From: Streptosporangium sp. NBC_01495
GTDB lineage: Bacteria > Actinomycetota > Actinomycetes > Streptosporangiales > Streptosporangiaceae
DNA: 64,000 bases
Assembly: GCF_036250735.1 (NCBI RefSeq)
Contig: NZ_CP109430.1
Location: 2,914,001-2,978,000, forward strand
Direction of reading: 5' to 3'
Shown: piece after piece, positions 1 through 64,000 of the stretch
Position numbering within the stretch: position 1 is the first letter of the stretch
How the letters are laid out: every line of letters starts with the position of its first letter
The notes under the pieces: model-generated
Databases searched by the model: none
Told to the model about the DNA's origin: nothing
The model's input: the letters and a program-made list of their open reading frames with translations, nothing else
Position numbers and translations under genes: made by a program

Positions 1-956
1 TCGCCCTGGTACGCCGCCGCAGCCCGCTGTGGACCACCGTCGCCGGTCTGACCGTGGCCGCGCTCGCCATCCTCGTCACCCGCCTCGTCCACCTGCCCGC
101 CGAACCCAGCCCCGCCACGTCCCTGGGGGTGGCGGTACTCGTCGGCTCCGCGGTCAGGACGCTGCCCGTCCGCACGGCCTGCGCGGTGGCCGCCGCGGGA
201 CTGGCCGTGGTGGCGGGCGGCCTCCTCGTCAATCCCGGCTCGGCCGTGCCGGTGGTGAGCGGTCTGTTCTGGCTCGTCGCCCTGATGCTCGGGGTCGGCC
301 TCCGGCTGCTCGCCGCCCGCCACCGTGCCGTCGTCGAGCGGGTACGACGTGCCGAACGCCTTGAGCTGGCCAGGGAACTGCACGACGTCGTCGCCCACCA
401 CGTCACCAGCATCGTGCTCCAGGCCCAGGCCGCCCAGCTCGTCACCGCCAGGCATCCGGAGAAGGCGGCCGGATCCCTCGCCGACATCGAGACCGCGGGC
501 TCGGAGGCCCTGGCCGCCACCCGCCGCGCGGTCGGCCTCCTGCGCGACGCCGCTCCCGCCGCCGAGGGCCACGAACGGCTCGGTGAGCTGATCGAGGGCT
601 TCGAGAGCCACGGCCGCCGGGCGCACCTGCGGCTGGACGCCGAGCCGTCCAGCTGGCCGCCTGAGGTGAGCAGCACCGTGTACCGGATCGTGCGGGAGGC
701 GCTGACCAACGTCTCCCGGCACGCCCCGCACGCCCGCGAGGTCACCGTCCGCGTCACCCAGCACGAGAGGACCGTCACGGTCGAGGTCGAGGACGACGCC
801 CCGCGGACACCCGCCCGCCGCTACCGCCGTGCCGGGTACGGCCTCATCGGAATGCGCGAACGTCTCGAAGCCCTCGGCGGCACCCTGACCACCGGCCCGC
901 GCCCCGGCTCCGGCTGGTCCGTCCGCGCCACCATCCCCACCGGCGAACACCGATGA
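1..956 (+). CDS. Sensor histidine kinase, NarL/DesK type (5' end outside window)
   Basis: The reading frame is open from the window edge, so the N-terminus is missing. The visible part starts with several hydrophobic segments, then a HisKA_3 dimerisation and phosphoacceptor motif (ARELHDVVAHH, at about 366-398) and a HATPase domain with an N-box-like stretch (NVSRHAPHA) and a G-box (GYGLIGMRERLEALGG). This is the layout of a membrane sensor kinase of the NarL/DesK class, which autophosphorylates on the His of HDVVAHH and passes phosphate to a LuxR-type regulator. The regulator gene lies 150 bp downstream on the same strand, so the two are very probably a pair. The signal sensed cannot be read from the sequence. 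Confidence 0.92.
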   Translation, partial: ALVRRRSPLWTTVAGLTVAALAILVTRLVHLPAEPSPATSLGVAVLVGSAVRTLPVRTACAVAAAGLAVVAGGLLVNPGSAVPVVSGLFWLVALMLGVGLRLLAARHRAVVERVRRAERLELARELHDVVAHHVTSIVLQAQAAQLVTARHPEKAAGSLADIETAGSEALAATRRAVGLLRDAAPAAEGHERLGELIEGFESHGRRAHLRLDAEPSSWPPEVSSTVYRIVREALTNVSRHAPHAREVTVRVTQHERTVTVEVEDDAPRTPARRYRRAGYGLIGMRERLEALGGTLTTGPRPGSGWSVRATIPTGEHR

Positions 957-1106
957 CGCCGCCCGCACCGGTCAGGGAGCGACGATGACGAACGACGCCG
1001 CCCGCGCCCGTCAGGCAGCACCGATGACGAACGATGCCGCCTCTCCCGCGCCCGTCAGAAAGCGACGATGCCGGATGACGTCGCCCGTGCCCCTCAGGGA
1101 GCGACG
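953..1106 (+). repeat. Degenerate tandem repeat between kinase and regulator
   Basis: Four imperfect copies (953-984, 985-1023, 1024-1067, 1068-1106; 32, 39, 44 and 39 bp) share a core of GATGACG, GCCGCCCGC, CCCGTCAGGGAGCGAC. Each unit starts with an ATG and ends in a purine-rich Shine-Dalgarno-like stretch, so the translation start signal of the downstream regulator is repeated four times. Only the ATGs at 1068 and 1107 are in frame with the regulator. The first ATG overlaps the kinase stop codon. Confidence 0.8.
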
Positions 1107-1763
1107 ATGACCATCCGGGTGCTTCTGGCCGACGACCAGGCGATGATCCGGGCCAGCCTGCGGATCATTCTCGAAGACCAGCCCGACATCACCGTGGTCG
1201 CCGAGGCGAGCGACGGTGTCGAGGCGATCGAGCAGGCCCGCAGGACGCGCCCGGACGTGTGCCTGGTGGACATCCAGATGCCCCGCCTCGACGGGATCGA
1301 GGTCGCCCGCGCGCTGGCCGAGGCCCCGCCCAGGGTGGTCATGGTCACCACGTTCGACCTGGACGAGTACGTCTACGGCGCGCTGCGCTGCGGCGCGGCC
1401 GGATTCGTGCTGAAGGACGCGGGTCCCAGCCTGCTGGTCGAGGCCGTACGGGCCGCGTACACGGGGGACGCGCTCATCTCACCGTCCATCACGCTGCGAC
1501 TGCTGCGCCACCTCGCCGACCGCGGAACCCGGACCAAGGCCCGCGTACCCGCACAGCCCCTGACTACCAGGGAGACCGAGATCGTCCAGGCGATCGGCAG
1601 GGGACGCACCAACCAGGAGATCGCCGATCAGCTGTTCATCTCGCTGAGCACGGTCAAGGGGTACGTGTCGGGCATCATGACCAAGCTCGGCCTGCGCAAC
1701 CGGGTCGAGATCGTGGCCTGGGCCTGGGAGAGCGGCATGACGAATCCGGGATACCCGGGATAA
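1107..1763 (+). CDS. Response regulator, NarL/FixJ family
   Basis: A 218-residue two-domain regulator. The receiver domain has the acidic pair DD at 9-10, the phosphoacceptor Asp55 in VCLVDIQMP, the Thr of VTTFD and the Lys of VLKDAG. A LuxR-type helix-turn-helix follows (TNQEIADQLFISLSTVKGYV). The start chosen is the ATG at 1107, preceded by AGGGAGCGACG. An in-frame ATG at 1068 would add 13 residues derived from the upstream repeat and not part of the family. It is the expected partner of the sensor kinase upstream and should act as a DNA-binding transcription factor when phosphorylated. Confidence 0.93.
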   Translation: MTIRVLLADDQAMIRASLRIILEDQPDITVVAEASDGVEAIEQARRTRPDVCLVDIQMPRLDGIEVARALAEAPPRVVMVTTFDLDEYVYGALRCGAAGFVLKDAGPSLLVEAVRAAYTGDALISPSITLRLLRHLADRGTRTKARVPAQPLTTRETEIVQAIGRGRTNQEIADQLFISLSTVKGYVSGIMTKLGLRNRVEIVAWAWESGMTNPGYPG

Positions 1764-1869
1764 CGGCCGGCGCCACCAGGTGCCCCCGGAGGGCGATCCG
1801 GTAACCGGTGGGCATCGGATGCGGTGATATCGGCGACATGCGGGATCAATCATCGGGTAGGCATGCCCC

Positions 1870-3330
1870 ATGTCTTCTTCGCGGTACGAAGGGTGGTTGC
1901 TGGCCGGGCGGTACCGTCTCGTGGCCGGGCTGGGCAGAGGCGGCATGGCGACGGTGTGGCGTGCCCGTGACGAGTTCCTCGGACGTGGGGTGGCGGTCAA
2001 GGAGGTCGTGATCCCGGATCACCTGGCCGGGCCGGAACGCGAGGTCCTGCTGGAGCGCACCATGCGGGAGGCGCGCCTCGCCGCGCGGCTGAGCCACCCC
2101 AACATCGCCGCGGTGTACGACGTGGTGCGGGCCGACGGCCGCCTGTGGATCGTGATGCAGCTCGTACGCTCACGCAACCTCGCCGAGGTGATCGCCGAGG
2201 AGGGGCCGCTGCCCGCACCCACCATCGCGCGCGTCGGGCTTGAGGTGCTGTCGGCGCTGGAGGCCGCCCACGCGGCCGGAGTCATGCACCGCGACGTCAA
2301 ACCCGCCAACATCCTGCTCACCGATGACGGGCACGCGATCCTGACCGACTTCGGGCTGGCCACCGCCGTCGACGAGGATGTGTCCCTCACCAGGACGGGG
2401 ATGGTGGTGGGCACGCCCGCCTACATCGCCCCCGAGCGCGCCGGCGGCGTCGCGTCGAGTGCGGAGAGCGACCTGTGGTCCTTCGGGGCCACCCTGTACG
2501 CCGCCGCGGAGGGCCGCTCCGCGTTCGGGCGCGGCACCGCACTGGCCACCCTCGCCGCCGTACTGACGGCCGACCCCGAACCGTTCCGGCACGCCGGGCC
2601 ACTGGCGCCCGTCATCACCGGCCTGCTCGACAAGGATCCCGCCCGGCGCACCGACGTCGCCCGTGCCCGGAGACAGCTGGGGGACGTGGCCGCGCTGTGG
2701 GAGCGGGGCGTGGACAGCACCGCGGCGCCCTTCCTCGCCGCCCGCGAGGCCCCGGTCGCCGATCGGAATCCCACCGGTCCCACCGGCCTCTCCGAGACCG
2801 ACGGCCGTTCCACGGGTTGGCGTTTTCACGAAGACGCCAACCGTCGTTTCGCGGGTCATCTCCCTCGTGAGGACGCCGATCGTCGTTTCACGGATCGCCA
2901 CCCTCGTGAGGAGGCCGGGCCCACCTCGACGCGTCAGCGGGTCACCAAACGTCGGCGCCTGTCAGCCGGTGTCGCGGTTCTGACCGTCGGCATTCTCACC
3001 GCCACCGCCGTTGCCGTCACCGCCGAACGGCGAGGTGGCGGGTCGGGCCCACCGGAGCGGGTCGCTCCTTCCGGGGGCGTTCCCGTCACGGCGCCACAGC
3101 CCACCCGTACCCCCGAGACGCGGCAGGTGCTCGACGAGGGGCACCTCGACGCCACACCTCGCCGCGGCGGGCGGGCCGATGCCACCCCCGCGCCGACGGC
3201 CGCCGAATCCTCCGGGACCGGTGAGAAGGAGGCCAACCCCAACTCCAACAGGTACAAGACCAAGGACAAGAACAAGGGGTACAAGCCGACGCAGCGCGGC
3301 AACGGCCGGGGAAACAGTAAGAACCATTAG
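1870..3330 (+). CDS. Membrane-anchored Ser/Thr protein kinase (PknB/Hanks type)
   Basis: A 486-residue protein with a complete Hanks-type kinase domain: glycine loop 20-26 (GLGRGGMA), Lys44 in VAVK, catalytic loop HRDVKPANILL at 140-150, DFG at 160-162 and an APE-like APER. One transmembrane helix near 364-384 follows an Arg/Lys stop-transfer cluster, leaving an extracytoplasmic tail of about 100 residues that becomes rich in Lys, Asn and Gly. There are no PASTA repeats. The juxtamembrane linker holds two adjacent 13-residue copies of the type DA(N/D)RRF..(H/R).PRE, encoded by a 39-bp direct repeat at 2833-2910. It is monocistronic by spacing. Substrate and signal are unknown. Confidence 0.93.
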   Translation: MSSSRYEGWLLAGRYRLVAGLGRGGMATVWRARDEFLGRGVAVKEVVIPDHLAGPEREVLLERTMREARLAARLSHPNIAAVYDVVRADGRLWIVMQLVRSRNLAEVIAEEGPLPAPTIARVGLEVLSALEAAHAAGVMHRDVKPANILLTDDGHAILTDFGLATAVDEDVSLTRTGMVVGTPAYIAPERAGGVASSAESDLWSFGATLYAAAEGRSAFGRGTALATLAAVLTADPEPFRHAGPLAPVITGLLDKDPARRTDVARARRQLGDVAALWERGVDSTAAPFLAAREAPVADRNPTGPTGLSETDGRSTGWRFHEDANRRFAGHLPREDADRRFTDRHPREEAGPTSTRQRVTKRRRLSAGVAVLTVGILTATAVAVTAERRGGGSGPPERVAPSGGVPVTAPQPTRTPETRQVLDEGHLDATPRRGGRADATPAPTAAESSGTGEKEANPNSNRYKTKDKNKGYKPTQRGNGRGNSKNH

Positions 3331-3370
3331 CCGCGCCCGCTGAGCGGCGCCGTTTCGCGGCCGAGGCACC

Positions 3371-3674
3371 GGCCTGCCCGCCTTCCGGCGTGGCGCTGAC
3401 GACGTCCGTCGTCCGGGAGAGGGGCCGACCCGTCCGCCTTCCGGGGCGGCGCGGGCCCGTTCGCCTTTCGGGGGAGGGATCGACCTGTTCGCCTTCCGGG
3501 GCGGCGCGGGCCCGTTCGCCTTTCGGGGGAGGGGTCGACCTGTCCGCCGTCTGGGGCGGCGCCGACTCGTTTGCCTTTCAGGGGAGGGGTCGACCTGTTC
3601 GCCGTCCGGGGCGGCGCTGACTCGTTCGCCTTTCGGGGGAGGGGCCGATCCGTTCGCCGTCCGGGGCGACAGGG
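3371..3674. repeat. 55-bp minisatellite, about 5.5 copies (intergenic)
   Basis: The whole gap between the kinase and the sigma factor is filled by a 55-bp tandem repeat: a degenerate copy at 3371-3425, units at 3426-3480, 3481-3535, 3536-3590 and 3591-3645, and a partial copy to about 3674. Each unit contains CCTTCCGGGGCGGCG and GCCTTTCGGGGGAGGGG. The period is not a multiple of three, so it shifts frame every copy and is not coding in any one frame. Confidence 0.9.
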
Positions 3675-3808
3675 AACCTGCCGGTGGGCACGCCCGTGAC
3701 GTGTCATGCTCCCGCCGGACCGCGACGCGGCGCGGCCCCTCGTGAACATGGATCGGGGTTGCGCCGAACTACTCGTGTCCGACGTACCCCTCCGAAGGAA
3801 CAGCCTGC

Positions 3809-4396
3809 ATGTCAGCTCCCCCTCAAGGCTCGGCGCCTCCGATGGAGGTCACCGACGCCTGCCTGATCGAGCAATCGTGGCGTCACCCCGAACGGTTCGG
3901 CGCCCTCTTCGATCGCTATTTCGACATCATCCACCGCTACGTGCACATGCGCCTGGGCGAGTCGGCCGCGGACGACATCGCCGCGGAGACCTTCCTGCGC
4001 GCCTTTCGCGGCCGACGGAGCTATGACGTCGACCGCCCCAGCGCCCGCGCCTGGCTGTACGGCATCGCCTCCAACCTGGTCGCCGATCACCGGCGCGGCG
4101 AGGCCCGGAGGTATCGGGCCCTGGCCAGAAGCGCCGAGTCCCCGGACGTCGCGAGTCATGACGACCGCGTGGTCCAACGCGTGTCCGCGGAGATCATGCA
4201 GCCGCGACTGGCCTCCGGCCTGGCCCGGCTCTCGGCCGGAGACCGGGATGTTCTGATGCTGGTCGCGTGCGCCCAGCTCAGTTACGAGGAGGTGGCCGAC
4301 GCCCTCGGCATCCCTCGGGGAACGGTCGGTTCACGTCTCAACCGCGCCCGCAAGAAGCTCCGCAAGATCATCGGTCCCTATGAGGAGGCGCTGTGA
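3809..4396 (+). CDS. RNA polymerase sigma factor, ECF-like sigma-70 family
   Basis: A 195-residue protein with sigma region 2 at about 29-70 (LFDRYFDIIHRYV, ADDIAAETFLRAF) and region 4 at about 141-186 (LSAGDRDVLMLVACAQLSYEE, IPRGTVGSRLNRARKKL). It lacks regions 1.1 and 3, as expected for an extracytoplasmic-function sigma factor. The ATG at 3809 is preceded by GAAGGAAC at normal spacing; an internal ATG at 3842 is less likely. Its stop codon overlaps the start of the next gene (TGATG), so the membrane-anchored partner is translationally coupled and could be a regulator or target of this sigma factor. Confidence 0.92.
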   Translation: MSAPPQGSAPPMEVTDACLIEQSWRHPERFGALFDRYFDIIHRYVHMRLGESAADDIAAETFLRAFRGRRSYDVDRPSARAWLYGIASNLVADHRRGEARRYRALARSAESPDVASHDDRVVQRVSAEIMQPRLASGLARLSAGDRDVLMLVACAQLSYEEVADALGIPRGTVGSRLNRARKKLRKIIGPYEEAL

Positions 4397-5523
4397 TGAA
4401 CGATCTCCAGACGATCAAGGCTCACCACGACGGTCTGCCGGGACCCGCTCCCCAGGTCGCCGCACGGGCGTGGGACCGGCTGACGGCCGAGGCCGAGGCC
4501 GAGCGGGCCGGTGGCGCTCCTCACGAGCCGGGTCCGTCGCGTCCTCGCCGCCTACACGGTCTTGGCCGTGGCCGCGTCGCGCTCAGGGCCGTCGCCGTCG
4601 CGGGGCTCGCGGCGGCGGTGACCGCGGGCGTGATCGTGGTGGGCGGAGACGACGGCTCGTCCCCGTTCGGGGCCCGACCGGCGAACGCCGCGGAGCTCCT
4701 TCGGTATGCGGCCGTGGTGGCGGCGGGAGAGGACCCGAAGCCTCGGCCGGACCAGTTCCTCTATGTCGACCGTAAGGACGTCACGTGGACCTTCGGCTTC
4801 GGCCGAGGTGACGGGAGGTACGAGTACGCGCAGGATGTTCGCCGTGAGGTGTGGGTCCCCGCCGCCGACCCCGGCAAGGCCCTGGCGCGCTCCACGTTCG
4901 GAAAGAAGCACACGATCAGGGGCCGGAGCCTGGTGCCCGGGGAGGTCCCCGGAACGGTGGAGTACCAGCGTGCCGGTCAGTGTCACATGGACGTTACCCG
5001 CGCGCCGTCGAAGAGTGCCGGAGACCTTCCCACCGACCCCGACCTGCTTCTCACGCACGTCCGTGAGGAGGCGGAGGCGGTGGTCCGCGCCGAGAAGCCC
5101 GCACCGGGAGAGGCTCCCGCGAGCGGCGACCAGATCAACCGCCGGATCGAGAGGACCGTCGTGATGAAGCTCATCCTCCTGCTTGAGAATCCCTTCACCT
5201 CCTCCCAGACTCGCGCCGTGGTCTTCGGCGCCCTGTCGAGGTTGCCCACCGCGACCATGGTCCCCGAGCTCACCGATCCGGCGGGCCGCCGCGGCCTGGG
5301 GGTCTCGATCAGCTATCAGGGCCCTGACGGCCTGGAACGAGAGGAACTCGTCTTCGAGCCCGAGACATACAAATTCCTCGGCTGGCAGAGCTGGATGAAA
5401 AGGACGGGAGGGCTCGGGGGTACCGGGGAGGTCATGCGCGGCGGCACGGCGATCATGACGGTCAAGGTCGTCGATTCCATGCCGGAGGTTTCCAAGGACG
5501 CCAAGACGCCGACGTACTGTTAG
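4396..5523 (+). CDS. CU044_5270-type membrane-anchored protein coupled to sigma factor
   Basis: About 375 residues. A short cytoplasmic N-terminus is followed by one transmembrane helix (RAVAVAGLAAAVTAGVIVVG, near 55-80) and a large extracytoplasmic domain. The layout matches actinobacterial proteins annotated as CU044_5270 family, which usually sit directly downstream of an ECF sigma factor. No anti-sigma zinc finger (HxxxCxxC) is visible, so it cannot be called a classical anti-sigma factor. The start is either the ATG at 4396, overlapping the sigma stop by one base, or the GTG one codon earlier. Coupled translation suggests fixed stoichiometry with the sigma factor. The biochemical role is unknown. 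Confidence 0.8.
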   Translation: MNDLQTIKAHHDGLPGPAPQVAARAWDRLTAEAEAERAGGAPHEPGPSRPRRLHGLGRGRVALRAVAVAGLAAAVTAGVIVVGGDDGSSPFGARPANAAELLRYAAVVAAGEDPKPRPDQFLYVDRKDVTWTFGFGRGDGRYEYAQDVRREVWVPAADPGKALARSTFGKKHTIRGRSLVPGEVPGTVEYQRAGQCHMDVTRAPSKSAGDLPTDPDLLLTHVREEAEAVVRAEKPAPGEAPASGDQINRRIERTVVMKLILLLENPFTSSQTRAVVFGALSRLPTATMVPELTDPAGRRGLGVSISYQGPDGLEREELVFEPETYKFLGWQSWMKRTGGLGGTGEVMRGGTAIMTVKVVDSMPEVSKDAKTPTYC

Positions 5524-5596
5524 CCGTCGGCGGCCCTTGGTCACCGGCATCCTGACCGGTGAGGCTCGCCGAACTCGCGTCCCTTTCGATGCCCCG

Positions 5597-5627
5597 CCCC
5601 CGCGTCCGCGACGTCCGGACGCGGGGG
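5597..5627 (+). terminator. Strong hairpin 1 after sigma operon
   Basis: Perfect 12-bp inverted repeat (CCCCCGCGTCCG / CGGACGCGGGGG) with a 7-nt loop, about 75 bp past the stop of the sigma-factor partner gene. There is no U-tract, as is usual for actinobacterial terminators. Confidence 0.75.
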
Positions 5628-5664
5628 ACACCGGTCGTGCGGCCCGCGCGCCGCGGGCACACGG

Positions 5665-5702
5665 CGGGGCTCCGGTGGTGAGCGACGACCACCGGAGCCC
5701 CG
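5665..5702 (+). terminator. Strong hairpin 2 after sigma operon
   Basis: Perfect 15-bp inverted repeat (CGGGGCTCCGGTGGT / ACCACCGGAGCCCCG) with an 8-nt loop, 37 bp beyond the first hairpin. Two consecutive GC-rich stems make a tandem terminator insulating the gene at 5805. Confidence 0.8.
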
Positions 5703-5804
5703 GGCGTGTGCGTTCCGCGCACCGTGAATATGGGTCTCGACGAGATCGGGTGACTGTTCTAGCGTGAGGGGCGCCCACCCCCCCTTCGGCGTTTGGAACG
5801 TTCC

Positions 5805-6638
5805 ATGGTGACTCAGGTGACCCTCGACGACACCGATTACGGTGAGAACCAGTCCCGCGACGCGTGGTTGATGCGTGAGGGGGGTGAGATCACGGCGCGG
5901 CGCAACATCGCCACCTTCCACCTCGTCCCGCGGCCCAACCTGTCCGGCCAGGCGAAGAAGGCGAAAGCCATGTACATCACCGGGGTGAGCACCGGCATCG
6001 GCACCTACGTGGAGGTGGGCTCCAAGGTGGTGAGCGAGGTGCGCATCAACCTCAGCCACTCGGAACACCGGGTGATCGAGGACACGGACAACGGCATCAG
6101 GAAGCTCATCGCCGACAAGGTCTACCCCGGCGAGTACGTCATCGACTGGATCTACACCGAACGCCCCGCCTGTCCGGACGCGTGGGCGAAGGGCAAGAAG
6201 GTGCACGACGGATGCCTGAGTGAGATCGAGAAGCTCGAAAGATTTCAGAAGGAGCGGGTCCACGACGTCGGCCCCAAGGGTTTCGAGCCCTACGGGTCCC
6301 GTACCGACCTCGGCATCGTCGTCTACAGCTCGTTCTCCTCGGCCGCCGAGATCAAGATCGCCCACCGGTTCGCCGCGATCAGGCGAAGCGCCGTTCTGGC
6401 GCTGGCGAGCAGACTCACCAAGCTTTACCGGAAGGACTACGAGATGGACACCTCCGAGGAGTACGACCTCGTGCTGTACGACAAGGGGTACGGCGAGCAG
6501 GCGAAGGCAGTCGCCGAAGAGAGTCTGGCGACCTGGCACGACTACACGTTCACCCCGAAACAGCACGCCGCGTTCGCCGAGGAACTGCAGAAGCACGCCG
6601 ACGAGATCTACTTGAAGGAGAAGGAGAAGGCGAGCTGA
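5805..6638 (+). CDS. Uncharacterised protein with deaminase-like H-x-E / P-x-C...C motif
   Basis: A 277-residue protein with no annotated family recognised with certainty. Near the middle it has HSE at 85-87 (NLSHSEHRVIED), a strand ending in YTERPAC with Cys123, and Cys137 in HDGCLSEIEKL. The order H-x-E, E-R-P-x-C, long spacer, C matches the zinc site of nucleic-acid or nucleotide deaminases of the cytidine-deaminase superfamily, including bacterial versions with a long insert between the two cysteines. The C-terminal third is helical and charged. No signal peptide or membrane segment is seen. Start: ATG at 5805; a TTG at 5793 is possible. It stands alone behind a tandem terminator. Function is inferred from the motif only. 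Confidence 0.6.
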   Translation: MVTQVTLDDTDYGENQSRDAWLMREGGEITARRNIATFHLVPRPNLSGQAKKAKAMYITGVSTGIGTYVEVGSKVVSEVRINLSHSEHRVIEDTDNGIRKLIADKVYPGEYVIDWIYTERPACPDAWAKGKKVHDGCLSEIEKLERFQKERVHDVGPKGFEPYGSRTDLGIVVYSSFSSAAEIKIAHRFAAIRRSAVLALASRLTKLYRKDYEMDTSEEYDLVLYDKGYGEQAKAVAEESLATWHDYTFTPKQHAAFAEELQKHADEIYLKEKEKAS

Positions 6639-6837
6639 CGGCTCCGCCGGTGGCCACCGGCGGGTGTCGAAGCGCGCGCCCGGCCGGGGTGCCGGTGTCC
6701 GGTGTTCACCGCCGTCGTGTGAGTGGTGTGTGTCCGAGAGACGACGTGTGTGGTGTGCGCCCGGGAGACGCTCTCGAACCGGAGCCGGGGCCGGACCCCG
6801 CGCCCGCGAGGGGCCCGGCCTCGACGGCTCGGAGTGG

Positions 6838-7047
6838 TCAGCTGAACTCGCCGTTCTTGACGCCGTCGATGAAGGCGGTCCACTCGGTGGCGGTGAAGAC
6901 GAGTGCGAGGCCGGTGGTGTTCTTGCTGTCGCGGACGGCCCGGCGTCCGCCGGACAGTCCGGCGACCTCGACGCATTCGCCGCCGTTGCTCCCCGAGCGG
7001 GTGGACTTGACCCACGTCGCCTCTGCCAGTTCCCGGTTCAGATCCAT
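6838..7047 (-). CDS. DUF397 domain protein
   Basis: A 69-residue protein fully matching the DUF397 pattern: W.KSTRSG.NGGECVEVA near the N-terminus, then VRDSKN and a C-terminal F...EWTAFIDGVK.GEF. Such proteins are found almost only in actinomycetes, next to an XRE regulator with a DUF5753 domain. Here the start lies inside the end of the XRE gene (10-nt overlap), so the two are co-translated. By analogy with BldB/AbaA-orfA-type systems the pair may form a developmental or antibiotic-regulation module with the ATPase encoded divergently. That role is inferred from the family. Confidence 0.93.
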   Translation of the reverse strand: MDLNRELAEATWVKSTRSGSNGGECVEVAGLSGGRRAVRDSKNTTGLALVFTATEWTAFIDGVKNGEFS

Positions 7048-7868
7048 CTCTTGGTCGTCTCCTTGATCAGCTTCAACGACTCGCGCTGGGACAGCGCCTC
7101 GGCGCGGATCGTGTCGTACCGCAATGTTAGAGCGGCGACCTCGTCGGGGCGATCGGTTACCTGACCCGAACCGGCCGACTCGATGTAGGCCGCGTTGACC
7201 ACGCCCCTGCGCGCGTGCGCGAGGACGAAGCCCCCGTTGATGCCGGACGTCGTACGGGCGTCGAGGGGGAGGATCTGGATCGCGATGTCGGGGCGCTCGC
7301 CGATCTCGGCGAGGTGGCGGAGCTGCGCCGCCATCACGCCGTCCGCGCCGACGGGGCGGAGCAGGACGCCCTCGTCGATGACCGCCCAGAGCATGGGACG
7401 GTTCGCCCGGTCGAGGATGGCCTGGCGCTCCATCCTGGCCGTGACGTACTCCTCCAGCTGCTCGGGGGTGATGCGGGGCTCACCCCGCAGGATCGCCTCG
7501 GCGTAGTCGCGGGTCTGGAGCAGGCCCGTGACTACGAGAGGATGCCAGGTCCGCAGGGTCTCGGCCTCCCGCTCGATCTCGATCCAGGGCCTGAACCAGT
7601 CGGGCAGCTGGCTGCCCACGTGGCTGACGAGATCCCACAGGTTCGTCAGGGCGCCGTCGAGCTTCAGGACCTTGTCGATCTGCTGGGTCATCTCCCGGGG
7701 AGCCTTCCGGTGGGTGAGCTCCACCATGCTCACCAGGCTGACCGACCATCCGATGCGATCGGCCAGTTCCTTTTGACTGAGTCCTGCCTCTTTGCGACGC
7801 CTGCGGAATTCTGCGGCGAAGTATTCCTTTGGGGAGACGGTGGAGCTAATGCCCGGGGGGATGGTCAT
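7038..7868 (-). CDS. XRE-family regulator with DUF5753 ligand-like domain
   Basis: A 276-residue protein. The N-terminal helix-turn-helix covers about residues 16-75 (AGLSQKELADRIGWSVSLVS), and the rest is the DUF5753 domain (VTGLLQTRDYAEAIL, PDIAIQILPLD). The start chosen is the ATG at 7868, preceded by GAGAGGACAGAA; an upstream in-frame start would add residues outside the family. It is transcribed with the DUF397 gene and diverges from the ATP-binding protein at 8058 across a 189-bp promoter region. Likely a local DNA-binding regulator; its ligand is unknown. Confidence 0.92.
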   Translation of the reverse strand: MTIPPGISSTVSPKEYFAAEFRRRRKEAGLSQKELADRIGWSVSLVSMVELTHRKAPREMTQQIDKVLKLDGALTNLWDLVSHVGSQLPDWFRPWIEIEREAETLRTWHPLVVTGLLQTRDYAEAILRGEPRITPEQLEEYVTARMERQAILDRANRPMLWAVIDEGVLLRPVGADGVMAAQLRHLAEIGERPDIAIQILPLDARTTSGINGGFVLAHARRGVVNAAYIESAGSGQVTDRPDEVAALTLRYDTIRAEALSQRESLKLIKETTKRWI

Positions 7869-8057
7869 TTCTGTCCTCTCGTGAATACACACCCGGCTCC
7901 ACACATCCGTGTAGTGACCGTGCGTTCGGAGTCACTACCGACAGTAGTGGTTGTTTGGGATTCTTGGAATACTCAGCGGGTGGTCGCCTGGACTCGGGTC
8001 AATGAGGCGAGGAAGCCCGGAAGGCGCACCTGCGGGTTGGGCGAAAGGGCATTCACC

Positions 8058-8513
8058 ATGCAACCGGCCAGAAAGCTGGGGGAGATCTTCCTGCGGAGAG
8101 AACCCGAATCAGTTTCGAGTGCACGCGCGATGGTGCGGGATCTCCTCGGTGTCCAGCACCCCGCCTACGAGCAGGTGCGGCTGGCCGTCTCCGAAATCAC
8201 CACGAACGCCGTCGAACACTCCACTCCCGGCCCGGTGGGAGACCTGGTCATGGTCGCCCTGAAGGTGGTCAACGACTTCATATACGTGGAGGTCACCGAC
8301 CCCGGTTCCGCGTCCAGTAAGCCACATCTCCGGGACGGCCCGTCCCCGGACGCGGAGGACGGGCGAGGATTGTTCATCGTCGACGAACTCTCGTCGGGAA
8401 ACTGGGGCGTCCGCGACTTCGGGGCGGTTGGCCGTACGGTGTGGTGCGCCATTCCGGCCGAACCCGCGACCCCCGTGGAGGAGGCCGCCATTCTCACCGT
8501 ACGGCCGGAATAG
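8058..8513 (+). CDS. RsbW/HATPase_c_2-type ATP-binding regulatory protein
   Basis: A 151-residue single-domain GHKL ATPase: N-box LAVSEITTNAVEHS, G1 box VTDPG and G2 box DGRGLFIVDEL. It lacks a histidine-kinase dimerisation domain, so it belongs to the anti-sigma/anti-anti-sigma kinase-like group that is very numerous in actinomycetes. Start: ATG at 8058 after GAAAGGGC; the frame is open much further upstream but that part lies antisense to the XRE gene. Its location opposite an XRE-DUF397 pair is the common arrangement of this trio. The partner protein is unknown. Confidence 0.88.
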   Translation: MQPARKLGEIFLRREPESVSSARAMVRDLLGVQHPAYEQVRLAVSEITTNAVEHSTPGPVGDLVMVALKVVNDFIYVEVTDPGSASSKPHLRDGPSPDAEDGRGLFIVDELSSGNWGVRDFGAVGRTVWCAIPAEPATPVEEAAILTVRPE

Positions 8514-8603
8514 CGGGCGCGGCGTCCCGCGATATCCGCCAATCAGCAGAAAATCTGACTCCCACACTCCACAAGCGTGGCGTGTAGTCCTTACGCGTTT
8601 TTG

Positions 8604-8984
8604 TCACCCGTCCACGTAGAGGCAGAACGGGTGCCCGGCGGGATCAAGGAGCACCCGGACGTCCTTCTGCGGCTGGTGGGCGGCGACCGTCGCACCCGTC
8701 TCGACCGCGTGGGCGACCGCGCCGTCAAGGTCGCCGACCTCAAGGTCGAGGTGCATCATCATCTGCTGGGAGCCGTCGGCGGGCGGCCAGACCGGGCGTA
8801 CGTAGTCCGGTGACGTCTGGAAACCCAGGTAGGTGACCCCCTCGGCCGGTGCGATCGTGACCCAGCCGGGCTCATCCTTGGTGATCTTCCAGTCGAGAAG
8901 GCGCACGTAGAACCGCGCGAGCTCCTGCGCGTCGGGTGCGTCGAGCACCACACCCCAGTAGTGAGAATTCGTTCGTCCGAGCAT
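8604..8984 (-). CDS. VOC (glyoxalase/bleomycin-resistance) family protein
   Basis: A 126-residue protein with the paired beta-alpha-beta-beta-beta modules of the vicinal-oxygen-chelate fold: SHYWGVVLDAPDAQELARFYV at the start and MHLDLEVGDLDGAVAHA, DPAGHPFCLYVDG in the second module. Members bind a divalent metal and act as lyases, dioxygenases or antibiotic-sequestering proteins. Ligand residues are only partly conserved here, so a specific reaction cannot be assigned. It stands alone. Confidence 0.88.
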   Translation of the reverse strand: MLGRTNSHYWGVVLDAPDAQELARFYVRLLDWKITKDEPGWVTIAPAEGVTYLGFQTSPDYVRPVWPPADGSQQMMMHLDLEVGDLDGAVAHAVETGATVAAHQPQKDVRVLLDPAGHPFCLYVDG

Positions 8985-9185
8985 GGCCGCATCCTGCCCG
9001 AAAAGACGCCCGGATCACCCTCGGATCACCCCGCTTGGCGACCGTCAGCCTGGCACGAACGGCCTCGGCCCGAGCGGCCGGTTCCTCGCGCGTCTCGGCA
9101 CCGGCCTGGTGTGCGGGAGGCGCGCTTGGTCGTCATCGGAGTCCACGCACGCGGCCGAGAACGGCGGGACATGCTGGACAGGGCG

Positions 9186-10940
9186 TCAGAGGTCGAGGAC
9201 GAGGTCCTCGCGGGGTTGCGAGCAGCAGATCAGCGCGTTGCCGTCGGCGGGAGCGTCCACCGGCTCCGGCGAGTAGCCGATCGTGCCGGACAGCAGACCG
9301 CTCTCGCAGGTGTGGCAGACCCCGGTACGGCACGACCAGCGGGTCGGCACATCGCACGCCTCCGCGAGTTCGAGCAGGCTCTCGTAGGCGGGGTTCCAGG
9401 AGACGGCGAGGCCGCTGCGCGCGAACGTGACGGCGGGCCCGGCTCCCGGCGCGCCGAGGGGCGGGTGCGGGGGGCGGGCGGCTACCGGGGTCACTCCCGG
9501 CGTCAGCGCCGCCTGCGCGCCGAAGACTTCCGTGTGGACGCTCGCGGGGGCGAGTTCGGAGGCGACGAGAGCGGGCGGCAGATCGCGCATGAAGGCGGGA
9601 GGACCGCAAAGGTAGGCATCGGCGGCGTGCGGGACGCCGAGGCGGCCGAGCAGTTCGACCGACAGCCGTCCCGCCGTGCCGTAGTCGACTCCCTGACGGT
9701 CGCCGGGCGCGGGGCGGCTGTAGCAGACGTACTCGTGCGCGTTGGGAAGCAGAGCGCGAAGGCCGCCGCTCTCCGCGGCGAACGGGTGTTCCGTGCCGTC
9801 GCGCGTGCCGTACAGCCACCACACCTCGCGGGTCGAGCGGGCGGCGGCGAGGGCGTGCAACATGGCGAGGACGGGGGTCGCGCCGATGCCCGCCGAGAGC
9901 AGCAGGACCGGAGCCTCGCCTTCTTCCAGGGTGAACGTGCCGCGCGGCGCCGCCACTTCGAGAAGGTCGCCGACACGCAGGTGAGTGCGGAGATAGGTGC
10001 TGGCGACGCCCCTGGGCTCCTGCTTGACACTGATCCGGTAGCGACCGGCGTCAGGAGGGCCGGACAGCGAGTAGCTGCGGATGACCGGTGGGCCGCCGCT
10101 CTCGGGGCGCAGCCGTACGGTGAGGAACTGGCCTGGCAGGGCGGCGGGCAGCGGCTCCGGGTCGGTGGCCTCCAGGGTCAGCGAGAACACGCTGCGGCTC
10201 TCGGCGTCGATCCGGGTGATCCGCAACGGCCGGAACCCCGGCCAGGCGGGTGCCAGCCCCGCATTCCCCGCCGATCCCTTCTTCGCGCCCCTGTCATCAG
10301 GCCGGTCGAGCAGGGCACGCAGGGACGCCCGCCAGCCTTCGCTCAGTGCGGGGATGCGCAGCGCCCGCTCCAGCCGGTCGCGGGGGTGCCCCGGCAGGTA
10401 GAGCAGGGCGTCGATCTCCGCGACGGACATCGCCTCCGGGCCGGAGGCGACCTTGACGATCTCGTCGCCCGCCTCCACCCGCCCTTCGGTGATCACCCGG
10501 AAGTAGAACCCGGGACGCCGGTGGGACACCAGCAGGGCCGCCATCCGCGGCTCGTTCATCCGCAGGCCTACCCGGTAGCAGGTGACCCGGGGCTGGGTGA
10601 CCTCGAACACCGCCTCCCCGACGCGGTAGCGGTCGCCGACGCACACCTCGTCGTCGGGCAGCCCGTCGACCGTGAAGTTCTCCCCGAACTGCCCGTAGAC
10701 AAAGTCATCGCGGCCCAATTCCTCCTGCCAGTACCGGTAGGAGTCGATCTGGTAGACCAACACCGCGCGATGCTCGCCGCCGTGCCCCTGAAGGTCTCCC
10801 TGGCCGTCCCCGTCGATGTTCAGACGGCGTACCGTGCGCGGCCCGGTCACGGACCGCTTCCACACCCCGGTGTGCACCGTCGCGCCGTGCCAAGGAACGT
10901 CCTTGGGCAGGCCGACGTTGATCGACAGGAGCGTCGCCAC
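9186..10940 (-). CDS. MOSC domain - flavoprotein reductase - 2Fe-2S ferredoxin fusion
   Basis: A 584-residue three-part protein. Residues 1-215 are a MOSC domain with YiiM-like features (GQFGENFTVDGL, VTQPRVTCYRVGLRM), a fold that handles sulfur of molybdenum cofactors and N-hydroxylated substrates. About 235-470 is a ferredoxin-NADP reductase-type module (RSYSLSG for FAD, SAGIGATPVLAML and YLCGPPAFM for NAD(P)). The last 85 residues are a plant-type 2Fe-2S ferredoxin with C-x4-C-x2-C (SCRTGVCHTC) and a final Cys in LICCSQP. It can in principle move electrons from NAD(P)H via FAD and the cluster to the MOSC site. Start GTG at 10940 after GGGGAAG. A 2-3 kb window around it is otherwise degraded. 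Confidence 0.93.
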   Translation of the reverse strand: MATLLSINVGLPKDVPWHGATVHTGVWKRSVTGPRTVRRLNIDGDGQGDLQGHGGEHRAVLVYQIDSYRYWQEELGRDDFVYGQFGENFTVDGLPDDEVCVGDRYRVGEAVFEVTQPRVTCYRVGLRMNEPRMAALLVSHRRPGFYFRVITEGRVEAGDEIVKVASGPEAMSVAEIDALLYLPGHPRDRLERALRIPALSEGWRASLRALLDRPDDRGAKKGSAGNAGLAPAWPGFRPLRITRIDAESRSVFSLTLEATDPEPLPAALPGQFLTVRLRPESGGPPVIRSYSLSGPPDAGRYRISVKQEPRGVASTYLRTHLRVGDLLEVAAPRGTFTLEEGEAPVLLLSAGIGATPVLAMLHALAAARSTREVWWLYGTRDGTEHPFAAESGGLRALLPNAHEYVCYSRPAPGDRQGVDYGTAGRLSVELLGRLGVPHAADAYLCGPPAFMRDLPPALVASELAPASVHTEVFGAQAALTPGVTPVAARPPHPPLGAPGAGPAVTFARSGLAVSWNPAYESLLELAEACDVPTRWSCRTGVCHTCESGLLSGTIGYSPEPVDAPADGNALICCSQPREDLVLDL

Positions 10941-11041
10941 GTGTCTTCCCCCTCACCACGAGGCACCCGGCTCCCTTGCAGGATAGCTCGTTCTCGCAGG
11001 TCAGCCGGGATCTCGCGGCGCGATGTAAGCGACGGGAGAGT

Positions 11042-11140
11042 CCTGTCGGCATCGCGGGACTTCTGCTGCCGGCCGGGCATGAGGCGACCTCGAACATGCT
11101 CGGCCTGGGCACCCTGGCCCTGCTGCGACGCGGGCAGGGC
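11042..11140 (+). pseudogene. Cytochrome P450 I-helix remnant
   Basis: About 30 codons translate to GIAGLLLPAGHEATSNMLGL followed by GTLALL, the oxygen-binding I-helix (A/G-G-x-E-x-T) and following helix of a bacterial cytochrome P450. No ExxR or haem-Cys segment is found on either side, so it is a relic of a lost P450 gene. This is the only recognisable content of the 10941-11322 gap. Confidence 0.6.
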
Positions 11141-11322
11141 AAGCGCCGTCACGGGCTGGCCGGCCCGGCGCGTGTCTGCTGCTCGTCCACGGCCCGGAGG
11201 ATGCCGAGCCGGGACCATTTACGTCCGGCCCCGGCCCAACTTCAGGTGCAAGTGGACTCCTGTTCCCACCAGGAAACCGCTTACGTGCCCGTCCAAAACG
11301 CCAACCACGGAAGGGTCTCGAA

Positions 11323-11499
11323 ATGGCGGCACGTAACACCATGCGGCGTGAGGAGAACTCCCCTGAGCTGCCCCGCCTGTCCCAGCACTGGGTGATCGTC
11401 CTCGGTGTCAGTTCCCTCGTGGGCGTGTTCCTGTCGCTCGCCGTGGGGATTCCCACGGCACTGGTCATCGCCGCGTTCCTGCACGAGGTGATGGACTGA
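11323..11499 (+). CDS. Small single-pass membrane protein (58 aa)
   Basis: The ATG at 11323 is preceded by GGAAGGG at 8 nt. The 58-residue product has a charged N-terminus (MAARNTMRREENSPELPRLS) and a long hydrophobic stretch from about residue 27 to 54 (WVIVLGVSSLVGVFLSL, then IPTALVIAAFL). No family was recognised. It is too short for most gene callers, but the good ribosome-binding site and GC-rich third positions support it. It follows the P450 relic and is convergent with the hypothetical gene at 11519. Confidence 0.55.
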   Translation: MAARNTMRREENSPELPRLSQHWVIVLGVSSLVGVFLSLAVGIPTALVIAAFLHEVMD

Positions 11500-11518
11500 C
11501 CCTGCGCTGACAGTGCAC

Positions 11519-12079
11519 CTAGGGCTTCCTGTCGGGCAAGGCGGCATACCACGTGCCGTCATGTTCCGGTCCGGGCAGCCATGCCGGAGGATCGGCCAAG
11601 CCGAGCGCCTCCTCAGCCCACGCCAGCATGTACGCGTCCGTGGCCGCACGCGGCCGGGGTGCCCGGACGACCTCGCCCAGCAGGATCCAGCCGCGGTCGG
11701 GGAAGAGAGCGTACTGCTGGATGAGCAGGTCACCGGTGGTGTGCCAGCCGTCCTCCTCGATTTCCTTCCAGGGCAGCAGCCGCGTCCGCAGCAGGCTGGT
11801 GGCCCAGGCTCTCGCATGGTGGGAGCTCAGCGTGCGTGGAGCACGGCCGAGGAGGGTGCCCGCGATCATGGTCCCTTGGCCGAACCACACGGCTTGGCGA
11901 CCCGTGTCCGGCGGAACGGTCTGCCTGCCAACGGGCGAGAAACCGGAGATCTGCGTGTCGGCATGCCGGATGTCGGCCACGGCAGTCGAGCCCCGCGCGC
12001 CGACTGCCGAGATGGAGACTTGGGTGTCGGCCGTGTGGAGATCATCACCTGAGATCACGCCCCCAGGATAATGACGCAC
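11519..12079 (-). CDS. Hypothetical protein (186 aa)
   Basis: Not recognised. The frame shows strong GC preference at third positions and a balanced composition in its second half (WKEIEEDGWHTTGDLLIQQY, WILLGEVVRAP, AYMLAWAEEALGLADPP), so it is probably a real cytoplasmic protein. The overlapping plus-strand frame has an implausible composition. The first 60 residues are less convincing and the true start may be internal, for example the Met in GQGTMIAG. No signal peptide or membrane helix is seen. Convergent with the small membrane protein at 11323. Confidence 0.55.
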   Translation of the reverse strand: MRHYPGGVISGDDLHTADTQVSISAVGARGSTAVADIRHADTQISGFSPVGRQTVPPDTGRQAVWFGQGTMIAGTLLGRAPRTLSSHHARAWATSLLRTRLLPWKEIEEDGWHTTGDLLIQQYALFPDRGWILLGEVVRAPRPRAATDAYMLAWAEEALGLADPPAWLPGPEHDGTWYAALPDRKP

Positions 12080-12113
12080 TGTTTCAACTTCCTCGGGGTT
12101 GAGGAACCGGCAG

Positions 12114-12140
12114 AAGATCGTTATCGAGAATAACGATCTT
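12114..12140. promoter_or_regulatory. 27-bp perfect inverted repeat, operator-like
   Basis: AAGATCGTTAT - CGAGA - ATAACGATCTT: 11-bp arms around a 5-nt spacer, AT-rich in a GC-rich setting. It lies 35 bp upstream of the hypothetical gene start (12079, minus) and next to the Cap15-like relic. It looks like a dimeric regulator site or the end of a lost element. No binding protein can be named. Confidence 0.5.
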
Positions 12141-12169
12141 GCTGGGGGCGCCGAAGAGCCGAGCGGGAT

Positions 12170-12520
12170 GTGGGGGATAGCTGCTGGTCAGCCGCGGCCA
12201 GGCCCGCGAACGCGTTCGGCCCGATCTACCGGATGGTCGATACCAGCGCCGGCCACCGCTGCACCGCCTCGGCGTCATCCGGGGTCCTTTCCGACGGCCA
12301 CGACCACGCCCGGCTGACCTACACCTACCGCGATCAAACACGGCCCGGCGTGGCCGAAGCCGACATGCACGATCATGACGGGACGGCCGAGGTCGTCCTC
12401 GATGCACTGACCGGGCGGCTCACAGGGCGCTACTTCGACTTCCGAGGTCGGCAAGGAACCCTGTCCCTCACTCGGACGACGGCCACGGAACCGCCCCGGT
12501 CGCCGTTTGACCGAGGCGGG
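12170..12520 (+). pseudogene. Relic resembling a Cap15-like (CBASS) beta-barrel effector C-terminus
   Basis: The frame reads RLTYTYRDQTRPGV, then DHDGTAEVVLDALTGRLTGR and YFDFRGRQGTLSLTR. The pattern Y-x-Y ... HxGT-x-x-x ... L-x-G-x-Y-F-x-x-R-x-x-G-x-L-x-L-x-R is that of the cyclic-oligonucleotide-sensing beta-barrel of Cap15-type membrane effectors. The two N-terminal transmembrane helices expected of Cap15 are absent and there is no start codon with a ribosome-binding site. The frame also runs on without a stop. No CD-NTase lies nearby. Assignment is by remembered pattern and is tentative. Confidence 0.35.
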
Positions 12521-12701
12521 GCCAGTCGTGCGATTGGCCCCGCCTCGTCCTGCACGGCTTGTCTCATCGCATTGAGCGGCGGACCTTCATCGTGCTCATC
12601 TGAGGCCGATGGCCGCCAGAGCGAAGACGGCGCGAAGGAAGGAGTGTCGGCGTCTTGCGGCTGCCCGGGGGAGGTGTCGAAGACCGCGGGCGCGGGGGGC
12701 G

Positions 12702-13157
12702 TTACGGTGCGGGGATCTCGCGGACCAGCTTCGAGGTCCAGGGGCACCAGACCAGGCCGGGCAGGAACGGACCGCCGGCCTCGTCGAGGTGGTCTTCGAC
12801 GTAGGGGAGGGTGGCGTCGCACACCTCGATGGCGTAGTCGAAGAAGTCGATCGTGTCGGGGTTGTAGTGGAAGCTCCACAGGGGGTTGTAGGGGGCGGGC
12901 CGCTTGAGGATCCTGCCGACGACGTGGGGCTTTTCGGTGGTGGCGCCGCTCAGCAGGTCTCGGGCGTGCTGGATCTTGGCGGGGTCGGTGAGTTTGAGGA
13001 CGGCGGTGGATTGGGTGACGTCGGTGAACTCGAAGTAGGCGTCCGGGGCGTTGGTGGTGTGGTGGGTCGTGTCGGCCTGCTGGGCCTCGGCGGGGGTGGT
13101 GAGGGCGAGCATCGCGACCGCTGCGAGGCTGGCGACTTTGGGGGTGATACGTCGCAT
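12702..13157 (-). CDS. Secreted BP74-like protein
   Basis: A 151-residue precursor. From the ATG at 13157 (preceded by GGAGACACCC) there is a clear signal peptide: [19 protein letters not shown] then an AxA-type cleavage site near TTPAEAQQA. The mature domain ([53 protein letters not shown]) matches the BP74 N-terminal-type domain named after a Dictyostelium calmodulin-binding protein and found in many actinomycete secreted proteins. The function in bacteria is unknown. The conserved Cys pair suggests a disulfide outside the cell. Confidence 0.78.
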
Positions 13158-13341
13158 GGGTGTCTCCGGTGCGTGTGGGCTGGGTCGGTTGTCCACAGCC
13201 ATTCGTCACGCATTGTAATTGATTCATTACTTAGAGTGTCCAGTGGTTCACCCTGGCAATCCCCGGCCAACGCCACGACGCGATCGACGATCATCGGGGC
13301 AGCGGCTTCGCAGCTGAGGCACTCCAACGCCGTTCTTGCTT

Positions 13342-16300
13342 TCAGCGTTCCGGTGGGGGCGGGACATGGACGCCGAGGGCAAGATCGGCGTGTGTTCGGG
13401 CGTCGGCGGACCAGTGGGGGGCGTTCCACCGGTCGGCGATCGCGGCGGCCTGGGCGAAGTGGGCTGCGGCCTCGTCGTCGCGGCCGAGGAGGAGGGCGAG
13501 TTCGCCGAGTGTGTGGGCGACCGGACGCAGCGCCAGCGACAGGCTCTCCGCGCCGGCCGGGGGGCCTTCGCGGTGGGGAAGCAGGTCCGCGTAGATCTCC
13601 TCGGCGGCGTCACGGTCGTTCAGCGCGACGATCGCCATCGCGCGCAGGCTCGTCAGGAAGGTGAAGAAGAAGTCGGGCCGGATCGGGCTCGGTGACATGC
13701 GGGCCCGGCGTGCGTCGTCGCCGCGGCCGGCGGTGTGGAGGGCGAGCGCGAGCAGGTCGGCGACCATCGGGCCGAGCGCCTCGTGGAGAGCGCGCACGTC
13801 GTCCAGGTGGTCGCCGAGCGTGCCGTCGTTCAGCCAGATCGCCGCCAGCGCGAGGCGGACGAAGCCGGTGTGCACCGATCCGGCGCTTTCCATGCGTGCG
13901 GTGGCCTCGACATAGAGGCGCTCGGTGTCGGCGAACCGGCCCTCGATGAGCACCAGGGTCGCCAGCGTGATCTCGGCGGCGCTGATCGCCTCCGTCATCC
14001 GGTAGGCGCGGGCGAGGTCGAGCGCCTCCCCGGTCACGCGGCGCATGGTCGCCGGGTCGTTGGCCGCGGCGGCGTTCGCGGCCTGGTTGAGCAGCCCGGT
14101 CACGCGGTAGACGGGCAGGTCGTGCTCGACGCCGATCTCCACCAGCTCGCGGGCGTACTCCTCCCGCCCGGGGTCGCGGGCGAGGACCAGGAGCGCCGCG
14201 GCCCGGAGGCGGGGATCGGTGGCGAGGTCGAGTGCCTCCCGCGCCGCGGCCATGACCGTCGGATCGTCCTCGCCCACCAGCTCGTTGGCGTACGCGGTGA
14301 GAAGGCGGGAGCGCACGTCGGGGGCGAGACCGGTCCGCTTGAGCAGGCGGCTGAGGCGGTCGACGAGGGGACGGTCGACCGTGCCATACGTACGGGCCTG
14401 CCAGGGGGTGGACTCGGTCCAGGCGGTGAACGCGGCGATCATCAGGTCGTCGCGGCCGATCGACTCGGCGTACTCCACGGCCTGTTCGCGCGTGTGCCTG
14501 GCCGCGGCGACGGCCCCGGCCCTGATCTGCGCGCGCAGCAGCCTGCCGAGCAGGCCGACGCGCTCGTCCGGTTCGCTGGAGTTGGCGACCGCGTCGGTGA
14601 GGAGGGCAGCCGCCACGTCGTGGGCGTAGCGCGCCTCGGCCAGCTCTGCGGCCCGTACGCAATAGCCGACGGCCTTCGGTGATCCGGCTCGCGCGTAGTG
14701 ATGGGCGAGCGCCGCGACGTCACCGGCGCCTTCCAGGGCGGCGGCGATCCGGGCGTGCATCCTGGCGGCCCGCAACCGGGTGACGTCGGCGACCAGCGTG
14801 TCCCTGACCAGCGCGTGGACGAACCGGACGAGGCCGGGCCCAGGCTCGTCGAGCAAGCCGGCGATGACGCCCGCGTCCAGCGCGTCCAGCACGCCGTCCT
14901 CGTCGGAGTCGGCGGCCCGCACGAGCACGTCCACCGAGCTTTGCCTGCCGGCCACCGCCGCCAGCCGCAGGACGGACACGCCGCTCTCGGGGAGCCTTGC
15001 CAGCCGGCGCCGCAGCACGTCCCGTACGCCCTCGGGGACCTCGGAGAGCGCGACCAGCGCGCCCTCGCCGGTCAGCAGCCGCGCGCTCTCCCGCACATAG
15101 AACGGGTTGCCGCCGGTCCGCTCGGCGATCCCGGCCACGGTCGCGTCGTCGGCCTCGCACTCGGCGCGTACGAGCTCCGCGACGGCGTCGCCCTTCAGTC
15201 CGGGCAGGTCCAGCCGGAGGGGCGCGGTGCGGGCGAGGACGCCGAGCGTTGCGGTGAGGCGCTCGCTTTCGTCCGCGCGATACGCCGCGACGACCAGGAT
15301 CGGGGCCCGCACGCCGACGCCGCCGTCGAGCAGCTCCAGCGTGGCGGCGTCCGCCCAGTGGAGGTCGTCCAGGACGACGGCGACCGGCTGGTCGGCGGCG
15401 GCCGCCGCGAGCCAGTTCCACACGGCCTGCCGCAGCCGGAACCGCCCGGCCGCCGCGTCACCGTCCACCGGCGCGGAGTCGGAGAGCAGCGGCGCCAGGT
15501 CGGCCGCGAACTCCCCCGGAGGAACGCTCACGGCCACCTTCCGCAGCGCCTCGACCCACGCCCACGCGGGCGGCGCGCCGTCCACCTCGGGACAGCGCCC
15601 GGCGGCCACGAGCCACCTGGCCTGTCCGAGTCGCCCGCCGAGATGCTCCAGCAGCGTCGACTTGCCGAGCCCCGCCTCGCCGGTGACGAGTGCGACACGC
15701 GACCCGTCGGCGGCGGCCTCCCCGGCGGCCGCCATCAGCGCCGCGAGCTCGCCCTCCCGCCCCACGAACGTCGTCGCGCCGGGCCCGTTGTCCGCGGGCG
15801 GCGCGGTTGCCCGGGGCCGGGGCGCGTCCGCGGGGGGCGGAGGGACGGCCGCACGCAGGACGTCCGTGCGCTGGGCGAGGATCGCCTCTTCCAGAGCCAC
15901 CAGGTCCGGGCCGGGGTCGAGGCCCAGCTCGTCGGCGAAGGTGGCGCGGGCGCGGCGGAGCGCGGCCAGCGCGTCGGCCTGGCGGCCGCTGCTCCACAGC
16001 GCGAGGGCGTGCATGCGCCAGCCCTCCTCGCGCAGGGGATCGTCGCGGGTGAGGCCCTCCGCCTCGGGTACCACCGCCGCGGGGTCGCCGAGCCGCAGTC
16101 CCGCCGCGATGTGCCGTTCGCGGGCGACCAGGCGCAGCTCGTTCAACCGGGCGGTCTCGGCCGCGGCCCACGGCTCGTCGGCGACCTCGGCGAACGCGGG
16201 CCCGCGCCACAGCGCCAGCGCCTCGTCCAGCCGGGCGCGGGCGGCACGGGGATCGGCGAGCGTACGGGCCTCGTCGAGCAGCTCCTCGAAGCGCCACGCG

Positions 16301-16611
16301 TCCACCGCCGCCGGCGGCAACCGCAGTGCGTAGCCTGGCGACGCGCTCACCAGCAGGCGGGCCGGGGCCCGCGGCGGGCGGCCGGGTTCCAGCAGGCGGC
16401 GCAGGTTCGACACGTACGCCTGCAACGACGCCAGGGCGCGCGACGGCGGTTCGCCGCGCCAGAGATCCTCGACCATCCGGTCGACCGACACGACCTGCCC
16501 GCGCGCCGCCACCAGCAGGGCCAGCACGCCGCGCTGCCGCGGTCCGCCGAGGGGAACGGGTTCGCCGCCGGCCTCGGCCGCGAACGAGCCCAACACCCGG
16601 ATCAACACCAT
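13342..16611 (-). CDS. SARP/AfsR-type regulator: winged helix, BTAD, AAA-type ATPase and TPR-like repeats
   Basis: About 1,089 residues from the ATG at 16611. Residues 1-95 are an OmpR-like winged helix (IRVLGSF, RGVLALLVAARGQVVSVDRM). About 100-245 form the bacterial transcriptional activation domain. A NACHT/AAA-like ATPase follows with Walker A GEAGLGKST near 307 and Walker B VVLDDLHWAD near 410. The remaining 500 residues are helical repeats. This is the layout of large AfsR-like activators of secondary metabolism or stress genes, which bind direct repeats in promoters. It diverges from a hemerythrin gene. Three direct TCCAA repeats spaced exactly 11 bp lie in the shared promoter. Confidence 0.93.
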   Translation of the reverse strand: MVLIRVLGSFAAEAGGEPVPLGGPRQRGVLALLVAARGQVVSVDRMVEDLWRGEPPSRALASLQAYVSNLRRLLEPGRPPRAPARLLVSASPGYALRLPPAAVDAWRFEELLDEARTLADPRAARARLDEALALWRGPAFAEVADEPWAAAETARLNELRLVARERHIAAGLRLGDPAAVVPEAEGLTRDDPLREEGWRMHALALWSSGRQADALAALRRARATFADELGLDPGPDLVALEEAILAQRTDVLRAAVPPPPADAPRPRATAPPADNGPGATTFVGREGELAALMAAAGEAAADGSRVALVTGEAGLGKSTLLEHLGGRLGQARWLVAAGRCPEVDGAPPAWAWVEALRKVAVSVPPGEFAADLAPLLSDSAPVDGDAAAGRFRLRQAVWNWLAAAAADQPVAVVLDDLHWADAATLELLDGGVGVRAPILVVAAYRADESERLTATLGVLARTAPLRLDLPGLKGDAVAELVRAECEADDATVAGIAERTGGNPFYVRESARLLTGEGALVALSEVPEGVRDVLRRRLARLPESGVSVLRLAAVAGRQSSVDVLVRAADSDEDGVLDALDAGVIAGLLDEPGPGLVRFVHALVRDTLVADVTRLRAARMHARIAAALEGAGDVAALAHHYARAGSPKAVGYCVRAAELAEARYAHDVAAALLTDAVANSSEPDERVGLLGRLLRAQIRAGAVAAARHTREQAVEYAESIGRDDLMIAAFTAWTESTPWQARTYGTVDRPLVDRLSRLLKRTGLAPDVRSRLLTAYANELVGEDDPTVMAAAREALDLATDPRLRAAALLVLARDPGREEYARELVEIGVEHDLPVYRVTGLLNQAANAAAANDPATMRRVTGEALDLARAYRMTEAISAAEITLATLVLIEGRFADTERLYVEATARMESAGSVHTGFVRLALAAIWLNDGTLGDHLDDVRALHEALGPMVADLLALALHTAGRGDDARRARMSPSPIRPDFFFTFLTSLRAMAIVALNDRDAAEEIYADLLPHREGPPAGAESLSLALRPVAHTLGELALLLGRDDEAAAHFAQAAAIADRWNAPHWSADARTHADLALGVHVPPPPER

Positions 16612-16651
16612 GACGTGACACATCGTACGCGCGGCCACCTCACGCGCGCCT

Positions 16652-16678
16652 TCCAAGTCGACTCCAAATGCCCTCCAA
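16652..16678 (+). promoter_or_regulatory. Three TCCAA direct repeats at 11-bp spacing (candidate SARP site)
   Basis: TCCAA occurs at 16652, 16663 and 16674, one helical turn apart. SARP regulators are known to bind heptameric direct repeats with 11-bp periodicity upstream of the -10 box. The array lies between the SARP gene (start 16611, minus) and the hemerythrin gene (start 16728, plus), about 50 bp upstream of the latter. Confidence 0.55.
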
Positions 16679-16727
16679 ACCCCGCGAGCAGGCTTGAGCA
16701 CATCGAACCGATGAAGGGCAGGAACAG

Positions 16728-17369
16728 ATGAGCGTCAACACCCAGGACATGGAGATCGTCCACCGCGCCCTCCGCCGCGAGTCGCGGCTGCTGACGGAGC
16801 TCGTCGCGGCGGTCGCCCCCGGCGACACCGCTCGCGCCAAGGTGATCGCCGGCCACTTCCGCGTCTACCAGGTGGGGCTGAAGAACCACCACGAGGGCGA
16901 GGACGAGCTGCTGTGGCCGCCGCTCCTGTCCCGGGTCGATCTGGAGGCGGACATCGTCCTGCGCATGGAGGCCCAGCACGAGCGCATCGCGGCCACGCTG
17001 ACCAGGCTGGACACCGCGGTCCCCGTCTGGGAGGCCACCGCCGGAGCCGACGAGCGCGACACCCTCGTGGCCGCCCTCGCCGAGCACCGCGCGGTCCTGC
17101 TCGAACACCTCGACGACGAGGAGTCCGCTCTTCTTCCGCTCGCGGCCGAGTACATCACCGAAAGGGAATGGGCCTCCTTGGGCGACCACTTGGTGGCCAA
17201 CACCCCCAAACTCACCCTGCTCACCCTCTTCGGCCTCGTCCTGGAGGACGCGAACCCGGCCGAGCGCGCCACGCTCCTGTCCGGCCTCCCCGCACCGGTA
17301 CGCGGCGTCTGGCACGTCATCGGCCGCCCCCGCTACGCCCGCCACATCCGCCGCGTCCGCGCGGCCTGA
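16728..17369 (+). CDS. Hemerythrin (HHE) domain protein
   Basis: A 213-residue helical protein with His/Glu pairs in the order expected for a di-iron hemerythrin-like four-helix bundle: IVHRALRRESRLL, GHFRVYQ, KNHHEGEDELLWP, EAQHERI and EHRAVLLEHLDDEE. Such proteins sense or store oxygen or nitric oxide, or protect iron. Start ATG 16728 after AGGAACAG. A DUF4267 membrane protein follows 61 bp downstream and is probably co-transcribed. The divergent SARP gene and the TCCAA array suggest direct control by that regulator. Confidence 0.9.
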   Translation: MSVNTQDMEIVHRALRRESRLLTELVAAVAPGDTARAKVIAGHFRVYQVGLKNHHEGEDELLWPPLLSRVDLEADIVLRMEAQHERIAATLTRLDTAVPVWEATAGADERDTLVAALAEHRAVLLEHLDDEESALLPLAAEYITEREWASLGDHLVANTPKLTLLTLFGLVLEDANPAERATLLSGLPAPVRGVWHVIGRPRYARHIRRVRAA

Positions 17370-17430
17370 CCCTGCCACTCCCGGCACGAACGCGAACATG
17401 ACCTGACCTGACCTCGTAAGGGAGACAACC

Positions 17431-17859
17431 ATGTCGCTCAAGACCGTCAACACCGCCCTGACCACCGCCGGCATCCTCTTCATCCTCTACTTCGGGACGT
17501 CCTTCGTCCTGACTCCCGAGACCGTCGCGCCGGGCTTCGGCCTGCCGGGCTGGCCCTCCGGCGACGGCGACGGCTTCCTGATCCTGAAGGGCATCCGCGA
17601 CATCGCGGGCGGCCTGGTCCTGGGCGTCCTGCTGCTGACCGGTCACCGCCGCGCCTTGGGCTGGGTCCTGCTGGTCGAGGCCCTCATCCCGTTCGGCGAC
17701 ATGACCAACGTGCTCGCCCACGACGGCTCCGCCGCCGCCGCGTTCGGCGTCCACGGCCTGACCGCGGTGCTGATGGTCGTCACCGGCCTGCTGACCCTGC
17801 GCGAGACCCGCGAGGCCACTACCGCCCCGCCGTCCGCCCCGGTCCCCGCCGTGCGTTGA
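17431..17859 (+). CDS. DUF4267 family membrane protein
   Basis: A 142-residue protein with four predicted transmembrane helices (TALTTAGILFILYFGTSFVL, DIAGGLVLGVLLLTG, ALGWVLLVEALIPFGDM, GVHGLTAVLMVVTGLLTL), matching DUF4267 in length and topology. The start has a good AAGGGAGACAACC ribosome-binding site. It sits directly after the hemerythrin gene. No function is known for the family. Confidence 0.85.
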   Translation: MSLKTVNTALTTAGILFILYFGTSFVLTPETVAPGFGLPGWPSGDGDGFLILKGIRDIAGGLVLGVLLLTGHRRALGWVLLVEALIPFGDMTNVLAHDGSAAAAFGVHGLTAVLMVVTGLLTLRETREATTAPPSAPVPAVR

Positions 17860-17876
17860 GCGTGGGAAGCGTGCGG

Positions 17877-18131
17877 TTACGCCGCTCCGCCCTCCAAGCC
17901 GAGCGTCGTGAGGTCGACATCGAGATGCGGCTCGTACGCCTCCGGGGCCAGGCCGAACTCGTGGGTGGAGTACTCGCCGAACCGCGTGATCCAGAAGAGT
18001 GGGCTGAGCGCGCGCCGGTCGGCGTCGGTGAGCCGCTCAGTCCGGGCCGGGTCCTTGAGAAGCGACTGGACCGGGATGGCGTTGACGAGCCCTTGAGCGG
18101 TGGACGGCGACGCACGTCGCCGGTGACCCAC
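17877..18131 (-). pseudogene. Possible C-terminal remnant of a Tn3-family transposase
   Basis: The minus-strand frame reads TERLTDADRRALSPLFWITR then FGEYSTHEFGLAPEAYEPHL and a terminal LDVDL. This resembles the extreme C-terminus of actinobacterial Tn3-type transposases (a ...LSP..., RFG-x-Y ending). Everything upstream of about residue 20 is unrelated, so the catalytic DDE domain is missing. No terminal inverted repeats were identified. The call is tentative. Confidence 0.4.
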
Positions 18132-18362
18132 ATGTTCGCCTCCGGGCGCGGGACGGCTCGCGGAGCGGGCTCAGGTGAAGGCCGTCGCACGGCGGATCCC
18201 GGCCGGCCCTGGCGTACGTCGTCACTCGCCGCGGTGGTCGCCGACGCACCAGGCGCTGTTTCCCGGTGCTCGGCTTTGGCCGTCCGAAGAGGGGCGAGAC
18301 ACGTCCGTGATCAAGATTGGGAAGGATTGCCCCTTTCTGTCCCGGACGATCAAGGAACCCCT

Positions 18363-19151
18363 ATGAAGCGAATGATCGCGAGCATCTCCGCGGCCACGGC
18401 CGTCGCGCTCATGACCGGGGCACCGGCCCAGGCCGCCCCCGCCGACCCGGTCAAGGCGTTGAAGAGCCAGTTCGTCCCGGGCAAGGGGGTGAAGTTCGCC
18501 GACCTGACCACCATGATCGAAGATGGCGAGGGCAAGCCTTACCTGCGGCGCGCCGGTTCCTTCCAGTTCGGCAGGGGCGGGATCGTCGCCTCCGACATCA
18601 GCTCGAAGAGCTCCGGCGCGGCCGACGAGGGCTCCACCTTGTCCGTCTCCGGGCGGACGATCCGGGTCGGCACCACGAGCTACTCCCAGGGCGGCACCTA
18701 CCGCGACCAGATGCCACGAGGCAAGAGCTGGTACAAGGACCCGGACGGCATGACGGGCGGCGTGGACGGCTGGTTCAGCCAGCTGGTGAACGTCGCGGAG
18801 CCGGCGACCCTGGCGAGTTTGCTCAAGGGGGCCAAGAAGACCCGTACCACCTACAGCGGTACCACCACCTTCGGCAGGCTCGCCAAGGTCTCGCCCTGGT
18901 TCCGCGCCACATTGCCGCTGCGGTCGAGCGACAAGACCGTGGTGACGTTCAAGCTCACCGTGGACAGAAACCGCCTGCCGCAGCGCCTGACCACATCCTT
19001 CCCCGTCACCGGCATCTTCGACAGCACCGGGTGGGAGGGCAAGACGATCAGCGTCGAGACCCGCTTCACCGGCTGGGGCACCAAGGTCTCCATCAAGGCG
19101 CCGCCCGCGAACAAGGTGACGACCAAGCTTGAGGACAGGGACGGGGTGTGA
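18363..19151 (+). CDS. Secreted hypothetical protein, LppX/LprG-like fold possible
   Basis: A 262-residue precursor with signal peptide MKRMIASISAATAVALMTGA and a cleavage site near PAQAAPA. There is no lipobox cysteine. The mature part is rich in beta-strand-like segments (GGTYRDQMPRGKSWYKD, RTTYSGTTTFGRLAKVSP, RATLPLRSSDKTVVTFKLTV), with the alternating pattern seen in secreted LolA/LppX-like proteins of actinomycetes. Start ATG 18363 after AAGGAACCCCT. Transcribed alone. Function unknown. Confidence 0.75.
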   Translation: MKRMIASISAATAVALMTGAPAQAAPADPVKALKSQFVPGKGVKFADLTTMIEDGEGKPYLRRAGSFQFGRGGIVASDISSKSSGAADEGSTLSVSGRTIRVGTTSYSQGGTYRDQMPRGKSWYKDPDGMTGGVDGWFSQLVNVAEPATLASLLKGAKKTRTTYSGTTTFGRLAKVSPWFRATLPLRSSDKTVVTFKLTVDRNRLPQRLTTSFPVTGIFDSTGWEGKTISVETRFTGWGTKVSIKAPPANKVTTKLEDRDGV

Positions 19152-19201
19152 CAGCGGCCGGCGGCCTGACGGTGACGCTGTCGCGTCGTCGGAGGGCTTG
19201 G

Positions 19202-19530
19202 GGGTATGAGCTGCGTAGGTAGGCGCACAGCACGTCGACGCAGGTCTGGCGGAGCTGACGAGTGGAGGCGTCATCGGCCGGCCCGGCCAGGGCGTGGACT
19301 CCGCCGAGCCGGATGGCCGGGGCGGGATCGCCGAGTTGGGCGACTGCGGCGGTGAAGCGGTCGGTGAGCCGGCCACGTTCGGTCAGCTCGTGGGTGCGCT
19401 GCTGACCTTGCTCGCTCAACGCGAAGGTGCGGCGCGCGGTGGCAGTGTTGCGTGCGGTGTAGTACGCCGCCACCAGCGCGATCAGCCCGGTGGCGATCGC
19501 CGGCGCCCGCCCGCGCACCGCATGACCGCC
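19202..19530 (-). pseudogene. Truncated N-terminal region of a membrane pentapeptide-repeat-type protein
   Basis: The minus-strand frame encodes a helix (AIATGLIALVAAYYTARNTA), then RRTFALSEQGQ, TDRFTAAVAQLGD and IRLGGVHALAGPADD, ending at VDVLCAYLRSSYP. This order is typical of the N-terminus of actinobacterial membrane proteins that continue into pentapeptide repeats. Here the repeats are missing and the frame loses sense near 19202. The 5' end runs without a start codon into the neighbouring reductase remnant. Confidence 0.6.
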
Positions 19531-19544
19531 GGCTTGAGCGGCGT

Positions 19545-20060
19545 TCAGTCGGAGGTCGGCTGGTAGGCGAGGACCGTGACACCGGAGGTGAAAGTGGTGG
19601 TGTCGGCGAGTTTCATGCCGGTGACGCTTTCGGGGCGGAACAGCGGCTCGCCCTGGCCCTTGAGGACGGGGTAGATCCAGATCCGGTACTCGTCGAGCAG
19701 CCCGGCCGTGGCCAGGTGGTCGGTGAGGCGGCCGTTGCCCCAGATGAGGATGTCGCCGCCGTCCTGCTCCTTGAGTTTGGTGATCTCGGCGGTGAGGTCG
19801 TCGCCCGGGACGACGACAGTGGGGTTCCACGCGGCGGTGTCGACCGGCTGGGAGGCCACCACGTACTTGGCCATGGCGTTGACGTGGTCGGAGTAGGGGT
19901 TGCCGCCCATGTTTGGCCAGGCCTGAGCCATGCCCTCGTAGGTGACGCGGTCCAGCAGCAGCGCGTCGCAGCCGGTGGTCAGGGCGAAGGCGTGGACGGT
20001 GTGCGGCGGGACCACGAGGGTGCCGCCGGCCTCGACCTCCACCACCTCCTCGCCCGCACC
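19545..20060 (-). pseudogene. Dihydrofolate-reductase-like (RibD C) gene with N-terminus replaced by a cupin fragment
   Basis: From about 19975 down to 19545 the frame gives the C-terminal two thirds of a RibD/DHFR-like reductase (TGCDALLLDRVTYEGMAQAW, DILIWGNGRLTDHL, YRIWIYPVLKGQGEPLF, GVTVLAYQPTSD). The usual N-terminus with the first strand and cofactor loop is absent. In its place, in frame, is the end of a cupin domain (EEVVEVEAGGTLVVPPHTVH AFAL). The junction is near 19975. No convincing start codon exists, so this looks like a recombination scar, although a chimeric product cannot be excluded. Confidence 0.6.
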
Positions 20061-20168
20061 GCCGCCGACGGCCGGGCGATCCCGGTCGACGGGACAGCCC
20101 ACTACCCCAACATGGAGCGCCCGGACGTCTTCAACCGGATCCTCGAAGGCTTCCTGCGCACCCTGTGA
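20041..20168 (+). pseudogene. C-terminal stub of an alpha/beta hydrolase
   Basis: The plus frame ending at the TGA at 20166-20168 reads IPVDGTAHYPNMERPDVFNR and ILEGFLRTL, the characteristic catalytic-His region and last helix of an alpha/beta hydrolase. Upstream of about 20050 the frame turns into the antisense of the cupin fragment, so only about 40 codons remain. Confidence 0.6.
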
Positions 20169-20267
20169 CCCCCAGGCGGTGGCCACCGCCCGCGCTCTCA
20201 GCGTGTGGACGCGCACGAACGTGGTGGACGTGGACGACACCGGGGTCGAGGAACAGCGGGACACGTG

Positions 20268-21410
20268 TCAGAGCGCGGCCCGGACGCCGTCCTTCGTCGG
20301 CTTCTCCAGGGTCGCCCGCCGCGCGCCCTTGACGAGCAGCGCCATGCTCGTGAGGTAGGCGAGAGCGGCCAGGGCGGTCTGGGTCAGGACGGCGGGGACA
20401 TACCAGGACATGGCCGAGGCGAACCCCTCCGGGGGGATGCTCTCGTCGGGGATCTGGAAGGTGAAGAAGGAGGAGAACGACACGACCAGCAGCAGGAGCA
20501 GGAAGGGGAGGCCCACCAGTCCCAGACCGGCCAGCACCGGACCGGAGGAGGTCCTCCCGCGCCGCACGATCCAGGCCAAGGGCAGGGCGATCACCGTGAC
20601 GACGACGAACAGCGCGGCGTGCGTCCAGATCACCGACAGGGCCCCGTCCAGGCAGGTGTCCCTGGCGTAGGCATCGCCGTGGTCCTCGCCGTTGTACTCG
20701 TTGGGGATCCGCAGCTGTTCCTCATCGAAGATCGAGCCGACCTGCCGGAATCCGACGAGGTCGAACACCATGACGCTCACTCCGGCCAGTGGCGGATAGG
20801 CCAGAAGGTACGGCACCATCCTGGGGACCGGTACGGCCCAGCCCTTCCCCGACGCCGATCGCAGGAGGACGACCACGCTCATCAGGTATGTCACGACCGC
20901 CGCACCCAGGACTCCCATGCGGGCCGGGGCGTACCACTCGGGGATCGTCCACGCGATGAGGTTCGCGGCCTCCTCCGTGTAGCCGGACGAGTGGACGACC
21001 TGGCTCAGGCTCGTGGAGGACGTCATGACGAGGCCCGTCAGGTAGGCGGGCGTGAGCACTCCCACGAGGATCAGCCCGGCGCTCGCCGCACGGGGCGAAC
21101 CCCGCCACAGCGCGATCGTCGCGAACGCGAAGAGAACGGTGGCGGCCAGGAGGAAGACGGCGGCGGGACGTGTGTACTCGGTGGCACTCTGTCCGTACCG
21201 CAGCAGCTCGGCCTGCGCCTGCTTGGGCAACCACATGTTGTTCGTGGCCCTGAGTTCGTCCAGGAGATCCCGGAAACGCCGCGCGACCAGTTCGATCATT
21301 AGGCGGTCCACCAGAAAGACGATCAGGCCCACGAGGGCGACCTGCCCCGGAAGCGCGATCAGCCATTTCTTATCGGACTTTTCGATATATAGTCGTTTGA
21401 TCCTCGACAT
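20268..21410 (-). CDS. Multi-pass membrane protein, hypothetical
   Basis: About 380 residues from the ATG at 21410. A basic N-terminus (MSRIKRLYIEKSDKKWL) leads into a membrane helix, a soluble stretch of about 60 residues, and then about six further helices (AVFLLAATVLFAFATIALW, AGLILVGVLTPAYLTGLV, AAVVTYLMSVVVLL, HAALFVVVTVIALPLAWIV, LVGLPFLLLLLVVSF, ALAALAYLTSMALLV). No catalytic motif or known transporter family was recognised. It is monocistronic, with an AT-richer stretch just upstream of the start that probably holds its promoter. Confidence 0.75.
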   Translation of the reverse strand: MSRIKRLYIEKSDKKWLIALPGQVALVGLIVFLVDRLMIELVARRFRDLLDELRATNNMWLPKQAQAELLRYGQSATEYTRPAAVFLLAATVLFAFATIALWRGSPRAASAGLILVGVLTPAYLTGLVMTSSTSLSQVVHSSGYTEEAANLIAWTIPEWYAPARMGVLGAAVVTYLMSVVVLLRSASGKGWAVPVPRMVPYLLAYPPLAGVSVMVFDLVGFRQVGSIFDEEQLRIPNEYNGEDHGDAYARDTCLDGALSVIWTHAALFVVVTVIALPLAWIVRRGRTSSGPVLAGLGLVGLPFLLLLLVVSFSSFFTFQIPDESIPPEGFASAMSWYVPAVLTQTALAALAYLTSMALLVKGARRATLEKPTKDGVRAAL

Positions 21411-21567
21411 GACCACAAGGTGGCGGTGCGGCTGTAGCGCCGCTGTAAAAGGTTCCGGTCGGTGCGGGAGAAGATCGCGGGCCAGGTGAGGAAGATGGCG
21501 AAGAAGGTGTGCGCCCTTCGCGGGGTGTGCGGGCAGGACGGCCGTCACCCTCCTGGACACTGCAGGT

Positions 21568-22164
21568 ATGCATGACGAGAACTCCCGGTCAGGGGATCGC
21601 GCCGCCCAGGCGGGACCCGGCGGTGAGGGGCACTCCCAGCCAGGGGATCGCGCCGCTCAGACGGGACCTGGCGGTGAGGGTCAGTCCCGGCCAAGGGGGC
21701 GCGCCGCCCAGGCGGGACCCGGCGGTGAGGATCACGCCCTCCCCACCCCGGCGCCGTCCCGCGAACGGCCGGTGAGCAATACCCCGGCGCTGCTCGCCGA
21801 ACTCGGCCTGGGCTACGTGCTGGACTGGACCAACGACGACCAGCCCTACCGGTTGAACGTGCCCGAGATGCTCAGCGTCCCCTACTCGGTCGAAATCAAC
21901 GATCTTCTACTGTTCGGCAAGGGCTTCACCGGGTCGGAATTCCTGCAGATCATCAAGGACCAGTACGAGCAACTGCACGCCGACTCCGAGCACGGCGGCC
22001 GGGTGATGGCGCTGGCCCTGCACCCGTTCGTGACCGGCCAGCCGTTCCGGGCCAAGTATCTGGACCAGGCCCTGGAATACCTCGCGGCACAACCCGGCAT
22101 ATGGCTGACCACCAGCGACGACATCGCCGAGCACTACCGGCGCACGCTCGGGGAGCGCGCATAG
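21568..22164 (+). pseudogene. Polysaccharide deacetylase, truncated, with repeat-derived N-terminus
   Basis: The last 125 codons encode the C-terminal half of an allantoinase/PuuE-type polysaccharide deacetylase (GYVLDWTNDDQPYRLNV, MLSVPYSVEINDLLLFGKG, RVMALALHPFVTGQPFRAKY, GIWLTTSDDIAEHY). The N-terminal metal-binding Asp/His motifs are gone. In their place is an in-frame 51-bp triplicate repeat (21583-21735). The resulting 198-codon frame is intact and has an ATG, so a fusion protein could be made, but without the catalytic half it should not be an active deacetylase. Confidence 0.65.
21583..21735 (+). repeat. 51-bp tandem repeat, 3 copies, in frame
   Basis: Units 21583-21633, 21634-21684 and 21685-21735 each encode 17 residues of the form S-x-x-x-(D/G)-RAAQ(A/T)GPGGE-x-x. 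Period divisible by three keeps the downstream deacetylase frame open. Confidence 0.85.
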
Positions 22165-22355
22165 CTCGGGAGCGCGCATAGGAGGTGCGGCGGCAGCACG
22201 CCGGAAGGACCTCGCGGGGGTGCGGCGACGTACCGGACAACAGTCGGTCATCCGGTACGTCCACACCGGTGACGGTGGGGGAGCCGGCCACGTCACCCGG
22301 AGACCCTCTCCGCCCCCGAGGCGGCGCCGCGCTCACCGGCTCACTGGCTCACCGC

Positions 22356-25300
22356 TCACCGGCTCACCGCGGAGGCCAGGGCACGCACCCGCTCGGCGTG
22401 ACGGTCGTGGCCGATGACGATCGGCGGCTCGTTGTACGGCATGGCGTCGGAGGAGCGGCGCAGCTTGACGTACTGCCCGCAGGCGTCGACGGCGTAGGGC
22501 TCCATGTCGTCCTGAAGCGCGCCGATCACCGTGATCCCGTACGTCTCGCCGATCCGGCGGAACAGCGCCACCGCCTCCCTGCGGTGCTCCTTGCCGAGGT
22601 TGCGGCCCAGCTCGTCGAGGACCAGGCACAGGTGCCCGCCGCCCGAGGACGCGATCGCCGCCGCGCAGACCAGCTTCACCGCCTTCTCGTCCATCAGCGC
22701 GGTGTTGGCCCGCCGGTTGTACGGCACGAAGCCCTGCCCCTCGCCCCTGCGCCACTTGGGCGTCACCCGCCACGCCCAGCGCTGCTCGGGGTCGGCGGGC
22801 GCGGGCGGGACGGGGAACTCCAGCGTCGCGCCGTAACCGCCGTAGGAGGTGTCGAGCTTGTCGAACTCCTCGGCCACCCGGGTCAGCCGCGCCCTGATCG
22901 CGGCGGTCAGCGCGGCCCGGTGCACGGCGGTGGACTGGGCGGCCTCCTCGGCGCCCCTGGCGGCGGCCGTCAGGTCGCGCTGCCGGGTGACGATCTGCGT
23001 CTCGATCTGGCGGCGCCGGTGCCGCTCGTACTCCTCCTGGCCGCGCAGGTAGGACGCGAGCGCCGAGCACACGCCGGGGAACGTCGCCTGCTCGCGGGCG
23101 GTGCGCCCGGCGCCGGGCGCGGTCCGTTCCCTGACCAGGAAGCGCAGCTCCTCGGGCATCTCCTCGTCCTCGCCGGGGAAGGTGTCGCGCAGCGCCTCGT
23201 CCAGGCGGCGCTCCGCGGCCCGCCACCACTCCTCGGACGTCAGCGGGCGCTCCTGCTCGTCCAGGGCGCCCAGCCATTCGCGGGCTCCGTCGACGGTGCC
23301 GCCCCAGTCACCGGCCAGCGCCTCCAGCCTGAGCGCGTCACGGTCCGCGGCGATCCTCGCCGCCTGCTCCGCCGCCTGGTCGCGGTCGAACTCGTGCCGG
23401 GCCCTGCGACCCTCCAGACGCTCGATCTCCATGCTTCTCGTGCGGGCCCGGAAGTCCAGGGCGCTCGCTCGGCGCTCGGCCTCGTCGACCTTCGGCGCGA
23501 TCCCGGCCAGCACCTCGGACAGCTCGGTGAGCGCGGCCCGCCGCTCGGCCAGCCGCCGCTCGATGTCGGCCAGCTGCACGGACGCCTTCGCCCCCTCAAG
23601 CCTCCGGCCCGCCTCGGCCACGGCGTCCTCGGCGGCCCGTACGACCGCCGCCGCGCTCTCCTGGGTGTCACGTGCCCGATGCAGGCGCTGCTCGGCCGCT
23701 TTGATGCGGGCCTCCCTGCCGGTGACCGCCACCTCGAACGATCCCACGACGGTGACGCCCGCCGCGCTGACCAGCACCGATCCGGGCAGCGCGCCCAGTG
23801 CCCGCGCCGCGGCCTCCAGGTCGGCCGCGTCGACGATCACCGCGTGCTCGTGCGGCCACCCGCGAGCTCCCAGCGGTGCCGCCTGGCCACCTCGACGCTG
23901 CGCGGCCTCGTCGTCGCGCGCCTGCTCGGCGACGTCGATCGCGTCGAGCAGGCCGGTCGCCCCGACACCCGCCTCGGCGAGCGCGTTGAGCTGGGCCGCC
24001 GCCGGGCCACCCTCGGCGTCGTCCAGCGCGGCCTTCGCCCCCTCGGCCTCCCGGTCGGCCACGCCCAGCGCCTTCAGCGCCTCGTTCAGCCGCGTCCTGG
24101 CCTCGGCCAGCTCGGCACCCGCCGTCGCCACGTCGCGCCCGTCGGCCAGGCGGCGCTGCTCCTCAAGGCCGGGGATCCAGCCGCGCAGCTCGTCGACCGA
24201 GTTCTCCGCCACCGCCCGGTCGGCGTCCAGCTTCGCCGCGCGTGCCTGCAGGCCGGTCAGCTCCCTGCGGGCCTCGGCCAGCCCTCGCTCCAGCGTGTCG
24301 TCCTTGAGCGTGGTGATCTCGGCCCTGACCTCGCCGATCGCCTCCGTGGCACGTGCGCCCGCCGCGTGGACCCGCTCCAGCTCGATCGCGAGCGCCTCGT
24401 CCCGCTGCCCGGCGTCGGCCAGCCTGCGTGCCAGCCGCCCCCGCCAGCAGCGCATCGCGTCGGCCAGCCGGACACGGGCCCGGTCACGCCTGTCGAAGGT
24501 CTCCAGGAGCGTACGGGACTCGTCCTCGAACTCCCGGAGCAGCTCCACGGCCCGCGTCGCCCGCACCCGTCTGGCGTGCTCGTCGCGGCGGGCCTCCCGC
24601 TCCTGGTCGAGCTCGGAGTCCAGGCCGGTCAGCGCGGCGATCGCCTCGAAGACCCGCTCGGGGGAGATCTCGTTGAGCGGCTGGGAGAGCAGGTTGGTGG
24701 CGACCTTGCTCCGCACCGAGGTCGACAGGAACGACACGCACCTGACGCGGTCGCCGTACAGGAACCTGGTCAGGTCGCGCGCCACCACGTCGCGGCGTCC
24801 CGCCGAGCGGGGCAGCGCCGCCCACAGCTCGTCGGCCCGCGCCACCCGCTCCGCCTCCGAGGCCGCCGACGCCAGGTGCACCCCCTGGATCCACCGGATC
24901 TCCAGGTGCGGAGCCTCCTGGTTGATCCGCAGCCACACGGTCACCGCATCGTCCAGGACGGTGCCGTCCGGGGCAGCGCCGTCCAGGGAACCGGTGCTCG
25001 CGGAGCCGATGCCCGGAGAGTCGCTGTCCACGGGATCGCTGTCCACGGGGCCGCTGTCCACGGGGCCGCTGTCCACGGGGCCGGCGCTCACGGGGACGGT
25101 GTTCGCGGGGTCGGCGCTCGCGGGAACGGCGCGGACGGAGCCGGTGCGGACGGCGTCGGTGTGCGCGGCGTCGGTGTGTACGGAGTCGGCCGGGGCGAAG
25201 ACGCCGATGATGTAGCCGTGGTCGGCGCTGGCCCACGTCCGGCCACCCCCGCCTGCCGCGAGCTCGGCGTTGAACAGCAGCTCCGAGACGGACTTCGCAC

Positions 25301-25895
25301 CCGAGGCGAAACGCCACTGCTCGTCTCCGAGCAGCGCGGTGATCATCGCGATGAACGACGACTTGCCCGCGCCGTTGGAGTCCTTCGGCCCCGCGCCCGC
25401 GACCACGATCAGCGTGCCCGGCACGGTCGGCACCGGGTGGGTCGAGAGCCGCGAGATGTTGACCGGCTGCACGGCGATCAGCACCCGGTCACCCACCACG
25501 TTCTCGCTCGGTGCGGTGGCGCGGGTCGTCTCCACGGGGACCAATGTCGCCTGCGTCCCGCCCGCGCCCTCGGAGGCCCCGGTTTCCCCGCTCTCCGCCT
25601 GGCCCCTCATGGTCCGGGCGGCTCCGGTGACCTCGGCCTGGACGCGTTTGGTCCCGGACGTGCCGGTGCGGCTCTCCGTGGCCCTGGCTCGGCTCCCGCG
25701 TGAGCTCTTCGCGGCCTGGTTCCGCTGGTCGGTCAACCCCGTCGTTCCTTTCTTCCATCCTGCTTCCGGCGCGTGGAGCGCCGGATCCCCGGCACCTCGC
25801 CCCGGACTCGACTCATCGTGAAGGGCGGCCTTTTCACGCCCGCTCGACGCCTGGGCCACCGGGTCTCCGGCACCCCGTCGTCGCGGTCCGCTCAC
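22356..25895 (-). CDS. SMC/condensin-like ATPase (JetC/MksB-like) of a three-gene operon
   Basis: A 1,179-residue protein. Walker A is SNGAGKSS with Lys178. Two long coiled-coil arms flank a hinge-like segment near 670-730 (HEHAVIVDAADLEAAARALG). The C-terminal head has Walker B HLCLVLDELG near 1087-1096 and a switch region GITVIGALQDD. The usual ABC signature SGG before Walker B is not visible; the aligned stretch reads ALMDEKAVKLVC. Residues 1-133 are low-complexity and non-family-like. Residues about 236-312 are a Pro/Val/Asp/Ser-rich insertion with PVDSG repeats between conserved segments of the head. Start is the GTG of a GTGA overlap with the preceding gene. By order and form it corresponds to JetC/MksB/MukB. 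DNA-loop-extruding activity is inferred. Confidence 0.75.
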   Translation of the reverse strand: MSGPRRRGAGDPVAQASSGREKAALHDESSPGRGAGDPALHAPEAGWKKGTTGLTDQRNQAAKSSRGSRARATESRTGTSGTKRVQAEVTGAARTMRGQAESGETGASEGAGGTQATLVPVETTRATAPSENVVGDRVLIAVQPVNISRLSTHPVPTVPGTLIVVAGAGPKDSNGAGKSSFIAMITALLGDEQWRFASGAKSVSELLFNAELAAGGGGRTWASADHGYIIGVFAPADSVHTDAAHTDAVRTGSVRAVPASADPANTVPVSAGPVDSGPVDSGPVDSDPVDSDSPGIGSASTGSLDGAAPDGTVLDDAVTVWLRINQEAPHLEIRWIQGVHLASAASEAERVARADELWAALPRSAGRRDVVARDLTRFLYGDRVRCVSFLSTSVRSKVATNLLSQPLNEISPERVFEAIAALTGLDSELDQEREARRDEHARRVRATRAVELLREFEDESRTLLETFDRRDRARVRLADAMRCWRGRLARRLADAGQRDEALAIELERVHAAGARATEAIGEVRAEITTLKDDTLERGLAEARRELTGLQARAAKLDADRAVAENSVDELRGWIPGLEEQRRLADGRDVATAGAELAEARTRLNEALKALGVADREAEGAKAALDDAEGGPAAAQLNALAEAGVGATGLLDAIDVAEQARDDEAAQRRGGQAAPLGARGWPHEHAVIVDAADLEAAARALGALPGSVLVSAAGVTVVGSFEVAVTGREARIKAAEQRLHRARDTQESAAAVVRAAEDAVAEAGRRLEGAKASVQLADIERRLAERRAALTELSEVLAGIAPKVDEAERRASALDFRARTRSMEIERLEGRRARHEFDRDQAAEQAARIAADRDALRLEALAGDWGGTVDGAREWLGALDEQERPLTSEEWWRAAERRLDEALRDTFPGEDEEMPEELRFLVRERTAPGAGRTAREQATFPGVCSALASYLRGQEEYERHRRRQIETQIVTRQRDLTAAARGAEEAAQSTAVHRAALTAAIRARLTRVAEEFDKLDTSYGGYGATLEFPVPPAPADPEQRWAWRVTPKWRRGEGQGFVPYNRRANTALMDEKAVKLVCAAAIASSGGGHLCLVLDELGRNLGKEHRREAVALFRRIGETYGITVIGALQDDMEPYAVDACGQYVKLRRSSDAMPYNEPPIVIGHDRHAERVRALASAVSR

Positions 25896-27517
25896 CGCCG
25901 GTTGGCCCGTACGGCCGCCGCCAGCGGGGTGTGCGGCCCCGCCGCGAGGATCAGCTCCTCCTGCAGGCGGCGCCTGGCCTGCGGGGTCAGCCGGTGGAAC
26001 TGCGGCCCCGGCACGTAACCCCCGGCCTCCTCGCCCGCCTTCACCTGGGTCACCAGACCCGCGTGACGCAGGACGCGCAGCGCGGCGTCCAGCTCGCCGA
26101 CCGGCAGCCTGGTGTGCCGCCGCAGCTCGTCGACCTGGGCGGGGAACGGCGAGAGCCAGCTGTCGGCGGGCAGCAGGCCGTCGGCCCGCGGGATCGCGAC
26201 CGAGTGGATCAGCACCAGGACCAGAACCGCCCGCTCGGACTCACCCAGAGCCGAGCCCGCTCCCGAGGTCAACCCCGTTCCCGTTCCCGCTCCCGAACGC
26301 GCTCCCGTCCCCGCTCCCGAAGTCGTTCCCGCTCCCGAAGTCGTTCCCGCTCCCGAACGCGCTCCCGTCCCCGCTCCCGAAGTCGTTCCCGCTCCCGAAC
26401 GCGCTCCCGATCCCGATCCCGACCCCGGCTCCGAGGGCACCCCCGCTCCCGCGAGCGTCTCGGGCGCGTAGCCCGAGGTCCACGCGTCGCGGTCGTGGAT
26501 CAGGACCCGGCCGCGACGCTCCAGCATCTCGGCGAGCGCACGGCGCAGCATCGGGTCACGCAGCGCGGAGAAACGCGCCTCGTGCACCGGCTCGGCCGCG
26601 TGCTCCACCGCCATGAAGGCCGCCACGACCTCGGCTCTGCGCCGCTCGTCGAACGGGCCGAGCAGGTCCTCGTCCACCTCCTCGGGGACCGTGACACCGG
26701 CCCCCGCCTCCGCATCGTCAAGGGCGTCGTCAAGGGCGCCCTCGGCGACCGGAAGCACCTCCAGGCCGCCCGGAACCTTCTCGCCCGCGGGCAGGCGGCG
26801 CATCAGCTCCCGCAACTGGGCGTGTGACGCGGTGGGCCAGGAGGCGCACCGGGGGCCGAGCCGCACGAAACCGTCGGCGACCTCCAGCCAGGCCGAGTCG
26901 TGCAGACGGCGCAGCGCGCCGACCGCCCAGTTGCGCATGAGGTCGTCGCCGCGCCCGATCAGCGCCCGGTATGCCGACAGCACGTCGTCCACCGTGGCCG
27001 GGACGCCCGGCCAGGGGTCGGCGGCCAGGTCGGTCCAGCAGCACCGCAGCGCCGCGGCCAGCACCCGCCGGGTCTCCCCGGATCGTTCCACCGCCACCGG
27101 CGCGACCTGGTATTCCTCCAGGAGGGATGGGGTCGCCCCGTCGGGCCAGACCGGCAGCGCCAGGCCCGTCCCGTCGCCGCGCCCCAGCCGCGCCATCCCG
27201 GTGGGGGCCGCCTCTCCGGCCCCGAGTGGGAGAGGACCGCCCGCTCGGGCGCGGACGTGCGCCATCCGGGACGGCTCGGTGCCGGTCACCGAGGCCCGCG
27301 CGGACGTCCCGGCATCGGTCTCCGCAGGGGCTGCCGTCACCGTCCGTCCCGGCGTACCCGCATCGGTCTCCGCCCCGGCGGTCGTCACCGTCCGTCCCGG
27401 CGTATCGGCCTCGACGTCGGCCGCTCCCGCCGCCTGCTCGTACGTCGCTCCTGCCGCTGCCGCCCGCTCGTGCGCCGGGACCGTCTCGGCCGGGGTGTGT
27501 CGCGGATCAGCCGGCAC
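25892..27517 (-). CDS. Putative MksE/JetB-like accessory subunit with low-complexity inserts
   Basis: 541 residues, second gene of the operon. Starts at a GTG (27517) after GAAAGGACCGGCG, overlapping the previous gene by 11 nt, and ends in a GTGA overlap with the SMC-like gene. The first 110 residues are repetitive (TPGRTVT, AETDAGT units). About 130-345 is helical (ETRRVLAAALRCCWTDLA, DEDLLGPFDERRRAEVVAAF) and about 425-541 contains a winged-helix-like end (QVDELRRHTRLPVGELDAAL, RVLRHAGLVTQVK). Between them is a Gly/Ser/Ala/Thr block with SGAGT repeats. Position and helical/winged-helix character fit the small non-SMC subunit (MksE/JetB). No sequence motif proves it. Confidence 0.55.
   Translation of the reverse strand: MPADPRHTPAETVPAHERAAAAGATYEQAAGAADVEADTPGRTVTTAGAETDAGTPGRTVTAAPAETDAGTSARASVTGTEPSRMAHVRARAGGPLPLGAGEAAPTGMARLGRGDGTGLALPVWPDGATPSLLEEYQVAPVAVERSGETRRVLAAALRCCWTDLAADPWPGVPATVDDVLSAYRALIGRGDDLMRNWAVGALRRLHDSAWLEVADGFVRLGPRCASWPTASHAQLRELMRRLPAGEKVPGGLEVLPVAEGALDDALDDAEAGAGVTVPEEVDEDLLGPFDERRRAEVVAAFMAVEHAAEPVHEARFSALRDPMLRRALAEMLERRGRVLIHDRDAWTSGYAPETLAGAGVPSEPGSGSGSGARSGAGTTSGAGTGARSGAGTTSGAGTTSGAGTGARSGAGTGTGLTSGAGSALGESERAVLVLVLIHSVAIPRADGLLPADSWLSPFPAQVDELRRHTRLPVGELDAALRVLRHAGLVTQVKAGEEAGGYVPGPQFHRLTPQARRRLQEELILAAGPHTPLAAAVRANRR
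26252..26440 (-). repeat. Hexamer-based in-frame repeat (SGAGT/ARSGAG)
   Basis: About 190 bp built from variants of GCTCCC, GTTCCC and CGAACG arranged in 18- to 30-bp higher-order units. On the coding strand it gives SGAGTTSGAGTGARSGAG-type sequence. It sits between two conserved parts of the MksE-like protein. Confidence 0.8.
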
Positions 27518-28724
27518 CGCCGGTCCTTTCGAGATGGCCGTGGGAGAGCCAGGCGGGCTCGCCGCCGGGGTCGGCGGTGAGGCCGTCGGACCAGCGCAGG
27601 CGGTATGGGGAGTCGGGACGCAGGTCGGCGGAGACGAGGTCGGCCAGCAGGCGGCGGGCGGAGACCCACTCGCCGTCGGCGGTGAGCAGCTCCTCCAGAC
27701 GGGCGGTGGAGCGCCCGGCGAGCGCGGCCTCGGCCACGGCGGTCAGGTGGTCGAGCCCGTCGGTGCCGGGGACGTGGGTGTCGGCGGGGCCGGGGTCGGG
27801 CAGGGCCGAACGCGGGGGAGTGGGCTGGGCGGGCGCCGGGCGCGGACTCTCGTCCACGGCCCTGACGATCGCCGCCGGGTCGTGCCAGGGGGCGGGGGCG
27901 TCGAAGACGAAGCCGTCGAGCACCGAGGCCAGGCGCTCCTTGCTCGCGGTCTGAGCGAAGGTACGCCAGGTCTCGGCGGGGAGCAGCGTCAGGTTTCTCG
28001 TCGTGCCCGCGGAGTCGGCCAGGCGCCCGGCGGCGCGGCGCGAGGCGTCGCTGTAGGAGTAAATCGAGGCGCGCAGCTCGGTGCAGGTGCGGTCGAGGTC
28101 GGGCCAGCGGGTGAGGATGGTGCCGTGCAGGCTCTGCGCCCGCCGGGCGATCTCCTCGGTGCCCCACAGCTTGGGCGCCTGCTCGCGCAACTCCTCGATG
28201 GTGCCGCCGGTCAGGGTGATCAGCTCCAGCGCCCACAGCCGGAAGGCACGCGACAGGTTCTGCGCGCTGACGCGGGCCTCCTCCATCGTCGTGCGGGGGT
28301 CGGCCACGTTGAGGTCTTCGAGCGCGAGCAGGCGGTGCATCTCCGACTGGCCGCCGTCGTCCATCATCCGGCGGATGAACATCAGCCCCACCACGCTGGT
28401 GAACGACGCGCGGTAGCGGAGCTGGTTGGGTTTGGGAAACACCTCGCGGATCGCGCCGAGACCGCGCAGGACCCGGAGCCGGTTCTCGAACCGGTCGAGC
28501 GGGTAGGCCCGGCAGACGTGGCGCATCTGCTCGTGGGTCAGCCACTCCTCGCCCGCCTCGGCGAACGCCGCGAACAACGTCTCGGCGATGTCGACCAGCG
28601 CGGGGTCGTCCACCACCGCGCCGCTGTCGCGGGCGAGCGCCGCGAACATGCGGCGGTAGGTCGAGAGCACGGCCTCCTCGGTGAGGGCCGAGTCGAGCGT
28701 GATCTCGTGGTTCGTCTCTGGCAC
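27507..28724 (-). CDS. Putative kleisin-like subunit (MksF/JetA-like), first gene of SMC operon
   Basis: About 405 residues from the GTG at 28724 (AGGG upstream); an upstream in-frame start adds only Arg/Ser-rich residues. The N-terminal half is helical and looks like tandem winged-helix segments (EEWLTHEQMRHVCRAYPLDR, FENRLRVLRGLGAIREVF), then a helical middle (NLSRAFRLWALELITLTGGT). After a Pro/Ala linker a small C-terminal domain follows (LEELLTADGEWVSARRLLAD). The order kleisin-accessory-SMC matches JetABC and MksFEB operons. The 11-nt overlap with the next gene indicates coupled translation. Kleisin identity is inferred from context and length. Confidence 0.55.
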   Translation of the reverse strand: MPETNHEITLDSALTEEAVLSTYRRMFAALARDSGAVVDDPALVDIAETLFAAFAEAGEEWLTHEQMRHVCRAYPLDRFENRLRVLRGLGAIREVFPKPNQLRYRASFTSVVGLMFIRRMMDDGGQSEMHRLLALEDLNVADPRTTMEEARVSAQNLSRAFRLWALELITLTGGTIEELREQAPKLWGTEEIARRAQSLHGTILTRWPDLDRTCTELRASIYSYSDASRRAAGRLADSAGTTRNLTLLPAETWRTFAQTASKERLASVLDGFVFDAPAPWHDPAAIVRAVDESPRPAPAQPTPPRSALPDPGPADTHVPGTDGLDHLTAVAEAALAGRSTARLEELLTADGEWVSARRLLADLVSADLRPDSPYRLRWSDGLTADPGGEPAWLSHGHLERTGGAG

Positions 28725-28853
28725 GCGCCCTACCGTAAGGCTTGCGCCCGACAATCCTGACCCGGACCGCCGAGAAGTGCCCCGCGGAGAGACGCGGCCG
28801 GACACGGGCCGCATGGTTCGTCTGGTCCGGCGTCGGCGGCCCGCTCGGGCCTC

Positions 28854-30584
28854 CTACGGTCGTGACCCGCCCAGGTCCGATGTCGGGGGAGCAGTGGCGG
28901 GCGCGGGCAGAACCCCGGCCTGCCGGAGCCGGTCGCGGGCGGCCTCGATGGCCTTGGGAGTGGTGGCGAAGACACGGCCGGCCCGGTCGAGGTGGGCGAT
29001 GACGCCGAGGGCGTGCAGGGGCTGGTGGTGGCCCTGACGGATACCGGAGACGTAGACGGTGATGCCGCGGCGTTGCAGTCGCTCTATGGCGTCGCCGAGG
29101 ACCAGGGCGCCGCTGGCGTCGATGGCGGTGACACGGGACATGCGCAGGATCACCACGGAGACGGTGGCGACCTCGGACAGCTCCAGCAGGAAACGGTGGG
29201 CCGCAGCGAAGAACAGCGGCCCGTCCAGGCGGTAGGCGACGATGTGCTCGGCGAGCAGGGCGTGTTCCTGCTCGCTGTGGTCGCCGGGCAGATCAGGGTG
29301 AATCGGCATCGCGTCCAGGCGAACGTCGCGCGCGATGGAGCGCAACGCCAGCGCACCGGCCACGATCAGGCCGAGGATGACGGCCTGGACCAGGTCGAGC
29401 GCCAAGGTGGCGATCGCGGTCAGTCCCAGGACGACGGCGTCTCCGCGGGTGGAGCGGATCATGGCCTTGACCGAGCCGACCTCCACCATCCGTACCGAGG
29501 TGGCCAGCAGCACACCGGCCAGCGCGGCCAGTGGGATCTGGGCGACCAGGTCGGCGGCGATGAGCACGATCACGGTCAGGATGCCCGCGTGGGCCAGCGC
29601 GGCCAGCCGCGACTGGGCGCCGGAGCGGACGTTGACCGCGGTGCGGGCGATGGCACCGGTGGCCGGGACGCCGCCGAACAGCGGGACGATGAGGTTGGCC
29701 AGGCCCTGGCCGAACAGTTCCCGGTCGGGGTCGTGCCTGTGGTTGACGCTCATGCCGTCGGCCACGGCGGCCGACAGTAGGGACTCCAGCGCGGCCAGGG
29801 CCGCGACCGCGACCGCGGGGGCGAACAGTGAGCTCAACGCGCCCACGTCCATGAAGGCCAGCGAGGGAGCGGGCAACCCTGCGGGCAGGTCCCCGATGCG
29901 CGCCATCGGCAGGTCGGCCAGCTGCGTCAGCAGGGTGGCGACGGCCACGGCGAGCAGGGAGAAGGGCATGTTGGGCCGCCGGCGCGCCCCCAGCAGCATC
30001 ACCGCGGCCACCGTCAGGGCGATGGCCGGGGCCCACCACCGCGGCTGGGCGAGGAAGTCCCGCGCGGCGTTCCAGGCCACGCCGAGGACCTTGTCTCCCT
30101 CCGGGGTCGGCACCCCCAGGGCGGCCGGGACCTGCTGCAGGCCGATCACGCAGGCGATGCCGATGGTGAAGCCCTCCACCACGGGGGCCGGCACCAGGGC
30201 CATGTACCTGCCCGCGCGACCCAGCGCCAGCGCGATCAGCAGCAGCCCGGCCAGTATGCCGACCATCAGCACACCGGAGGCGCCGTGAGCGTGCATGATC
30301 GGCACCAGTACCACCGTCATCGCCCCGGTCGGGCCGGACACCTGCAGGCTCGAACCGCCGAACAGCGCCGCCAGTACTCCGGCGACCACCGCGGTGGCCA
30401 GACCCGCCGCGGCGCCCATGCCCGAGGAGATGCCGAACCCCAACGCCAGCGGCAACGCCACGATCGCCACCGTGAGCCCGGCCAGCAGGTCACGGCGGGG
30501 ACGGCGGCCCATCGCGGCCAGTTCCCCGCCCTCGGGCAGCACGCTGCGCAGGCGGGCCCAGCCCGAGGAGAGCAAGGGGGTCAC
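28854..30584 (-). CDS. SulP-family anion transporter with STAS domain
   Basis: A 576-residue protein with about 10-12 membrane helices and SulP hallmarks: DLLAGLTVAIVALPLALGFG near the start, SLQVSGPTGAMTVVLVPIM, and GVPATGAIARTAVNVRSGAQ. A cytoplasmic STAS domain occupies about 440-550 (VVILRMSRVTAIDASGALVL). Substrates in the family include sulfate, bicarbonate and dicarboxylates; none can be chosen here. It starts at a GTG overlapping the ArsR stop (GTGA), so it is the third gene of a coupled operon, probably controlled by that regulator. Confidence 0.93.
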   Translation of the reverse strand: MTPLLSSGWARLRSVLPEGGELAAMGRRPRRDLLAGLTVAIVALPLALGFGISSGMGAAAGLATAVVAGVLAALFGGSSLQVSGPTGAMTVVLVPIMHAHGASGVLMVGILAGLLLIALALGRAGRYMALVPAPVVEGFTIGIACVIGLQQVPAALGVPTPEGDKVLGVAWNAARDFLAQPRWWAPAIALTVAAVMLLGARRRPNMPFSLLAVAVATLLTQLADLPMARIGDLPAGLPAPSLAFMDVGALSSLFAPAVAVAALAALESLLSAAVADGMSVNHRHDPDRELFGQGLANLIVPLFGGVPATGAIARTAVNVRSGAQSRLAALAHAGILTVIVLIAADLVAQIPLAALAGVLLATSVRMVEVGSVKAMIRSTRGDAVVLGLTAIATLALDLVQAVILGLIVAGALALRSIARDVRLDAMPIHPDLPGDHSEQEHALLAEHIVAYRLDGPLFFAAAHRFLLELSEVATVSVVILRMSRVTAIDASGALVLGDAIERLQRRGITVYVSGIRQGHHQPLHALGVIAHLDRAGRVFATTPKAIEAARDRLRQAGVLPAPATAPPTSDLGGSRP

Positions 30585-30922
30585 GAGGTGCCGGTCTCGG
30601 TCTTGATCAGTTCGCTCAGCAGCTCGTGCTGCCCGGTGAGCATCTGCGTCAGCAACTTGCGCGCCGCACGCAGCAACTCGGCCACATCACCGCCGGCCAG
30701 GGCGTAGACCACGGTGGAACCGTCGCGGTGCGCGGTGACCATCCCCGAACGGCGCAGCACGGCCAGATGCTGCGACAACCCCGTCGGCTCCACCTCGATG
30801 GCGGCCAGCAGGTCCCGAACCGGCATCGGCCCCTCCTGCAGCAGCTCCAGCACCCGGATCCGGACCGGGTGGCCCAGCAGCCGGAACAGCTCCGCCTTGG
30901 CCTCGTACAGCGGAACCGACAT
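30581..30922 (-). CDS. ArsR/SmtB-family winged-helix regulator
   Basis: A 113-residue protein: LLGHPVRIRVLELLQEGPM, VRDLLAAIEVEPTGLSQHLA and RRSGMVTAHRDGSTVVYAL form the classic ArsR winged helix. It contains no cysteine, so a typical Cys-based metal or redox sensor site is unlikely. Its start overlaps the stop of the small gene upstream (TGATG) and its stop overlaps the SulP start (GTGA). It therefore probably regulates this transporter operon. Confidence 0.9.
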   Translation of the reverse strand: MSVPLYEAKAELFRLLGHPVRIRVLELLQEGPMPVRDLLAAIEVEPTGLSQHLAVLRRSGMVTAHRDGSTVVYALAGGDVAELLRAARKLLTQMLTGQHELLSELIKTETGTS

Positions 30923-31122
30923 CACGGAGCGGTCCTCTCGCCCGGCCCGGCCTCACCCGGGCCGATCGGCACACCGTGCATACGAGCCAGTCGCGTCACA
31001 TGCTCCCACTCCGCTTCGGCCAGTATCAGCTCGTCGGCGTCGTCGCCGTGGCGGGCCGCCTCCAACGCGGCGACCGCCCGACGTGCCCGCTCCCTGACCG
31101 CGGTAGCGAAAGACCCGCTCAC
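30922..31122 (-). CDS. Small hypothetical protein (66 aa) leading the arsR-SulP operon
   Basis: From the GTG at 31122 (AGGGGG upstream) the product is a 66-residue helical protein (SGSFATAVRERARRAVAALE, DDADELILAEAEWEHVTRLA) with no cysteine or membrane segment. It is coupled by a one-base stop/start overlap to the ArsR gene. Composition and coupling support it being real; no family was recognised. Confidence 0.65.
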   Translation of the reverse strand: MSGSFATAVRERARRAVAALEAARHGDDADELILAEAEWEHVTRLARMHGVPIGPGEAGPGERTAP

Positions 31123-31463
31123 AGTACCCCCTGATCTCGGTCCCATCCGACGGCACCATCATGTACTCAATTGCGTAAGTTCGCAATTCATGGAAACCTG
31201 GACAGGGTGCCGCGGGCACGCGGTCACAGCCCCACCGCCTCGCCGGCCGACCTGGGTTGGCTCGCTCTGTCGGCGAGATCGCCGAGCGGAAACTGGCCGG
31301 AGACGGGGTGGGGGCGAGGGCAACGGGCAGGGCCGGGGCAGATCGGGGAGCGTGATGGGAACGCGCCCACGATTCATCACAACTATTCGCAACATTTAAG
31401 ACAGATCGCAACATCCGACGTACTGTCGGAGCACCAACCCCCCGCGGTGACAAGGTGATGGAG
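31123..31463. promoter_or_regulatory. Divergent promoter region with CGCAACAT direct repeats
   Basis: No gene is seen here. The right half is AT-richer and carries two CGCAACAT copies (31388-31395, 31407-31414) and an inverted repeat CCGAC-GTACT-GTCGG (31415-31429) just before the XRE gene start. The same word recurs as tandem GCGCAACAT copies at 32353 and 32363, just after that gene. This suggests an autoregulatory operator of the XRE protein. Confidence 0.45.
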
Positions 31464-32318
31464 ATGGCGACCTCCACAGCACGCATCGACGAGGCCAAAG
31501 GCATTCTCGCCGCCAGGCTCAGGGCGCTCCGCGCCGACGCCGGGCTGACAGGGCGAGCGCTGGCGGCGAAGACCGGCCTGGACCACACCAAGATCTCCAA
31601 GATCGAGAACGCGGTCCAGATGCCCAACCAGACGGACATTCGCACGTGGTGCGAGGCCTGCGACGCGGACGAGCAGGTGGTCGACCTCATCGCGGCCGCC
31701 CAGAACATCGACGCGATGTACACCGACTGGCGCCGCCTGGAGGAGAGCGGGCTCGGCCATGTCCAGCGCTCGTTCCAGCCGCTGTACGACAAGACCCACC
31801 AGTTCCGCGTCTGGCAGCACTCGGCCGTCCCCGGCCTGCTCCAGACCGGCGACTATGTCCGCGGCCACCTGCGCGCCATCATCGACTTTCGGGGCATCCC
31901 CGACGACATCGAGGCCGCGGTCGCGGCGCGGCTGAAACAGCAGGAGATCCTGCGCAACGGGAGCAAGCGGTTCGCGTTCGTCGTCGGGGAACAGGCGCTC
32001 CGCATGCCGCTGGTCGGCCCCGAGCAGATGGTCGCCCAGCTCGACCGGCTGGCGGAGCTGACCTCCGGTACCGCGAACGTGTCCTTCGGCATCGTCTCCG
32101 CGACGACCAGGCCGCCGCTCATGCCACCGGAGAACTTCTGGATATACGACGCCAACAGGGTCCGCGTCGACACCGTACCCGGCCAGATCCAGCACAAGGC
32201 CCCCAGTGACGTGGTCGTGTACGAGAAGGCGTTCCAGGCGCTGAGCGGAGCCGCGGTGTACGGGAAGGAGGCCCGCGACATGCTGCGGGCCGCGGCCGAC
32301 GCGTTCCGCGAGAGGTGA
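31464..32318 (+). CDS. XRE-family regulator with DUF5753 domain
   Basis: About 284 residues. N-terminal helix-turn-helix (LRADAGLTGRALAAKTGLDH, TKISKIEN) and a DUF5753 domain (HSAVPGLLQTGDYVRGHLRA, RFAFVVGEQALRMPL, NVSFGIVSATTRPP, SDVVVYEKAFQAL). Three near-adjacent starts exist (GTG 31455, ATG 31458, ATG 31464); the last has the best purine stretch. Unlike the copy at 7038, no intact DUF397 gene follows; the interrupted gene at 33976 lies downstream instead, beyond a transposable element. Confidence 0.9.
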   Translation: MATSTARIDEAKGILAARLRALRADAGLTGRALAAKTGLDHTKISKIENAVQMPNQTDIRTWCEACDADEQVVDLIAAAQNIDAMYTDWRRLEESGLGHVQRSFQPLYDKTHQFRVWQHSAVPGLLQTGDYVRGHLRAIIDFRGIPDDIEAAVAARLKQQEILRNGSKRFAFVVGEQALRMPLVGPEQMVAQLDRLAELTSGTANVSFGIVSATTRPPLMPPENFWIYDANRVRVDTVPGQIQHKAPSDVVVYEKAFQALSGAAVYGKEARDMLRAAADAFRER

Positions 32319-32470
32319 TGTCCCGCGAGGTGACGCTTCGCGAGGAGTGAACGCGCAACATCGCGCAACATCGTTGAGGCGGGCGCCTCTGGATCTTTAC
32401 CCTCACCAGCGTGACCAGACTCATTAAGGGGTGCAGGCGCCGTCCTTCAGGGCGGGGTAGGCCCGGCATG

Positions 32471-32683
32471 TCACAGGAAGTTGATCACTTCGAGTTCGTC
32501 TTGTCCTGGTCTGCGGATCAGTATGGTTCCGCCTTCGGTGCGGAGTTGCTCCAGGTAGGCGTATACCTGGAGTGCCCGGTTGACGGTGTCGGTCTTGGTG
32601 TCGCCGGTCAGTTCGGCGCCTTTGGCGAGGGCTTCGGCGCCGCGTTGGGTCAGGTTCACCGTCAGTCGCTCAAGAGGACTCAT
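32471..32683 (-). CDS. Ribbon-helix-helix protein inside the TnpB element
   Basis: A 70-residue protein: ERLTVNLTQRGAEALAKGAE, LTGDTKTDTVNRALQVYAYL form the short beta strand and two helices of an RHH/CopG-like DNA-binding fold, followed by TILIRRPGQDELEVINFL. It lies between the left hairpin and tnpB, divergent from tnpB, with only 48 bp between the two start codons. It could repress the shared promoter. A toxin partner is not present. Confidence 0.75.
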   Translation of the reverse strand: MSPLERLTVNLTQRGAEALAKGAELTGDTKTDTVNRALQVYAYLEQLRTEGGTILIRRPGQDELEVINFL

Positions 32684-32731
32684 GCGCACATCGTACATAC
32701 GCCACACGCATTCTTCGGTATCGTTGACCTC

Positions 32732-33925
32732 ATGCAGCTCAGGTACAACGTCCGCCTCCACCCGTCGCCGGGGCAGCGCCAAGCGCTGGCACGGGCGTTC
32801 GGGTGCGCGCGGACGGTGTACAACGACGGACTGCGCATTAGGCGCGAAGCCCACGCGGGCGGCTTGCCGTACATCAAGGACACCGACCTGCAGAAGGCCG
32901 TGATCACGGCGGCGAAGAAGAGGCCGGACCGGGCATGGCTGGGTGAGGTGTCCTCGGTCGTGCTGGTGCAGGCGCTCGGCGACCTGCACGTGGCGTTCCG
33001 CACCTTCTTCGCCTCGGTCACCGGAAAACGTAAGGGCCGTAAGGTCGCCGCGCCGCGGTTTCGGTCCCGGAAGGATTCGCGGCAGGCGATCCGGCTGACC
33101 CGCAACGGGTTCTTGGTCCGCCCGCACGGGCGCCTGTACGTGGCCAAGGTCGGCGAGATCGAGGTGGTCTGGTCGCGGGAACTACCGTCTGAGCCGTCGT
33201 CGGTGACGGTGGTCAAGGACTCGGCGGGCCGCTACTTCGCGTCGTTCGTCATCGAGACGGCGGACCAGGTGCTGCCGCAGACGGCCTCCGAGATCGGCAT
33301 CGACCTGGGTCTGACGCATTTCGCGATCACCTCGGACGGCCGAAAGGTCGCCAATCCACGTATCCTGCGCCGCGCGGCCAAGAGACTCCGCACGCTACAG
33401 AAGGCGCTGAGCCGAAAAGAGAAGGGGTCGGCGAACCGGGCCAAGGCCAAGCTCAAGGTCGCCAAGGCGCACGCCAGGGTGACCGACACGCGCCGCGATT
33501 TCGCCCACAAGCTCTCCACCACGTTGATCCGCGACAACCAAGCGGTCTATGTGGAGGATCTCGCCGTGTCGGGTCTGGCCCGCACAAAGCTGGCCAGGTC
33601 GGTGCACGATGCGGGTTGGTCGCAGTTCGTGAGCATGCTGGAGTACAAGGCGAGGCGGTATGGCCGCCACTTCGCCAAGATCGACCGCTGGTTTCCCTCT
33701 TCGAAGCTGTGCTCGGTGTGCGGGAGCATCGCCACCTCGATGCCGTTGAACGTCCGGTCGTGGATCTGCCCGTGCGGGGCGGTTCACGACCGGGATGTGA
33801 ACGCGGCGATCAACATTCTGGCCGCCGGACGGGCGGACAGGTTAAACGCCTGTGGAGGCGATGTAAGACCACCGCTCGCGGTGGCGGACGCCCGCGAAGC
33901 AGGAACCCACCGGAGCGTCGCGTGA
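32732..33925 (+). CDS. tnpB: RNA-guided endonuclease TnpB (IS605 type)
   Basis: A 397-residue protein with an intact split RuvC nuclease: Asp191 in GIDLGLTHFA, Glu275 in YVEDL and Asp355 in HDRDVNAAINILA. The zinc ribbon is CSVCG ... CPCG. N-terminal segments (MQLRYNVRLHPSPGQRQALA, FGCARTVYNDGL) are those of IS605-type TnpB. All catalytic residues are kept, so the nuclease is probably active rather than a nuclease-dead TldR. TnpB cleaves DNA next to a short target-adjacent motif set by the sequence flanking the element's left end, guided by an RNA from the right end. Confidence 0.93.
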   Translation: MQLRYNVRLHPSPGQRQALARAFGCARTVYNDGLRIRREAHAGGLPYIKDTDLQKAVITAAKKRPDRAWLGEVSSVVLVQALGDLHVAFRTFFASVTGKRKGRKVAAPRFRSRKDSRQAIRLTRNGFLVRPHGRLYVAKVGEIEVVWSRELPSEPSSVTVVKDSAGRYFASFVIETADQVLPQTASEIGIDLGLTHFAITSDGRKVANPRILRRAAKRLRTLQKALSRKEKGSANRAKAKLKVAKAHARVTDTRRDFAHKLSTTLIRDNQAVYVEDLAVSGLARTKLARSVHDAGWSQFVSMLEYKARRYGRHFAKIDRWFPSSKLCSVCGSIATSMPLNVRSWICPCGAVHDRDVNAAINILAAGRADRLNACGGDVRPPLAVADAREAGTHRSVA

Positions 33926-33975
33926 GCGGCGCGGGAGGAATCCCCGGCCTTCAGGCCGAGGAGGACGTCAACGTT

Positions 33976-34350
33976 GATCACAGAACCCCCGAAGACCTCG
34001 CGCCACCTTCAGCCGAACTCCGGGCCCGTGAACTGGCGGCCCTGCTGGCCCGATCCCACAACATCCCGGCGGACGTCCACCGCCTGCCATCCGGAAAGAT
34101 CGTTATCTCCGTCTACTACGGTCTGGTCGCCCGCCTGGACGACGCGTGCCGTTTCTGGTGGATCGTCCCAGTCTCCGAGGACCGGGACAGACCGCTGTGG
34201 ACGAGCGCGGCCACCCCGGTCGCAGCGGCGATCCGGATCGCCGCTCACTACCGGGAACTGCGCGCCCGCCCGCTGGTTCACCTGATACGCGGCGGCTACC
34301 TGCTGGCCGACGTCCTGCTGGAACACCACGAGGCCGCCGCCCCGGTCTGA
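33976..34350 (+). pseudogene. Gene interrupted at its 5' end by the TnpB element
   Basis: The 124 codons from 33976 (DHRTPEDLAPPSAELRAREL, SGKIVISVYYGLVARLDDAC, RFWWIVPVSEDRDRPLW, LVHLIRGGYLLADVLLEHHE) have coding-like composition but no start codon. Directly left of the element, GTGACCAGACTCATT (32411-32425) gives M-T-R-L-I in the frame that joins to GAT CAC AGA at 33976. Removing the element restores a 129-codon gene. The protein is not recognised; its place downstream of an XRE-DUF5753 gene suggests a small partner of that regulator. Confidence 0.6.
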
Positions 34351-34711
34351 TCATGTCCGTCGCGGCGGCGCACCGGTGACGGACCGCAGTCGGAATCGCC
34401 TTCCCGGAGCCCACCCCCCGGCATCCGGTGAACGCGAAGCCGGTCACTTCGGAGAGGGGCCGCGCCGCCCGCCGCGGCCGACCCTTGCGGCCGATTTGGC
34501 CGTTTCGTGCGGGTAGTGCGCACTTTTTGAGAGCGCGTCCGCTGACCCTCGGCCCTTATTTTCCGCGCGCTGAAGTCTCCTGCCTGTGCGAATCGCGGTT
34601 CGATGCCACGTGTTTCGTGTTTAACTCGGACTTGCGGTAGTCACCCGACTTCCTTGGGTAGTGTCCCCGGGCCAGGTGAGAGCGCGCGGTGCAGCAAGGG
34701 GGAGACGATTC
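34351..34711. other. Intergenic region upstream of orphan response regulator
   Basis: No gene seen. The second half is AT-richer than the genome average (around 34555-34670) and probably holds the promoter of the regulator at 34712. Confidence 0.4.
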
Positions 34712-35368
34712 ATGATCAGCGTCCTGATCGCCGAGGACATGCATCTCGTCCGAGGGGCCATGGTCGCCCTGCTCTCCACGGAGAGTGACATCAAGGTCAT
34801 CGCCGAGGTCGGTCACGGCGACGAGGTGGTCCGCTCCTGCCTGCTCCACCGGCCGGATGTCGCGCTCATCGACATCGGCCTGCCCGGCACCGACGGCCTC
34901 ACCGCGACGGCGGAGTTGCACCGCCGGTTTCCCGAATGCGGGACGGTGATCCTGACCGGGCTCGCGACCCCGGCCGCGCTGTGCCGGGCGCTGGACGCCG
35001 GGGCGCGCGGCTTCGTCGTCAAGGACGCCCCGGCGGGCCAGCTCGCGGGCTGCGTACGCCGGGTGGCCGCCGGTGAGCGGGTCGTCGACCCCGAGCTGGC
35101 CGTCGCCGCCCTCAACGCGAAGAGGAACCCGCTCACCGCACGCGAGCTGGAGGTCTTGCAGGCCGCGGCCGAGGGGGCGCCGGTCGGAGAGATCGCCGAC
35201 CGTCTCTGCCTGTCCGGCGGCACGGTACGCAACTACCTGGCACGGATCCTCAACAAGGTCGACGCCCGCACGCGCGTCGAGGCGGTCAGGATCGCCAGGG
35301 AGGCGGGCTGGCTGTGGTCCGACGACCTGACCAGCCTGGGCCTGAACCGCTACCGCTCGCTCAACTGA
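34712..35368 (+). CDS. Orphan response regulator, NarL/FixJ (DesR-like)
   Basis: A 218-residue protein with a receiver domain (acidic pair ED at 8-9, Asp54 in VALIDIGLPGTDG, Lys in FVVKDAP) and a LuxR-type helix-turn-helix (VGEIADRLCLSGGTVRNYLA, RILNKVDARTRVEAVRIA). The start is the ATG at 34712 after GGGGGAGACG. No kinase is adjacent. The class III lanthipeptide region 15 kb away has a kinase without a regulator, so the two could pair, as RamR-type regulators do with ram clusters. That pairing is speculation. Confidence 0.88.
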   Translation: MISVLIAEDMHLVRGAMVALLSTESDIKVIAEVGHGDEVVRSCLLHRPDVALIDIGLPGTDGLTATAELHRRFPECGTVILTGLATPAALCRALDAGARGFVVKDAPAGQLAGCVRRVAAGERVVDPELAVAALNAKRNPLTARELEVLQAAAEGAPVGEIADRLCLSGGTVRNYLARILNKVDARTRVEAVRIAREAGWLWSDDLTSLGLNRYRSLN

Positions 35369-35701
35369 TCGCCCGGCCTGACCGGGTCAGAATCCGGCCA
35401 GGGCGCGATTGACCGCGGCGGTGTACCTGTAGAACGCGTTGGTGCGGTTGGCCGGGTCCTCGATCCGGGAACGACTCAGCCTTCCACCCGCGAAGAACCG
35501 CTCTCGCTGGCCGCTGCTGATCTCCTCACGAGATCTGTCATCGCGAGCATTTCTCGGGAAGAGCGGGCATTCAAGTGCCGTTGACGCGTCGCCATTGTTT
35601 CGATCGGGTGACTCCGGACACGCGACCGCGTACGTGTTCCGGCGATACCTCGCCCTAGGCGCGGATCGAGAACGGCATCGTCGCGGTGACCGTGACCCTG
35701 T
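35369..35701. other. Intergenic region with a short minus-strand coding remnant
   Basis: No intact gene. At 35387-35480 the minus strand reads IEDPANRTNAFYRYTAAVNR then ALAGF and a stop, which looks like the extreme C-terminus of a lost protein; the family was not identified. The rest shows nothing. Confidence 0.35.
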
Positions 35702-36829
35702 TTACTGAGCGGGTTCGGTCGCGTCGGGCGATCCGGTCTGCCCGCCGCCGAACACCTCCTTGACGAGCCTTTGCGTCGCCTTCTGGAACGCCTCCCCCAG
35801 GGACAGTGCGGCGTCGTCGACATAGTTCAGCGAGGCGGTCAGGGTCTTGCTGCCGTCGGGTGTGCTGTACATCAGCGCCCCGTGGCCCGCCATGCCGCCG
35901 TTGTGGGTGATGACGGTGCCGCCGCCGTCCGTGTCCTGCACGAACACCCCCAGGCCGTAGCCGACCTTGGGCTCCGGCGTGCACATCTCGGCCAGCAACG
36001 GGGCCGGTAGGAGCTTGCCGCCCAGCAGTGCGGAGATGAACGTGTGCAGGTCCTGGGTGGTCGAGATCATGTCACCGCCGCTGGAGATCCAGGAGGGGTT
36101 CTGACGGGTGACGTCGACCGTCTTCTGCTCGCCGGCCTCCTCGTACCGGTAGTAGGCGCGGGCGTGCGGCTCGGATATCTCCGACTGGGTGGTCGGCGCC
36201 ACGGTGCCCGTCAGCCCGAGCGGCCCCAGGATCAGCCGCTGCATCTCCTCGGCGTAGGTGCGGCCGGTGACCTTCTCGATCAGCAGCCTGGCCAGCACGT
36301 AGTTGGTGTTGGAATAGCTCCAGTCCGTCCCCGGCTCGAACCGCGACGGCTTGGACAACGCCAGCTCCACCAGCTCCTGCGGCAGATAGGTCTTGAACCG
36401 GTTGTCCACCCACTCCTGGCCCGCGGTCGTGGCGGGTATCCCCGGCGCGTACGTCCCGTCGTCGTAGTACTCGCCGGTGAAGTTGAACACCCCGCTGGTG
36501 TGCTGCAACAGCATCCGCACCGTGATTCGCCGGTCCAGCCCGAACTCGGGCAGGTAATCATCCGCCGGGGCGTCCAGCTCGATCGTGCCCTCGGCCACCA
36601 GTTGCAGCACCAAGGTCGCGGTGAAGGTCTTGGTGTTGCTGCCGATCCGGACGTGTCCGTCGGTCGGCGGCTTGGCGTTCTCGCCCAGTTCGGCCGTTCC
36701 GGCGCTGCCGACCCACTCGCCCCGCTCATCGTTCACGCGCATCGTCATCCCGGTGAAACCGGAATCGACGAGCTCCTCGATGGCCTTCTGCAGCTCCGGG
36801 CGGTCCTGGTCGGTACGGGTGATGGACAT
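35702..36829 (-). CDS. Serine hydrolase, beta-lactamase/DD-peptidase (class C) family
   Basis: A 375-residue protein with the three penicillin-binding motifs: S64-N-T-K67 (IGSNTKTFTA), Y172-S-N174 (WSYSNTNYVL) and H-N-G-G (VITHNGGMAGHG). The start is the ATG at 36829 preceded by AAAGGAG; no signal peptide is seen, so it is probably cytoplasmic and an esterase or peptidase of the EstB/DD-carboxypeptidase group. It lies 75 bp downstream of the DUF4097 gene and is probably in the same operon, under the GTTGCA operator array. Confidence 0.9.
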   Translation of the reverse strand: MSITRTDQDRPELQKAIEELVDSGFTGMTMRVNDERGEWVGSAGTAELGENAKPPTDGHVRIGSNTKTFTATLVLQLVAEGTIELDAPADDYLPEFGLDRRITVRMLLQHTSGVFNFTGEYYDDGTYAPGIPATTAGQEWVDNRFKTYLPQELVELALSKPSRFEPGTDWSYSNTNYVLARLLIEKVTGRTYAEEMQRLILGPLGLTGTVAPTTQSEISEPHARAYYRYEEAGEQKTVDVTRQNPSWISSGGDMISTTQDLHTFISALLGGKLLPAPLLAEMCTPEPKVGYGLGVFVQDTDGGGTVITHNGGMAGHGALMYSTPDGSKTLTASLNYVDDAALSLGEAFQKATQRLVKEVFGGGQTGSPDATEPAQ

Positions 36830-36904
36830 GGTGGGGTGCTCCTTTGAGACTGTTGCGAAATTCAACTGAACGGGCGGGATCGCCGGGTCCGAGGGGTGCT
36901 TCTC

Positions 36905-37576
36905 TTACAGGCTGCGGGCGGTGATGTCGCCGTAGGCGGTGGTCGCGTGGATGGTCAGGGCGGCGTCGGCGCCTTCGGTGTTCTTGAGCGCGTTGTGGAT
37001 CCGGCCGTAGGTGGTGCCGGCGTCCAGGGCGGCGGAGATTCCGCGGGCGGCGCCGACGGAGATCTCGCCGGACTCGGTGCGCAGCGTGACCATGCCGCGC
37101 ACGGCCTCGGTGATGTGGAGGTCGCCCTTTTTGGTACTGATCTCCGCGGGGCCGTTCAGGCGGCCGACCGAGACGTCGCCGGACTGGAGGGTGAGGCGGG
37201 CGCCTGTGGCCTCGTCGAGCTTGATCGAGCCCTGCGCGCCTTCGAAGGCGATGTCGCCGAGCCGTCCGACGCTGCGGAGGTCGGTGAGGGCCGTCGTCGC
37301 TTCGATGTGGGAGCCGGTGGGCAGCTGGACGGTCACCTCGATGGATCCGGAAGGGCCGAGGATCTGGCTCTTCGCCTCCGGGGCCTTGATCCGCAGGACG
37401 CCGTCGCCGTATACGACCTCGGTCTGCTCCGCCGCCTTCACATCGCGGCTCTTGGAGGCGTTCGCGGGGAGGACCTCGACCACGGTGTCGGCCCGGTCGG
37501 CGGCGATGAGCTGGATGCGGCCGGCGGGGATGTCGAGGATGGCGGTCACCGGGGTGGGGGTGTCGAACTTCTGCAT
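36905..37576 (-). CDS. DUF4097 beta-strand repeat protein
   Basis: A 223-residue protein from the ATG at 37576 (GAAGGAAGACACG upstream). It consists of repeating beta strands with the DUF4097 rhythm (GRIQLIAADRADTVVEVLPA, QLPTGSHIEATTALTDLRSV, ARLTLQSGDVSVGRLNGPAE, ISTKKGDLHITEAVRGMVTL), predicted to form a beta-solenoid. No membrane anchor is present. Function of the family is unknown. First gene of an operon with the serine hydrolase and divergent from an HTH-MarR regulator. Confidence 0.88.
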   Translation of the reverse strand: MQKFDTPTPVTAILDIPAGRIQLIAADRADTVVEVLPANASKSRDVKAAEQTEVVYGDGVLRIKAPEAKSQILGPSGSIEVTVQLPTGSHIEATTALTDLRSVGRLGDIAFEGAQGSIKLDEATGARLTLQSGDVSVGRLNGPAEISTKKGDLHITEAVRGMVTLRTESGEISVGAARGISAALDAGTTYGRIHNALKNTEGADAALTIHATTAYGDITARSL

Positions 37577-37620
37577 CGTGTCTTCCTTCGGCTCGTTGTT
37601 TCTGATGACGGAAACACTAC

Positions 37621-37744
37621 GTTGCGTTTTTGTATGCGGCAACTTACTTGTTGCATGCAACCGCCATAATTGCAGGTAGAGGCCGGTAATTCGTTGCAAT
37701 GGTTTTAAAATCTAATGCAACAATCCGATTTTGTTCGTTGCAAT
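37621..37744. promoter_or_regulatory. GTTGCA operator array between DUF4097 and HTH-MarR genes
   Basis: The AT-rich intergenic region contains GTTGC/GCAAC arms at 37621-37643, a perfect 12-bp palindrome GTTGCATGCAAC at 37650-37661, GTTGCAAT at 37693-37700, ATGCAAC at 37715-37721 and GTTGCAAT at 37737-37744. Six half-sites in 124 bp, in both orientations, are what a dimeric regulator would need. The divergent MarR-like gene is the obvious candidate. Confidence 0.7.
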
Positions 37745-37798
37745 GAGTCGAGGATGAACGCTATCGTGGAGACACCACGGACCACGAAGGAGACCGCG

Positions 37799-38533
37799 AT
37801 GCCGGGAGGCAGACTCACCCAGCAGGAACGCCAGCAGATCGCGCTGGGGCTGGCCGACGGGCTCGCCTACGCGGAGATCGCCAGAGGCCTCGACCGTCCG
37901 ACCTCGACGATCACGCGTGAGGTGATGCGCAACGGCGGCGCCACCGCCTACCGCGCCGACCTCGCCCACCGCGCCACCGAACACCGCGCCCACCGCCGCA
38001 GAAAGGTCGCGCCCCGGGACCCCAACACACCCCCGCAGGCCCACGGACGCGATGCCGAAGCCGTACGCGAGTACGAGGAGACGTTCACCACCGTCTTCAT
38101 GCAGTCGGGCCTGCCCAAGATGACGGCCCGGGTGCTGGCCAACCTCTACACCACCGACGCCGGCAGTCTCACCGCCTCCGAACTCGCCGTACGCCTCCAG
38201 ATCACCCCGGCGTCCGTCTCCAAAGCGGTCGCGTTCCTCGAAAGCCAGGGCCTCATCCGCCGGGAACGCGAGGAACGCCGCCGCGAACGCTACGTCGTCG
38301 ACGACGACGTCATGTACCAATCCACGATGGCCAGCGCCCGATCTACCGCCCACCTCGGCGAGGTCGCCCGGCAGGGCGTCGGCATCCTCGGCCCCGGCAC
38401 CCCGGCCGCCGCCCGCCTGGAGAACATCGCCCGCTTCGTCGACTTCGTCTCCGAGAGCATCGCCCGCGCCGCGGACCAGGCCCGCGAGATCCTCCACACG
38501 AAACCCGAAACGACCTCGGACAGCGTTACCTGA
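37799..38533 (+). CDS. MarR-type regulator with N-terminal IS30-like helix-turn-helix
   Basis: A 244-residue protein from the ATG at 37799 after GAAGGAGACC. Residues 5-45 form a helix-turn-helix of the IS30-transposase/HTH_38 type (LTQQERQQIALGLADGLAYA, EIARGLDRPTSTITREV). About 95-190 is a MarR/GbsR winged helix (MTARVLANLYTTDAGSLTAS, ELAVRLQITPASVSKAVAFL, ESQGLIRREREERRRERYVV). The tail is helical. Two DNA-binding domains in one chain suggest recognition of clustered or composite sites, in agreement with the GTTGCA array next to it. Probably controls the divergent DUF4097-hydrolase operon and itself. Confidence 0.88.
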   Translation: MPGGRLTQQERQQIALGLADGLAYAEIARGLDRPTSTITREVMRNGGATAYRADLAHRATEHRAHRRRKVAPRDPNTPPQAHGRDAEAVREYEETFTTVFMQSGLPKMTARVLANLYTTDAGSLTASELAVRLQITPASVSKAVAFLESQGLIRREREERRRERYVVDDDVMYQSTMASARSTAHLGEVARQGVGILGPGTPAAARLENIARFVDFVSESIARAADQAREILHTKPETTSDSVT

Positions 38534-38698
38534 GCCACTTTCGGATCGCGGGCAGGCATCCTCGGCGACCACCGCCGGGACATCGGCCGACTTCGGGACA
38601 CCCCCAACCGCCGGGGACACGTCCGGGAGGAGGACACCGGCTCGGCATCATCTGGCTCCCGACGTCCCGGTCAGGCCGGATAGAGTTCGTGATCATTT

Positions 38699-39050
38699 GT
38701 GAAGATCGCGGAAGAAGGGCGGGCCGCCGTGCGGCCCCTGCCGGAGTGGCTGGCCGGGCCCCCGCTGGCGGACGACGGTACGCCGCGCTACGCGGTGCTC
38801 GGCAACGGCATGCCCGAGACCGTGGATCTGCTGACCGGACGGGTCGCCCATGAGTATCTGCCCTATCTCGGCAGGCGCGTGGCACAGGTCCAGGCGGTCG
38901 CCGCCACCCGGCAGCCGGGTGAGTGCGTCGTCAGCGTGCGACTGACGAGCGGCCAGGACGATTGGTCGCCGAGGGGATTCGTCTCGCGTCTGCACCGCCT
39001 CACGGTGCACACCGACCCGGGCGTGCGCCGGCGCGGCGCCAGGCCGCGTC
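38699..39050 (+). pseudogene. Hypothetical coding stretch without a clear 3' end
   Basis: From GTG 38699 the frame shows strong third-position GC bias and a normal protein composition for about 105 codons (VRPLPEWLAGPPLADDGTPR, GMPETVDLLTGRVAHEYLPY, ECVVSVRLTSGQDDW), then becomes Arg/Gly/Pro-rich and runs antisense into bluB. A frameshift or truncation near 39010-39050 is likely. Family not recognised. The 38534-38698 stretch shows nothing. Confidence 0.4.
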
Positions 39051-39116
39051 GCCCACCGGGAGCGGGTTCCCCCGGGCGAGGCCGGGCGGTGCGCCCGGCC
39101 TCGCCCGGGGGCGTGG

Positions 39117-39737
39117 TCACCAGCGGTCGTGGTGGACGACGTCGCGCAGGGGGCGCCGGTGACGCCAGCCGTGCCGTTCGAGGTCGGGTGTGGTTTCCAG
39201 GTGGGTCACCGGCCCGAGGCACAACCAGGCGACAGGGCGGACTCCGGCCGGGATGGCGAGGAGGTCGCCGAGGAAGGGCTCGCGGTAGAACGACACCCAG
39301 CCGACGCCGAGGTTCTCGGCGGTGGCGGCCAGCCAGAGGTTCTGGATGGCCAGGCACACCGAGTACAGGCCCGCGTCGGCGATGGCGTGGCGGCCGAGGA
39401 CGGCGGGGCCGCCCCGGTCCTGGTCGTAGGTGACCACGACCGAGAGTGTCGACTCCAGCACGCCGTCGATCTTGATTTGGGCGAATCGCCGCGCGGCGGA
39501 GGCGTCGAGGGTCGCGGCGAAGACCTCCCGCTCGTGATGGACGTGTTCGTGGAAGGCCGCCCGGAGGGCGGCGTCGCGTACCACGACGAAGTCCCAGGGC
39601 TGGGAGAGACCGACGCTGGGTGCGGCGTGGGCCGCCGACAGGACGCGGTGCAGGACCTCGTCGGGGATGGGCGCGCCGGTGAACTGCGCGCGCACGTCAC
39701 GGCGGCGGTGGATGACGTCGTAAAGCCGGTTGTCCAT
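39117..39737 (-). CDS. bluB: 5,6-dimethylbenzimidazole synthase BluB
   Basis: A 206-residue flavin-dependent nitroreductase-fold enzyme. YDVIHRRRDVRAQFTGAPIP, HAAPSVGLSQPWDFVVVRDA and LAATAENLGVGWVSFYREPF are characteristic of BluB, which fragments reduced FMN with oxygen to make dimethylbenzimidazole, the lower ligand of cobalamin. Start ATG 39737 after CGGGAGCC. The upstream leader contains a cobalamin riboswitch, which independently supports the assignment: expression should fall when B12 is plentiful. Confidence 0.92.
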   Translation of the reverse strand: MDNRLYDVIHRRRDVRAQFTGAPIPDEVLHRVLSAAHAAPSVGLSQPWDFVVVRDAALRAAFHEHVHHEREVFAATLDASAARRFAQIKIDGVLESTLSVVVTYDQDRGGPAVLGRHAIADAGLYSVCLAIQNLWLAATAENLGVGWVSFYREPFLGDLLAIPAGVRPVAWLCLGPVTHLETTPDLERHGWRHRRPLRDVVHHDRW

Positions 39738-39784
39738 GGGCAGGCTCCCGCTGTGTACATGCCCCGTGCCGGGGCTGTGGGCGC

Positions 39785-39950
39785 GAGGCCGGTCTTCGGA
39801 CTTCCGGATCGACGCCTGACCACCCGCCTTCCCAGTCCTGCCGGACCAGTGGCCGCGCGTACGCGCGTGGGTGGGGACTTCCCGGTCACCGCGGCGGGCC
39901 CGTGCCGGAATCACACCGGCTTCCCGATTCTCCCCGCCGGAGCGGGGCAC
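39785..39950 (-). promoter_or_regulatory. Cobalamin riboswitch upstream of bluB
   Basis: Read on the minus strand, the leader contains the conserved order: GGGAAGCCGGTGTGATTCCG near 39930-39910, GCCCGCCGCGGTGACC, GGCCACTGG (about 39854-39846), CTGGGAAGGCGGG (39835-39823) and the B12 box AGTCCGAAGACCGGCC (about 39803-39788). A hairpin GCCCC-GGCAC-GGGGC (39775-39761) lies between the B12 box and the bluB ribosome-binding site and could be the expression platform. Confidence 0.88.
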
Positions 39951-39980
39951 CTCACAACAGTTCGCCGCTCGACACGGTAG

Positions 39981-40000
39981 CCGATTCCCGCCGGAATCGG
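39981..40000 (-). terminator. Hairpin after the prolyl oligopeptidase gene
   Basis: Perfect 8-bp stem CCGATTCC / GGAATCGG with a 4-nt loop, 13 bp past the stop codon of the peptidase gene. It separates that gene from the bluB leader. Confidence 0.6.
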
Positions 40001-40013
40001 GTCACCGGGCCGT

Positions 40014-42008
40014 TCAGGTGCCGGTGTCCAGGCCGGTGTGGGCGGCGAGGAAGGCGAGCATGTCGGCGGCCAGGCCGACGGCGCGGCCCGCCGAGCGGGA
40101 GCCGTGGCCGACGTCGCCCTCGTGGCGCAGCAGGATCGGCCGTGAGCCCGACGTCGCCGCCTGCAGCGCCGCGCACATCTTGCGCGCGTGCATGGGGTCG
40201 ACGCGGGAGTCACCGCCGAAGGTGGTCAGCAGCGTCGCCGGGTAGTCGACGCCGTCGGTGACCCGGTGGTAGGGGGAGTAGCCCAGCAGCCAGCCCAGCT
40301 GCTCGGGGTCGTCGGCCGAACCGTACTCGGAACGCCACGCCGGGCCGAGCCCCGACCGCTCGTACCTGACCATGTCGAGCAGCGGCGCCGAGCAGACGGC
40401 GGCGGCGAACAGGTCGGGGCGCTGCGTCAGCGCGGCGCCCACCAGCAGCCCGCCGTTCGACTCGCCGCACGCGCCCAGCCGTGCGGGGGTGGTCCAGCCG
40501 TCCGAGACGAGCTTCTCGGCCGCCGCCGCGAAGTCGTCGAAGACGTTCTGCTTGCGGTCCAGCATGCCGTCGCGGTGCCAGTCCGCGCCCTCCTCGCCGC
40601 CGCCGCGCAGCTGGGCGAGGGCGAAGACCCCGCCCGCCTCGACCCAGGGCAGGATGTAGCTGGAGTACGACGGCGTGAGCGAGAGCCCGAACCCGCCGTA
40701 GCCGTACAGGATCGCGGGCCTGGGGCCCGAACCGGGGCGGGCCAGCACGACCATCCGCACCGGTGTGCCGTCCGCGGAGGCGCAGACCACCTGGCGGGCC
40801 TCGAGCTCGGGCACCTCCACGGCGCCGGGCGCGGCGCTCCACAGCGACGTCCGTCCGGTGCGCGTGTCGTAGTGGTGCACCCCCGCGGGCGTGACGCTGT
40901 CGGTGTAGGTGAACCACACCTCGTGGCCGCCCTCGGGGCGGGTGGTCATCCCTCCCGCCGAGCCGAGGCCGGGCAGCGGCACCGGGCCGCGCCGTCTTCC
41001 GGTCGCCAGGTCGTGGACACTGATCTCGCTGACCGCGTGCCGGGTCCAGCTCACGAGCAGCACCTGCCCGGCGATCGCGAACTCGCCGATCACCGCCTCG
41101 GGGTCCTCGCCGACCAGGTCGATCCAGTGCTCGGGGCCCGGCCGCGCCGGGTCGGCCACGCACAGCCGTCCCCGTGGCGCGTCCAGGGTGGTGACCAGGT
41201 ACAGGCGCCCGTCGCGGCCGACGGCGGGCACCGTCATCGCGCCCGCCCCCCGCTGGACCACCCGCAGGTCGGGACGCTCGGCGGAGGAGGACGACAGGTC
41301 GGCCAGCCAGAGGTCGTTGCCGTCGCCCGCCATCGCCGAGACCGTCAGCCAGCGCCCGTTGTAACTGATCCCCAGACCGTACGAGCGCTCCTCACCCATG
41401 ATCACGGCGTCGTCCTCTGCGGGGGTGCCGAGCCGGTGCAGGCGGACCTGGCGGGAGCGGACGTAGAAGAACGCCTTCCCGTCGGGCAGCCACGCCACGG
41501 GCGCGTACCGGCAGCGGTCGATCGGGCCGTCCACCACCCGGCGGGTGGCGACGTCCATGACCCGCAGTTCCGACCGCTCGTCCCCGCTCCTGGACAGCTG
41601 GTACGCCACCAGCCTGCCGTCCAGGTCGGGCTGCCAGTGGTCGAGCGTGGTCAGCCCGCTCGGGTCGAGCTCCATCGGGTCGATCAGCGTCTCCTCCACC
41701 CCGTCGGGACCGGTGCGGTAGAGGACGGCGTGCTCCTGCCGGGCCGTACGGCGCAGGAAGAACCGGCTCCCGCCGCGCCACATCGGCGTGCCGACCGTTC
41801 CGGCCCCGGTCAGCGCGGCCACCCGCGAGTGCCACCGGTGGCGGCCCGGCAGCGTGCCGGCGTGTTCGCGCCAGAGCCTCCCCTGAGCGGCCGTCCAGCT
41901 CCGCGTCTCCGGGCTGTCCGGATCCTCCAGCCACCGGTACGGGTCGGGCACCGCGTGACCGTGGAGGTGGTCGACGACGGGGTGCCGCTCGGCGGAAGGG
42001 TAGATCAT
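40014..42008 (-). CDS. Prolyl oligopeptidase (S9A), candidate lanthipeptide leader protease
   Basis: A 664-residue protein with an N-terminal beta-propeller and C-terminal alpha/beta hydrolase. The nucleophile is the Ser in GESNGG (near 516), with Asp in GDSRVDPMHARK and His in GDVGHGSRS. The N-terminus PYRWLEDPDSPETRSW is typical of prolyl oligopeptidases. Start ATG 42008 after GGAGGAATCCG; no signal peptide. It follows the ABC exporter genes of the class III lanthipeptide cluster. A prolyl oligopeptidase (FlaP) is known to remove the leader in one class III system by cutting after Pro. All three precursors here have Pro12 just after the leader motif. Confidence 0.92.
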   Translation of the reverse strand: MIYPSAERHPVVDHLHGHAVPDPYRWLEDPDSPETRSWTAAQGRLWREHAGTLPGRHRWHSRVAALTGAGTVGTPMWRGGSRFFLRRTARQEHAVLYRTGPDGVEETLIDPMELDPSGLTTLDHWQPDLDGRLVAYQLSRSGDERSELRVMDVATRRVVDGPIDRCRYAPVAWLPDGKAFFYVRSRQVRLHRLGTPAEDDAVIMGEERSYGLGISYNGRWLTVSAMAGDGNDLWLADLSSSSAERPDLRVVQRGAGAMTVPAVGRDGRLYLVTTLDAPRGRLCVADPARPGPEHWIDLVGEDPEAVIGEFAIAGQVLLVSWTRHAVSEISVHDLATGRRRGPVPLPGLGSAGGMTTRPEGGHEVWFTYTDSVTPAGVHHYDTRTGRTSLWSAAPGAVEVPELEARQVVCASADGTPVRMVVLARPGSGPRPAILYGYGGFGLSLTPSYSSYILPWVEAGGVFALAQLRGGGEEGADWHRDGMLDRKQNVFDDFAAAAEKLVSDGWTTPARLGACGESNGGLLVGAALTQRPDLFAAAVCSAPLLDMVRYERSGLGPAWRSEYGSADDPEQLGWLLGYSPYHRVTDGVDYPATLLTTFGGDSRVDPMHARKMCAALQAATSGSRPILLRHEGDVGHGSRSAGRAVGLAADMLAFLAAHTGLDTGT

Positions 42009-42099
42009 CGGATTCCTCCGGTGTGGAGACCTCGGGCCTCGGCCCTGGGCGGGAAGCACGGCGAGGAGGGCGGGGGACACGGCGAGAAGGGCGGGGGAT

Positions 42100-43833
42100 T
42101 CACCGCACCAGCTCCTGGGTGCTCGACGGGTCCCACTGCCCGGCCAGGTCCGCGTACAGCGGGGAGGCGGCGAGCATCTCCTCGTGCGTGCCCAGCCGGA
42201 CGCTGGTGCCGTCCATGACGAGGATCCGCCGGGCCCGCAGGGCGGAGGTCAGCCGGTGGGCGATGACGAGGAGCGTGCCGCCCCGGCGGGCGAACGCCTC
42301 CTCGGCGCGGGCCTCGGCCGCCGGGTCCAGGTGGCACGTCGCCTCGTCGAGGATGACCAGCCGGGCCGGGGCGAGGTAGGCGCGGGCCAGGGCGACCAGC
42401 TGCCGTTCTGCGGGTGACAGCAGCCCCGAGTGGATCTCGGTGGAGTAGCCGCCCAGCCGCGCCACCAGGTTCGTCAGGCCGACCGCGGCCACGGCGTCGT
42501 CCACCGCCTCCCGAGGGACGTCGGCCAGATAGGTCAGGTTCTCCAGCAGGGAGCCGCGGAAGACGTACGCCTCCTGCGGGATCAGCACCCGGTCGGCGGG
42601 GTCGAGGCGGTCGGCGGGCACCCCGCGCACCAGGACCTGGCCCGCCCCCGGCGGGAGCAGACCGGTCAGGAGCGCGGCGAGCGTGGACTTGCCGATGCCG
42701 CTGGGGCCCACGACGGCGATGTGGTCCCCTTCGGGGACCACCAGGTCCAGGTCGTCGATCACCGGTTCCGCGTGCGGGCCGTACGCGAACGTCACGCCGC
42801 GCAGCTCGGCCCCTTCGCTCCCGTCACGCGCCGTGAGACGCCCGCGCGCCCGCACGGGCGGGTCGCCGTCGCGCAGGAGCTGGCCCAGCGCCACCCGCAG
42901 CCGGACCCCGTTGATGCCCAGCCCCTCCACGAGGTTGCCGAGCGCGGGCGTCAGCGACTGCGTGACGTAGGCCAGGGCACCCAGGATCACCCCGGCGCCC
43001 GCGCCCTCACCCACCAGCCAGGGGGTCCCGGCCAGTACCAGCAGGACCGGCAGCCAGCCGCCCACCGCCAGCGACAGGGTGCGCAGCGCGGTCACCCGCG
43101 CCAGCGACCGGGCCGCGCGGGCCTGCTCCGTCACCCGCAGGCCGACGTCGCCCGCCACCCGCTCCTCGGCCCGGCAGGCGGTGATGTCGCGCAGCCCGCC
43201 CACCATGGTGGCCAGCGACCCGGCGGTGCGCTCGTCGGCCAGGATGAAGTCCCGCTGCCGCCTGGCCAGGGCGCGCAGCGACAGCAGGAAGATGACAAGG
43301 CCCGCGACGAAGGGGGGCAGCACCAGCGCGAGCACCTCGGGCACGAGGGTCGCCAGCCCGAGGACGACGCTCACCACGGTGAACGCGAACGACCTGACCA
43401 CCGTGATGACCGAGGCGAAGGCGTCGCGGGCCAGCTCGACCTGGAGGTTGGAGCGGGCCACCGCCGCCGTCCCCGGTCCCCGCCCGGCCACGGCCGAGTG
43501 GCGCAGCGCGTCGTCGACGACGTGCGCGAGCAGCTCCTCGCGGAACGGCTCCACGATCGAGGCGACGGCCATCACCACCTGCCGCGCGCCGACCGCGGCC
43601 AGCAGCCACGCGCCGCCGAGCAGGGCCAGCCAGGCGAACCCGGTCGCGGGGCGCCCCGCGCCGAAGCCGTCGTCGATCGCCCGCGCGATGGCCAGGCCGA
43701 TGACCAGCGAGGGCGCCGTCTCCGCGATGGACCAGCCCGCGAGCCTGACCAGCTGGTACGGGTCCCTCCTGAGCGCTCGCCGGAGGGGCCTGCCGGCGAC
43801 GTGCCCGTCCGGGGGGTTCACGACAGGGTTCAC
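42100..43833 (-). CDS. ABC exporter half-transporter 2 (lanthipeptide cluster)
   Basis: 577 residues: six-helix exporter domain (about 1-310) and ATPase domain with Walker A GPSGIGKST, Walker B LVILDEATCHLD (consensus catalytic Glu) and His in VIAHRL. The signature motif is degenerate: LLSPAERQLVALARA instead of LSGGQ. It starts at a GTG in a GTGA overlap with the first transporter gene. Combined with that gene's features (intact signature, Asp instead of catalytic Glu) this is the pattern of a heterodimeric exporter with one degenerate ATP site. Probably exports the modified lanthipeptides. Confidence 0.9.
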   Translation of the reverse strand: MNPVVNPPDGHVAGRPLRRALRRDPYQLVRLAGWSIAETAPSLVIGLAIARAIDDGFGAGRPATGFAWLALLGGAWLLAAVGARQVVMAVASIVEPFREELLAHVVDDALRHSAVAGRGPGTAAVARSNLQVELARDAFASVITVVRSFAFTVVSVVLGLATLVPEVLALVLPPFVAGLVIFLLSLRALARRQRDFILADERTAGSLATMVGGLRDITACRAEERVAGDVGLRVTEQARAARSLARVTALRTLSLAVGGWLPVLLVLAGTPWLVGEGAGAGVILGALAYVTQSLTPALGNLVEGLGINGVRLRVALGQLLRDGDPPVRARGRLTARDGSEGAELRGVTFAYGPHAEPVIDDLDLVVPEGDHIAVVGPSGIGKSTLAALLTGLLPPGAGQVLVRGVPADRLDPADRVLIPQEAYVFRGSLLENLTYLADVPREAVDDAVAAVGLTNLVARLGGYSTEIHSGLLSPAERQLVALARAYLAPARLVILDEATCHLDPAAEARAEEAFARRGGTLLVIAHRLTSALRARRILVMDGTSVRLGTHEEMLAASPLYADLAGQWDPSSTQELVR

Positions 43834-46031
43834 GACGCGCCCGCCTGGAACGACGTGCCCGTCCGTGAAGGGGCATCCGTCCGTGAAGGGGCGTCCGTCG
43901 GGGAAGAGGCGCCTGCCCGTGAAGAGGTGTCCGTCGGGGAAGAGGCGCCTGCCCGTGAAGAGGTGTCCGTCGGGAAAGGCGCGTCGGCCCGGGGCGACGT
44001 ATCCGCTTGGAAGACGGCGCGGTAGGCCAGGTCGGCCCAGAGCGCGCGATGACCGCCGCACGCGCGCACCCGGCCATCGTCCAGCCAGATCACCCGGTCG
44101 GCCGCCGCCGCGGTCGCCACCCGGTGGGTCACGATCAGACGCGTACGGTCGTGCAGCTCCCTGGAGAGCGCGCGGGCCACCTGGCGCTCGGTGACGGTGT
44201 CCAGGCTGGAGGTGGCGTCGTCCAGGATGAGCAGGCGCCACCCCTGCGCGAAGGCGCGGGCCAGTCCGAGCCGCTGCCGCTCACCGCCGGACATGGGCGC
44301 CTCCTCCAGCGGCGTGTCGTACCCCAGCGGAAGCCGCCGGACGAAGGCGTCGGCGCGGGCCGCCCGCGCCGCCGCCCTCACGACCTCGCGGTTCCCGTCC
44401 GCCGGGCCTTCCCGGCCGTCGCCCTCGTGGTGACCGGACCCGAACTCCGACCGGGAGCCGGACCGGGACCGAGACCCGGACTCGGACCCGGACCCGGAGC
44501 GGGACCCGAACTCCGGGCCGGACCCGGACCCGGACTCGGACCGGGACTCGGCGGACCCGGAGCCGGGCTCGGACCGGGACTCGGCGGACCCGGAGCCGGG
44601 CTCGGACCGGGACTCGGCGGACCCGGAGCCGGGCTCGGACCGGGACTCGGCGGACCCGGAGCCGGGCTCGGGCCGGGCCTCCGTGCCGGTACGGGGGTCG
44701 CGACGGCCGTGGCCGGAGGTGCTGTGGCGACCGGTGACGGCGGTGACGGCGGGAGTGTCCAGACCCAGGGCGACGGTGTCGCCGACGGTGTCGCCGAGCA
44801 GCGCCGGGCGCTCGAAGGCGTACCCGACGGCGTGGCGCAGTGCCTCGCGGGAGAGCTCGGGCAGCGGGACGCCGTCGAGGAGGACCGTGCCGTGGCGCGG
44901 GTCCACCAGCCGTCCGGCGACGGCGGCGAGCAGGGACTTGCCCGCGCCCGAGCGGCCGACTACGGCCACCGCCTGCCCCCCGGGGATGACGAGATCGACG
45001 TCGCGCAGGCCGTCCGCGTCGACGCCGCGAAGCTCAAGCGTGCCGGGACCGGCGGGCAGCGGGCGCGTACCGTAGGCCCGCGGGTTCTCGGCGACCAGTT
45101 CCTGCACCCTGACCGCGGCGGCCCGCGCCCTGGCCAGGCGGCCGACGTAGCCCAGCGCCGAGCCGAGACCGGCGCCGAGCACGACGTAGCGGGCGGCGGC
45201 GTACAGCTCTCCGGCGCTGAGGTCCCCGGCGGCCAGGCGCAGCCCGCCCACCCCGAGCACGGCCACCTCCAGCAGCGGGACCACCGCTCCCGCCTGCACG
45301 CCGGCCCGCGCGTTGGCCCGCCACATGTCCATGGCGTGCCCGCGCAGCCGGGGCAGGGCGGTCAGCACCCGCGCCCGCTCCCGGTCGGCGGTGCCGGCCG
45401 CGGCGATCGTGCGGGCCCCGGCGAGGGCGTCGACCAGGCGGGCGGCGATGTCGCTCTGCGCCGCCTGGTAGTCACCCGCTATCGAGGTGCTCACGGTGAG
45501 GAAGGCCCGCAGGACGAGGGCGATGAGGACGAGCCCGGCGACCAGCGTCACGGTCAGCAGCGGGTCGATGAGGGTGAGGGCCACGACGCCGCCCGCGGTG
45601 GGGATGACCAGCGCGGCCCCGGTGACGATCGACTCGGGGGCGCGCCCGATCTCCTCGGTGTTCAGGCCCATCCGGGTGACCAGGTCTCCCTCGGGGAACC
45701 GGCGGGTGATCATCGGCCCGACGCCGAGCACGTTTCCCACGACTCGGTTCCTGAGCCAGGCCGAGGAGCGCGCGCCACTCGATCCCGAGGCCCAGACGCC
45801 GAGGGTGTCGCAGACCACGGTCAGGATCACCGCGGCGGCGCAGGCGCCGAGCCAGGTCGCCGCGCCGGTGCCGCCGGGCGTACCGGCCATGAGCTCGTCG
45901 ACCGTCCTGCCCAGCAGGAGGGGGAGCGCGAGCTGCGCGAACGCGCCCAGGACGGAGGTGACCGCGAGGACGGCCAGCCAGGGTCCGCTACGCCGTACGG
46001 TGTCGGCCACCAGCCGGTCCGCTGCCCGCAC
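43830..46031 (-). CDS. ABC exporter half-transporter 1 with repeat insert in the ATPase domain
   Basis: 733 residues, longer than the usual 570-600. Transmembrane domain about 1-310. The ATPase domain has Walker A GRSGAGKSL near 357, signature MSGGERQRLGLARA near 577 and Walker B LLILDDATSSLD, with Asp where the catalytic Glu is expected. Between the Q-loop region (YAFERPALLGDTVGDTV) and the signature is a low-complexity block of about 100 residues containing four EPGSGSAESRS units. The C-terminal tail carries further 12-residue repeats (SSPTDTSSRAGA), encoded by a 36-bp repeat. Pairs with the next gene as a heterodimer. Confidence 0.9.
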   Translation of the reverse strand: MRAADRLVADTVRRSGPWLAVLAVTSVLGAFAQLALPLLLGRTVDELMAGTPGGTGAATWLGACAAAVILTVVCDTLGVWASGSSGARSSAWLRNRVVGNVLGVGPMITRRFPEGDLVTRMGLNTEEIGRAPESIVTGAALVIPTAGGVVALTLIDPLLTVTLVAGLVLIALVLRAFLTVSTSIAGDYQAAQSDIAARLVDALAGARTIAAAGTADRERARVLTALPRLRGHAMDMWRANARAGVQAGAVVPLLEVAVLGVGGLRLAAGDLSAGELYAAARYVVLGAGLGSALGYVGRLARARAAAVRVQELVAENPRAYGTRPLPAGPGTLELRGVDADGLRDVDLVIPGGQAVAVVGRSGAGKSLLAAVAGRLVDPRHGTVLLDGVPLPELSREALRHAVGYAFERPALLGDTVGDTVALGLDTPAVTAVTGRHSTSGHGRRDPRTGTEARPEPGSGSAESRSEPGSGSAESRSEPGSGSAESRSEPGSGSAESRSESGSGSGPEFGSRSGSGSESGSRSRSGSRSEFGSGHHEGDGREGPADGNREVVRAAARAARADAFVRRLPLGYDTPLEEAPMSGGERQRLGLARAFAQGWRLLILDDATSSLDTVTERQVARALSRELHDRTRLIVTHRVATAAAADRVIWLDDGRVRACGGHRALWADLAYRAVFQADTSPRADAPFPTDTSSRAGASSPTDTSSRAGASSPTDAPSRTDAPSRTGTSFQAGAS
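44543..44674 (-). repeat. 33-bp tandem repeat, 4 copies, inside ABC transporter ATPase domain
   Basis: Units start at 44543, 44576, 44609 and 44642, almost identical to each other (GGACTCGGCGGACCCGGAGC then CGGGCTCGGACCG). The period of 33 keeps the frame and gives 11-residue EPGSGSAESRS units. Related but more degenerate GACCCGGA/GACTCGGA sequence continues to about 44450. Confidence 0.9.
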
Positions 46032-46144
46032 GTCGGCCCCCTCCTGACTTCCCGAGCTTCCCCGGCTTCACGGACGTGCCCGGCTTCCCGGACGTCCTCG
46101 ACCTCACGGACTTCCCTGATCTCCCGGACTCTCCCGGAACGGGA

Positions 46145-46183
46145 GTGCCCGGGACGGCCGCCGTCGCTGGCCGTCCCGGGCAC
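46145..46183 (-). terminator. 15-bp-stem hairpin between lanthipeptide precursors and exporter genes
   Basis: Perfect stem GTGCCCGGGACGGCC / GGCCGTCCCGGGCAC with a 9-nt loop, 10 bp past the stop of the last precursor gene. As a partial terminator it would leave much more precursor than exporter mRNA, and it could also protect the 3' end of the short transcript. Confidence 0.75.
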
Positions 46184-46192
46184 GGGGTCTCA

Positions 46193-46327
46193 CTAGTGGC
46201 AGAGCACGACGCTCAGGTTGCTGGGCCTGCCGGACTGGCAGCCCAGGACCGTGAGGGTGCTGCCGCCGCCACCGCCGTGGCCGCCGCCGTCGGGGGTCTC
46301 CAGGGACTGCAGGTCGAGAAGAACCAT
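46193..46327 (-). CDS. Class III lanthipeptide precursor 3 (44 aa)
   Basis: ATG 46327 with GGAG upstream. Leader MVLLDLQSLETP contains the LLDLQSLE helix recognised by class III synthetases; a Gly/His-rich linker (DGGGHGGGGG) follows. The core region has two labionin-type motifs: S23-x-x-T26-x3-C30 and S36-x-x-S39-x3-C43, separated by Q-S-G-R-P. It differs from its two siblings in Arg34 (Lys in the others), Asp13 and one fewer Gly. LanKC should dehydrate the Ser/Thr residues and form lanthionine or labionin rings. Confidence 0.88.
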   Translation of the reverse strand: MVLLDLQSLETPDGGGHGGGGGSTLTVLGCQSGRPSNLSVVLCH

Positions 46328-46385
46328 GGGAGTTGCTCCGTTTCTACGGGGTTCTACGGGTTCTGGATTCTGTGGAACGGGAGGA

Positions 46386-46523
46386 CTAGTGGCAGAGCAG
46401 GAGGCTCAGGTTGCTGGGCTTGCCGGACTGGCAGCCCAGGACCGTGAGGGTGCTGCCGCCACCGCCGCCGCCACCGTGGCCGCCGCCGGGGGTCTCCAGG
46501 GACTGCAGGTCGAGAAGGACCAT
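46386..46523 (-). CDS. Class III lanthipeptide precursor 2 (45 aa)
   Basis: ATG 46523 with GAGG upstream. Same design as its neighbours: MVLLDLQSLETP leader, Gly/His linker, and core motifs S24-x-x-T27-x3-C31 and S37-x-x-S40-x3-C44. Its second ring segment reads SNLSLLLCH where the other two have SNLSVVLCH, so the mature product should be slightly more hydrophobic. Spacing to the adjacent precursor genes is 52 and 58 bp, without a strong hairpin between them. Confidence 0.88.
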   Translation of the reverse strand: MVLLDLQSLETPGGGHGGGGGGGSTLTVLGCQSGKPSNLSLLLCH

Positions 46524-46575
46524 GGGATTGCCTCACTTCTGATGGGAACCGAACCGATATGGAGAAATCGAGTGC

Positions 46576-46713
46576 CTAGTGGCAGAGGACGACGCTCAGG
46601 TTGCTGGGCTTGCCGGACTGGCAGCCGAGGACCGTGAGGGTGCTACCGCCGCCACCGCCGCCGCCGTGGCCGCCGGTGGGGGCCTCCAGGGACTGCAGGT
46701 CGAGAAGAACCAT
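46576..46713 (-). CDS. Class III lanthipeptide precursor 1 (45 aa)
   Basis: First of the three precursors in transcription order; it starts 4 bp after the LanKC stop codon, with a perfect Shine-Dalgarno (AGGAGGTG) that overlaps the end of the synthetase gene. Leader MVLLDLQSLEAP (Ala11 instead of Thr), linker TGGHGGGGGGG, core S24-x-x-T27-x3-C31 and S37-x-x-S40-x3-C44. The strong ribosome-binding site predicts high output of this peptide. Confidence 0.9.
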   Translation of the reverse strand: MVLLDLQSLEAPTGGHGGGGGGGSTLTVLGCQSGKPSNLSVVLCH

Positions 46714-46717
46714 GTCG

Positions 46718-49363
46718 TTACACCTCCTTCCGCTGTGTGTCGTGGGGGCCAAACCGCCCGGCGGATCCGTGCGCGGACACCCCTGACGGGGCGCTCGTGC
46801 CGACGGGCGGTTCGATGAAGGGGAGGAACACCGGCCGGTCGTGCAGCACGGCGCTCATCGCGAACAGGACTCCGGCCGTACCGGTCGCGAAGTCCATCGA
46901 GAGCCTGAGCAGCTGGTTGCCGGGGAAGGCCAGCCCGCCGCCGTGGGGCAGCGCGTGCCAGTCCAGCCCGCGGAGTTGCTCGGCCAGGTCTGTGTGGTCG
47001 GTACGGGGGGCGTCCGGCCCGGTGCCCAGGCCCCAGCCGAGGGCGCCGATCATGCCGCTCCGGCCGGTGAACAGGCCGGACTGCACGAAGTAGCGTCCCC
47101 GGATGACACGCCGGCAGCCGTCGAGCGCGGTGCGGAAGTCCTCGTCCTCCCGGTGGGCCAGGTAGCGGGCGAGGACCATGCCGATGCCCACCGACCCCTC
47201 GTCCAGGTAGGGCAGCGTGCGCCAGCCCTGGTCGACCTGGAGGGTTCCGTCCTCGCCGGTGACGCAGCGCCGCAGATCCTGCCGGAGCGCCACGGCCGCC
47301 CTGTCGAGCAGCGACGCGTCGCCGGTGCGCTCGTAGGCGTGCAGGAGGAGAAGGGCGGGCCCGGAGGAGCCGTACATCAGTCCGGCCCGGGGGTGGCTGC
47401 CGCCGCTGACCTCCGGCACGTCATCGGGCCCGCCCAGCCTGTCGGAGCAGATGTCGGTGATCTGCAGGGCCACCTCGGTGAAGGCCCGCTCGCCGGTGGT
47501 TCCGCCCAGGTGGAGAAGATTCAGGCCCATGCCGGCCAGGCCGCTGAACAGCCCGAGCTCCAGCGACTCCCACTTCTGGCGCAGGCACAGGTCGGCGGTG
47601 TCGATCGCGTCCTGGCGGTGCCCGAGCAGGTCGAGGACGTAGGCCACGCCGTGCAGGCCGTCGTAGAACCCGATCCCCGTCCCCGGGTCGGGGGCGAGCG
47701 CCTTCGCGCGCAGCCAGTCCTCGTACTCGGGACGGCGCTCGGCCCCGGTCCTCGCCAGCGCGTAGAGCACGCCCGCCGCGCCGTACGCGAGGTTGACGCC
47801 CCCGCCGGGCTGGAACTGGGCGACGTCGCCGGGGAAGAGCCGGTCCTCGCGCTCGGGGGTGGCGCTCGCCAGGATGGCCCGGGTCATCGCCTCCCTGAGC
47901 CGGGGCCAGCTGTCGCGTCCCGGCCTCGGGTAGGGCGTGGCCGCCGCGGGCTCCGCGCCCGTGACGGTCCGGACCGCCTCGTCGAGCACCTCGCGCGGTA
48001 CGGGGAAGGTCTCGCCGATGAGCCTGGCCAGCTCGGCCACCTTGGTGCGGTCGAGCGGCAGCATGATCGTGAGCTGGGGGGCGAAGAGTCCGAGGCAGAG
48101 GCAGGCGAGGGCGTACAGGTCGACGTCGACGCCCTGCCTGTCGGCCGGCGCGCCGAACGCCGGGTGGGCGAGCGCCGCGCGGCCGCGGTCCTCGGTGAGG
48201 GTCGCCACCTCGTAGTCGATCAGGGTCAGGCGGCCGTCCGCGGTCACGAGGATGTTGTTCGGGTGCAGGTCGCCGAAGACCACCCCGCGCTCGTGCAGGG
48301 ACTCGATCGCCCGCCGCACCTTGGGGAGCATGTCGAGCACCCAGGCGGTGTACTCGGTGAGGGCCTCGTCGTCGCAGGTCGCCCTGGTCAGCGGGTATTT
48401 GTGGACGAGCTGCCGCTGGAGCGGGTTGCCGTCGACGAACTCCTCGACCAGGAAGTGGTGCCCGCCCAGGGTGAAGTAGTCGATCAGCGCGGGAACCGCG
48501 TCCAGCCCGGACAGACGCTCCAGCATGTCGCGCTCGTGCGCCAGCCGCGCCACCGCGTCCCGGCCGGCGGCGTCCAGGCCGGCGTGCGGGCGGGCCTCCT
48601 TCAGCACGACCCGCTCCCCGGTGCGCAGGTCCTCTCCGAGGTAGACGCCGCCGCCGTTGGAGAACTGCATGACGCTCTCGACCCGGTACGGCAGTCCCTC
48701 GGTGGTGACCGCGTTGCGGGCGGCCACGTGGGATTCGAGGAAGGCGGGCAGCGTCACCCAGGACGGCACGCCGAAGGCGGGTTCTCGCACGTCGGGGACG
48801 AGCCGTCCGTCGCCGTCCTCGATGGCCAGCACCAGCTCGCCGTTGTCGGCCAGGCAGCGCCGCCCGGCGAAGCCGCCGTACCGCACGAAGAGCGGGCCCT
48901 GGCCGTAGCGGAGGTCGCTGAGGATGTACGGCCCCTCGACGCCCCTGAGCAGCTCGTCGAGCTCCTTGAGCGTGAGCTCCAGCTGCGCCTCGTCCACCGG
49001 GTAGATCGTCACGAGCTTCCCGCTGGCGCCACGGGGGGCGGCCTTGGAGTTCAGCATGGTCATGACCGGCAGGCTGCGCAGGAACTTGAACGCGATGTCG
49101 CGGGGGACGCAGTAGTCCCAGACCGCCTCTATGGCGCGGTCGGCGTCCTCTGCGCGGGCAGAGACATGGATCTTCCAGCCCTGGGCGGGTGTGCGACCGG
49201 CGAGCGGCGCGTAGTGCATCCAGGTGTCGGTCGCCTGGTGCTGCCAGTCGTCTGGGACATCTCGGGCAGCGAGCGCGAAATCGGGGTGATCACCTCGGCG
49301 ACCGTCAAGCGTGTCATAAAAAAGCGGGTCCGCCAGGCAATAAAGCTCATACTGGTCATCCAC
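46718..49363 (-). CDS. lanKC: Class III lanthionine synthetase LanKC (RamC-like)
   Basis: 881 residues from the GTG at 49363 (GGGGAGAATGCC upstream). About 1-230 is the N-terminal lyase-like part starting YELYCLADPLFYDTL. About 270-520 is a kinase domain (VVLKEA, GVVFGDLHPNNILV, LIDYEVATL), which phosphorylates Ser/Thr of the precursor before elimination. About 540-860 is a LanC-like cyclase (GFYDGLHGVAYVLDLLG, GLFSGLAGMG, LFTGRSGMIGALG) without the zinc-binding Cys/His set, as expected for class III rather than class IV. Three precursor genes follow directly. A SapB-like morphogenetic surfactant is one possible product type. Confidence 0.95.
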   Translation of the reverse strand: MDDQYELYCLADPLFYDTLDGRRGDHPDFALAARDVPDDWQHQATDTWMHYAPLAGRTPAQGWKIHVSARAEDADRAIEAVWDYCVPRDIAFKFLRSLPVMTMLNSKAAPRGASGKLVTIYPVDEAQLELTLKELDELLRGVEGPYILSDLRYGQGPLFVRYGGFAGRRCLADNGELVLAIEDGDGRLVPDVREPAFGVPSWVTLPAFLESHVAARNAVTTEGLPYRVESVMQFSNGGGVYLGEDLRTGERVVLKEARPHAGLDAAGRDAVARLAHERDMLERLSGLDAVPALIDYFTLGGHHFLVEEFVDGNPLQRQLVHKYPLTRATCDDEALTEYTAWVLDMLPKVRRAIESLHERGVVFGDLHPNNILVTADGRLTLIDYEVATLTEDRGRAALAHPAFGAPADRQGVDVDLYALACLCLGLFAPQLTIMLPLDRTKVAELARLIGETFPVPREVLDEAVRTVTGAEPAAATPYPRPGRDSWPRLREAMTRAILASATPEREDRLFPGDVAQFQPGGGVNLAYGAAGVLYALARTGAERRPEYEDWLRAKALAPDPGTGIGFYDGLHGVAYVLDLLGHRQDAIDTADLCLRQKWESLELGLFSGLAGMGLNLLHLGGTTGERAFTEVALQITDICSDRLGGPDDVPEVSGGSHPRAGLMYGSSGPALLLLHAYERTGDASLLDRAAVALRQDLRRCVTGEDGTLQVDQGWRTLPYLDEGSVGIGMVLARYLAHREDEDFRTALDGCRRVIRGRYFVQSGLFTGRSGMIGALGWGLGTGPDAPRTDHTDLAEQLRGLDWHALPHGGGLAFPGNQLLRLSMDFATGTAGVLFAMSAVLHDRPVFLPFIEPPVGTSAPSGVSAHGSAGRFGPHDTQRKEV

Positions 49364-49511
49364 GGCATTCTCCCCTGCTGTCTTCCAGAAGAGAGAATTA
49401 CGGATAACCCGAGAAACCACTAGTTACAAACTCAACCACTCGTATATGCGAAACTCACAGTGCCGACCGTGAAGGTGTGCGCTACCTGCGCTTTCGCGGT
49501 AAACGTGAAGA

Positions 49512-50213
49512 TCATTCGGGAAAATTAGCAGGAACCTCGGCTATCAGGGTGAACCACCCGTCCGCGCCGCCGGCCACCCGAACCGTGCCGCCCAGCTCAC
49601 CCATGCGGTGGCCCAGGTTGTCCACGCCGCTGCCGGTGGAGGGCGCCTCCTGTCGGGGAGCCCCGTCGTTGACGACGGTCAGGCGCAGCCGGCCGCCGTG
49701 CTCGACCAGCTCGATCGCGCACCGCCTCACCTGGCTGTGCCGCAGCATGTTCGTCACGCCCTCGCGGACCACGGCGCCCAGCGCGGCGCTCACGACCTCG
49801 GGAAGCTCGTCCACGTCCACCCGGACCGAGCAGTAGGCCCCGAAGCCCTCCAGCAGGGTCCTGGCCCGCGCGGCCTCGCCGGAGAACGACAGCCGGTGGG
49901 CGGCCTTCGACACGTCCCGCACGGCGTGCGCGGCCTGCCGCACCGCCTGCAGCACCTCTTCCAGGTCCTCGCGCAGGCGCGCGTCGCCCTTCGCCTTCCG
50001 GTGGGCGAGCTCTCCCTTGATGGACGCCAGCCAGAGCCAGTGCCCCACGATGTCGTGCATGTCGCGGGCGAACCCCTCGTACGCTCTGCTGAGCGCCCTC
50101 TCCCGCTCGGCGCGGAGCCGCCTGATCCGCAGGACGAGGGCGAGCGTCACGCCCAGCGAGGCCAGCAGGATGCCCGTTCCGGCCGCTCCGACGAGGTAAG
50201 CGGGGTGGGGCAT
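49512..50213 (-). CDS. Small sensor histidine kinase at the head of the lanthipeptide cluster
   Basis: 233 residues: one transmembrane helix (GTGILLASLGVTLALVL), a HisKA_3 motif with His53 (FARDMHDIVGHWLWLASIKG) and a compact HATPase domain (VVREGVTNMLRHS, GSGVDNLGHRMGELGG). It has almost no extracytoplasmic domain, so it may sense the membrane or an internal signal. It lies 148 bp upstream of lanKC on the same strand. No response-regulator gene is adjacent. ram-type clusters normally have a regulator (RamR) instead. Confidence 0.88.
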   Translation of the reverse strand: MPHPAYLVGAAGTGILLASLGVTLALVLRIRRLRAERERALSRAYEGFARDMHDIVGHWLWLASIKGELAHRKAKGDARLREDLEEVLQAVRQAAHAVRDVSKAAHRLSFSGEAARARTLLEGFGAYCSVRVDVDELPEVVSAALGAVVREGVTNMLRHSQVRRCAIELVEHGGRLRLTVVNDGAPRQEAPSTGSGVDNLGHRMGELGGTVRVAGGADGWFTLIAEVPANFPE

Positions 50214-50670
50214 GGAGCGCCTTTCGCAGGAGAAATGATATCCCCGCTAATAAACTCAAAAAAGTCGTTAAATGTCAATCAAGAAGAGTGGTTCTGTGAC
50301 ACGATACGGAAGGGTGAGGAGCATCATAAAATCAGCATGAAATGCGGTGATATAGCCCGCCTAATACTCTGTCCGTGAATCGTGACCATCTTGTTGTCAT
50401 GCTTCCTGACGGTGGTCGTGGCGGTCAACGGGGCCGGATGCGGTGGCGTCTCCGGCACGGCCGGGGCCGGCGGGCGACGACCCGGCCGTCTCCACCGTCT
50501 TTTCGCGCGGAATGGGCGACTTTCCCGTCGGCGAATTGGCGAACCGGCGAATCGTGAGCCGGCGAATGGCCGGACCGCCCGGACGTGACCGTCGAACCCG
50601 GCGACCGGAGGCGTTCCGGTGGGGCCGCGCGGCAAGGGGAGGACAGGGCCTCAGGTGTTCCGGGGCTCTC
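50214..50670. other. Intergenic region upstream of the lanthipeptide cluster
   Basis: The stretch from about 50230 to 50400 is the most AT-rich of the area and is the likely promoter region of the histidine kinase/lanKC operon. A short plus-strand frame from 50382 (MTILLSCFLTVVVAVNG) starts like a signal peptide but turns into Arg-rich nonsense; it is not called. The rest contains gcgaat/ccggcgaat-type short repeats and no gene. Confidence 0.4.
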
Positions 50671-51384
50671 TCAGATGAGCCTGAGCGCCGAGGGAAGCAG
50701 CAGGTAGGCCCCGGCCACCAGGCACGCGCCCGCCACCACCAGGAACAGGAACACCCAGAACCCGCCGGGCAGGAAGGTCAGCCTGGCGAGCTGGTCGGCG
50801 TCGGAGTCGGGCGCCTGGTGGCGGCGCCGCTTACGCTGGAGCTCCACGATCGGCCGTACGCCTCCCAGCAGCAGGAACCACACGGCCAGATAGGCCAGGA
50901 CCGCGTCCATGTCGGGCGCCGCGTACCAGGTGAAGGCGAAGATCGCGCCCCCGGTGACCAGCAGGCTCACCACGCCGAACAGGTTGCGGATCAGCAGCAG
51001 CATGCAGAACAGCAGCCCGATCACCATCGTGATCAGCACCGCCACGTAGCCGGAGGCGGTCAGCCACGCCCCGCCCAGCCCCAGCAGGGATGGGGCGACG
51101 TAGCCGGCGGCGGCGGTCAGGATCATGCCGAATCCCCGGGGCTTGCCCCTGGTCAGGGTCACGCCCGAGGTGTCGGAGTGCAGCCGGATGCCCTCCAGCT
51201 TGCGCCGGGTGAGCAACGCCACCAACGCGTGCCCGCCCTCGTGGGCGATGGTGATCAGCCCCCGCGACAGCTGCCACGAGGTGGACCACGACACCACGCC
51301 CAGCGCGGCCAGGGCGGACAGCAGCACGACCCACAGGGGCGGCCCGGAACGGGTCGTGGTCAGGGTCACCCAGAGGTCGGACAA
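50671..51384 (-). CDS. M50-family membrane metallopeptidase (site-2-protease-like)
   Basis: 237 residues from a TTG at 51384 preceded by AAGGAGA at about 9 nt. The zinc motif is H48-E-G-G-H52 in TIAHEGGHALVALL, inside a membrane helix, with about five further helices (FGMILTAAAGYVAPSLLGLG, YVAVLITMVIGLLFCMLLL, WVFLFLVVAGACLVAGAYLL). It matches actinobacterial M50 family proteins of similar length. The substrate is unknown. A GTG six codons downstream of the TTG is an alternative start. Transcribed alone. Confidence 0.85.
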   Translation of the reverse strand: MSDLWVTLTTTRSGPPLWVVLLSALAALGVVSWSTSWQLSRGLITIAHEGGHALVALLTRRKLEGIRLHSDTSGVTLTRGKPRGFGMILTAAAGYVAPSLLGLGGAWLTASGYVAVLITMVIGLLFCMLLLIRNLFGVVSLLVTGGAIFAFTWYAAPDMDAVLAYLAVWFLLLGGVRPIVELQRKRRRHQAPDSDADQLARLTFLPGGFWVFLFLVVAGACLVAGAYLLLPSALRLI

Positions 51385-51637
51385 CGCTCGTTTCTCCTTC
51401 GCGGCGTGGGAGCAAAGCGTCCCACGACTTCCGGTGTGCTGGCGATAAAGTCGGAACCGTGCCGAGCGTGATTCCCGAACATCCCCCACCCGTACGCCCG
51501 CCGGCTTCACGTGCTCGACCGGCTCGGGCTCGGCGACGACCGGCTCCGTGCGGTGTGCTGGAACAACGTGGACAATCTCCTCGACCTTTCCGCGCACTAC
51601 ACTCGGTCGGCAGGACATTGATGACCGGGAGAAACTC

Positions 51638-52114
51638 GTGAACGATCGGAACGCCGAGCTCATCAAGACGTTCTACGAGGCCTTCGCGCGCCGCGACGCC
51701 GACGCGATGGAACTCTGCTACCACCCCGACGCCACCTTCGGTGACCCCGTCTTCCAGGACCTCGAAGGACGCGACAGGGTCATGGGCATGTGGCGGATGC
51801 TGCTGGGCCGCAGCGCCGACCTCGACGTGACCGTCCGCGACATCACCGCCCGCCCGCACGAGGGCACGGCGCACTGGACCGGTCGTTACACCTTCGGCAA
51901 GACAGGCAGGAAGGTCGTCAACGAGGTCGACGCCCTCTTTCGCTTCGAGGACGGCCTGATCGTCCGCCACCACGACGACTTCGACCTCAGGCGCTGGTCC
52001 AAGATGGCGATGGGCCGGCCGGTCGGTATCGTCCTCGGCTGGACCCCGATGCTCAGGGCGAAGATCCGTACCACCGCGATGCGGTCGCTGCAGGAGTTCA
52101 TGAGCGCCCGATGA
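51638..52114 (+). CDS. NTF2/SnoaL-like protein
   Basis: 158 residues from GTG 51638 after GGGAGAAACTC. The cone-shaped NTF2 fold is indicated by ELIKTFYEAFARRDADAMEL, HPDATFGDPVFQDLEGRDRV, TAHWTGRYTFGKTGRKVVNE and FEDGLIVRHHDDFDLRRWSK. Members act as isomerases, cyclases or ligand binders; no active site assignment is possible. Ends 10 bp before the CorA gene, so both are probably one operon. Confidence 0.85.
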   Translation: MNDRNAELIKTFYEAFARRDADAMELCYHPDATFGDPVFQDLEGRDRVMGMWRMLLGRSADLDVTVRDITARPHEGTAHWTGRYTFGKTGRKVVNEVDALFRFEDGLIVRHHDDFDLRRWSKMAMGRPVGIVLGWTPMLRAKIRTTAMRSLQEFMSAR

Positions 52115-52124
52115 GGAGAGACGC

Positions 52125-53270
52125 GTGACCGACCGGCGAATGCGGGGCCTGCGGAGCCTGATGCGCGGGCGTCCCGGCACCGGTCAGGAGTCTCCCGAGC
52201 GGTCGATGGACCCCAGGTCCGTCGGCGACGGGAGGCCGGTCCCGCCCCGCTCGCGCGTCATCGACAACGCGATCTACGTCAACGGTCATCGCGCCGCCAC
52301 CCCCGAGTCGCTGCCCGAGGCCTTCGAGTGCCTGAAGAACACCCCGGAGAGCATGGCCTGGATCGGCTTCTACCGGCCGGAGGAGAACGTCATCCTCAAC
52401 GTCGCCGAGGAGTTCGACCTGCACGAGCTGGCGGTCGAGGACGCCATCGTCGCCCACCAGCGGCCCAAGGCCGACCGCTACGGAGACACCCTGTTCGTGG
52501 TGCTCCGCCCGGCCCGCTATCTCGACGAGGCCGAGGAGGTCGACTTCGGCGAGCTGCACGTCTTCGTCGGCCGTAACTTCGTGATCACCGTACGGCACAG
52601 CGAGGCGCCTGACCTGTCCCAGGTCCGCCGCCGCATGCAGCACGACCCCGAGCTGCTCGGCCAGGGCCCGCAGGCGGTGCTCTACGCCATCCTCGACGCG
52701 GTCGTGGACGGCTACGCCCCCGTGGTCGCCGGCCTGCAGAACGACATCGACGAGATCGAGGTCCAGGTCTTCGGCAACGAGCCCGGGGTCTCCCGCCGCA
52801 TCTACGAGCTGTCGCGCGAGGTGATCGAGTTCCAGCGGGCCACCCAGCCGCTCCTCGGCATGATCGAGGGCTTCATCGCGGGGGCCGCCAAATACGGGGT
52901 GGACCAGGAGCTGCAGAGATACCTGCGGGACGTGGCCGACCACGCGATCACCGTCGCCGAGCGGGTCGGCGGCTTCCGCCAGATGCTCCACGACATCCTC
53001 GTGGTCAACTCGACGATGGTCGCCCAGGCCCAGAACGAGCACATGACCAAGCTCACCGAGGCGAGCAACGCCCAGAACGAGGAGGTCAAGCGGATCTCCG
53101 CCTGGGCCGCGATCCTGTTCGCCCCCACCCTCGTCGGCACCATCTACGGCATGAACTTCGACGTGATGCCCGAGATCCACTGGAAGTGGGGCTACCCCTT
53201 CGCGGTCCTGCTCATGGCGGGCGTCTGCCTCACCCTCTATCTGGTGTTCAAACGCCGCGACTGGCTATGA
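52125..53270 (+). CDS. corA: CorA-family magnesium/cobalt transporter
   Basis: 381 residues from GTG 52125 after GAGGAGAGACGC. A large cytoplasmic alpha/beta and coiled-coil domain is followed by two C-terminal membrane helices; the signature YGMNFD sits at the end of the first (AAILFAPTLVGTIYGMNFDV) and the loop carries MPEIHWKWGYP. This is the homopentameric CorA Mg2+ channel layout. Probably co-transcribed with the NTF2-like gene; followed by a bidirectional hairpin. Confidence 0.95.
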   Translation: MTDRRMRGLRSLMRGRPGTGQESPERSMDPRSVGDGRPVPPRSRVIDNAIYVNGHRAATPESLPEAFECLKNTPESMAWIGFYRPEENVILNVAEEFDLHELAVEDAIVAHQRPKADRYGDTLFVVLRPARYLDEAEEVDFGELHVFVGRNFVITVRHSEAPDLSQVRRRMQHDPELLGQGPQAVLYAILDAVVDGYAPVVAGLQNDIDEIEVQVFGNEPGVSRRIYELSREVIEFQRATQPLLGMIEGFIAGAAKYGVDQELQRYLRDVADHAITVAERVGGFRQMLHDILVVNSTMVAQAQNEHMTKLTEASNAQNEEVKRISAWAAILFAPTLVGTIYGMNFDVMPEIHWKWGYPFAVLLMAGVCLTLYLVFKRRDWL

Positions 53271-53273
53271 CCC

Positions 53274-53308
53274 CGTCGGGCCACGGACCACCGGCCCGGG
53301 GCCCGACG
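53274..53308. terminator. Hairpin between convergent corA and coiled-coil gene
   Basis: 9-bp perfect arms CGTCGGGCC / GGCCCGACG around 17 nt, in the 45-bp gap between two convergent genes, so it can terminate both. Confidence 0.6.
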
Positions 53309-53315
53309 ATGAGAA

Positions 53316-53699
53316 TCAGCCGAGCTTGGTCAGAATCAGATCCAGCTTGCCTTCCATGGAGTCCATCCGGCCCTCCATGGACTCCATCCGGCCTTCGAGG
53401 GAGTCCATCCGGGTGTTCATCCTCATCTCAAGGTTGCCGACCTTGCTGTCAAGGTTGTCCACCTTGGTCTCCAGGCCGTCCACCTTGGTGGAGAGCGCGG
53501 AGAGATCCTCCTTGGTGGCCATCCGGTTCATGATCTCTTCGAACATCGGCGCGGTGTAGGTCATGACCTCCTCGCGGATGATCTTGGGGAGATCGTGCAG
53601 GGTCTCCTTGATGTCCGCCAGGTCCTCACCGGTCCTGAAAGCCCAGGCCTCCAGGTCCACCACACGCTGAACGGTGCTCTTGGTCGCCACGTCGGGCAT
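53316..53699 (-). CDS. Coiled-coil protein with heptad repeats (127 aa)
   Basis: From the ATG at 53699 (AGCAGGAGGTAAC, a very strong ribosome-binding site). The first 70 residues are helical (RVVDLEAWAFRTGEDLADIK). The last 60 are near-perfect heptads (DGLETKVDNLDSKVGNLEMR, then SLEGRMESMEGRMDSMEGKL), a parallel coiled coil. No membrane segment or known family was recognised. Convergent with corA and not clearly connected to the E1 gene 137 bp upstream. Confidence 0.75.
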   Translation of the reverse strand: MPDVATKSTVQRVVDLEAWAFRTGEDLADIKETLHDLPKIIREEVMTYTAPMFEEIMNRMATKEDLSALSTKVDGLETKVDNLDSKVGNLEMRMNTRMDSLEGRMESMEGRMDSMEGKLDLILTKLG

Positions 53700-53835
53700 G
53701 TTACCTCCTGCTCGGGGGAATGGAGGGACGGTCTGCCGACGGGCCGGGGTCATGACCCGTGACGGCGTGCGACCAATTGAACACGTTCCGGTGTGGGGGT
53801 GGGGTCGATTCGGGGATTCCGAACCGGAGGGCGGG

Positions 53836-56052
<2,217 letters not shown>

Positions 56053-56444
56053 AGCCCGATTATGTCCCCCATCGACGGATGCCGTCCTGAACCTTGACAT
56101 CTTTGGTGCGCACATGGTGGTGGACCGATCGTGCTTAACCACTATTCATGACAGCTTGTCAGGCATGATTTTACGGTCCGTCCGATGAAATGAGCGGGAA
56201 CTCCGGAGCCGGAACTCCCAGGCAGGGGCGGGCGGGCCGAAGGCGCGGGAGCGCCCCGGACGGTGTGCGCGCATTCGTTTCCTGGCCCTGTGTTCCGATC
56301 CGTGAGTATCCAGCCCCCTGTTGCCACAAGCCGTTCCCGCTGCGGACTTCCCGTGGAGGGTGTCTTTGCCATCGGCGGGTACGGCGGCTGCCAGCATCTT
56401 CGGAGTTCACGTCCATCCCATCAGTCACATGAGTGGAGACACAC
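56053..56444. promoter_or_regulatory. Divergent promoter region between E1 and proline-rich protein
   Basis: No gene seen. Contains an inverted repeat TGACA-GCT-TGTCA at 56149-56161 in an AT-richer stretch (56135-56175) and a GC-rich second half without recognisable content. Confidence 0.4.
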
Positions 56445-57077
56445 ATGCTTGGAAAACTGATTCTCACCGGGGCGGTGGGGGCGGTCGTCATGCTGCCGGC
56501 CACCGCCCACGCCGTCGTGCCGTTTCCGGATACGGCGCCGTCCGTCACGGCGCTTTCCGCCGGCACGCCGGTCCCCGGGATACCGGCCCCCGCCGCACCG
56601 GCCACCGGGAGGGCGCCGGCGCCCGGGAACCCACCGGTGCCGGGGGCCGCGTCGATGTCCGCGCTGTCACCCTCGGTCGCGACGCCGCCGCCCGCCCCGC
56701 AGCCCGCGGCCGGGGTGCCCACGGCCTCGGTGCCCGGGACTCCGCCACCGCCCGACACGACCCCACCCGGCGCCACCCCGCCTGGCACCACCCCACCCGG
56801 CACCACCCCGCCGCCCGACACGACCCCGCCGGTCGACACCACTCCGCCTGGCAGTACCCCGCCGGTCGACGGCACCCCGCCCGGCACCACCCCGCCGGTC
56901 GTCGTGCCCCCCGAGGTCGCACCGCCCGTGGTCGCCCCGCCGGTCCAGGTCGCACCGTACCCGGTGGTCTTCGCCGCGCCGGGTACGCCGCTCGTGGTCG
57001 CGTCGGCCGTGGCCGCCTGGGCGGGAGCGCTCTGCTCGCCGGTCGGCGTCGCGACCGTGGCCGCTCCGTGCCTGTGA
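56445..57077 (+). CDS. Secreted proline/threonine-rich repetitive protein
   Basis: 210 residues from ATG 56445 after GTGGAGACACAC. Signal peptide MLGKLILTGAVGAVVMLPAT with cleavage near AHA. The mature part is almost entirely Pro, Ala, Val, Gly and Thr, including TPPG, TTPPG and TTPPVD repeats (about residues 95-150). It ends with a hydrophobic segment (PLVVASAVAAWAGALCSPVG) and two Cys. It could be a surface or cell-wall-spanning linker protein. No enzyme domain is present. Confidence 0.75.
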   Translation: MLGKLILTGAVGAVVMLPATAHAVVPFPDTAPSVTALSAGTPVPGIPAPAAPATGRAPAPGNPPVPGAASMSALSPSVATPPPAPQPAAGVPTASVPGTPPPPDTTPPGATPPGTTPPGTTPPPDTTPPVDTTPPGSTPPVDGTPPGTTPPVVVPPEVAPPVVAPPVQVAPYPVVFAAPGTPLVVASAVAAWAGALCSPVGVATVAAPCL

Positions 57078-57251
57078 CCGGTTCACGCCGGTGACCGGCC
57101 CGCGTTCGTGACCGCCCGGCGCCGATGACATGCCGGTGACCGTGCTGGTGATCATGTCGACGACCGTGCCGGTTACCGGTCGCCGTACCGCTCCGGCGGG
57201 CTCGTGCGGCCCGTGCGGACCCCCTCCCGGCTCAGGCCGGTTCTGAGCGCC

Positions 57252-57274
57252 CTCCCGCCGCCCCCGGGCGGGAG
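57252..57274 (+). terminator. Hairpin after proline-rich gene
   Basis: 8-bp perfect arms CTCCCGCC / GGCGGGAG with a 7-nt loop, in the 57078-57388 gap. That gap otherwise holds short degenerate GTGACCG/CCGGTGAC repeats and a small inverted repeat ACAAGA-AGAG-TCTTGT (57304-57319), possibly an operator of the stress-protein gene. Confidence 0.55.
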
Positions 57275-57388
57275 AAGGCATCTTTGCCGATACGAGCCGC
57301 AAAACAAGAAGAGTCTTGTGAAAGCAAGCCCTTCTTGACGGGCGGATCGGAGAAGGATGGAAAGGAGTGACGCGGGAGAGGAGCCGCA

Positions 57389-58255
57389 ATGCCGGTACGG
57401 GACGAGGGACGACCGGTGGTCGTCGGATACGACGGCTCGGCGGAGAGCCGGATGGCCCTGCGATGGGCAGTCGAGGACGCCCGCCTGAGATTTCTTCCGC
57501 TGCTCGTCTGCCACGCCTGGCAGTGGCCCTACCCCAGGCTCTCCCTCGCCCCGGAGACCACCGAGGTCGTACGCCGCATGGGCAGGCGCGTCCTTGAGAG
57601 CGGGCTGATGATGGCGCGGGAACTGGCGCCCAGGGTGCCGCTGCGCGGGCAGCTGGTGGAGGGAACCCCGGCCGCGGCCCTGGTGGGCCTGTCGAACTCC
57701 GCGGAGCTGATCGCGATCGGCCCGCGTGGCGCCGGAGGTCCCGACGAGTTGCGGATCGGCTCGACCGTCGAGGTCGCCGCGCACGCCCACTGCCCGGTGG
57801 CCGTCGTCAGGCGGCCCGGCCACCCGCGCGCCGGCCGTGTGGCGATCGCGGTGGAGGACGCCGGCATCGACTCGCCGGAGTTGGGCATCGCCTTCGAGGA
57901 GGCGAGGCTGCGCAGGGCGGCGTTGCTGATCATCTGCCTCTACTCCGAGGACGTCGGTGACATCAGGTCGACGTCGGTCCGTTTCAACACCAACGTCGCG
58001 GTGTGGGAGGAGAAGTATCCCCTGGTGGAGGTGGAGACCATGATCGAGACGCGGCCCCACGTCGAGGTGCTCCGCCACGCGGCCGACCGTTCGGACCTGC
58101 TGGTGGTTCCCGACCGGGAGCGTCACGACCCGCTGGACCCCGCCATCGGCCCGGTCTGCCAGGTGATGCTGCGCGAGGCGCCGTGCACGGTCGTGGTGAC
58201 CCCCTCGCAGGCGTGGAGCCCGTCCAGGCGAGGGGAACTCTTCGCTAGAAGTTAG
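57389..58255 (+). CDS. Universal stress protein, two UspA domains
   Basis: 288 residues from ATG 57389 after GAGAGGAGCCGCA. Two tandem Usp domains: the first opens with VVVGYDGSAESRMALRWAVE and keeps the ATP-binding loop (AIGPRGAGGPDELRIGSTV). The second opens with VAIAVEDAGIDSPELGIAF and lacks the GxxGxxxxxxxxxG(S/T) loop, so probably only the first binds nucleotide. Convergent with the TetR gene; the two stop codons are 6 bp apart. Confidence 0.9.
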   Translation: MPVRDEGRPVVVGYDGSAESRMALRWAVEDARLRFLPLLVCHAWQWPYPRLSLAPETTEVVRRMGRRVLESGLMMARELAPRVPLRGQLVEGTPAAALVGLSNSAELIAIGPRGAGGPDELRIGSTVEVAAHAHCPVAVVRRPGHPRAGRVAIAVEDAGIDSPELGIAFEEARLRRAALLIICLYSEDVGDIRSTSVRFNTNVAVWEEKYPLVEVETMIETRPHVEVLRHAADRSDLLVVPDRERHDPLDPAIGPVCQVMLREAPCTVVVTPSQAWSPSRRGELFARS

Positions 58256-58261
58256 CAATCC

Positions 58262-58861
58262 CTAACCCTGGGCGGCGGCCAGCGCCGCACGGGCCATGCC
58301 GCGCAGCAGCTCGGCCATCGCCGCGGGCGGCAACTCGCCCGCGCTGTGCGGGGTGGAGTTGAGCAATCCGAAGACGGCGTGGGTCGCGGCGCGCAGCCCT
58401 GCCTGGGGGCGCCCCGGGTAGAGCTCGCTCAGCACGGTGACCCACTCCTCGACGTACAGCCGCTGCAGCCTGCGGATCCGCCGCCGCGCGGGCTCGGGGA
58501 CGTTGCCGAGTTCCCTGTCGTGCACGGTGATCAGTGCCGGGTGGCTGAGTGCGAACTCGATCTGGCAGCTCAGCAGGGCGTCCAGCGCCTGCTCGGCGTC
58601 GGCGGCCTCGGTCACGCGGCGCGCGCCCGAGGTGTGCAGCCGCTCGCTGACGTCCAGCAGCATCTCGGCGAGCAGGGCCTCCTTGCCGCTGAAGTGCCGG
58701 TAGAGGGCCGGGCCCGAGGTGCCGACCGCGCCGCCGATGTCCTCGATCGAGACGCCGTGGAAGCCGCGCGCGGCGAACAGCTCCGCCGCGGCGTCCAGGA
58801 TCTCCGTGCGCCGGGAGCCACGGTTGCGGGTGGAGGGCTGAACAGTCGTCACCTCTCGCAT
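58262..58861 (-). CDS. TetR-family regulator, probably of the leucine-catabolism operon
   Basis: 199 residues. The N-terminal helix-turn-helix (RRTEILDAAAELFAARGFHG, VSIEDIGGAVGTSGPALYRH, FSGKEALLAEML) is standard TetR. The ligand-binding domain is helical, with LQRLYVEEWVTVLSELYPG. It diverges from the acyl-CoA carboxylase operon across a short AT-rich region with GTTA/TAAC words. Regulators at this position in actinomycetes usually respond to acyl-CoA intermediates; that is inferred from context. Confidence 0.9.
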   Translation of the reverse strand: MREVTTVQPSTRNRGSRRTEILDAAAELFAARGFHGVSIEDIGGAVGTSGPALYRHFSGKEALLAEMLLDVSERLHTSGARRVTEAADAEQALDALLSCQIEFALSHPALITVHDRELGNVPEPARRRIRRLQRLYVEEWVTVLSELYPGRPQAGLRAATHAVFGLLNSTPHSAGELPPAAMAELLRGMARAALAAAQG

Positions 58862-58895
58862 GGTAGACGGTAACGTTAATAATGACTAACATCTG
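58862..58895. promoter_or_regulatory. Probable TetR operator/promoter of the acyl-CoA carboxylase operon
   Basis: AT-rich segment with a perfect 8-bp palindrome TAACGTTA at 58871-58878 and TAAC again at 58887-58890, giving GTTA-N8-TAAC. It lies directly upstream of both the TetR start and the carboxylase promoter. Confidence 0.5.
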
Positions 58896-58985
58896 CGGTG
58901 AAGTGATGACCGGTGACCGGTGGCGACGGAGCCAGACGGGCCGGGCACGCCGGATATACCGGATATGCCGGACGGGGAGGCTCGA

Positions 58986-60554
58986 ATGAGTGGCTGGCCG
59001 GTGCTGCGGAGCGCCTGCGACCCGGGTGACGAGGGTTTCAAGCGCAACGCCGAGGTCAACGAGCGCCTCGTCGCCGATCTCGGGGAACGCGTCGCCGTGG
59101 CGGGTCTGGGCGGCCCGGAGAGGTCGCGCGCCCGGCACGTCTCCCGGGGCAAGCTGCTGCCCCGCGACCGCGTCGACTCCCTGCTCGACCCAGGCTCGCG
59201 CTTCCTGGAGCTCTCCCAGCTGGCCGCCAACGGCATGTACGGTGACGCGGCCCCCGCCGCCGGGATCATCACCGGGGTGGGCCGCGTCTCCGGGCGCGAG
59301 TGCGTGGTCGTCGCCAACGACGCCACCGTCAAGGGCGGCACCTACTACCCGATCACCGTCAAGAAGCACCTGCGGGCCCAGGAGGTCGCCCTCCACAACA
59401 ACCTGCCGTGCGTCTACCTCGTCGACTCGGGGGGCGCGTTCCTGCCCAGGCAGGACGAGGTCTTCCCCGACCGCGAGCACTTCGGCCGGATCTTCTACAA
59501 CCAGGCCACCATGTCGGCGCGCGGCATCCCGCAGATCGCCGCGGTCCTCGGCTCCTGCACGGCGGGCGGCGCGTACGTCCCGGCGATGAGCGACGAGGCG
59601 GTGATCGTCCGCAACCAGGGCACGATCTTCCTCGGCGGCCCGCCGCTGGTGAAGGCCGCCACCGGCGAGGAGGTCAGCGCCGAGGAGCTGGGCGGCGGCG
59701 ACCTGCACGCCCGCGTCAGCGGCGTCACCGACCACCTCGCCGACGACGACCGCCACGCGCTGCGGATCGTCCGCGACATCGTCTCCACCCTCGCGCCGCG
59801 CACCCCCCCGCCCTGGGAGCGCGCGCCCTCGGAGGAGCCCGCGCACGACCCTCGCGACCTGTACGGCATCGTCCCCGCCGACACCCGCACGCCCTACGAC
59901 GTCCGCGAGCTCATCGCCCGGATCGTCGACGGCAGCAGGTTCGGCGAGTTCAAGGCCGAGTACGGCGCCACGCTCGTCACCGGGTTCGCCCGCCTCCACG
60001 GCCACCCCGTGGGGATCGTCGCCAACAACGGCATCCTGTTCGGCGAGTCGGCGCTCAAGGGCGCCCACTTCATCGAGCTGTGCGACCGGCGCAACATCCC
60101 GCTGGTGTTCCTGCAGAACATCAGCGGGTTCATGGTCGGCAGGGCGTACGAGGCGGGCGGCATCGCCAAGCACGGCGCGAAGATGGTCACCGCCGTCGCC
60201 TGCGCCCGGGTGCCCAAGTTCACCGTGGTCGTCGGCGGCTCGTTCGGGGCCGGCAACTACGCGATGGCCGGGCGCGCCTACTCGCCTCGGTTCCTGTGGA
60301 TGTGGCCGGGAGCCCGCATCTCGGTGATGGGCGGCGAGCAGGCCGCCAACGTCCTGTCCACCGTGGGCGACGCCGACCCCGACGCCATCCGCGCGCAGTA
60401 CGAGGAACAGGGCAACCCCTACTACTCCACCGCCCGCCTCTGGGACGACGGGGTCATCGACCCCCTCGACACCCGTACCGTCCTGGGCCTGGCCCTGTCC
60501 GCCTCGGCCAACGCCCCCCTCGAACCCGTCGGCTACGGCGTCTTCCGGATGTGA
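58986..60554 (+). CDS. Acyl-CoA carboxylase beta subunit (methylcrotonyl-CoA type)
   Basis: 522 residues from ATG 58986 after GGGGAGGCTCG. A complete carboxyltransferase subunit: [79 protein letters not shown] and [31 protein letters not shown] and the neighbours (HMG-CoA lyase, acyl-CoA dehydrogenase) point to 3-methylcrotonyl-CoA as substrate, i.e. leucine breakdown. It pairs with the biotin subunit encoded next. Confidence 0.92.
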
Positions 60555-60562
60555 CCCCACCC

Positions 60563-62602
60563 ATGACCCACTCACCGCCACCCCGTCGGATGTTCGACAC
60601 CGTCCTCGTCGCCAACCGCGGCGAGATCGCCCTGCGGATCACCCGCACCCTCAGGAGGCTGGGCATCCGCTCCGTCGCCGTGCACAGCGACGCCGACGCC
60701 GGGGCGCGGCACGTCCGCGAGGCCGACGTCGCGGTGCGGCTCGCCGGAGGTTACCTCGACGCCGACGGCATCCTCGCCGCCGCCGCGGCGACCGGCGCCC
60801 AGGCGGTGCACCCCGGGTACGGCTTCCTCGCCGAGAACGCGGCCTTCGCCCGGCGCTGCGCGGCGGCCGGGCTCGTCTTCGTCGGCCCGCCGCCGGAGGC
60901 CGTGGAGGCGATGGGCGACAAGATCCGCGCCAAGGCCACTGTCTCCGCGGCCGGTGTCCCCGTCGTCCCCGGCGGCGCCGAGCCCGACGACGACCTGGCC
61001 GAGGCGGCCGGGCGGGTCGGCTTCCCCGCGCTGATCAAGCCCTCGGCGGGCGGCGGGGGCAAGGGCATGGTGCTCGTGCGCTCCGCCGCGGAGCTGCCGG
61101 AGGCGCTGGCGTCCGCCCGCCGCACGGCCGCCGCCGCGTTCGGCGACGCGACCCTGCTGATCGAGCGGTTCGTGGAGAACCCCCGGCACATCGAGATCCA
61201 GGTGATGGCCGACGCGCACGGCGGCGTCATCCACCTGGGCGAGCGCGAGTGCAGCCTCCAGCGCCGCCATCAGAAGATCGTCGAGGAGGCGCCGTCCCCG
61301 CTCCTCGACGCCGCGACCAGGGCCGCGATGGGCGCGGCGGCGGTCGAGGCCGCCAGGTCCGTCGGCTACACCGGCGCCGGGACGGTCGAGTTCATCGTCC
61401 AGGGCGCGACCGGCGACTACTACTTCATGGAGATGAACACCCGCCTGCAGGTCGAGCACCCCGTCACCGAGCTGGTCACCGGCCTGGACCTGGTCGAGCT
61501 GCAGCTCAGGGTCGCCGCCGGCGAGCCTCTCCCGCTCACCCAGGACGAGGTGCGCCTCGACGGCCACGCCGTCGAGGCCCGCGTCTACGCCGAGGACCCC
61601 TCCCGCGGCTTCCTGCCGACCGGCGGCCGGGTCCTCGCGCTGCGCGAGCCGCCGGGGGTGCGGGTCGACTCCGGGCTGATGGCCGGGGGTCTGGTCGGCA
61701 GCGACTACGACCCGATGCTGTCGAAGGTCATCGCCTGGGGCCCCGACAGGGCGGCGGCCCTGCGGCGGCTCGACAGCGCGCTCGCGGCCACGGCCGTGCT
61801 CGGGGTGCCCACCAACATCGCCTTCCTGAGGGCCCTGATCGGCCACCCCGCCGTGGTCGCCGGAGACCTCGACACCGGCCTGGTCGAGCGCCACCTCGAC
61901 GAGCTGGTCCCCGGCGAGGGCGTCCCCGCCGACGTCCTGGCCGCCGCCGCCCTGGTCCTGCACCACGAGCACGTGCCCGCCGGAGCGCCCGCCGACCCGT
62001 GGGACGTCCCCGACGGCTGGCGGCTGGGCGAGGCGGCCTGGACCGTCTACCGGCTGGAGACCCGCGACGGCGTCTGCGAGCTCAGGGTCCGCGGCCTGCC
62101 CGCCTCGGGAGCCGAGATCCAGCTGCCCGGCGCGGAGACCGTGCGGGCGCGGCTCACCGACGAGGGCGGCGGGAACGACGGGGGCGACAGGAACGACGGG
62201 GGTGGCGGGGGCGGCGGGGGCGCTGACCTGCTCGTCACCCTTGGCGGGACCGCGAGGCGCTACGCCGTCGCCAGGGACGGCGACACCGTCTGGCTCGGCC
62301 GTGACGGCGACGCCTGGGCGCTCACCCGCCGCCACCTGGGCGATCCCGGTGACCGGGCCGGCGCGGGCGGCCCCGGGGACGGGCTGGTCCGCAGCCCGAT
62401 GCCGGGCACCGTCCTGGTGGTGAAGGCCGGCCAGGGGGAGCGGGTCACCGAGGGACAGCCGCTGCTCATCGTGGAGGCGATGAAGATGGAGCACACCGTG
62501 ACCGCGCCGATCGGCGGGGTCGTCGCCGAGCTGCGGGTCCGGGCGGGCCAGGCGGTCGCCATGGACGCCGTGCTGGCCGTGGTCCACGGGGAGGAACCGT
62601 GA
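60563..62602 (+). CDS. Biotin-dependent acyl-CoA carboxylase alpha subunit
   Basis: 679 residues (ATG 60563; an in-frame GTG at 60551 overlapping the upstream stop is also possible). Biotin carboxylase domain about 10-455 ([60 protein letters not shown]). C-terminal biotin carrier domain with Lys641 in EAMKMEH. Between them lies a short low-complexity Gly/Asp/Asn insert (about 534-553). It carboxylates biotin with ATP and bicarbonate and hands CO2 to the beta subunit. Confidence 0.93.
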
Positions 62603-62802
62603 CGGGCACCGCGCCGGTCGCGCCGGCCGTATGGGAACGGCCGGTCGCGCCGGCCGTACGGGAACGCCGGGAGATCGCGACGCGGGCGGTCAGATGGGCC
62701 GTGACGCACGACGACGGCGGGGTCACGACCGGATGGGTCGCCGAGGTCGCGACGCCCCCTGCCACGGGGGCCGTGCGGCGCGAGCCGGTGAGGGGGGCAT
62801 GA
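62599..62802 (+). CDS. Possible small linker gene (67 aa), low confidence
   Basis: A short frame filling the gap between the carboxylase alpha and the lyase, with a GTGA overlap at its start and an ATGATG overlap at its end. The product ([40 protein letters not shown]) has weakly repeated segments ([16 protein letters not shown]) and no family. It may be a real coupled peptide or simply an open spacer. Confidence 0.3.
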
Positions 62803-63752
62803 TGCGCGAGCCACAGCGGGTCCGGGCGGCCGGACTGCCCGAGCGGGTCACGATCTACGAGGTCGGGCCGCGCGACGGGCTGCAGAACGAGGCCGCGGTC
62901 GTCCCCGTCGAGGTAAAGGCCGAGTTCATCGCCCGGCTCGCCGCCGCGGGGCACCGGGTGATCGAGGCCACCAGCTTCGTGCACCCCAAATGGGTGCCCC
63001 AGCTCGCCGACGCCGCGGAGCTGCTGGCGGGCATGGAACGGGTCCCCGGGGTGCGCTACCCGGTGCTCGTCCCCAACGAGCGCGGCCTCGACCGCGCGCT
63101 CGAACACGGCGTCGAGGAGATCGCGATCTTCGCCAGCGCCACCGAGACCTTCGCGGGCAGGAACCTCAACCGGACGCTGGAGTCGCAGTTCGAGATGTTC
63201 GAGCCGGTCGTCGCGCGGGCGCTGGCGCACGGCCTGAAGGTGCGGGCGTACGTCTCGATGTGCTTCGGTGACCCGTGGGAGGGACCGACGCCCGTCGCCC
63301 AGGTCGTCTCCGTCGGACGCAGGCTCCTCGACCTGGGCTGCTTCGAGCTGTCGCTCGGCGACACCGTCGGGGTCGGCACCCCCGGCCACGTCGCCGCGCT
63401 GATCGAGGCCTTCGGCGGCCCCTCCCGGCTCGCGGTGCACTTCCACGACACCTACGGCCAGGCCCTGGCCAACACCCTCACCGCCCTGCGCGAGGGCGTG
63501 ACCGTCGTCGACGCCTCCACCGGCGGCATCGGCGGCTGCCCGTACGCCGAGAGCGCCACCGGCAACCTCGCCACCGAGGACCTGGTCTGGATGCTGCACG
63601 GTCTCGGCGTCGAGACCGGGCTTGACCTCTCCTCGCTGGTGGAGACCAGCACCTGGTTGGCCGCGAGGCTCGGCCGCCCCAGCCCGTCGCGGGTCGTCCA
63701 GGCCCTGGGCGAGAACCCGTCCCGCACCACCGCAGAGAACGTCGAGGAGTGA
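62799..63752 (+). CDS. Hydroxymethylglutaryl-CoA lyase
   Basis: 317 residues from ATG 62799 (second ATG at 62802) after GTGAGGGGGGC. A TIM-barrel lyase with EVGPRDGLQNEAAVVP (metal-binding Asp), FVHPKWVPQLADAAELL, SLGDTVGVGTPGHVAALI, HFHDTYGQALANTLTAL and the catalytic-Cys loop GGIGGCPYAESATGN. It splits HMG-CoA into acetoacetate and acetyl-CoA, the last step of leucine degradation. Followed after 2 bp by the acyl-CoA dehydrogenase gene. Confidence 0.94.
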   Translation: MMREPQRVRAAGLPERVTIYEVGPRDGLQNEAAVVPVEVKAEFIARLAAAGHRVIEATSFVHPKWVPQLADAAELLAGMERVPGVRYPVLVPNERGLDRALEHGVEEIAIFASATETFAGRNLNRTLESQFEMFEPVVARALAHGLKVRAYVSMCFGDPWEGPTPVAQVVSVGRRLLDLGCFELSLGDTVGVGTPGHVAALIEAFGGPSRLAVHFHDTYGQALANTLTALREGVTVVDASTGGIGGCPYAESATGNLATEDLVWMLHGLGVETGLDLSSLVETSTWLAARLGRPSPSRVVQALGENPSRTTAENVEE

Positions 63753-63754
63753 TC

Positions 63755-64000
63755 ATGCCCAAGCTGACCGAGGAGTACGAGGAGCTTCGCAAGACCGTCG
63801 AGGCGTTCGCCCGCGACGTGGTGGCCCCGGTGATCGGGGACCTCTACGAGCGCGAGCAGTTCCCCTACGACATCGTGCGGCAGATGGGCGCGATGGGCCT
63901 GTTCGGGCTGCCGATCCCCGAGGAGTACGGCGGCATGGGCGGCGACTACTTCGCGCTCTGCCTCGCCCTGGAGGAGCTGGCCAGGGTCGACTCCAGCGTG
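63755..64000 (+). CDS. Acyl-CoA dehydrogenase, N-terminal part (cut by window end)
   Basis: Starts ATG 63755, 2 bp after the lyase stop. The 82 visible codons (EELRKTVEAFARDVVAPVIG, FPYDIVRQMGAMGLFGLPIP, EEYGGMGGDYFALCLALEEL, ARVDSSV) are the N-terminal helical domain of a flavin acyl-CoA dehydrogenase. In this operon isovaleryl-CoA dehydrogenase is the expected member, giving 3-methylcrotonyl-CoA for the carboxylase. Confidence 0.92.
   Translation, partial: MPKLTEEYEELRKTVEAFARDVVAPVIGDLYEREQFPYDIVRQMGAMGLFGLPIPEEYGGMGGDYFALCLALEELARVDSSV

Follow-up and report, generated by a model that had tools for sequence, protein, structure and literature searches.

The window, a stretch of 64,000 nucleotides from the soil actinomycete Streptosporangium sp. 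NBC_01495, carries one cluster on its minus strand that comprises a HisKA_3 histidine kinase of 233 aa (49512-50213), the class III lanthionine synthetase LanKC of 881 aa (46718-49363), three precursors, A1 (45 aa, adjoining lanKC; 46576-46713), A2 (45 aa; 46386-46523) and A3 (44 aa; 46193-46327), two ABC half-exporters, ABC1 (43830-46031), in a position like that of RamA/AmfA, and ABC2 (42100-43833), and an S9A prolyl oligopeptidase (POP) of 664 aa (40014-42008), the proposed leader protease. Family matches bear out the complete gene set named in an earlier note on this DNA, including the three precursors of 44-45 aa beside LanKC, each with two S/T-x2-S/T-x3-C ring motifs. LanKC, for which the GTG start was picked by homology, combines the lyase (RamC_N), kinase (Pkinase) and LANC_like domains characteristic of class III, and scores 1100.8 bits against the class III model NF038151 (NCBIfam cut-off 575), whereas the 418.4 bits against the class IV model stay under the cut-off of that model (650); relatives with solved structures are 8sap, 8sam and 9ugq. 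With 61.5, 60.4 and 59.8 bits, A1, A2 and A3 belong to the NCBIfam family NF033212 (“SapB/AmfS family lanthipeptide,” cut-off 25), and a chance match is excluded, since the own genome, searched in full at E <= 0.001, returned these three precursors and none besides, and the model matched 0/14 control genomes.

The two half-exporters lie 3' of the precursors, as at SapB/AmfS loci, and their genes overlap, the GTG chosen as start of ABC2 being located inside the ABC1 stop region (43830-43833). ABC1 matches PF00664 and PF00005 (Pfam) and has a low-complexity insertion in the interval from the Q-loop to the signature, as seen in a comparison with relatives. ABC2 matches PF00005, while MsbA_rel extends over residues 37-564 with a score under its cut-off, and no Pfam membrane-domain match was obtained for this protein at E <= 0.001. 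A genome-wide ABC-domain search of the own genome gave nothing specific. Double-glycine cleavage by an exporter C39 domain was rejected, as Pfam finds C39 in neither ABC protein.

In a LanKC tree of 64 rows (L060, L061, L063 and L068 were left out because of their length and L067 as too distant), all POP loci fall into one group of 24 rows (SH-aLRT 99, quick method), and the long branches flagged by the tool lie outside this group. Together with the NF033212 and NF038151 matches and the solved LanKC relatives, the tree supports the class III, SapB-like reading of the earlier note well. The loss of precursors where lanKC is kept, which that note held to speak against its reading, was not seen, as LanKC and precursors are present in 16/16 genus genomes. 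As judged from sequence, the cluster is a further class III lanthipeptide locus of the already known SapB/AmfS family; a literature search over titles and abstract openings, with most subscription journals outside its reach, found no description of it.

Relation to known class III systems

The cluster resembles SapB (ramCSAB/ramR) and AmfS (amfTSAB/amfR) of Streptomyces in its LanKC, the short precursor with an LLDLQ leader, the two S-x2-S-x3-C motifs, the two ABC half-exporters, a putative cluster-linked response regulator and the NF033212 match. Unlike SapB and AmfS, it has a dedicated POP and an adjacent histidine kinase, its precursors carry a Gly-rich spacer, a 5-residue inter-ring linker and a C-terminal Cys-His, and the Streptosporangium loci hold 2-4 tandem precursors per genus locus.

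In the literature behind the class III comparisons (PMC10885120, PMC8960859, PMC7268733, PMC13380574, PMC10206099), the SapB/AmfS precursor family is put at more than 4,000 sequences (2026 paper), and a published survey gives 57% of class III precursors as the sole precursor of their cluster; multiple precursors in one cluster are not unusual. Durhapeptin (Streptomyces durhamensis) shares the LLDLQ leader, two tandem SXXSXXXC motifs and a neighbouring response regulator with the cluster, but has one precursor, and a figure legend marks the cleavage site of an ABC-transporter protease domain, not of a POP. Noursin (Streptomyces noursei) is likewise a class III, His-bearing peptide with an S9 peptidase in its cluster; it differs in its single Lab plus histidinobutyrine crosslink and its LELQEL leader motif, and its synthetase falls into a separate similarity cluster. 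A POP encoded in the cluster is also described for flavipeptin (Kribbella flavida, FlaA/FlaP) and, with the precursor, for the class III family III 3 of Streptococcus pneumoniae (LanPB), both of which are likened here by description. The latter family differs in its Firmicutes origin and an extra CAAX-family protease, and its source states that Actinobacterial class III clusters are usually without a protease. FlaP-like proteases beside precursors are reported for Streptomyces, Amycolatopsis and Jiangella.

Prolyl oligopeptidase, proposed leader cleavage and spacer

POP scores 227.7 bits with PF02897 and 156.2 bits with PF00326 (Pfam) and aligns with the prolyl endopeptidase 2bkl at 444 bits, including the catalytic motifs, with the S9A motifs kept. 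It has the S9A fold with the catalytic and Pro-pocket motifs looked for in a FlaP-type leader protease. The N-terminus (MIYPSAER) shows, by eye, no signal-peptide-like stretch. Orthologues with 76-90% identity are present in the other 15 genus genomes, and a POP lies beside this core type at 19/20 named loci with enough flank, also where the gene order differs (L014, L024), but was found at 0/45 other loci, some of which are truncated. Since the POP loci are all in one group of the LanKC tree, the association between POP and core amounts to little more than one event in evolution; on the tree, four changes of the POP label were counted, three of them forced, when three loci of unknown state were scored as lacking POP.

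Leader removal in class III peptides is poorly understood. A review reports efficient cleavage of FlaA by FlaP behind Pro(-12) for the modified peptide only. Precursors were harvested by their LLDLQ-like box, and those lacking the box escape, in two collections whose 10 common loci were freed of duplicates. The strict harvest (77 precursors, 42 loci) required the conserved core residues, so that invariance there is built in, whereas the permissive harvest (105 precursors) includes 28/105 without the strict core and is the basis of the figures for POP loci. In the latter, Pro12 is present in 28/28 precursors from POP loci and in 14/33 precursors of POP-negative loci, 5/14 being on contigs that break off before the presence of a POP can be judged. 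Loci in whose neighbourhood no POP was found (L015, L019, L029, L043, L044) also have it, and leaders of SapB and AmfS have a proline at the same position, so that Pro12 could be no more than a feature of the leader. Since all 28 POP-locus precursors carry it, a cut after Pro12 with the Gly tail kept is the best inference. The second invariant proline, at position 13 of the core, could also be cut by POP, but is assumed to be shielded by ring closure.

The spacer that separates Pro12 from the first core Ser comprises 11, 11 and 10 residues in A1 (TGGHGGGGGGG), A2 (GGGHGGGGGGG) and A3 (DGGGHGGGGG), instead of the 8-10 given by the earlier note. Nor is the Gly/His spacer unusual, as that note had it, or peculiar to the cluster, since such spacers are found at many LanKC loci, including L019, L043 and L046, where no POP was found. 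A Gly/His-rich stretch N-terminal to the core is likewise known from catenulipeptin of Catenulispora acidiphila. Retention of the spacer as an N-terminal tail, also suggested by the earlier note, is plausible given the canonical POP of the cluster and the invariant Pro12 of POP loci.

Alternatively, the Gly/His stretch could be a mere flexible leader spacer that is removed by aminopeptidases or another protease, so that the mature peptide would begin at or near core Ser1. Consistent with this, spacer length (8-15 residues among harvested precursors) and composition drift next to a conserved core, 77/77 strict-harvest spacers terminate in GG directly ahead of the core, and in most Actinomadura and in Nonomuraea loci TASGGASGG, SSSDVASGG or similar takes the place of the Gly/His tract. 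The same review adds that later studies suggest endo-/aminopeptidase metalloproteases to complete processing after FlaP, and the own genome encodes three M1 peptidases, which could trim an N-terminal tail. However, Pfam shows no C39 peptidase domain in either ABC protein for such a removal, and we regard this alternative as possible but somewhat doubtful. For the cut after Pro12 with the tail retained, the predicted neutral monoisotopic masses of A1, A2 and A3 after loss of four H2O are 2921.4, 2905.4 and 2906.4 Da; for a tail shortened to GGH they are 2820.4, 2848.4 and 2734.3 Da, and for the core only 2170.1, 2198.1 and 2198.1 Da.

Precursor copies and the spacer histidine

The five dehydratable residues S1, T4, S10, S14 and S17 and the C-terminal His22 are constant in 28/28 precursors of POP loci (permissive harvest), whose cores also hold two Cys. 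In the window, the cores vary at position 12 (K, K, R in A1, A2 and A3) and positions 18-19 (VV, LL, VV). The difference in linker length claimed by the earlier note is not found, the inter-ring linker being constant at 5 residues (QSGKP or QSGRP) while the spacer alone varies. Within genomes, the core amino acid distance is 0.045 compared with 0.143 for shuffled sets (0/5000 as low), whereas that of the leaders is 0.107 compared with 0.123 (476/5000 as low), and copy-1 leaders resemble the copy-1 leaders of other genomes. By these distances, the cores are homogenised within a genome, with the leader tracking copy position and the core tracking the genome. This split history is a neat case of precursor copies kept alike, not diversified; no report of gene conversion in class III precursors was found among titles and abstract openings, most subscription journals being outside reach.

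The variation at positions 12 and 18-19 could still mean that the three copies form a combinatorial set with different activities and are not dosage copies. This is unlikely, as cores are closer within than between genomes, and as at 9/15 multi-copy genus loci copy 1 shares its core with a later copy of its own genome, such copies differing by 0-8 nucleotides. A function of the cores as a diversity library is likewise not supported by the within-genome core identity.

The metal-binding tail proposed in the earlier note is not supported as a function of the family. In the strict harvest, spacer His occurs in only 48/77 precursors (23/42 loci), so that metal binding receives weak support; 29/77 lack it, 19/42 loci do so in every harvested copy, and a metal-binding spacer was rejected as a family trait, the His being variable. 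POP is kept without spacer His in Planobispora (L004), Planomonospora parontospora (L003), most Actinomadura and Nonomuraea L022. A narrower reading is that, after the POP cut, trimming to Gly-Gly-His would expose an N-terminal copper/nickel motif. Indeed, all 48 His-bearing spacers contain GGH, the His lies 3-6 residues past Pro12 whereas its distance to the core is 4 to 13, it is kept by 26/26 later copies at the 15 multi-copy genus loci, GGH follows Pro immediately in two genus loci (L072, L075) and in L016, and noursin is described as a copper-binding class III lanthipeptide. Yet GGH is expected anyway for a His inside a Gly tract, the exact third position is occupied in 6/48, many of the loci lacking the His still have POP, and copper binding by noursin requires the His crosslink; we consider such a metal site very unlikely. 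Very unlikely, too, is that Ser10 and His22, spare after two labionin units, are joined by a His-to-dehydroalanine crosslink or build a copper site together with a tail trimmed to Gly-Gly-His, which if true would be a new ring architecture within the SapB/AmfS family.

Proposed control genes and pathway

The kinase has a short N-terminus in which no sensor domain was found, and matches PF07730 with 36 bits (Pfam); an orthologue lies 5' of lanKC in 14/16 genus genomes, the own included. A response regulator with Response_reg and GerE domains is encoded at 34625-35368 on the plus strand, 4.7 kb from the cluster and outside the coordinates of the earlier note, which missed it; no NCBIfam model reaches its cut-off among the 25 matches listed. 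Its orthologues are likewise present in 14/16 genus genomes including the own, and lie within 260 bp of POP in 10/16. Kinase and regulator are both present in 14/16 genomes and both absent from the same two (G158, G005). The proximity to POP and the joint absence are the grounds on which we propose that this LuxR-type regulator, a candidate kinase partner, belongs to the set and was part of the ancestral cluster. The joint absence is probably one event, since G158 and G005 share nearly identical precursor genes (L083, L085). Both retain the conserved non-coding block 5' of lanKC (49364-49429, minus strand) despite the missing kinase and regulator. Within this block, TTGTAACT (49422-49429) is identical in 22/22 aligned rows (19 distinct loci), and the block is likely a control region with a ribosome-binding site.

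From the genes, families, co-occurrence and sequence patterns observed, we infer which rings form, where the leader is cut, that the tail stays on, and how the locus is regulated and what role it has, and consider it quite probable that the locus as a whole is a Streptosporangium SapB/AmfS-family class III cluster whose product is cut by POP, tailed, exported and controlled by kinase and regulator. LanKC would bind the LLDLQ leader helix, phosphorylate Ser/Thr and eliminate the phosphate, and close one labionin or lanthionine per motif (S1-T4-C8 and S14-S17-C21 of the core), whereupon the dedicated cytoplasmic POP would cut after Pro12. The paired ABC half-transporters would export the product, which, if aminopeptidases do not shorten it, would keep 10-11 glycine-rich residues as its N-terminal tail. 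The flanking sensor kinase and the LuxR-type regulator probably activate the set, most likely at aerial growth by analogy with SapB/AmfS, surfactant products that promote the formation of aerial hyphae. Since the three copies would yield nearly the same ring peptide, they may serve mainly dosage, the chief difference being the tail. The cluster would thereby extend the SapB/AmfS-type developmental peptide family of Streptomyces to rarer actinomycetes with a linked protease, and this protease, the fixed Pro12 and the predicted masses make leader removal in class III peptides directly testable.

Gene content and family assignment

Between 40014 and 50213 of the window, all on the minus strand, lie genes for a histidine kinase, the class III lanthionine synthetase LanKC, three tandem precursors, two ABC half-transporters and a prolyl oligopeptidase (POP). 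The precursors A1 (MVLLDLQSLEAPTGGHGGGGGGGSTLTVLGCQSGKPSNLSVVLCH), A2 (MVLLDLQSLETPGGGHGGGGGGGSTLTVLGCQSGKPSNLSLLLCH) and A3 (MVLLDLQSLETPDGGGHGGGGGSTLTVLGCQSGRPSNLSVVLCH) score 59.8-61.5 bits with the SapB/AmfS family lanthipeptide model (NF033212; cut-off 25) and were the matches returned when the whole 11.1 Mb genome was searched, with no further precursor found at E ≤ 0.001. LanKC reaches 1100.8 bits with the class III model, whose cut-off is 575, and stays at 418.4 bits, under the cut-off of 650, with the class IV model. The gene set with three precursors described in the earlier note is thereby confirmed, all genes being present, and its class III, SapB-like reading is well supported, since both the LanKC and the precursor matches exceed the cut-offs. 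The Streptosporangium cluster is of a known kind; the SapB/AmfS annotation comprises more than 4,000 sequences according to a 2026 paper, which also describes Lan and Lab types as poorly predictable from the synthetase sequence. Tandem precursors are not rare, since a survey puts the share of class III precursors that stand alone in their cluster at 57% and mentions one cluster with 13.

The half-exporters ABC1 (43830-46031; Walker B ILDDATS, signature MSGGERQ) and ABC2 (42100-43833; Walker B ILDEATC, odd signature LSPAERQ) would, from what is established for ABC exporters, be consistent with a heterodimer in which one of the ATP sites is degenerate. The segment from the Q-loop to the signature of ABC1 spans about 185 residues, compared with 65-92 in the 16 relatives listed; a Ser/Gly/Glu/Arg tandem repeat is expanded within the nucleotide-binding domain (about 44420-44690), and the C-terminus carries a repeated tail too.

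The prolyl oligopeptidase and the leader

A scan of genome contigs yielded 68 named lanKC loci, and 188 of the 297 genomes of the family have a LanKC match at E ≤ 1e-60. Following removal of 10 duplicate loci, the window's core type, S-x-L-T-x3-C-x-S-x2-P-S-x2-S-x3-C-H, the residues of which are demanded by the search pattern itself, was counted in 77 precursors from 42 loci; a permissive pattern harvested 105 precursors. Two congeners (G196 and G223) share identical precursor genes with Streptosporangium amethystogenes (L001) and S. carneum (L002), which points to Streptosporangium as the host genus of the window.

Both S9 domains were found in the POP, and its best solved relative is the prolyl endopeptidase 2bkl (444 bits), with which GESNGG, D-S-R and GHG align as catalytic motifs; the Trp of GPAW and GYGGF, which we take to line the Pro pocket, are aligned as well. 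The enzyme is present in 19 of the 23 named loci of the window's core type, the contigs of L010, L012 and L016 ending too early and L015 having no POP within its 8 kb flanks, and was found at none of the 45 other loci, some of these truncated. At L014 and L024 it sits between precursors and transporters, and thus remains part of the gene set even where the order has changed. In a tree of LanKC (support by a quick method, midpoint root) the window, the 19 POP loci, the three loci with short contigs and L015 form one 24-row group with an SH-aLRT of 99, and its neighbours bear another core type, with the linker CTPHENSS and ending in CG or CGNH, at the loci of which no POP was found. The count for the POP label on this tree is four changes (three forced), the three loci of unknown state being scored as lacking POP. 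Three loci of the neighbouring core type (L019, L043 and L059; linker C-T-P-H-E-N-S-S) are without the C-terminal Cys-His, and the Thr-x-His of their linker loosely resembles the crosslink neighbourhood of noursin.

All 16 Streptosporangium genomes carry the cluster POP, the others being 76-90% identical to the window's own, and all 16 encode a second POP elsewhere (60-62% identical). In G071 and G180 POP and lanKC are on separate contigs. The match in G208 (C1:515356-517413) is split over two frames, so that either the gene is broken or the sequence contains an error.

With the permissive pattern, Pro12 and the window's core type occur together in 28/28 precursors of POP loci; Pro12 is found in 14 of 33 other named-locus precursors, five of these 14 on contigs ending before the POP region. 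According to a review, FlaA has to be modified for FlaP to cut it efficiently after Pro(-12), and it was initially unclear how the remaining stretch from -11 to -1 is taken off. We infer that the leaders of the window's precursors would be cleaved after Pro12.

Spacer and precursor copies

Between Pro12 and the core, the 77 precursors have a spacer of 8-15 residues, mainly Gly with mostly GGC and GGT codons, which ends in GG in every case. His is present in 48 of these spacers (at least one copy in 23 of 42 loci), always as GGH, at 3-6 residues downstream of Pro12 and a distance of 4-13 to the core; at the 15 multi-copy loci of the genus it occurs in 9/15 first copies versus 26/26 later copies. 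Ser/Ala-bearing spacers without His are found at the Nonomuraea loci and, L020 excepted, at every Actinomadura locus of the window's core type. The C-terminal His is more constant than the spacer His. The suggestion that the spacer binds metal is not supported for a conserved site, given His in only 48/77 precursors and 23/42 loci, although a role confined to Streptosporangium is conceivable. Since its length, composition and His vary, the spacer fits better as a length-variable linker.

The precursor copies were compared across the same 15 multi-copy loci. The leader of copy 1 is closer in amino acid distance to the copy-1 leaders of other genomes (0.059) than to its own later copies (0.122), whereas core distances run the other way (0.051 to own later copies, 0.152 to other copy-1 cores). 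When the pairing of later copies with copy 1 was randomised in 5000 rounds, the core protein distance (0.045 observed, 0.143 shuffled) was never as low, compared with 476 rounds for the leader protein (0.107 and 0.123) and 5 for leader nucleotides (0.120 and 0.142), indicating a weaker own-genome signal in the leader DNA too. The nearest nucleotide match of the copy-1 core is an own later copy at 8/15 loci and another genome's copy 1 at 7/15; for the leader it is an own later copy at 1 locus and another genome's copy 1 at 12, the remaining 2 being ties. At 9/15 loci copy 1 and a later copy have a core protein in common, with 0-8 nucleotide differences, which would fit gene conversion as well as selection for a single core. 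We read the copies as dosage.

Putative regulatory genes and control region

An orthologue of the histidine kinase precedes lanKC in 14/16 genus genomes, the window's own included, and orthologues of a response regulator (34625-35368, plus strand) occur at 75-87% identity in 13 of the 15 other genomes, with three of the alignments crossing one stop codon. In G158 and G005 both kinase and regulator are represented by weaker relatives only. The regulator lies within 260 bp of POP in 10/16 genomes; elsewhere the gap measures 3.8 kb (G180), 4.7 kb (the window), about 39 kb (G208) and about 45 kb (G196). The two are parted in the window by a block (35702-39950) with beta-lactamase-family, DUF4097, helix-turn-helix and nitroreductase genes. 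Beside the kinase is an M50B-type membrane metalloprotease (50671-51666), with matches at L001-L005 and L023 (62-91%).

A non-coding block before lanKC (49364-49429; TTGTAACTAG...GGTTATCCG) is highly conserved across Streptosporangium and partially in Planomonospora/Planobispora. Within it, TTGTAACT is present in 22/22 aligned rows (19 distinct loci), those of G158 and G005 (L083, L085) included. As judged from its sequence, the locus is a convincing and ordinary member of the SapB/AmfS family, with a predicted product, a dedicated POP and a probable two-component pair that had been missed earlier.
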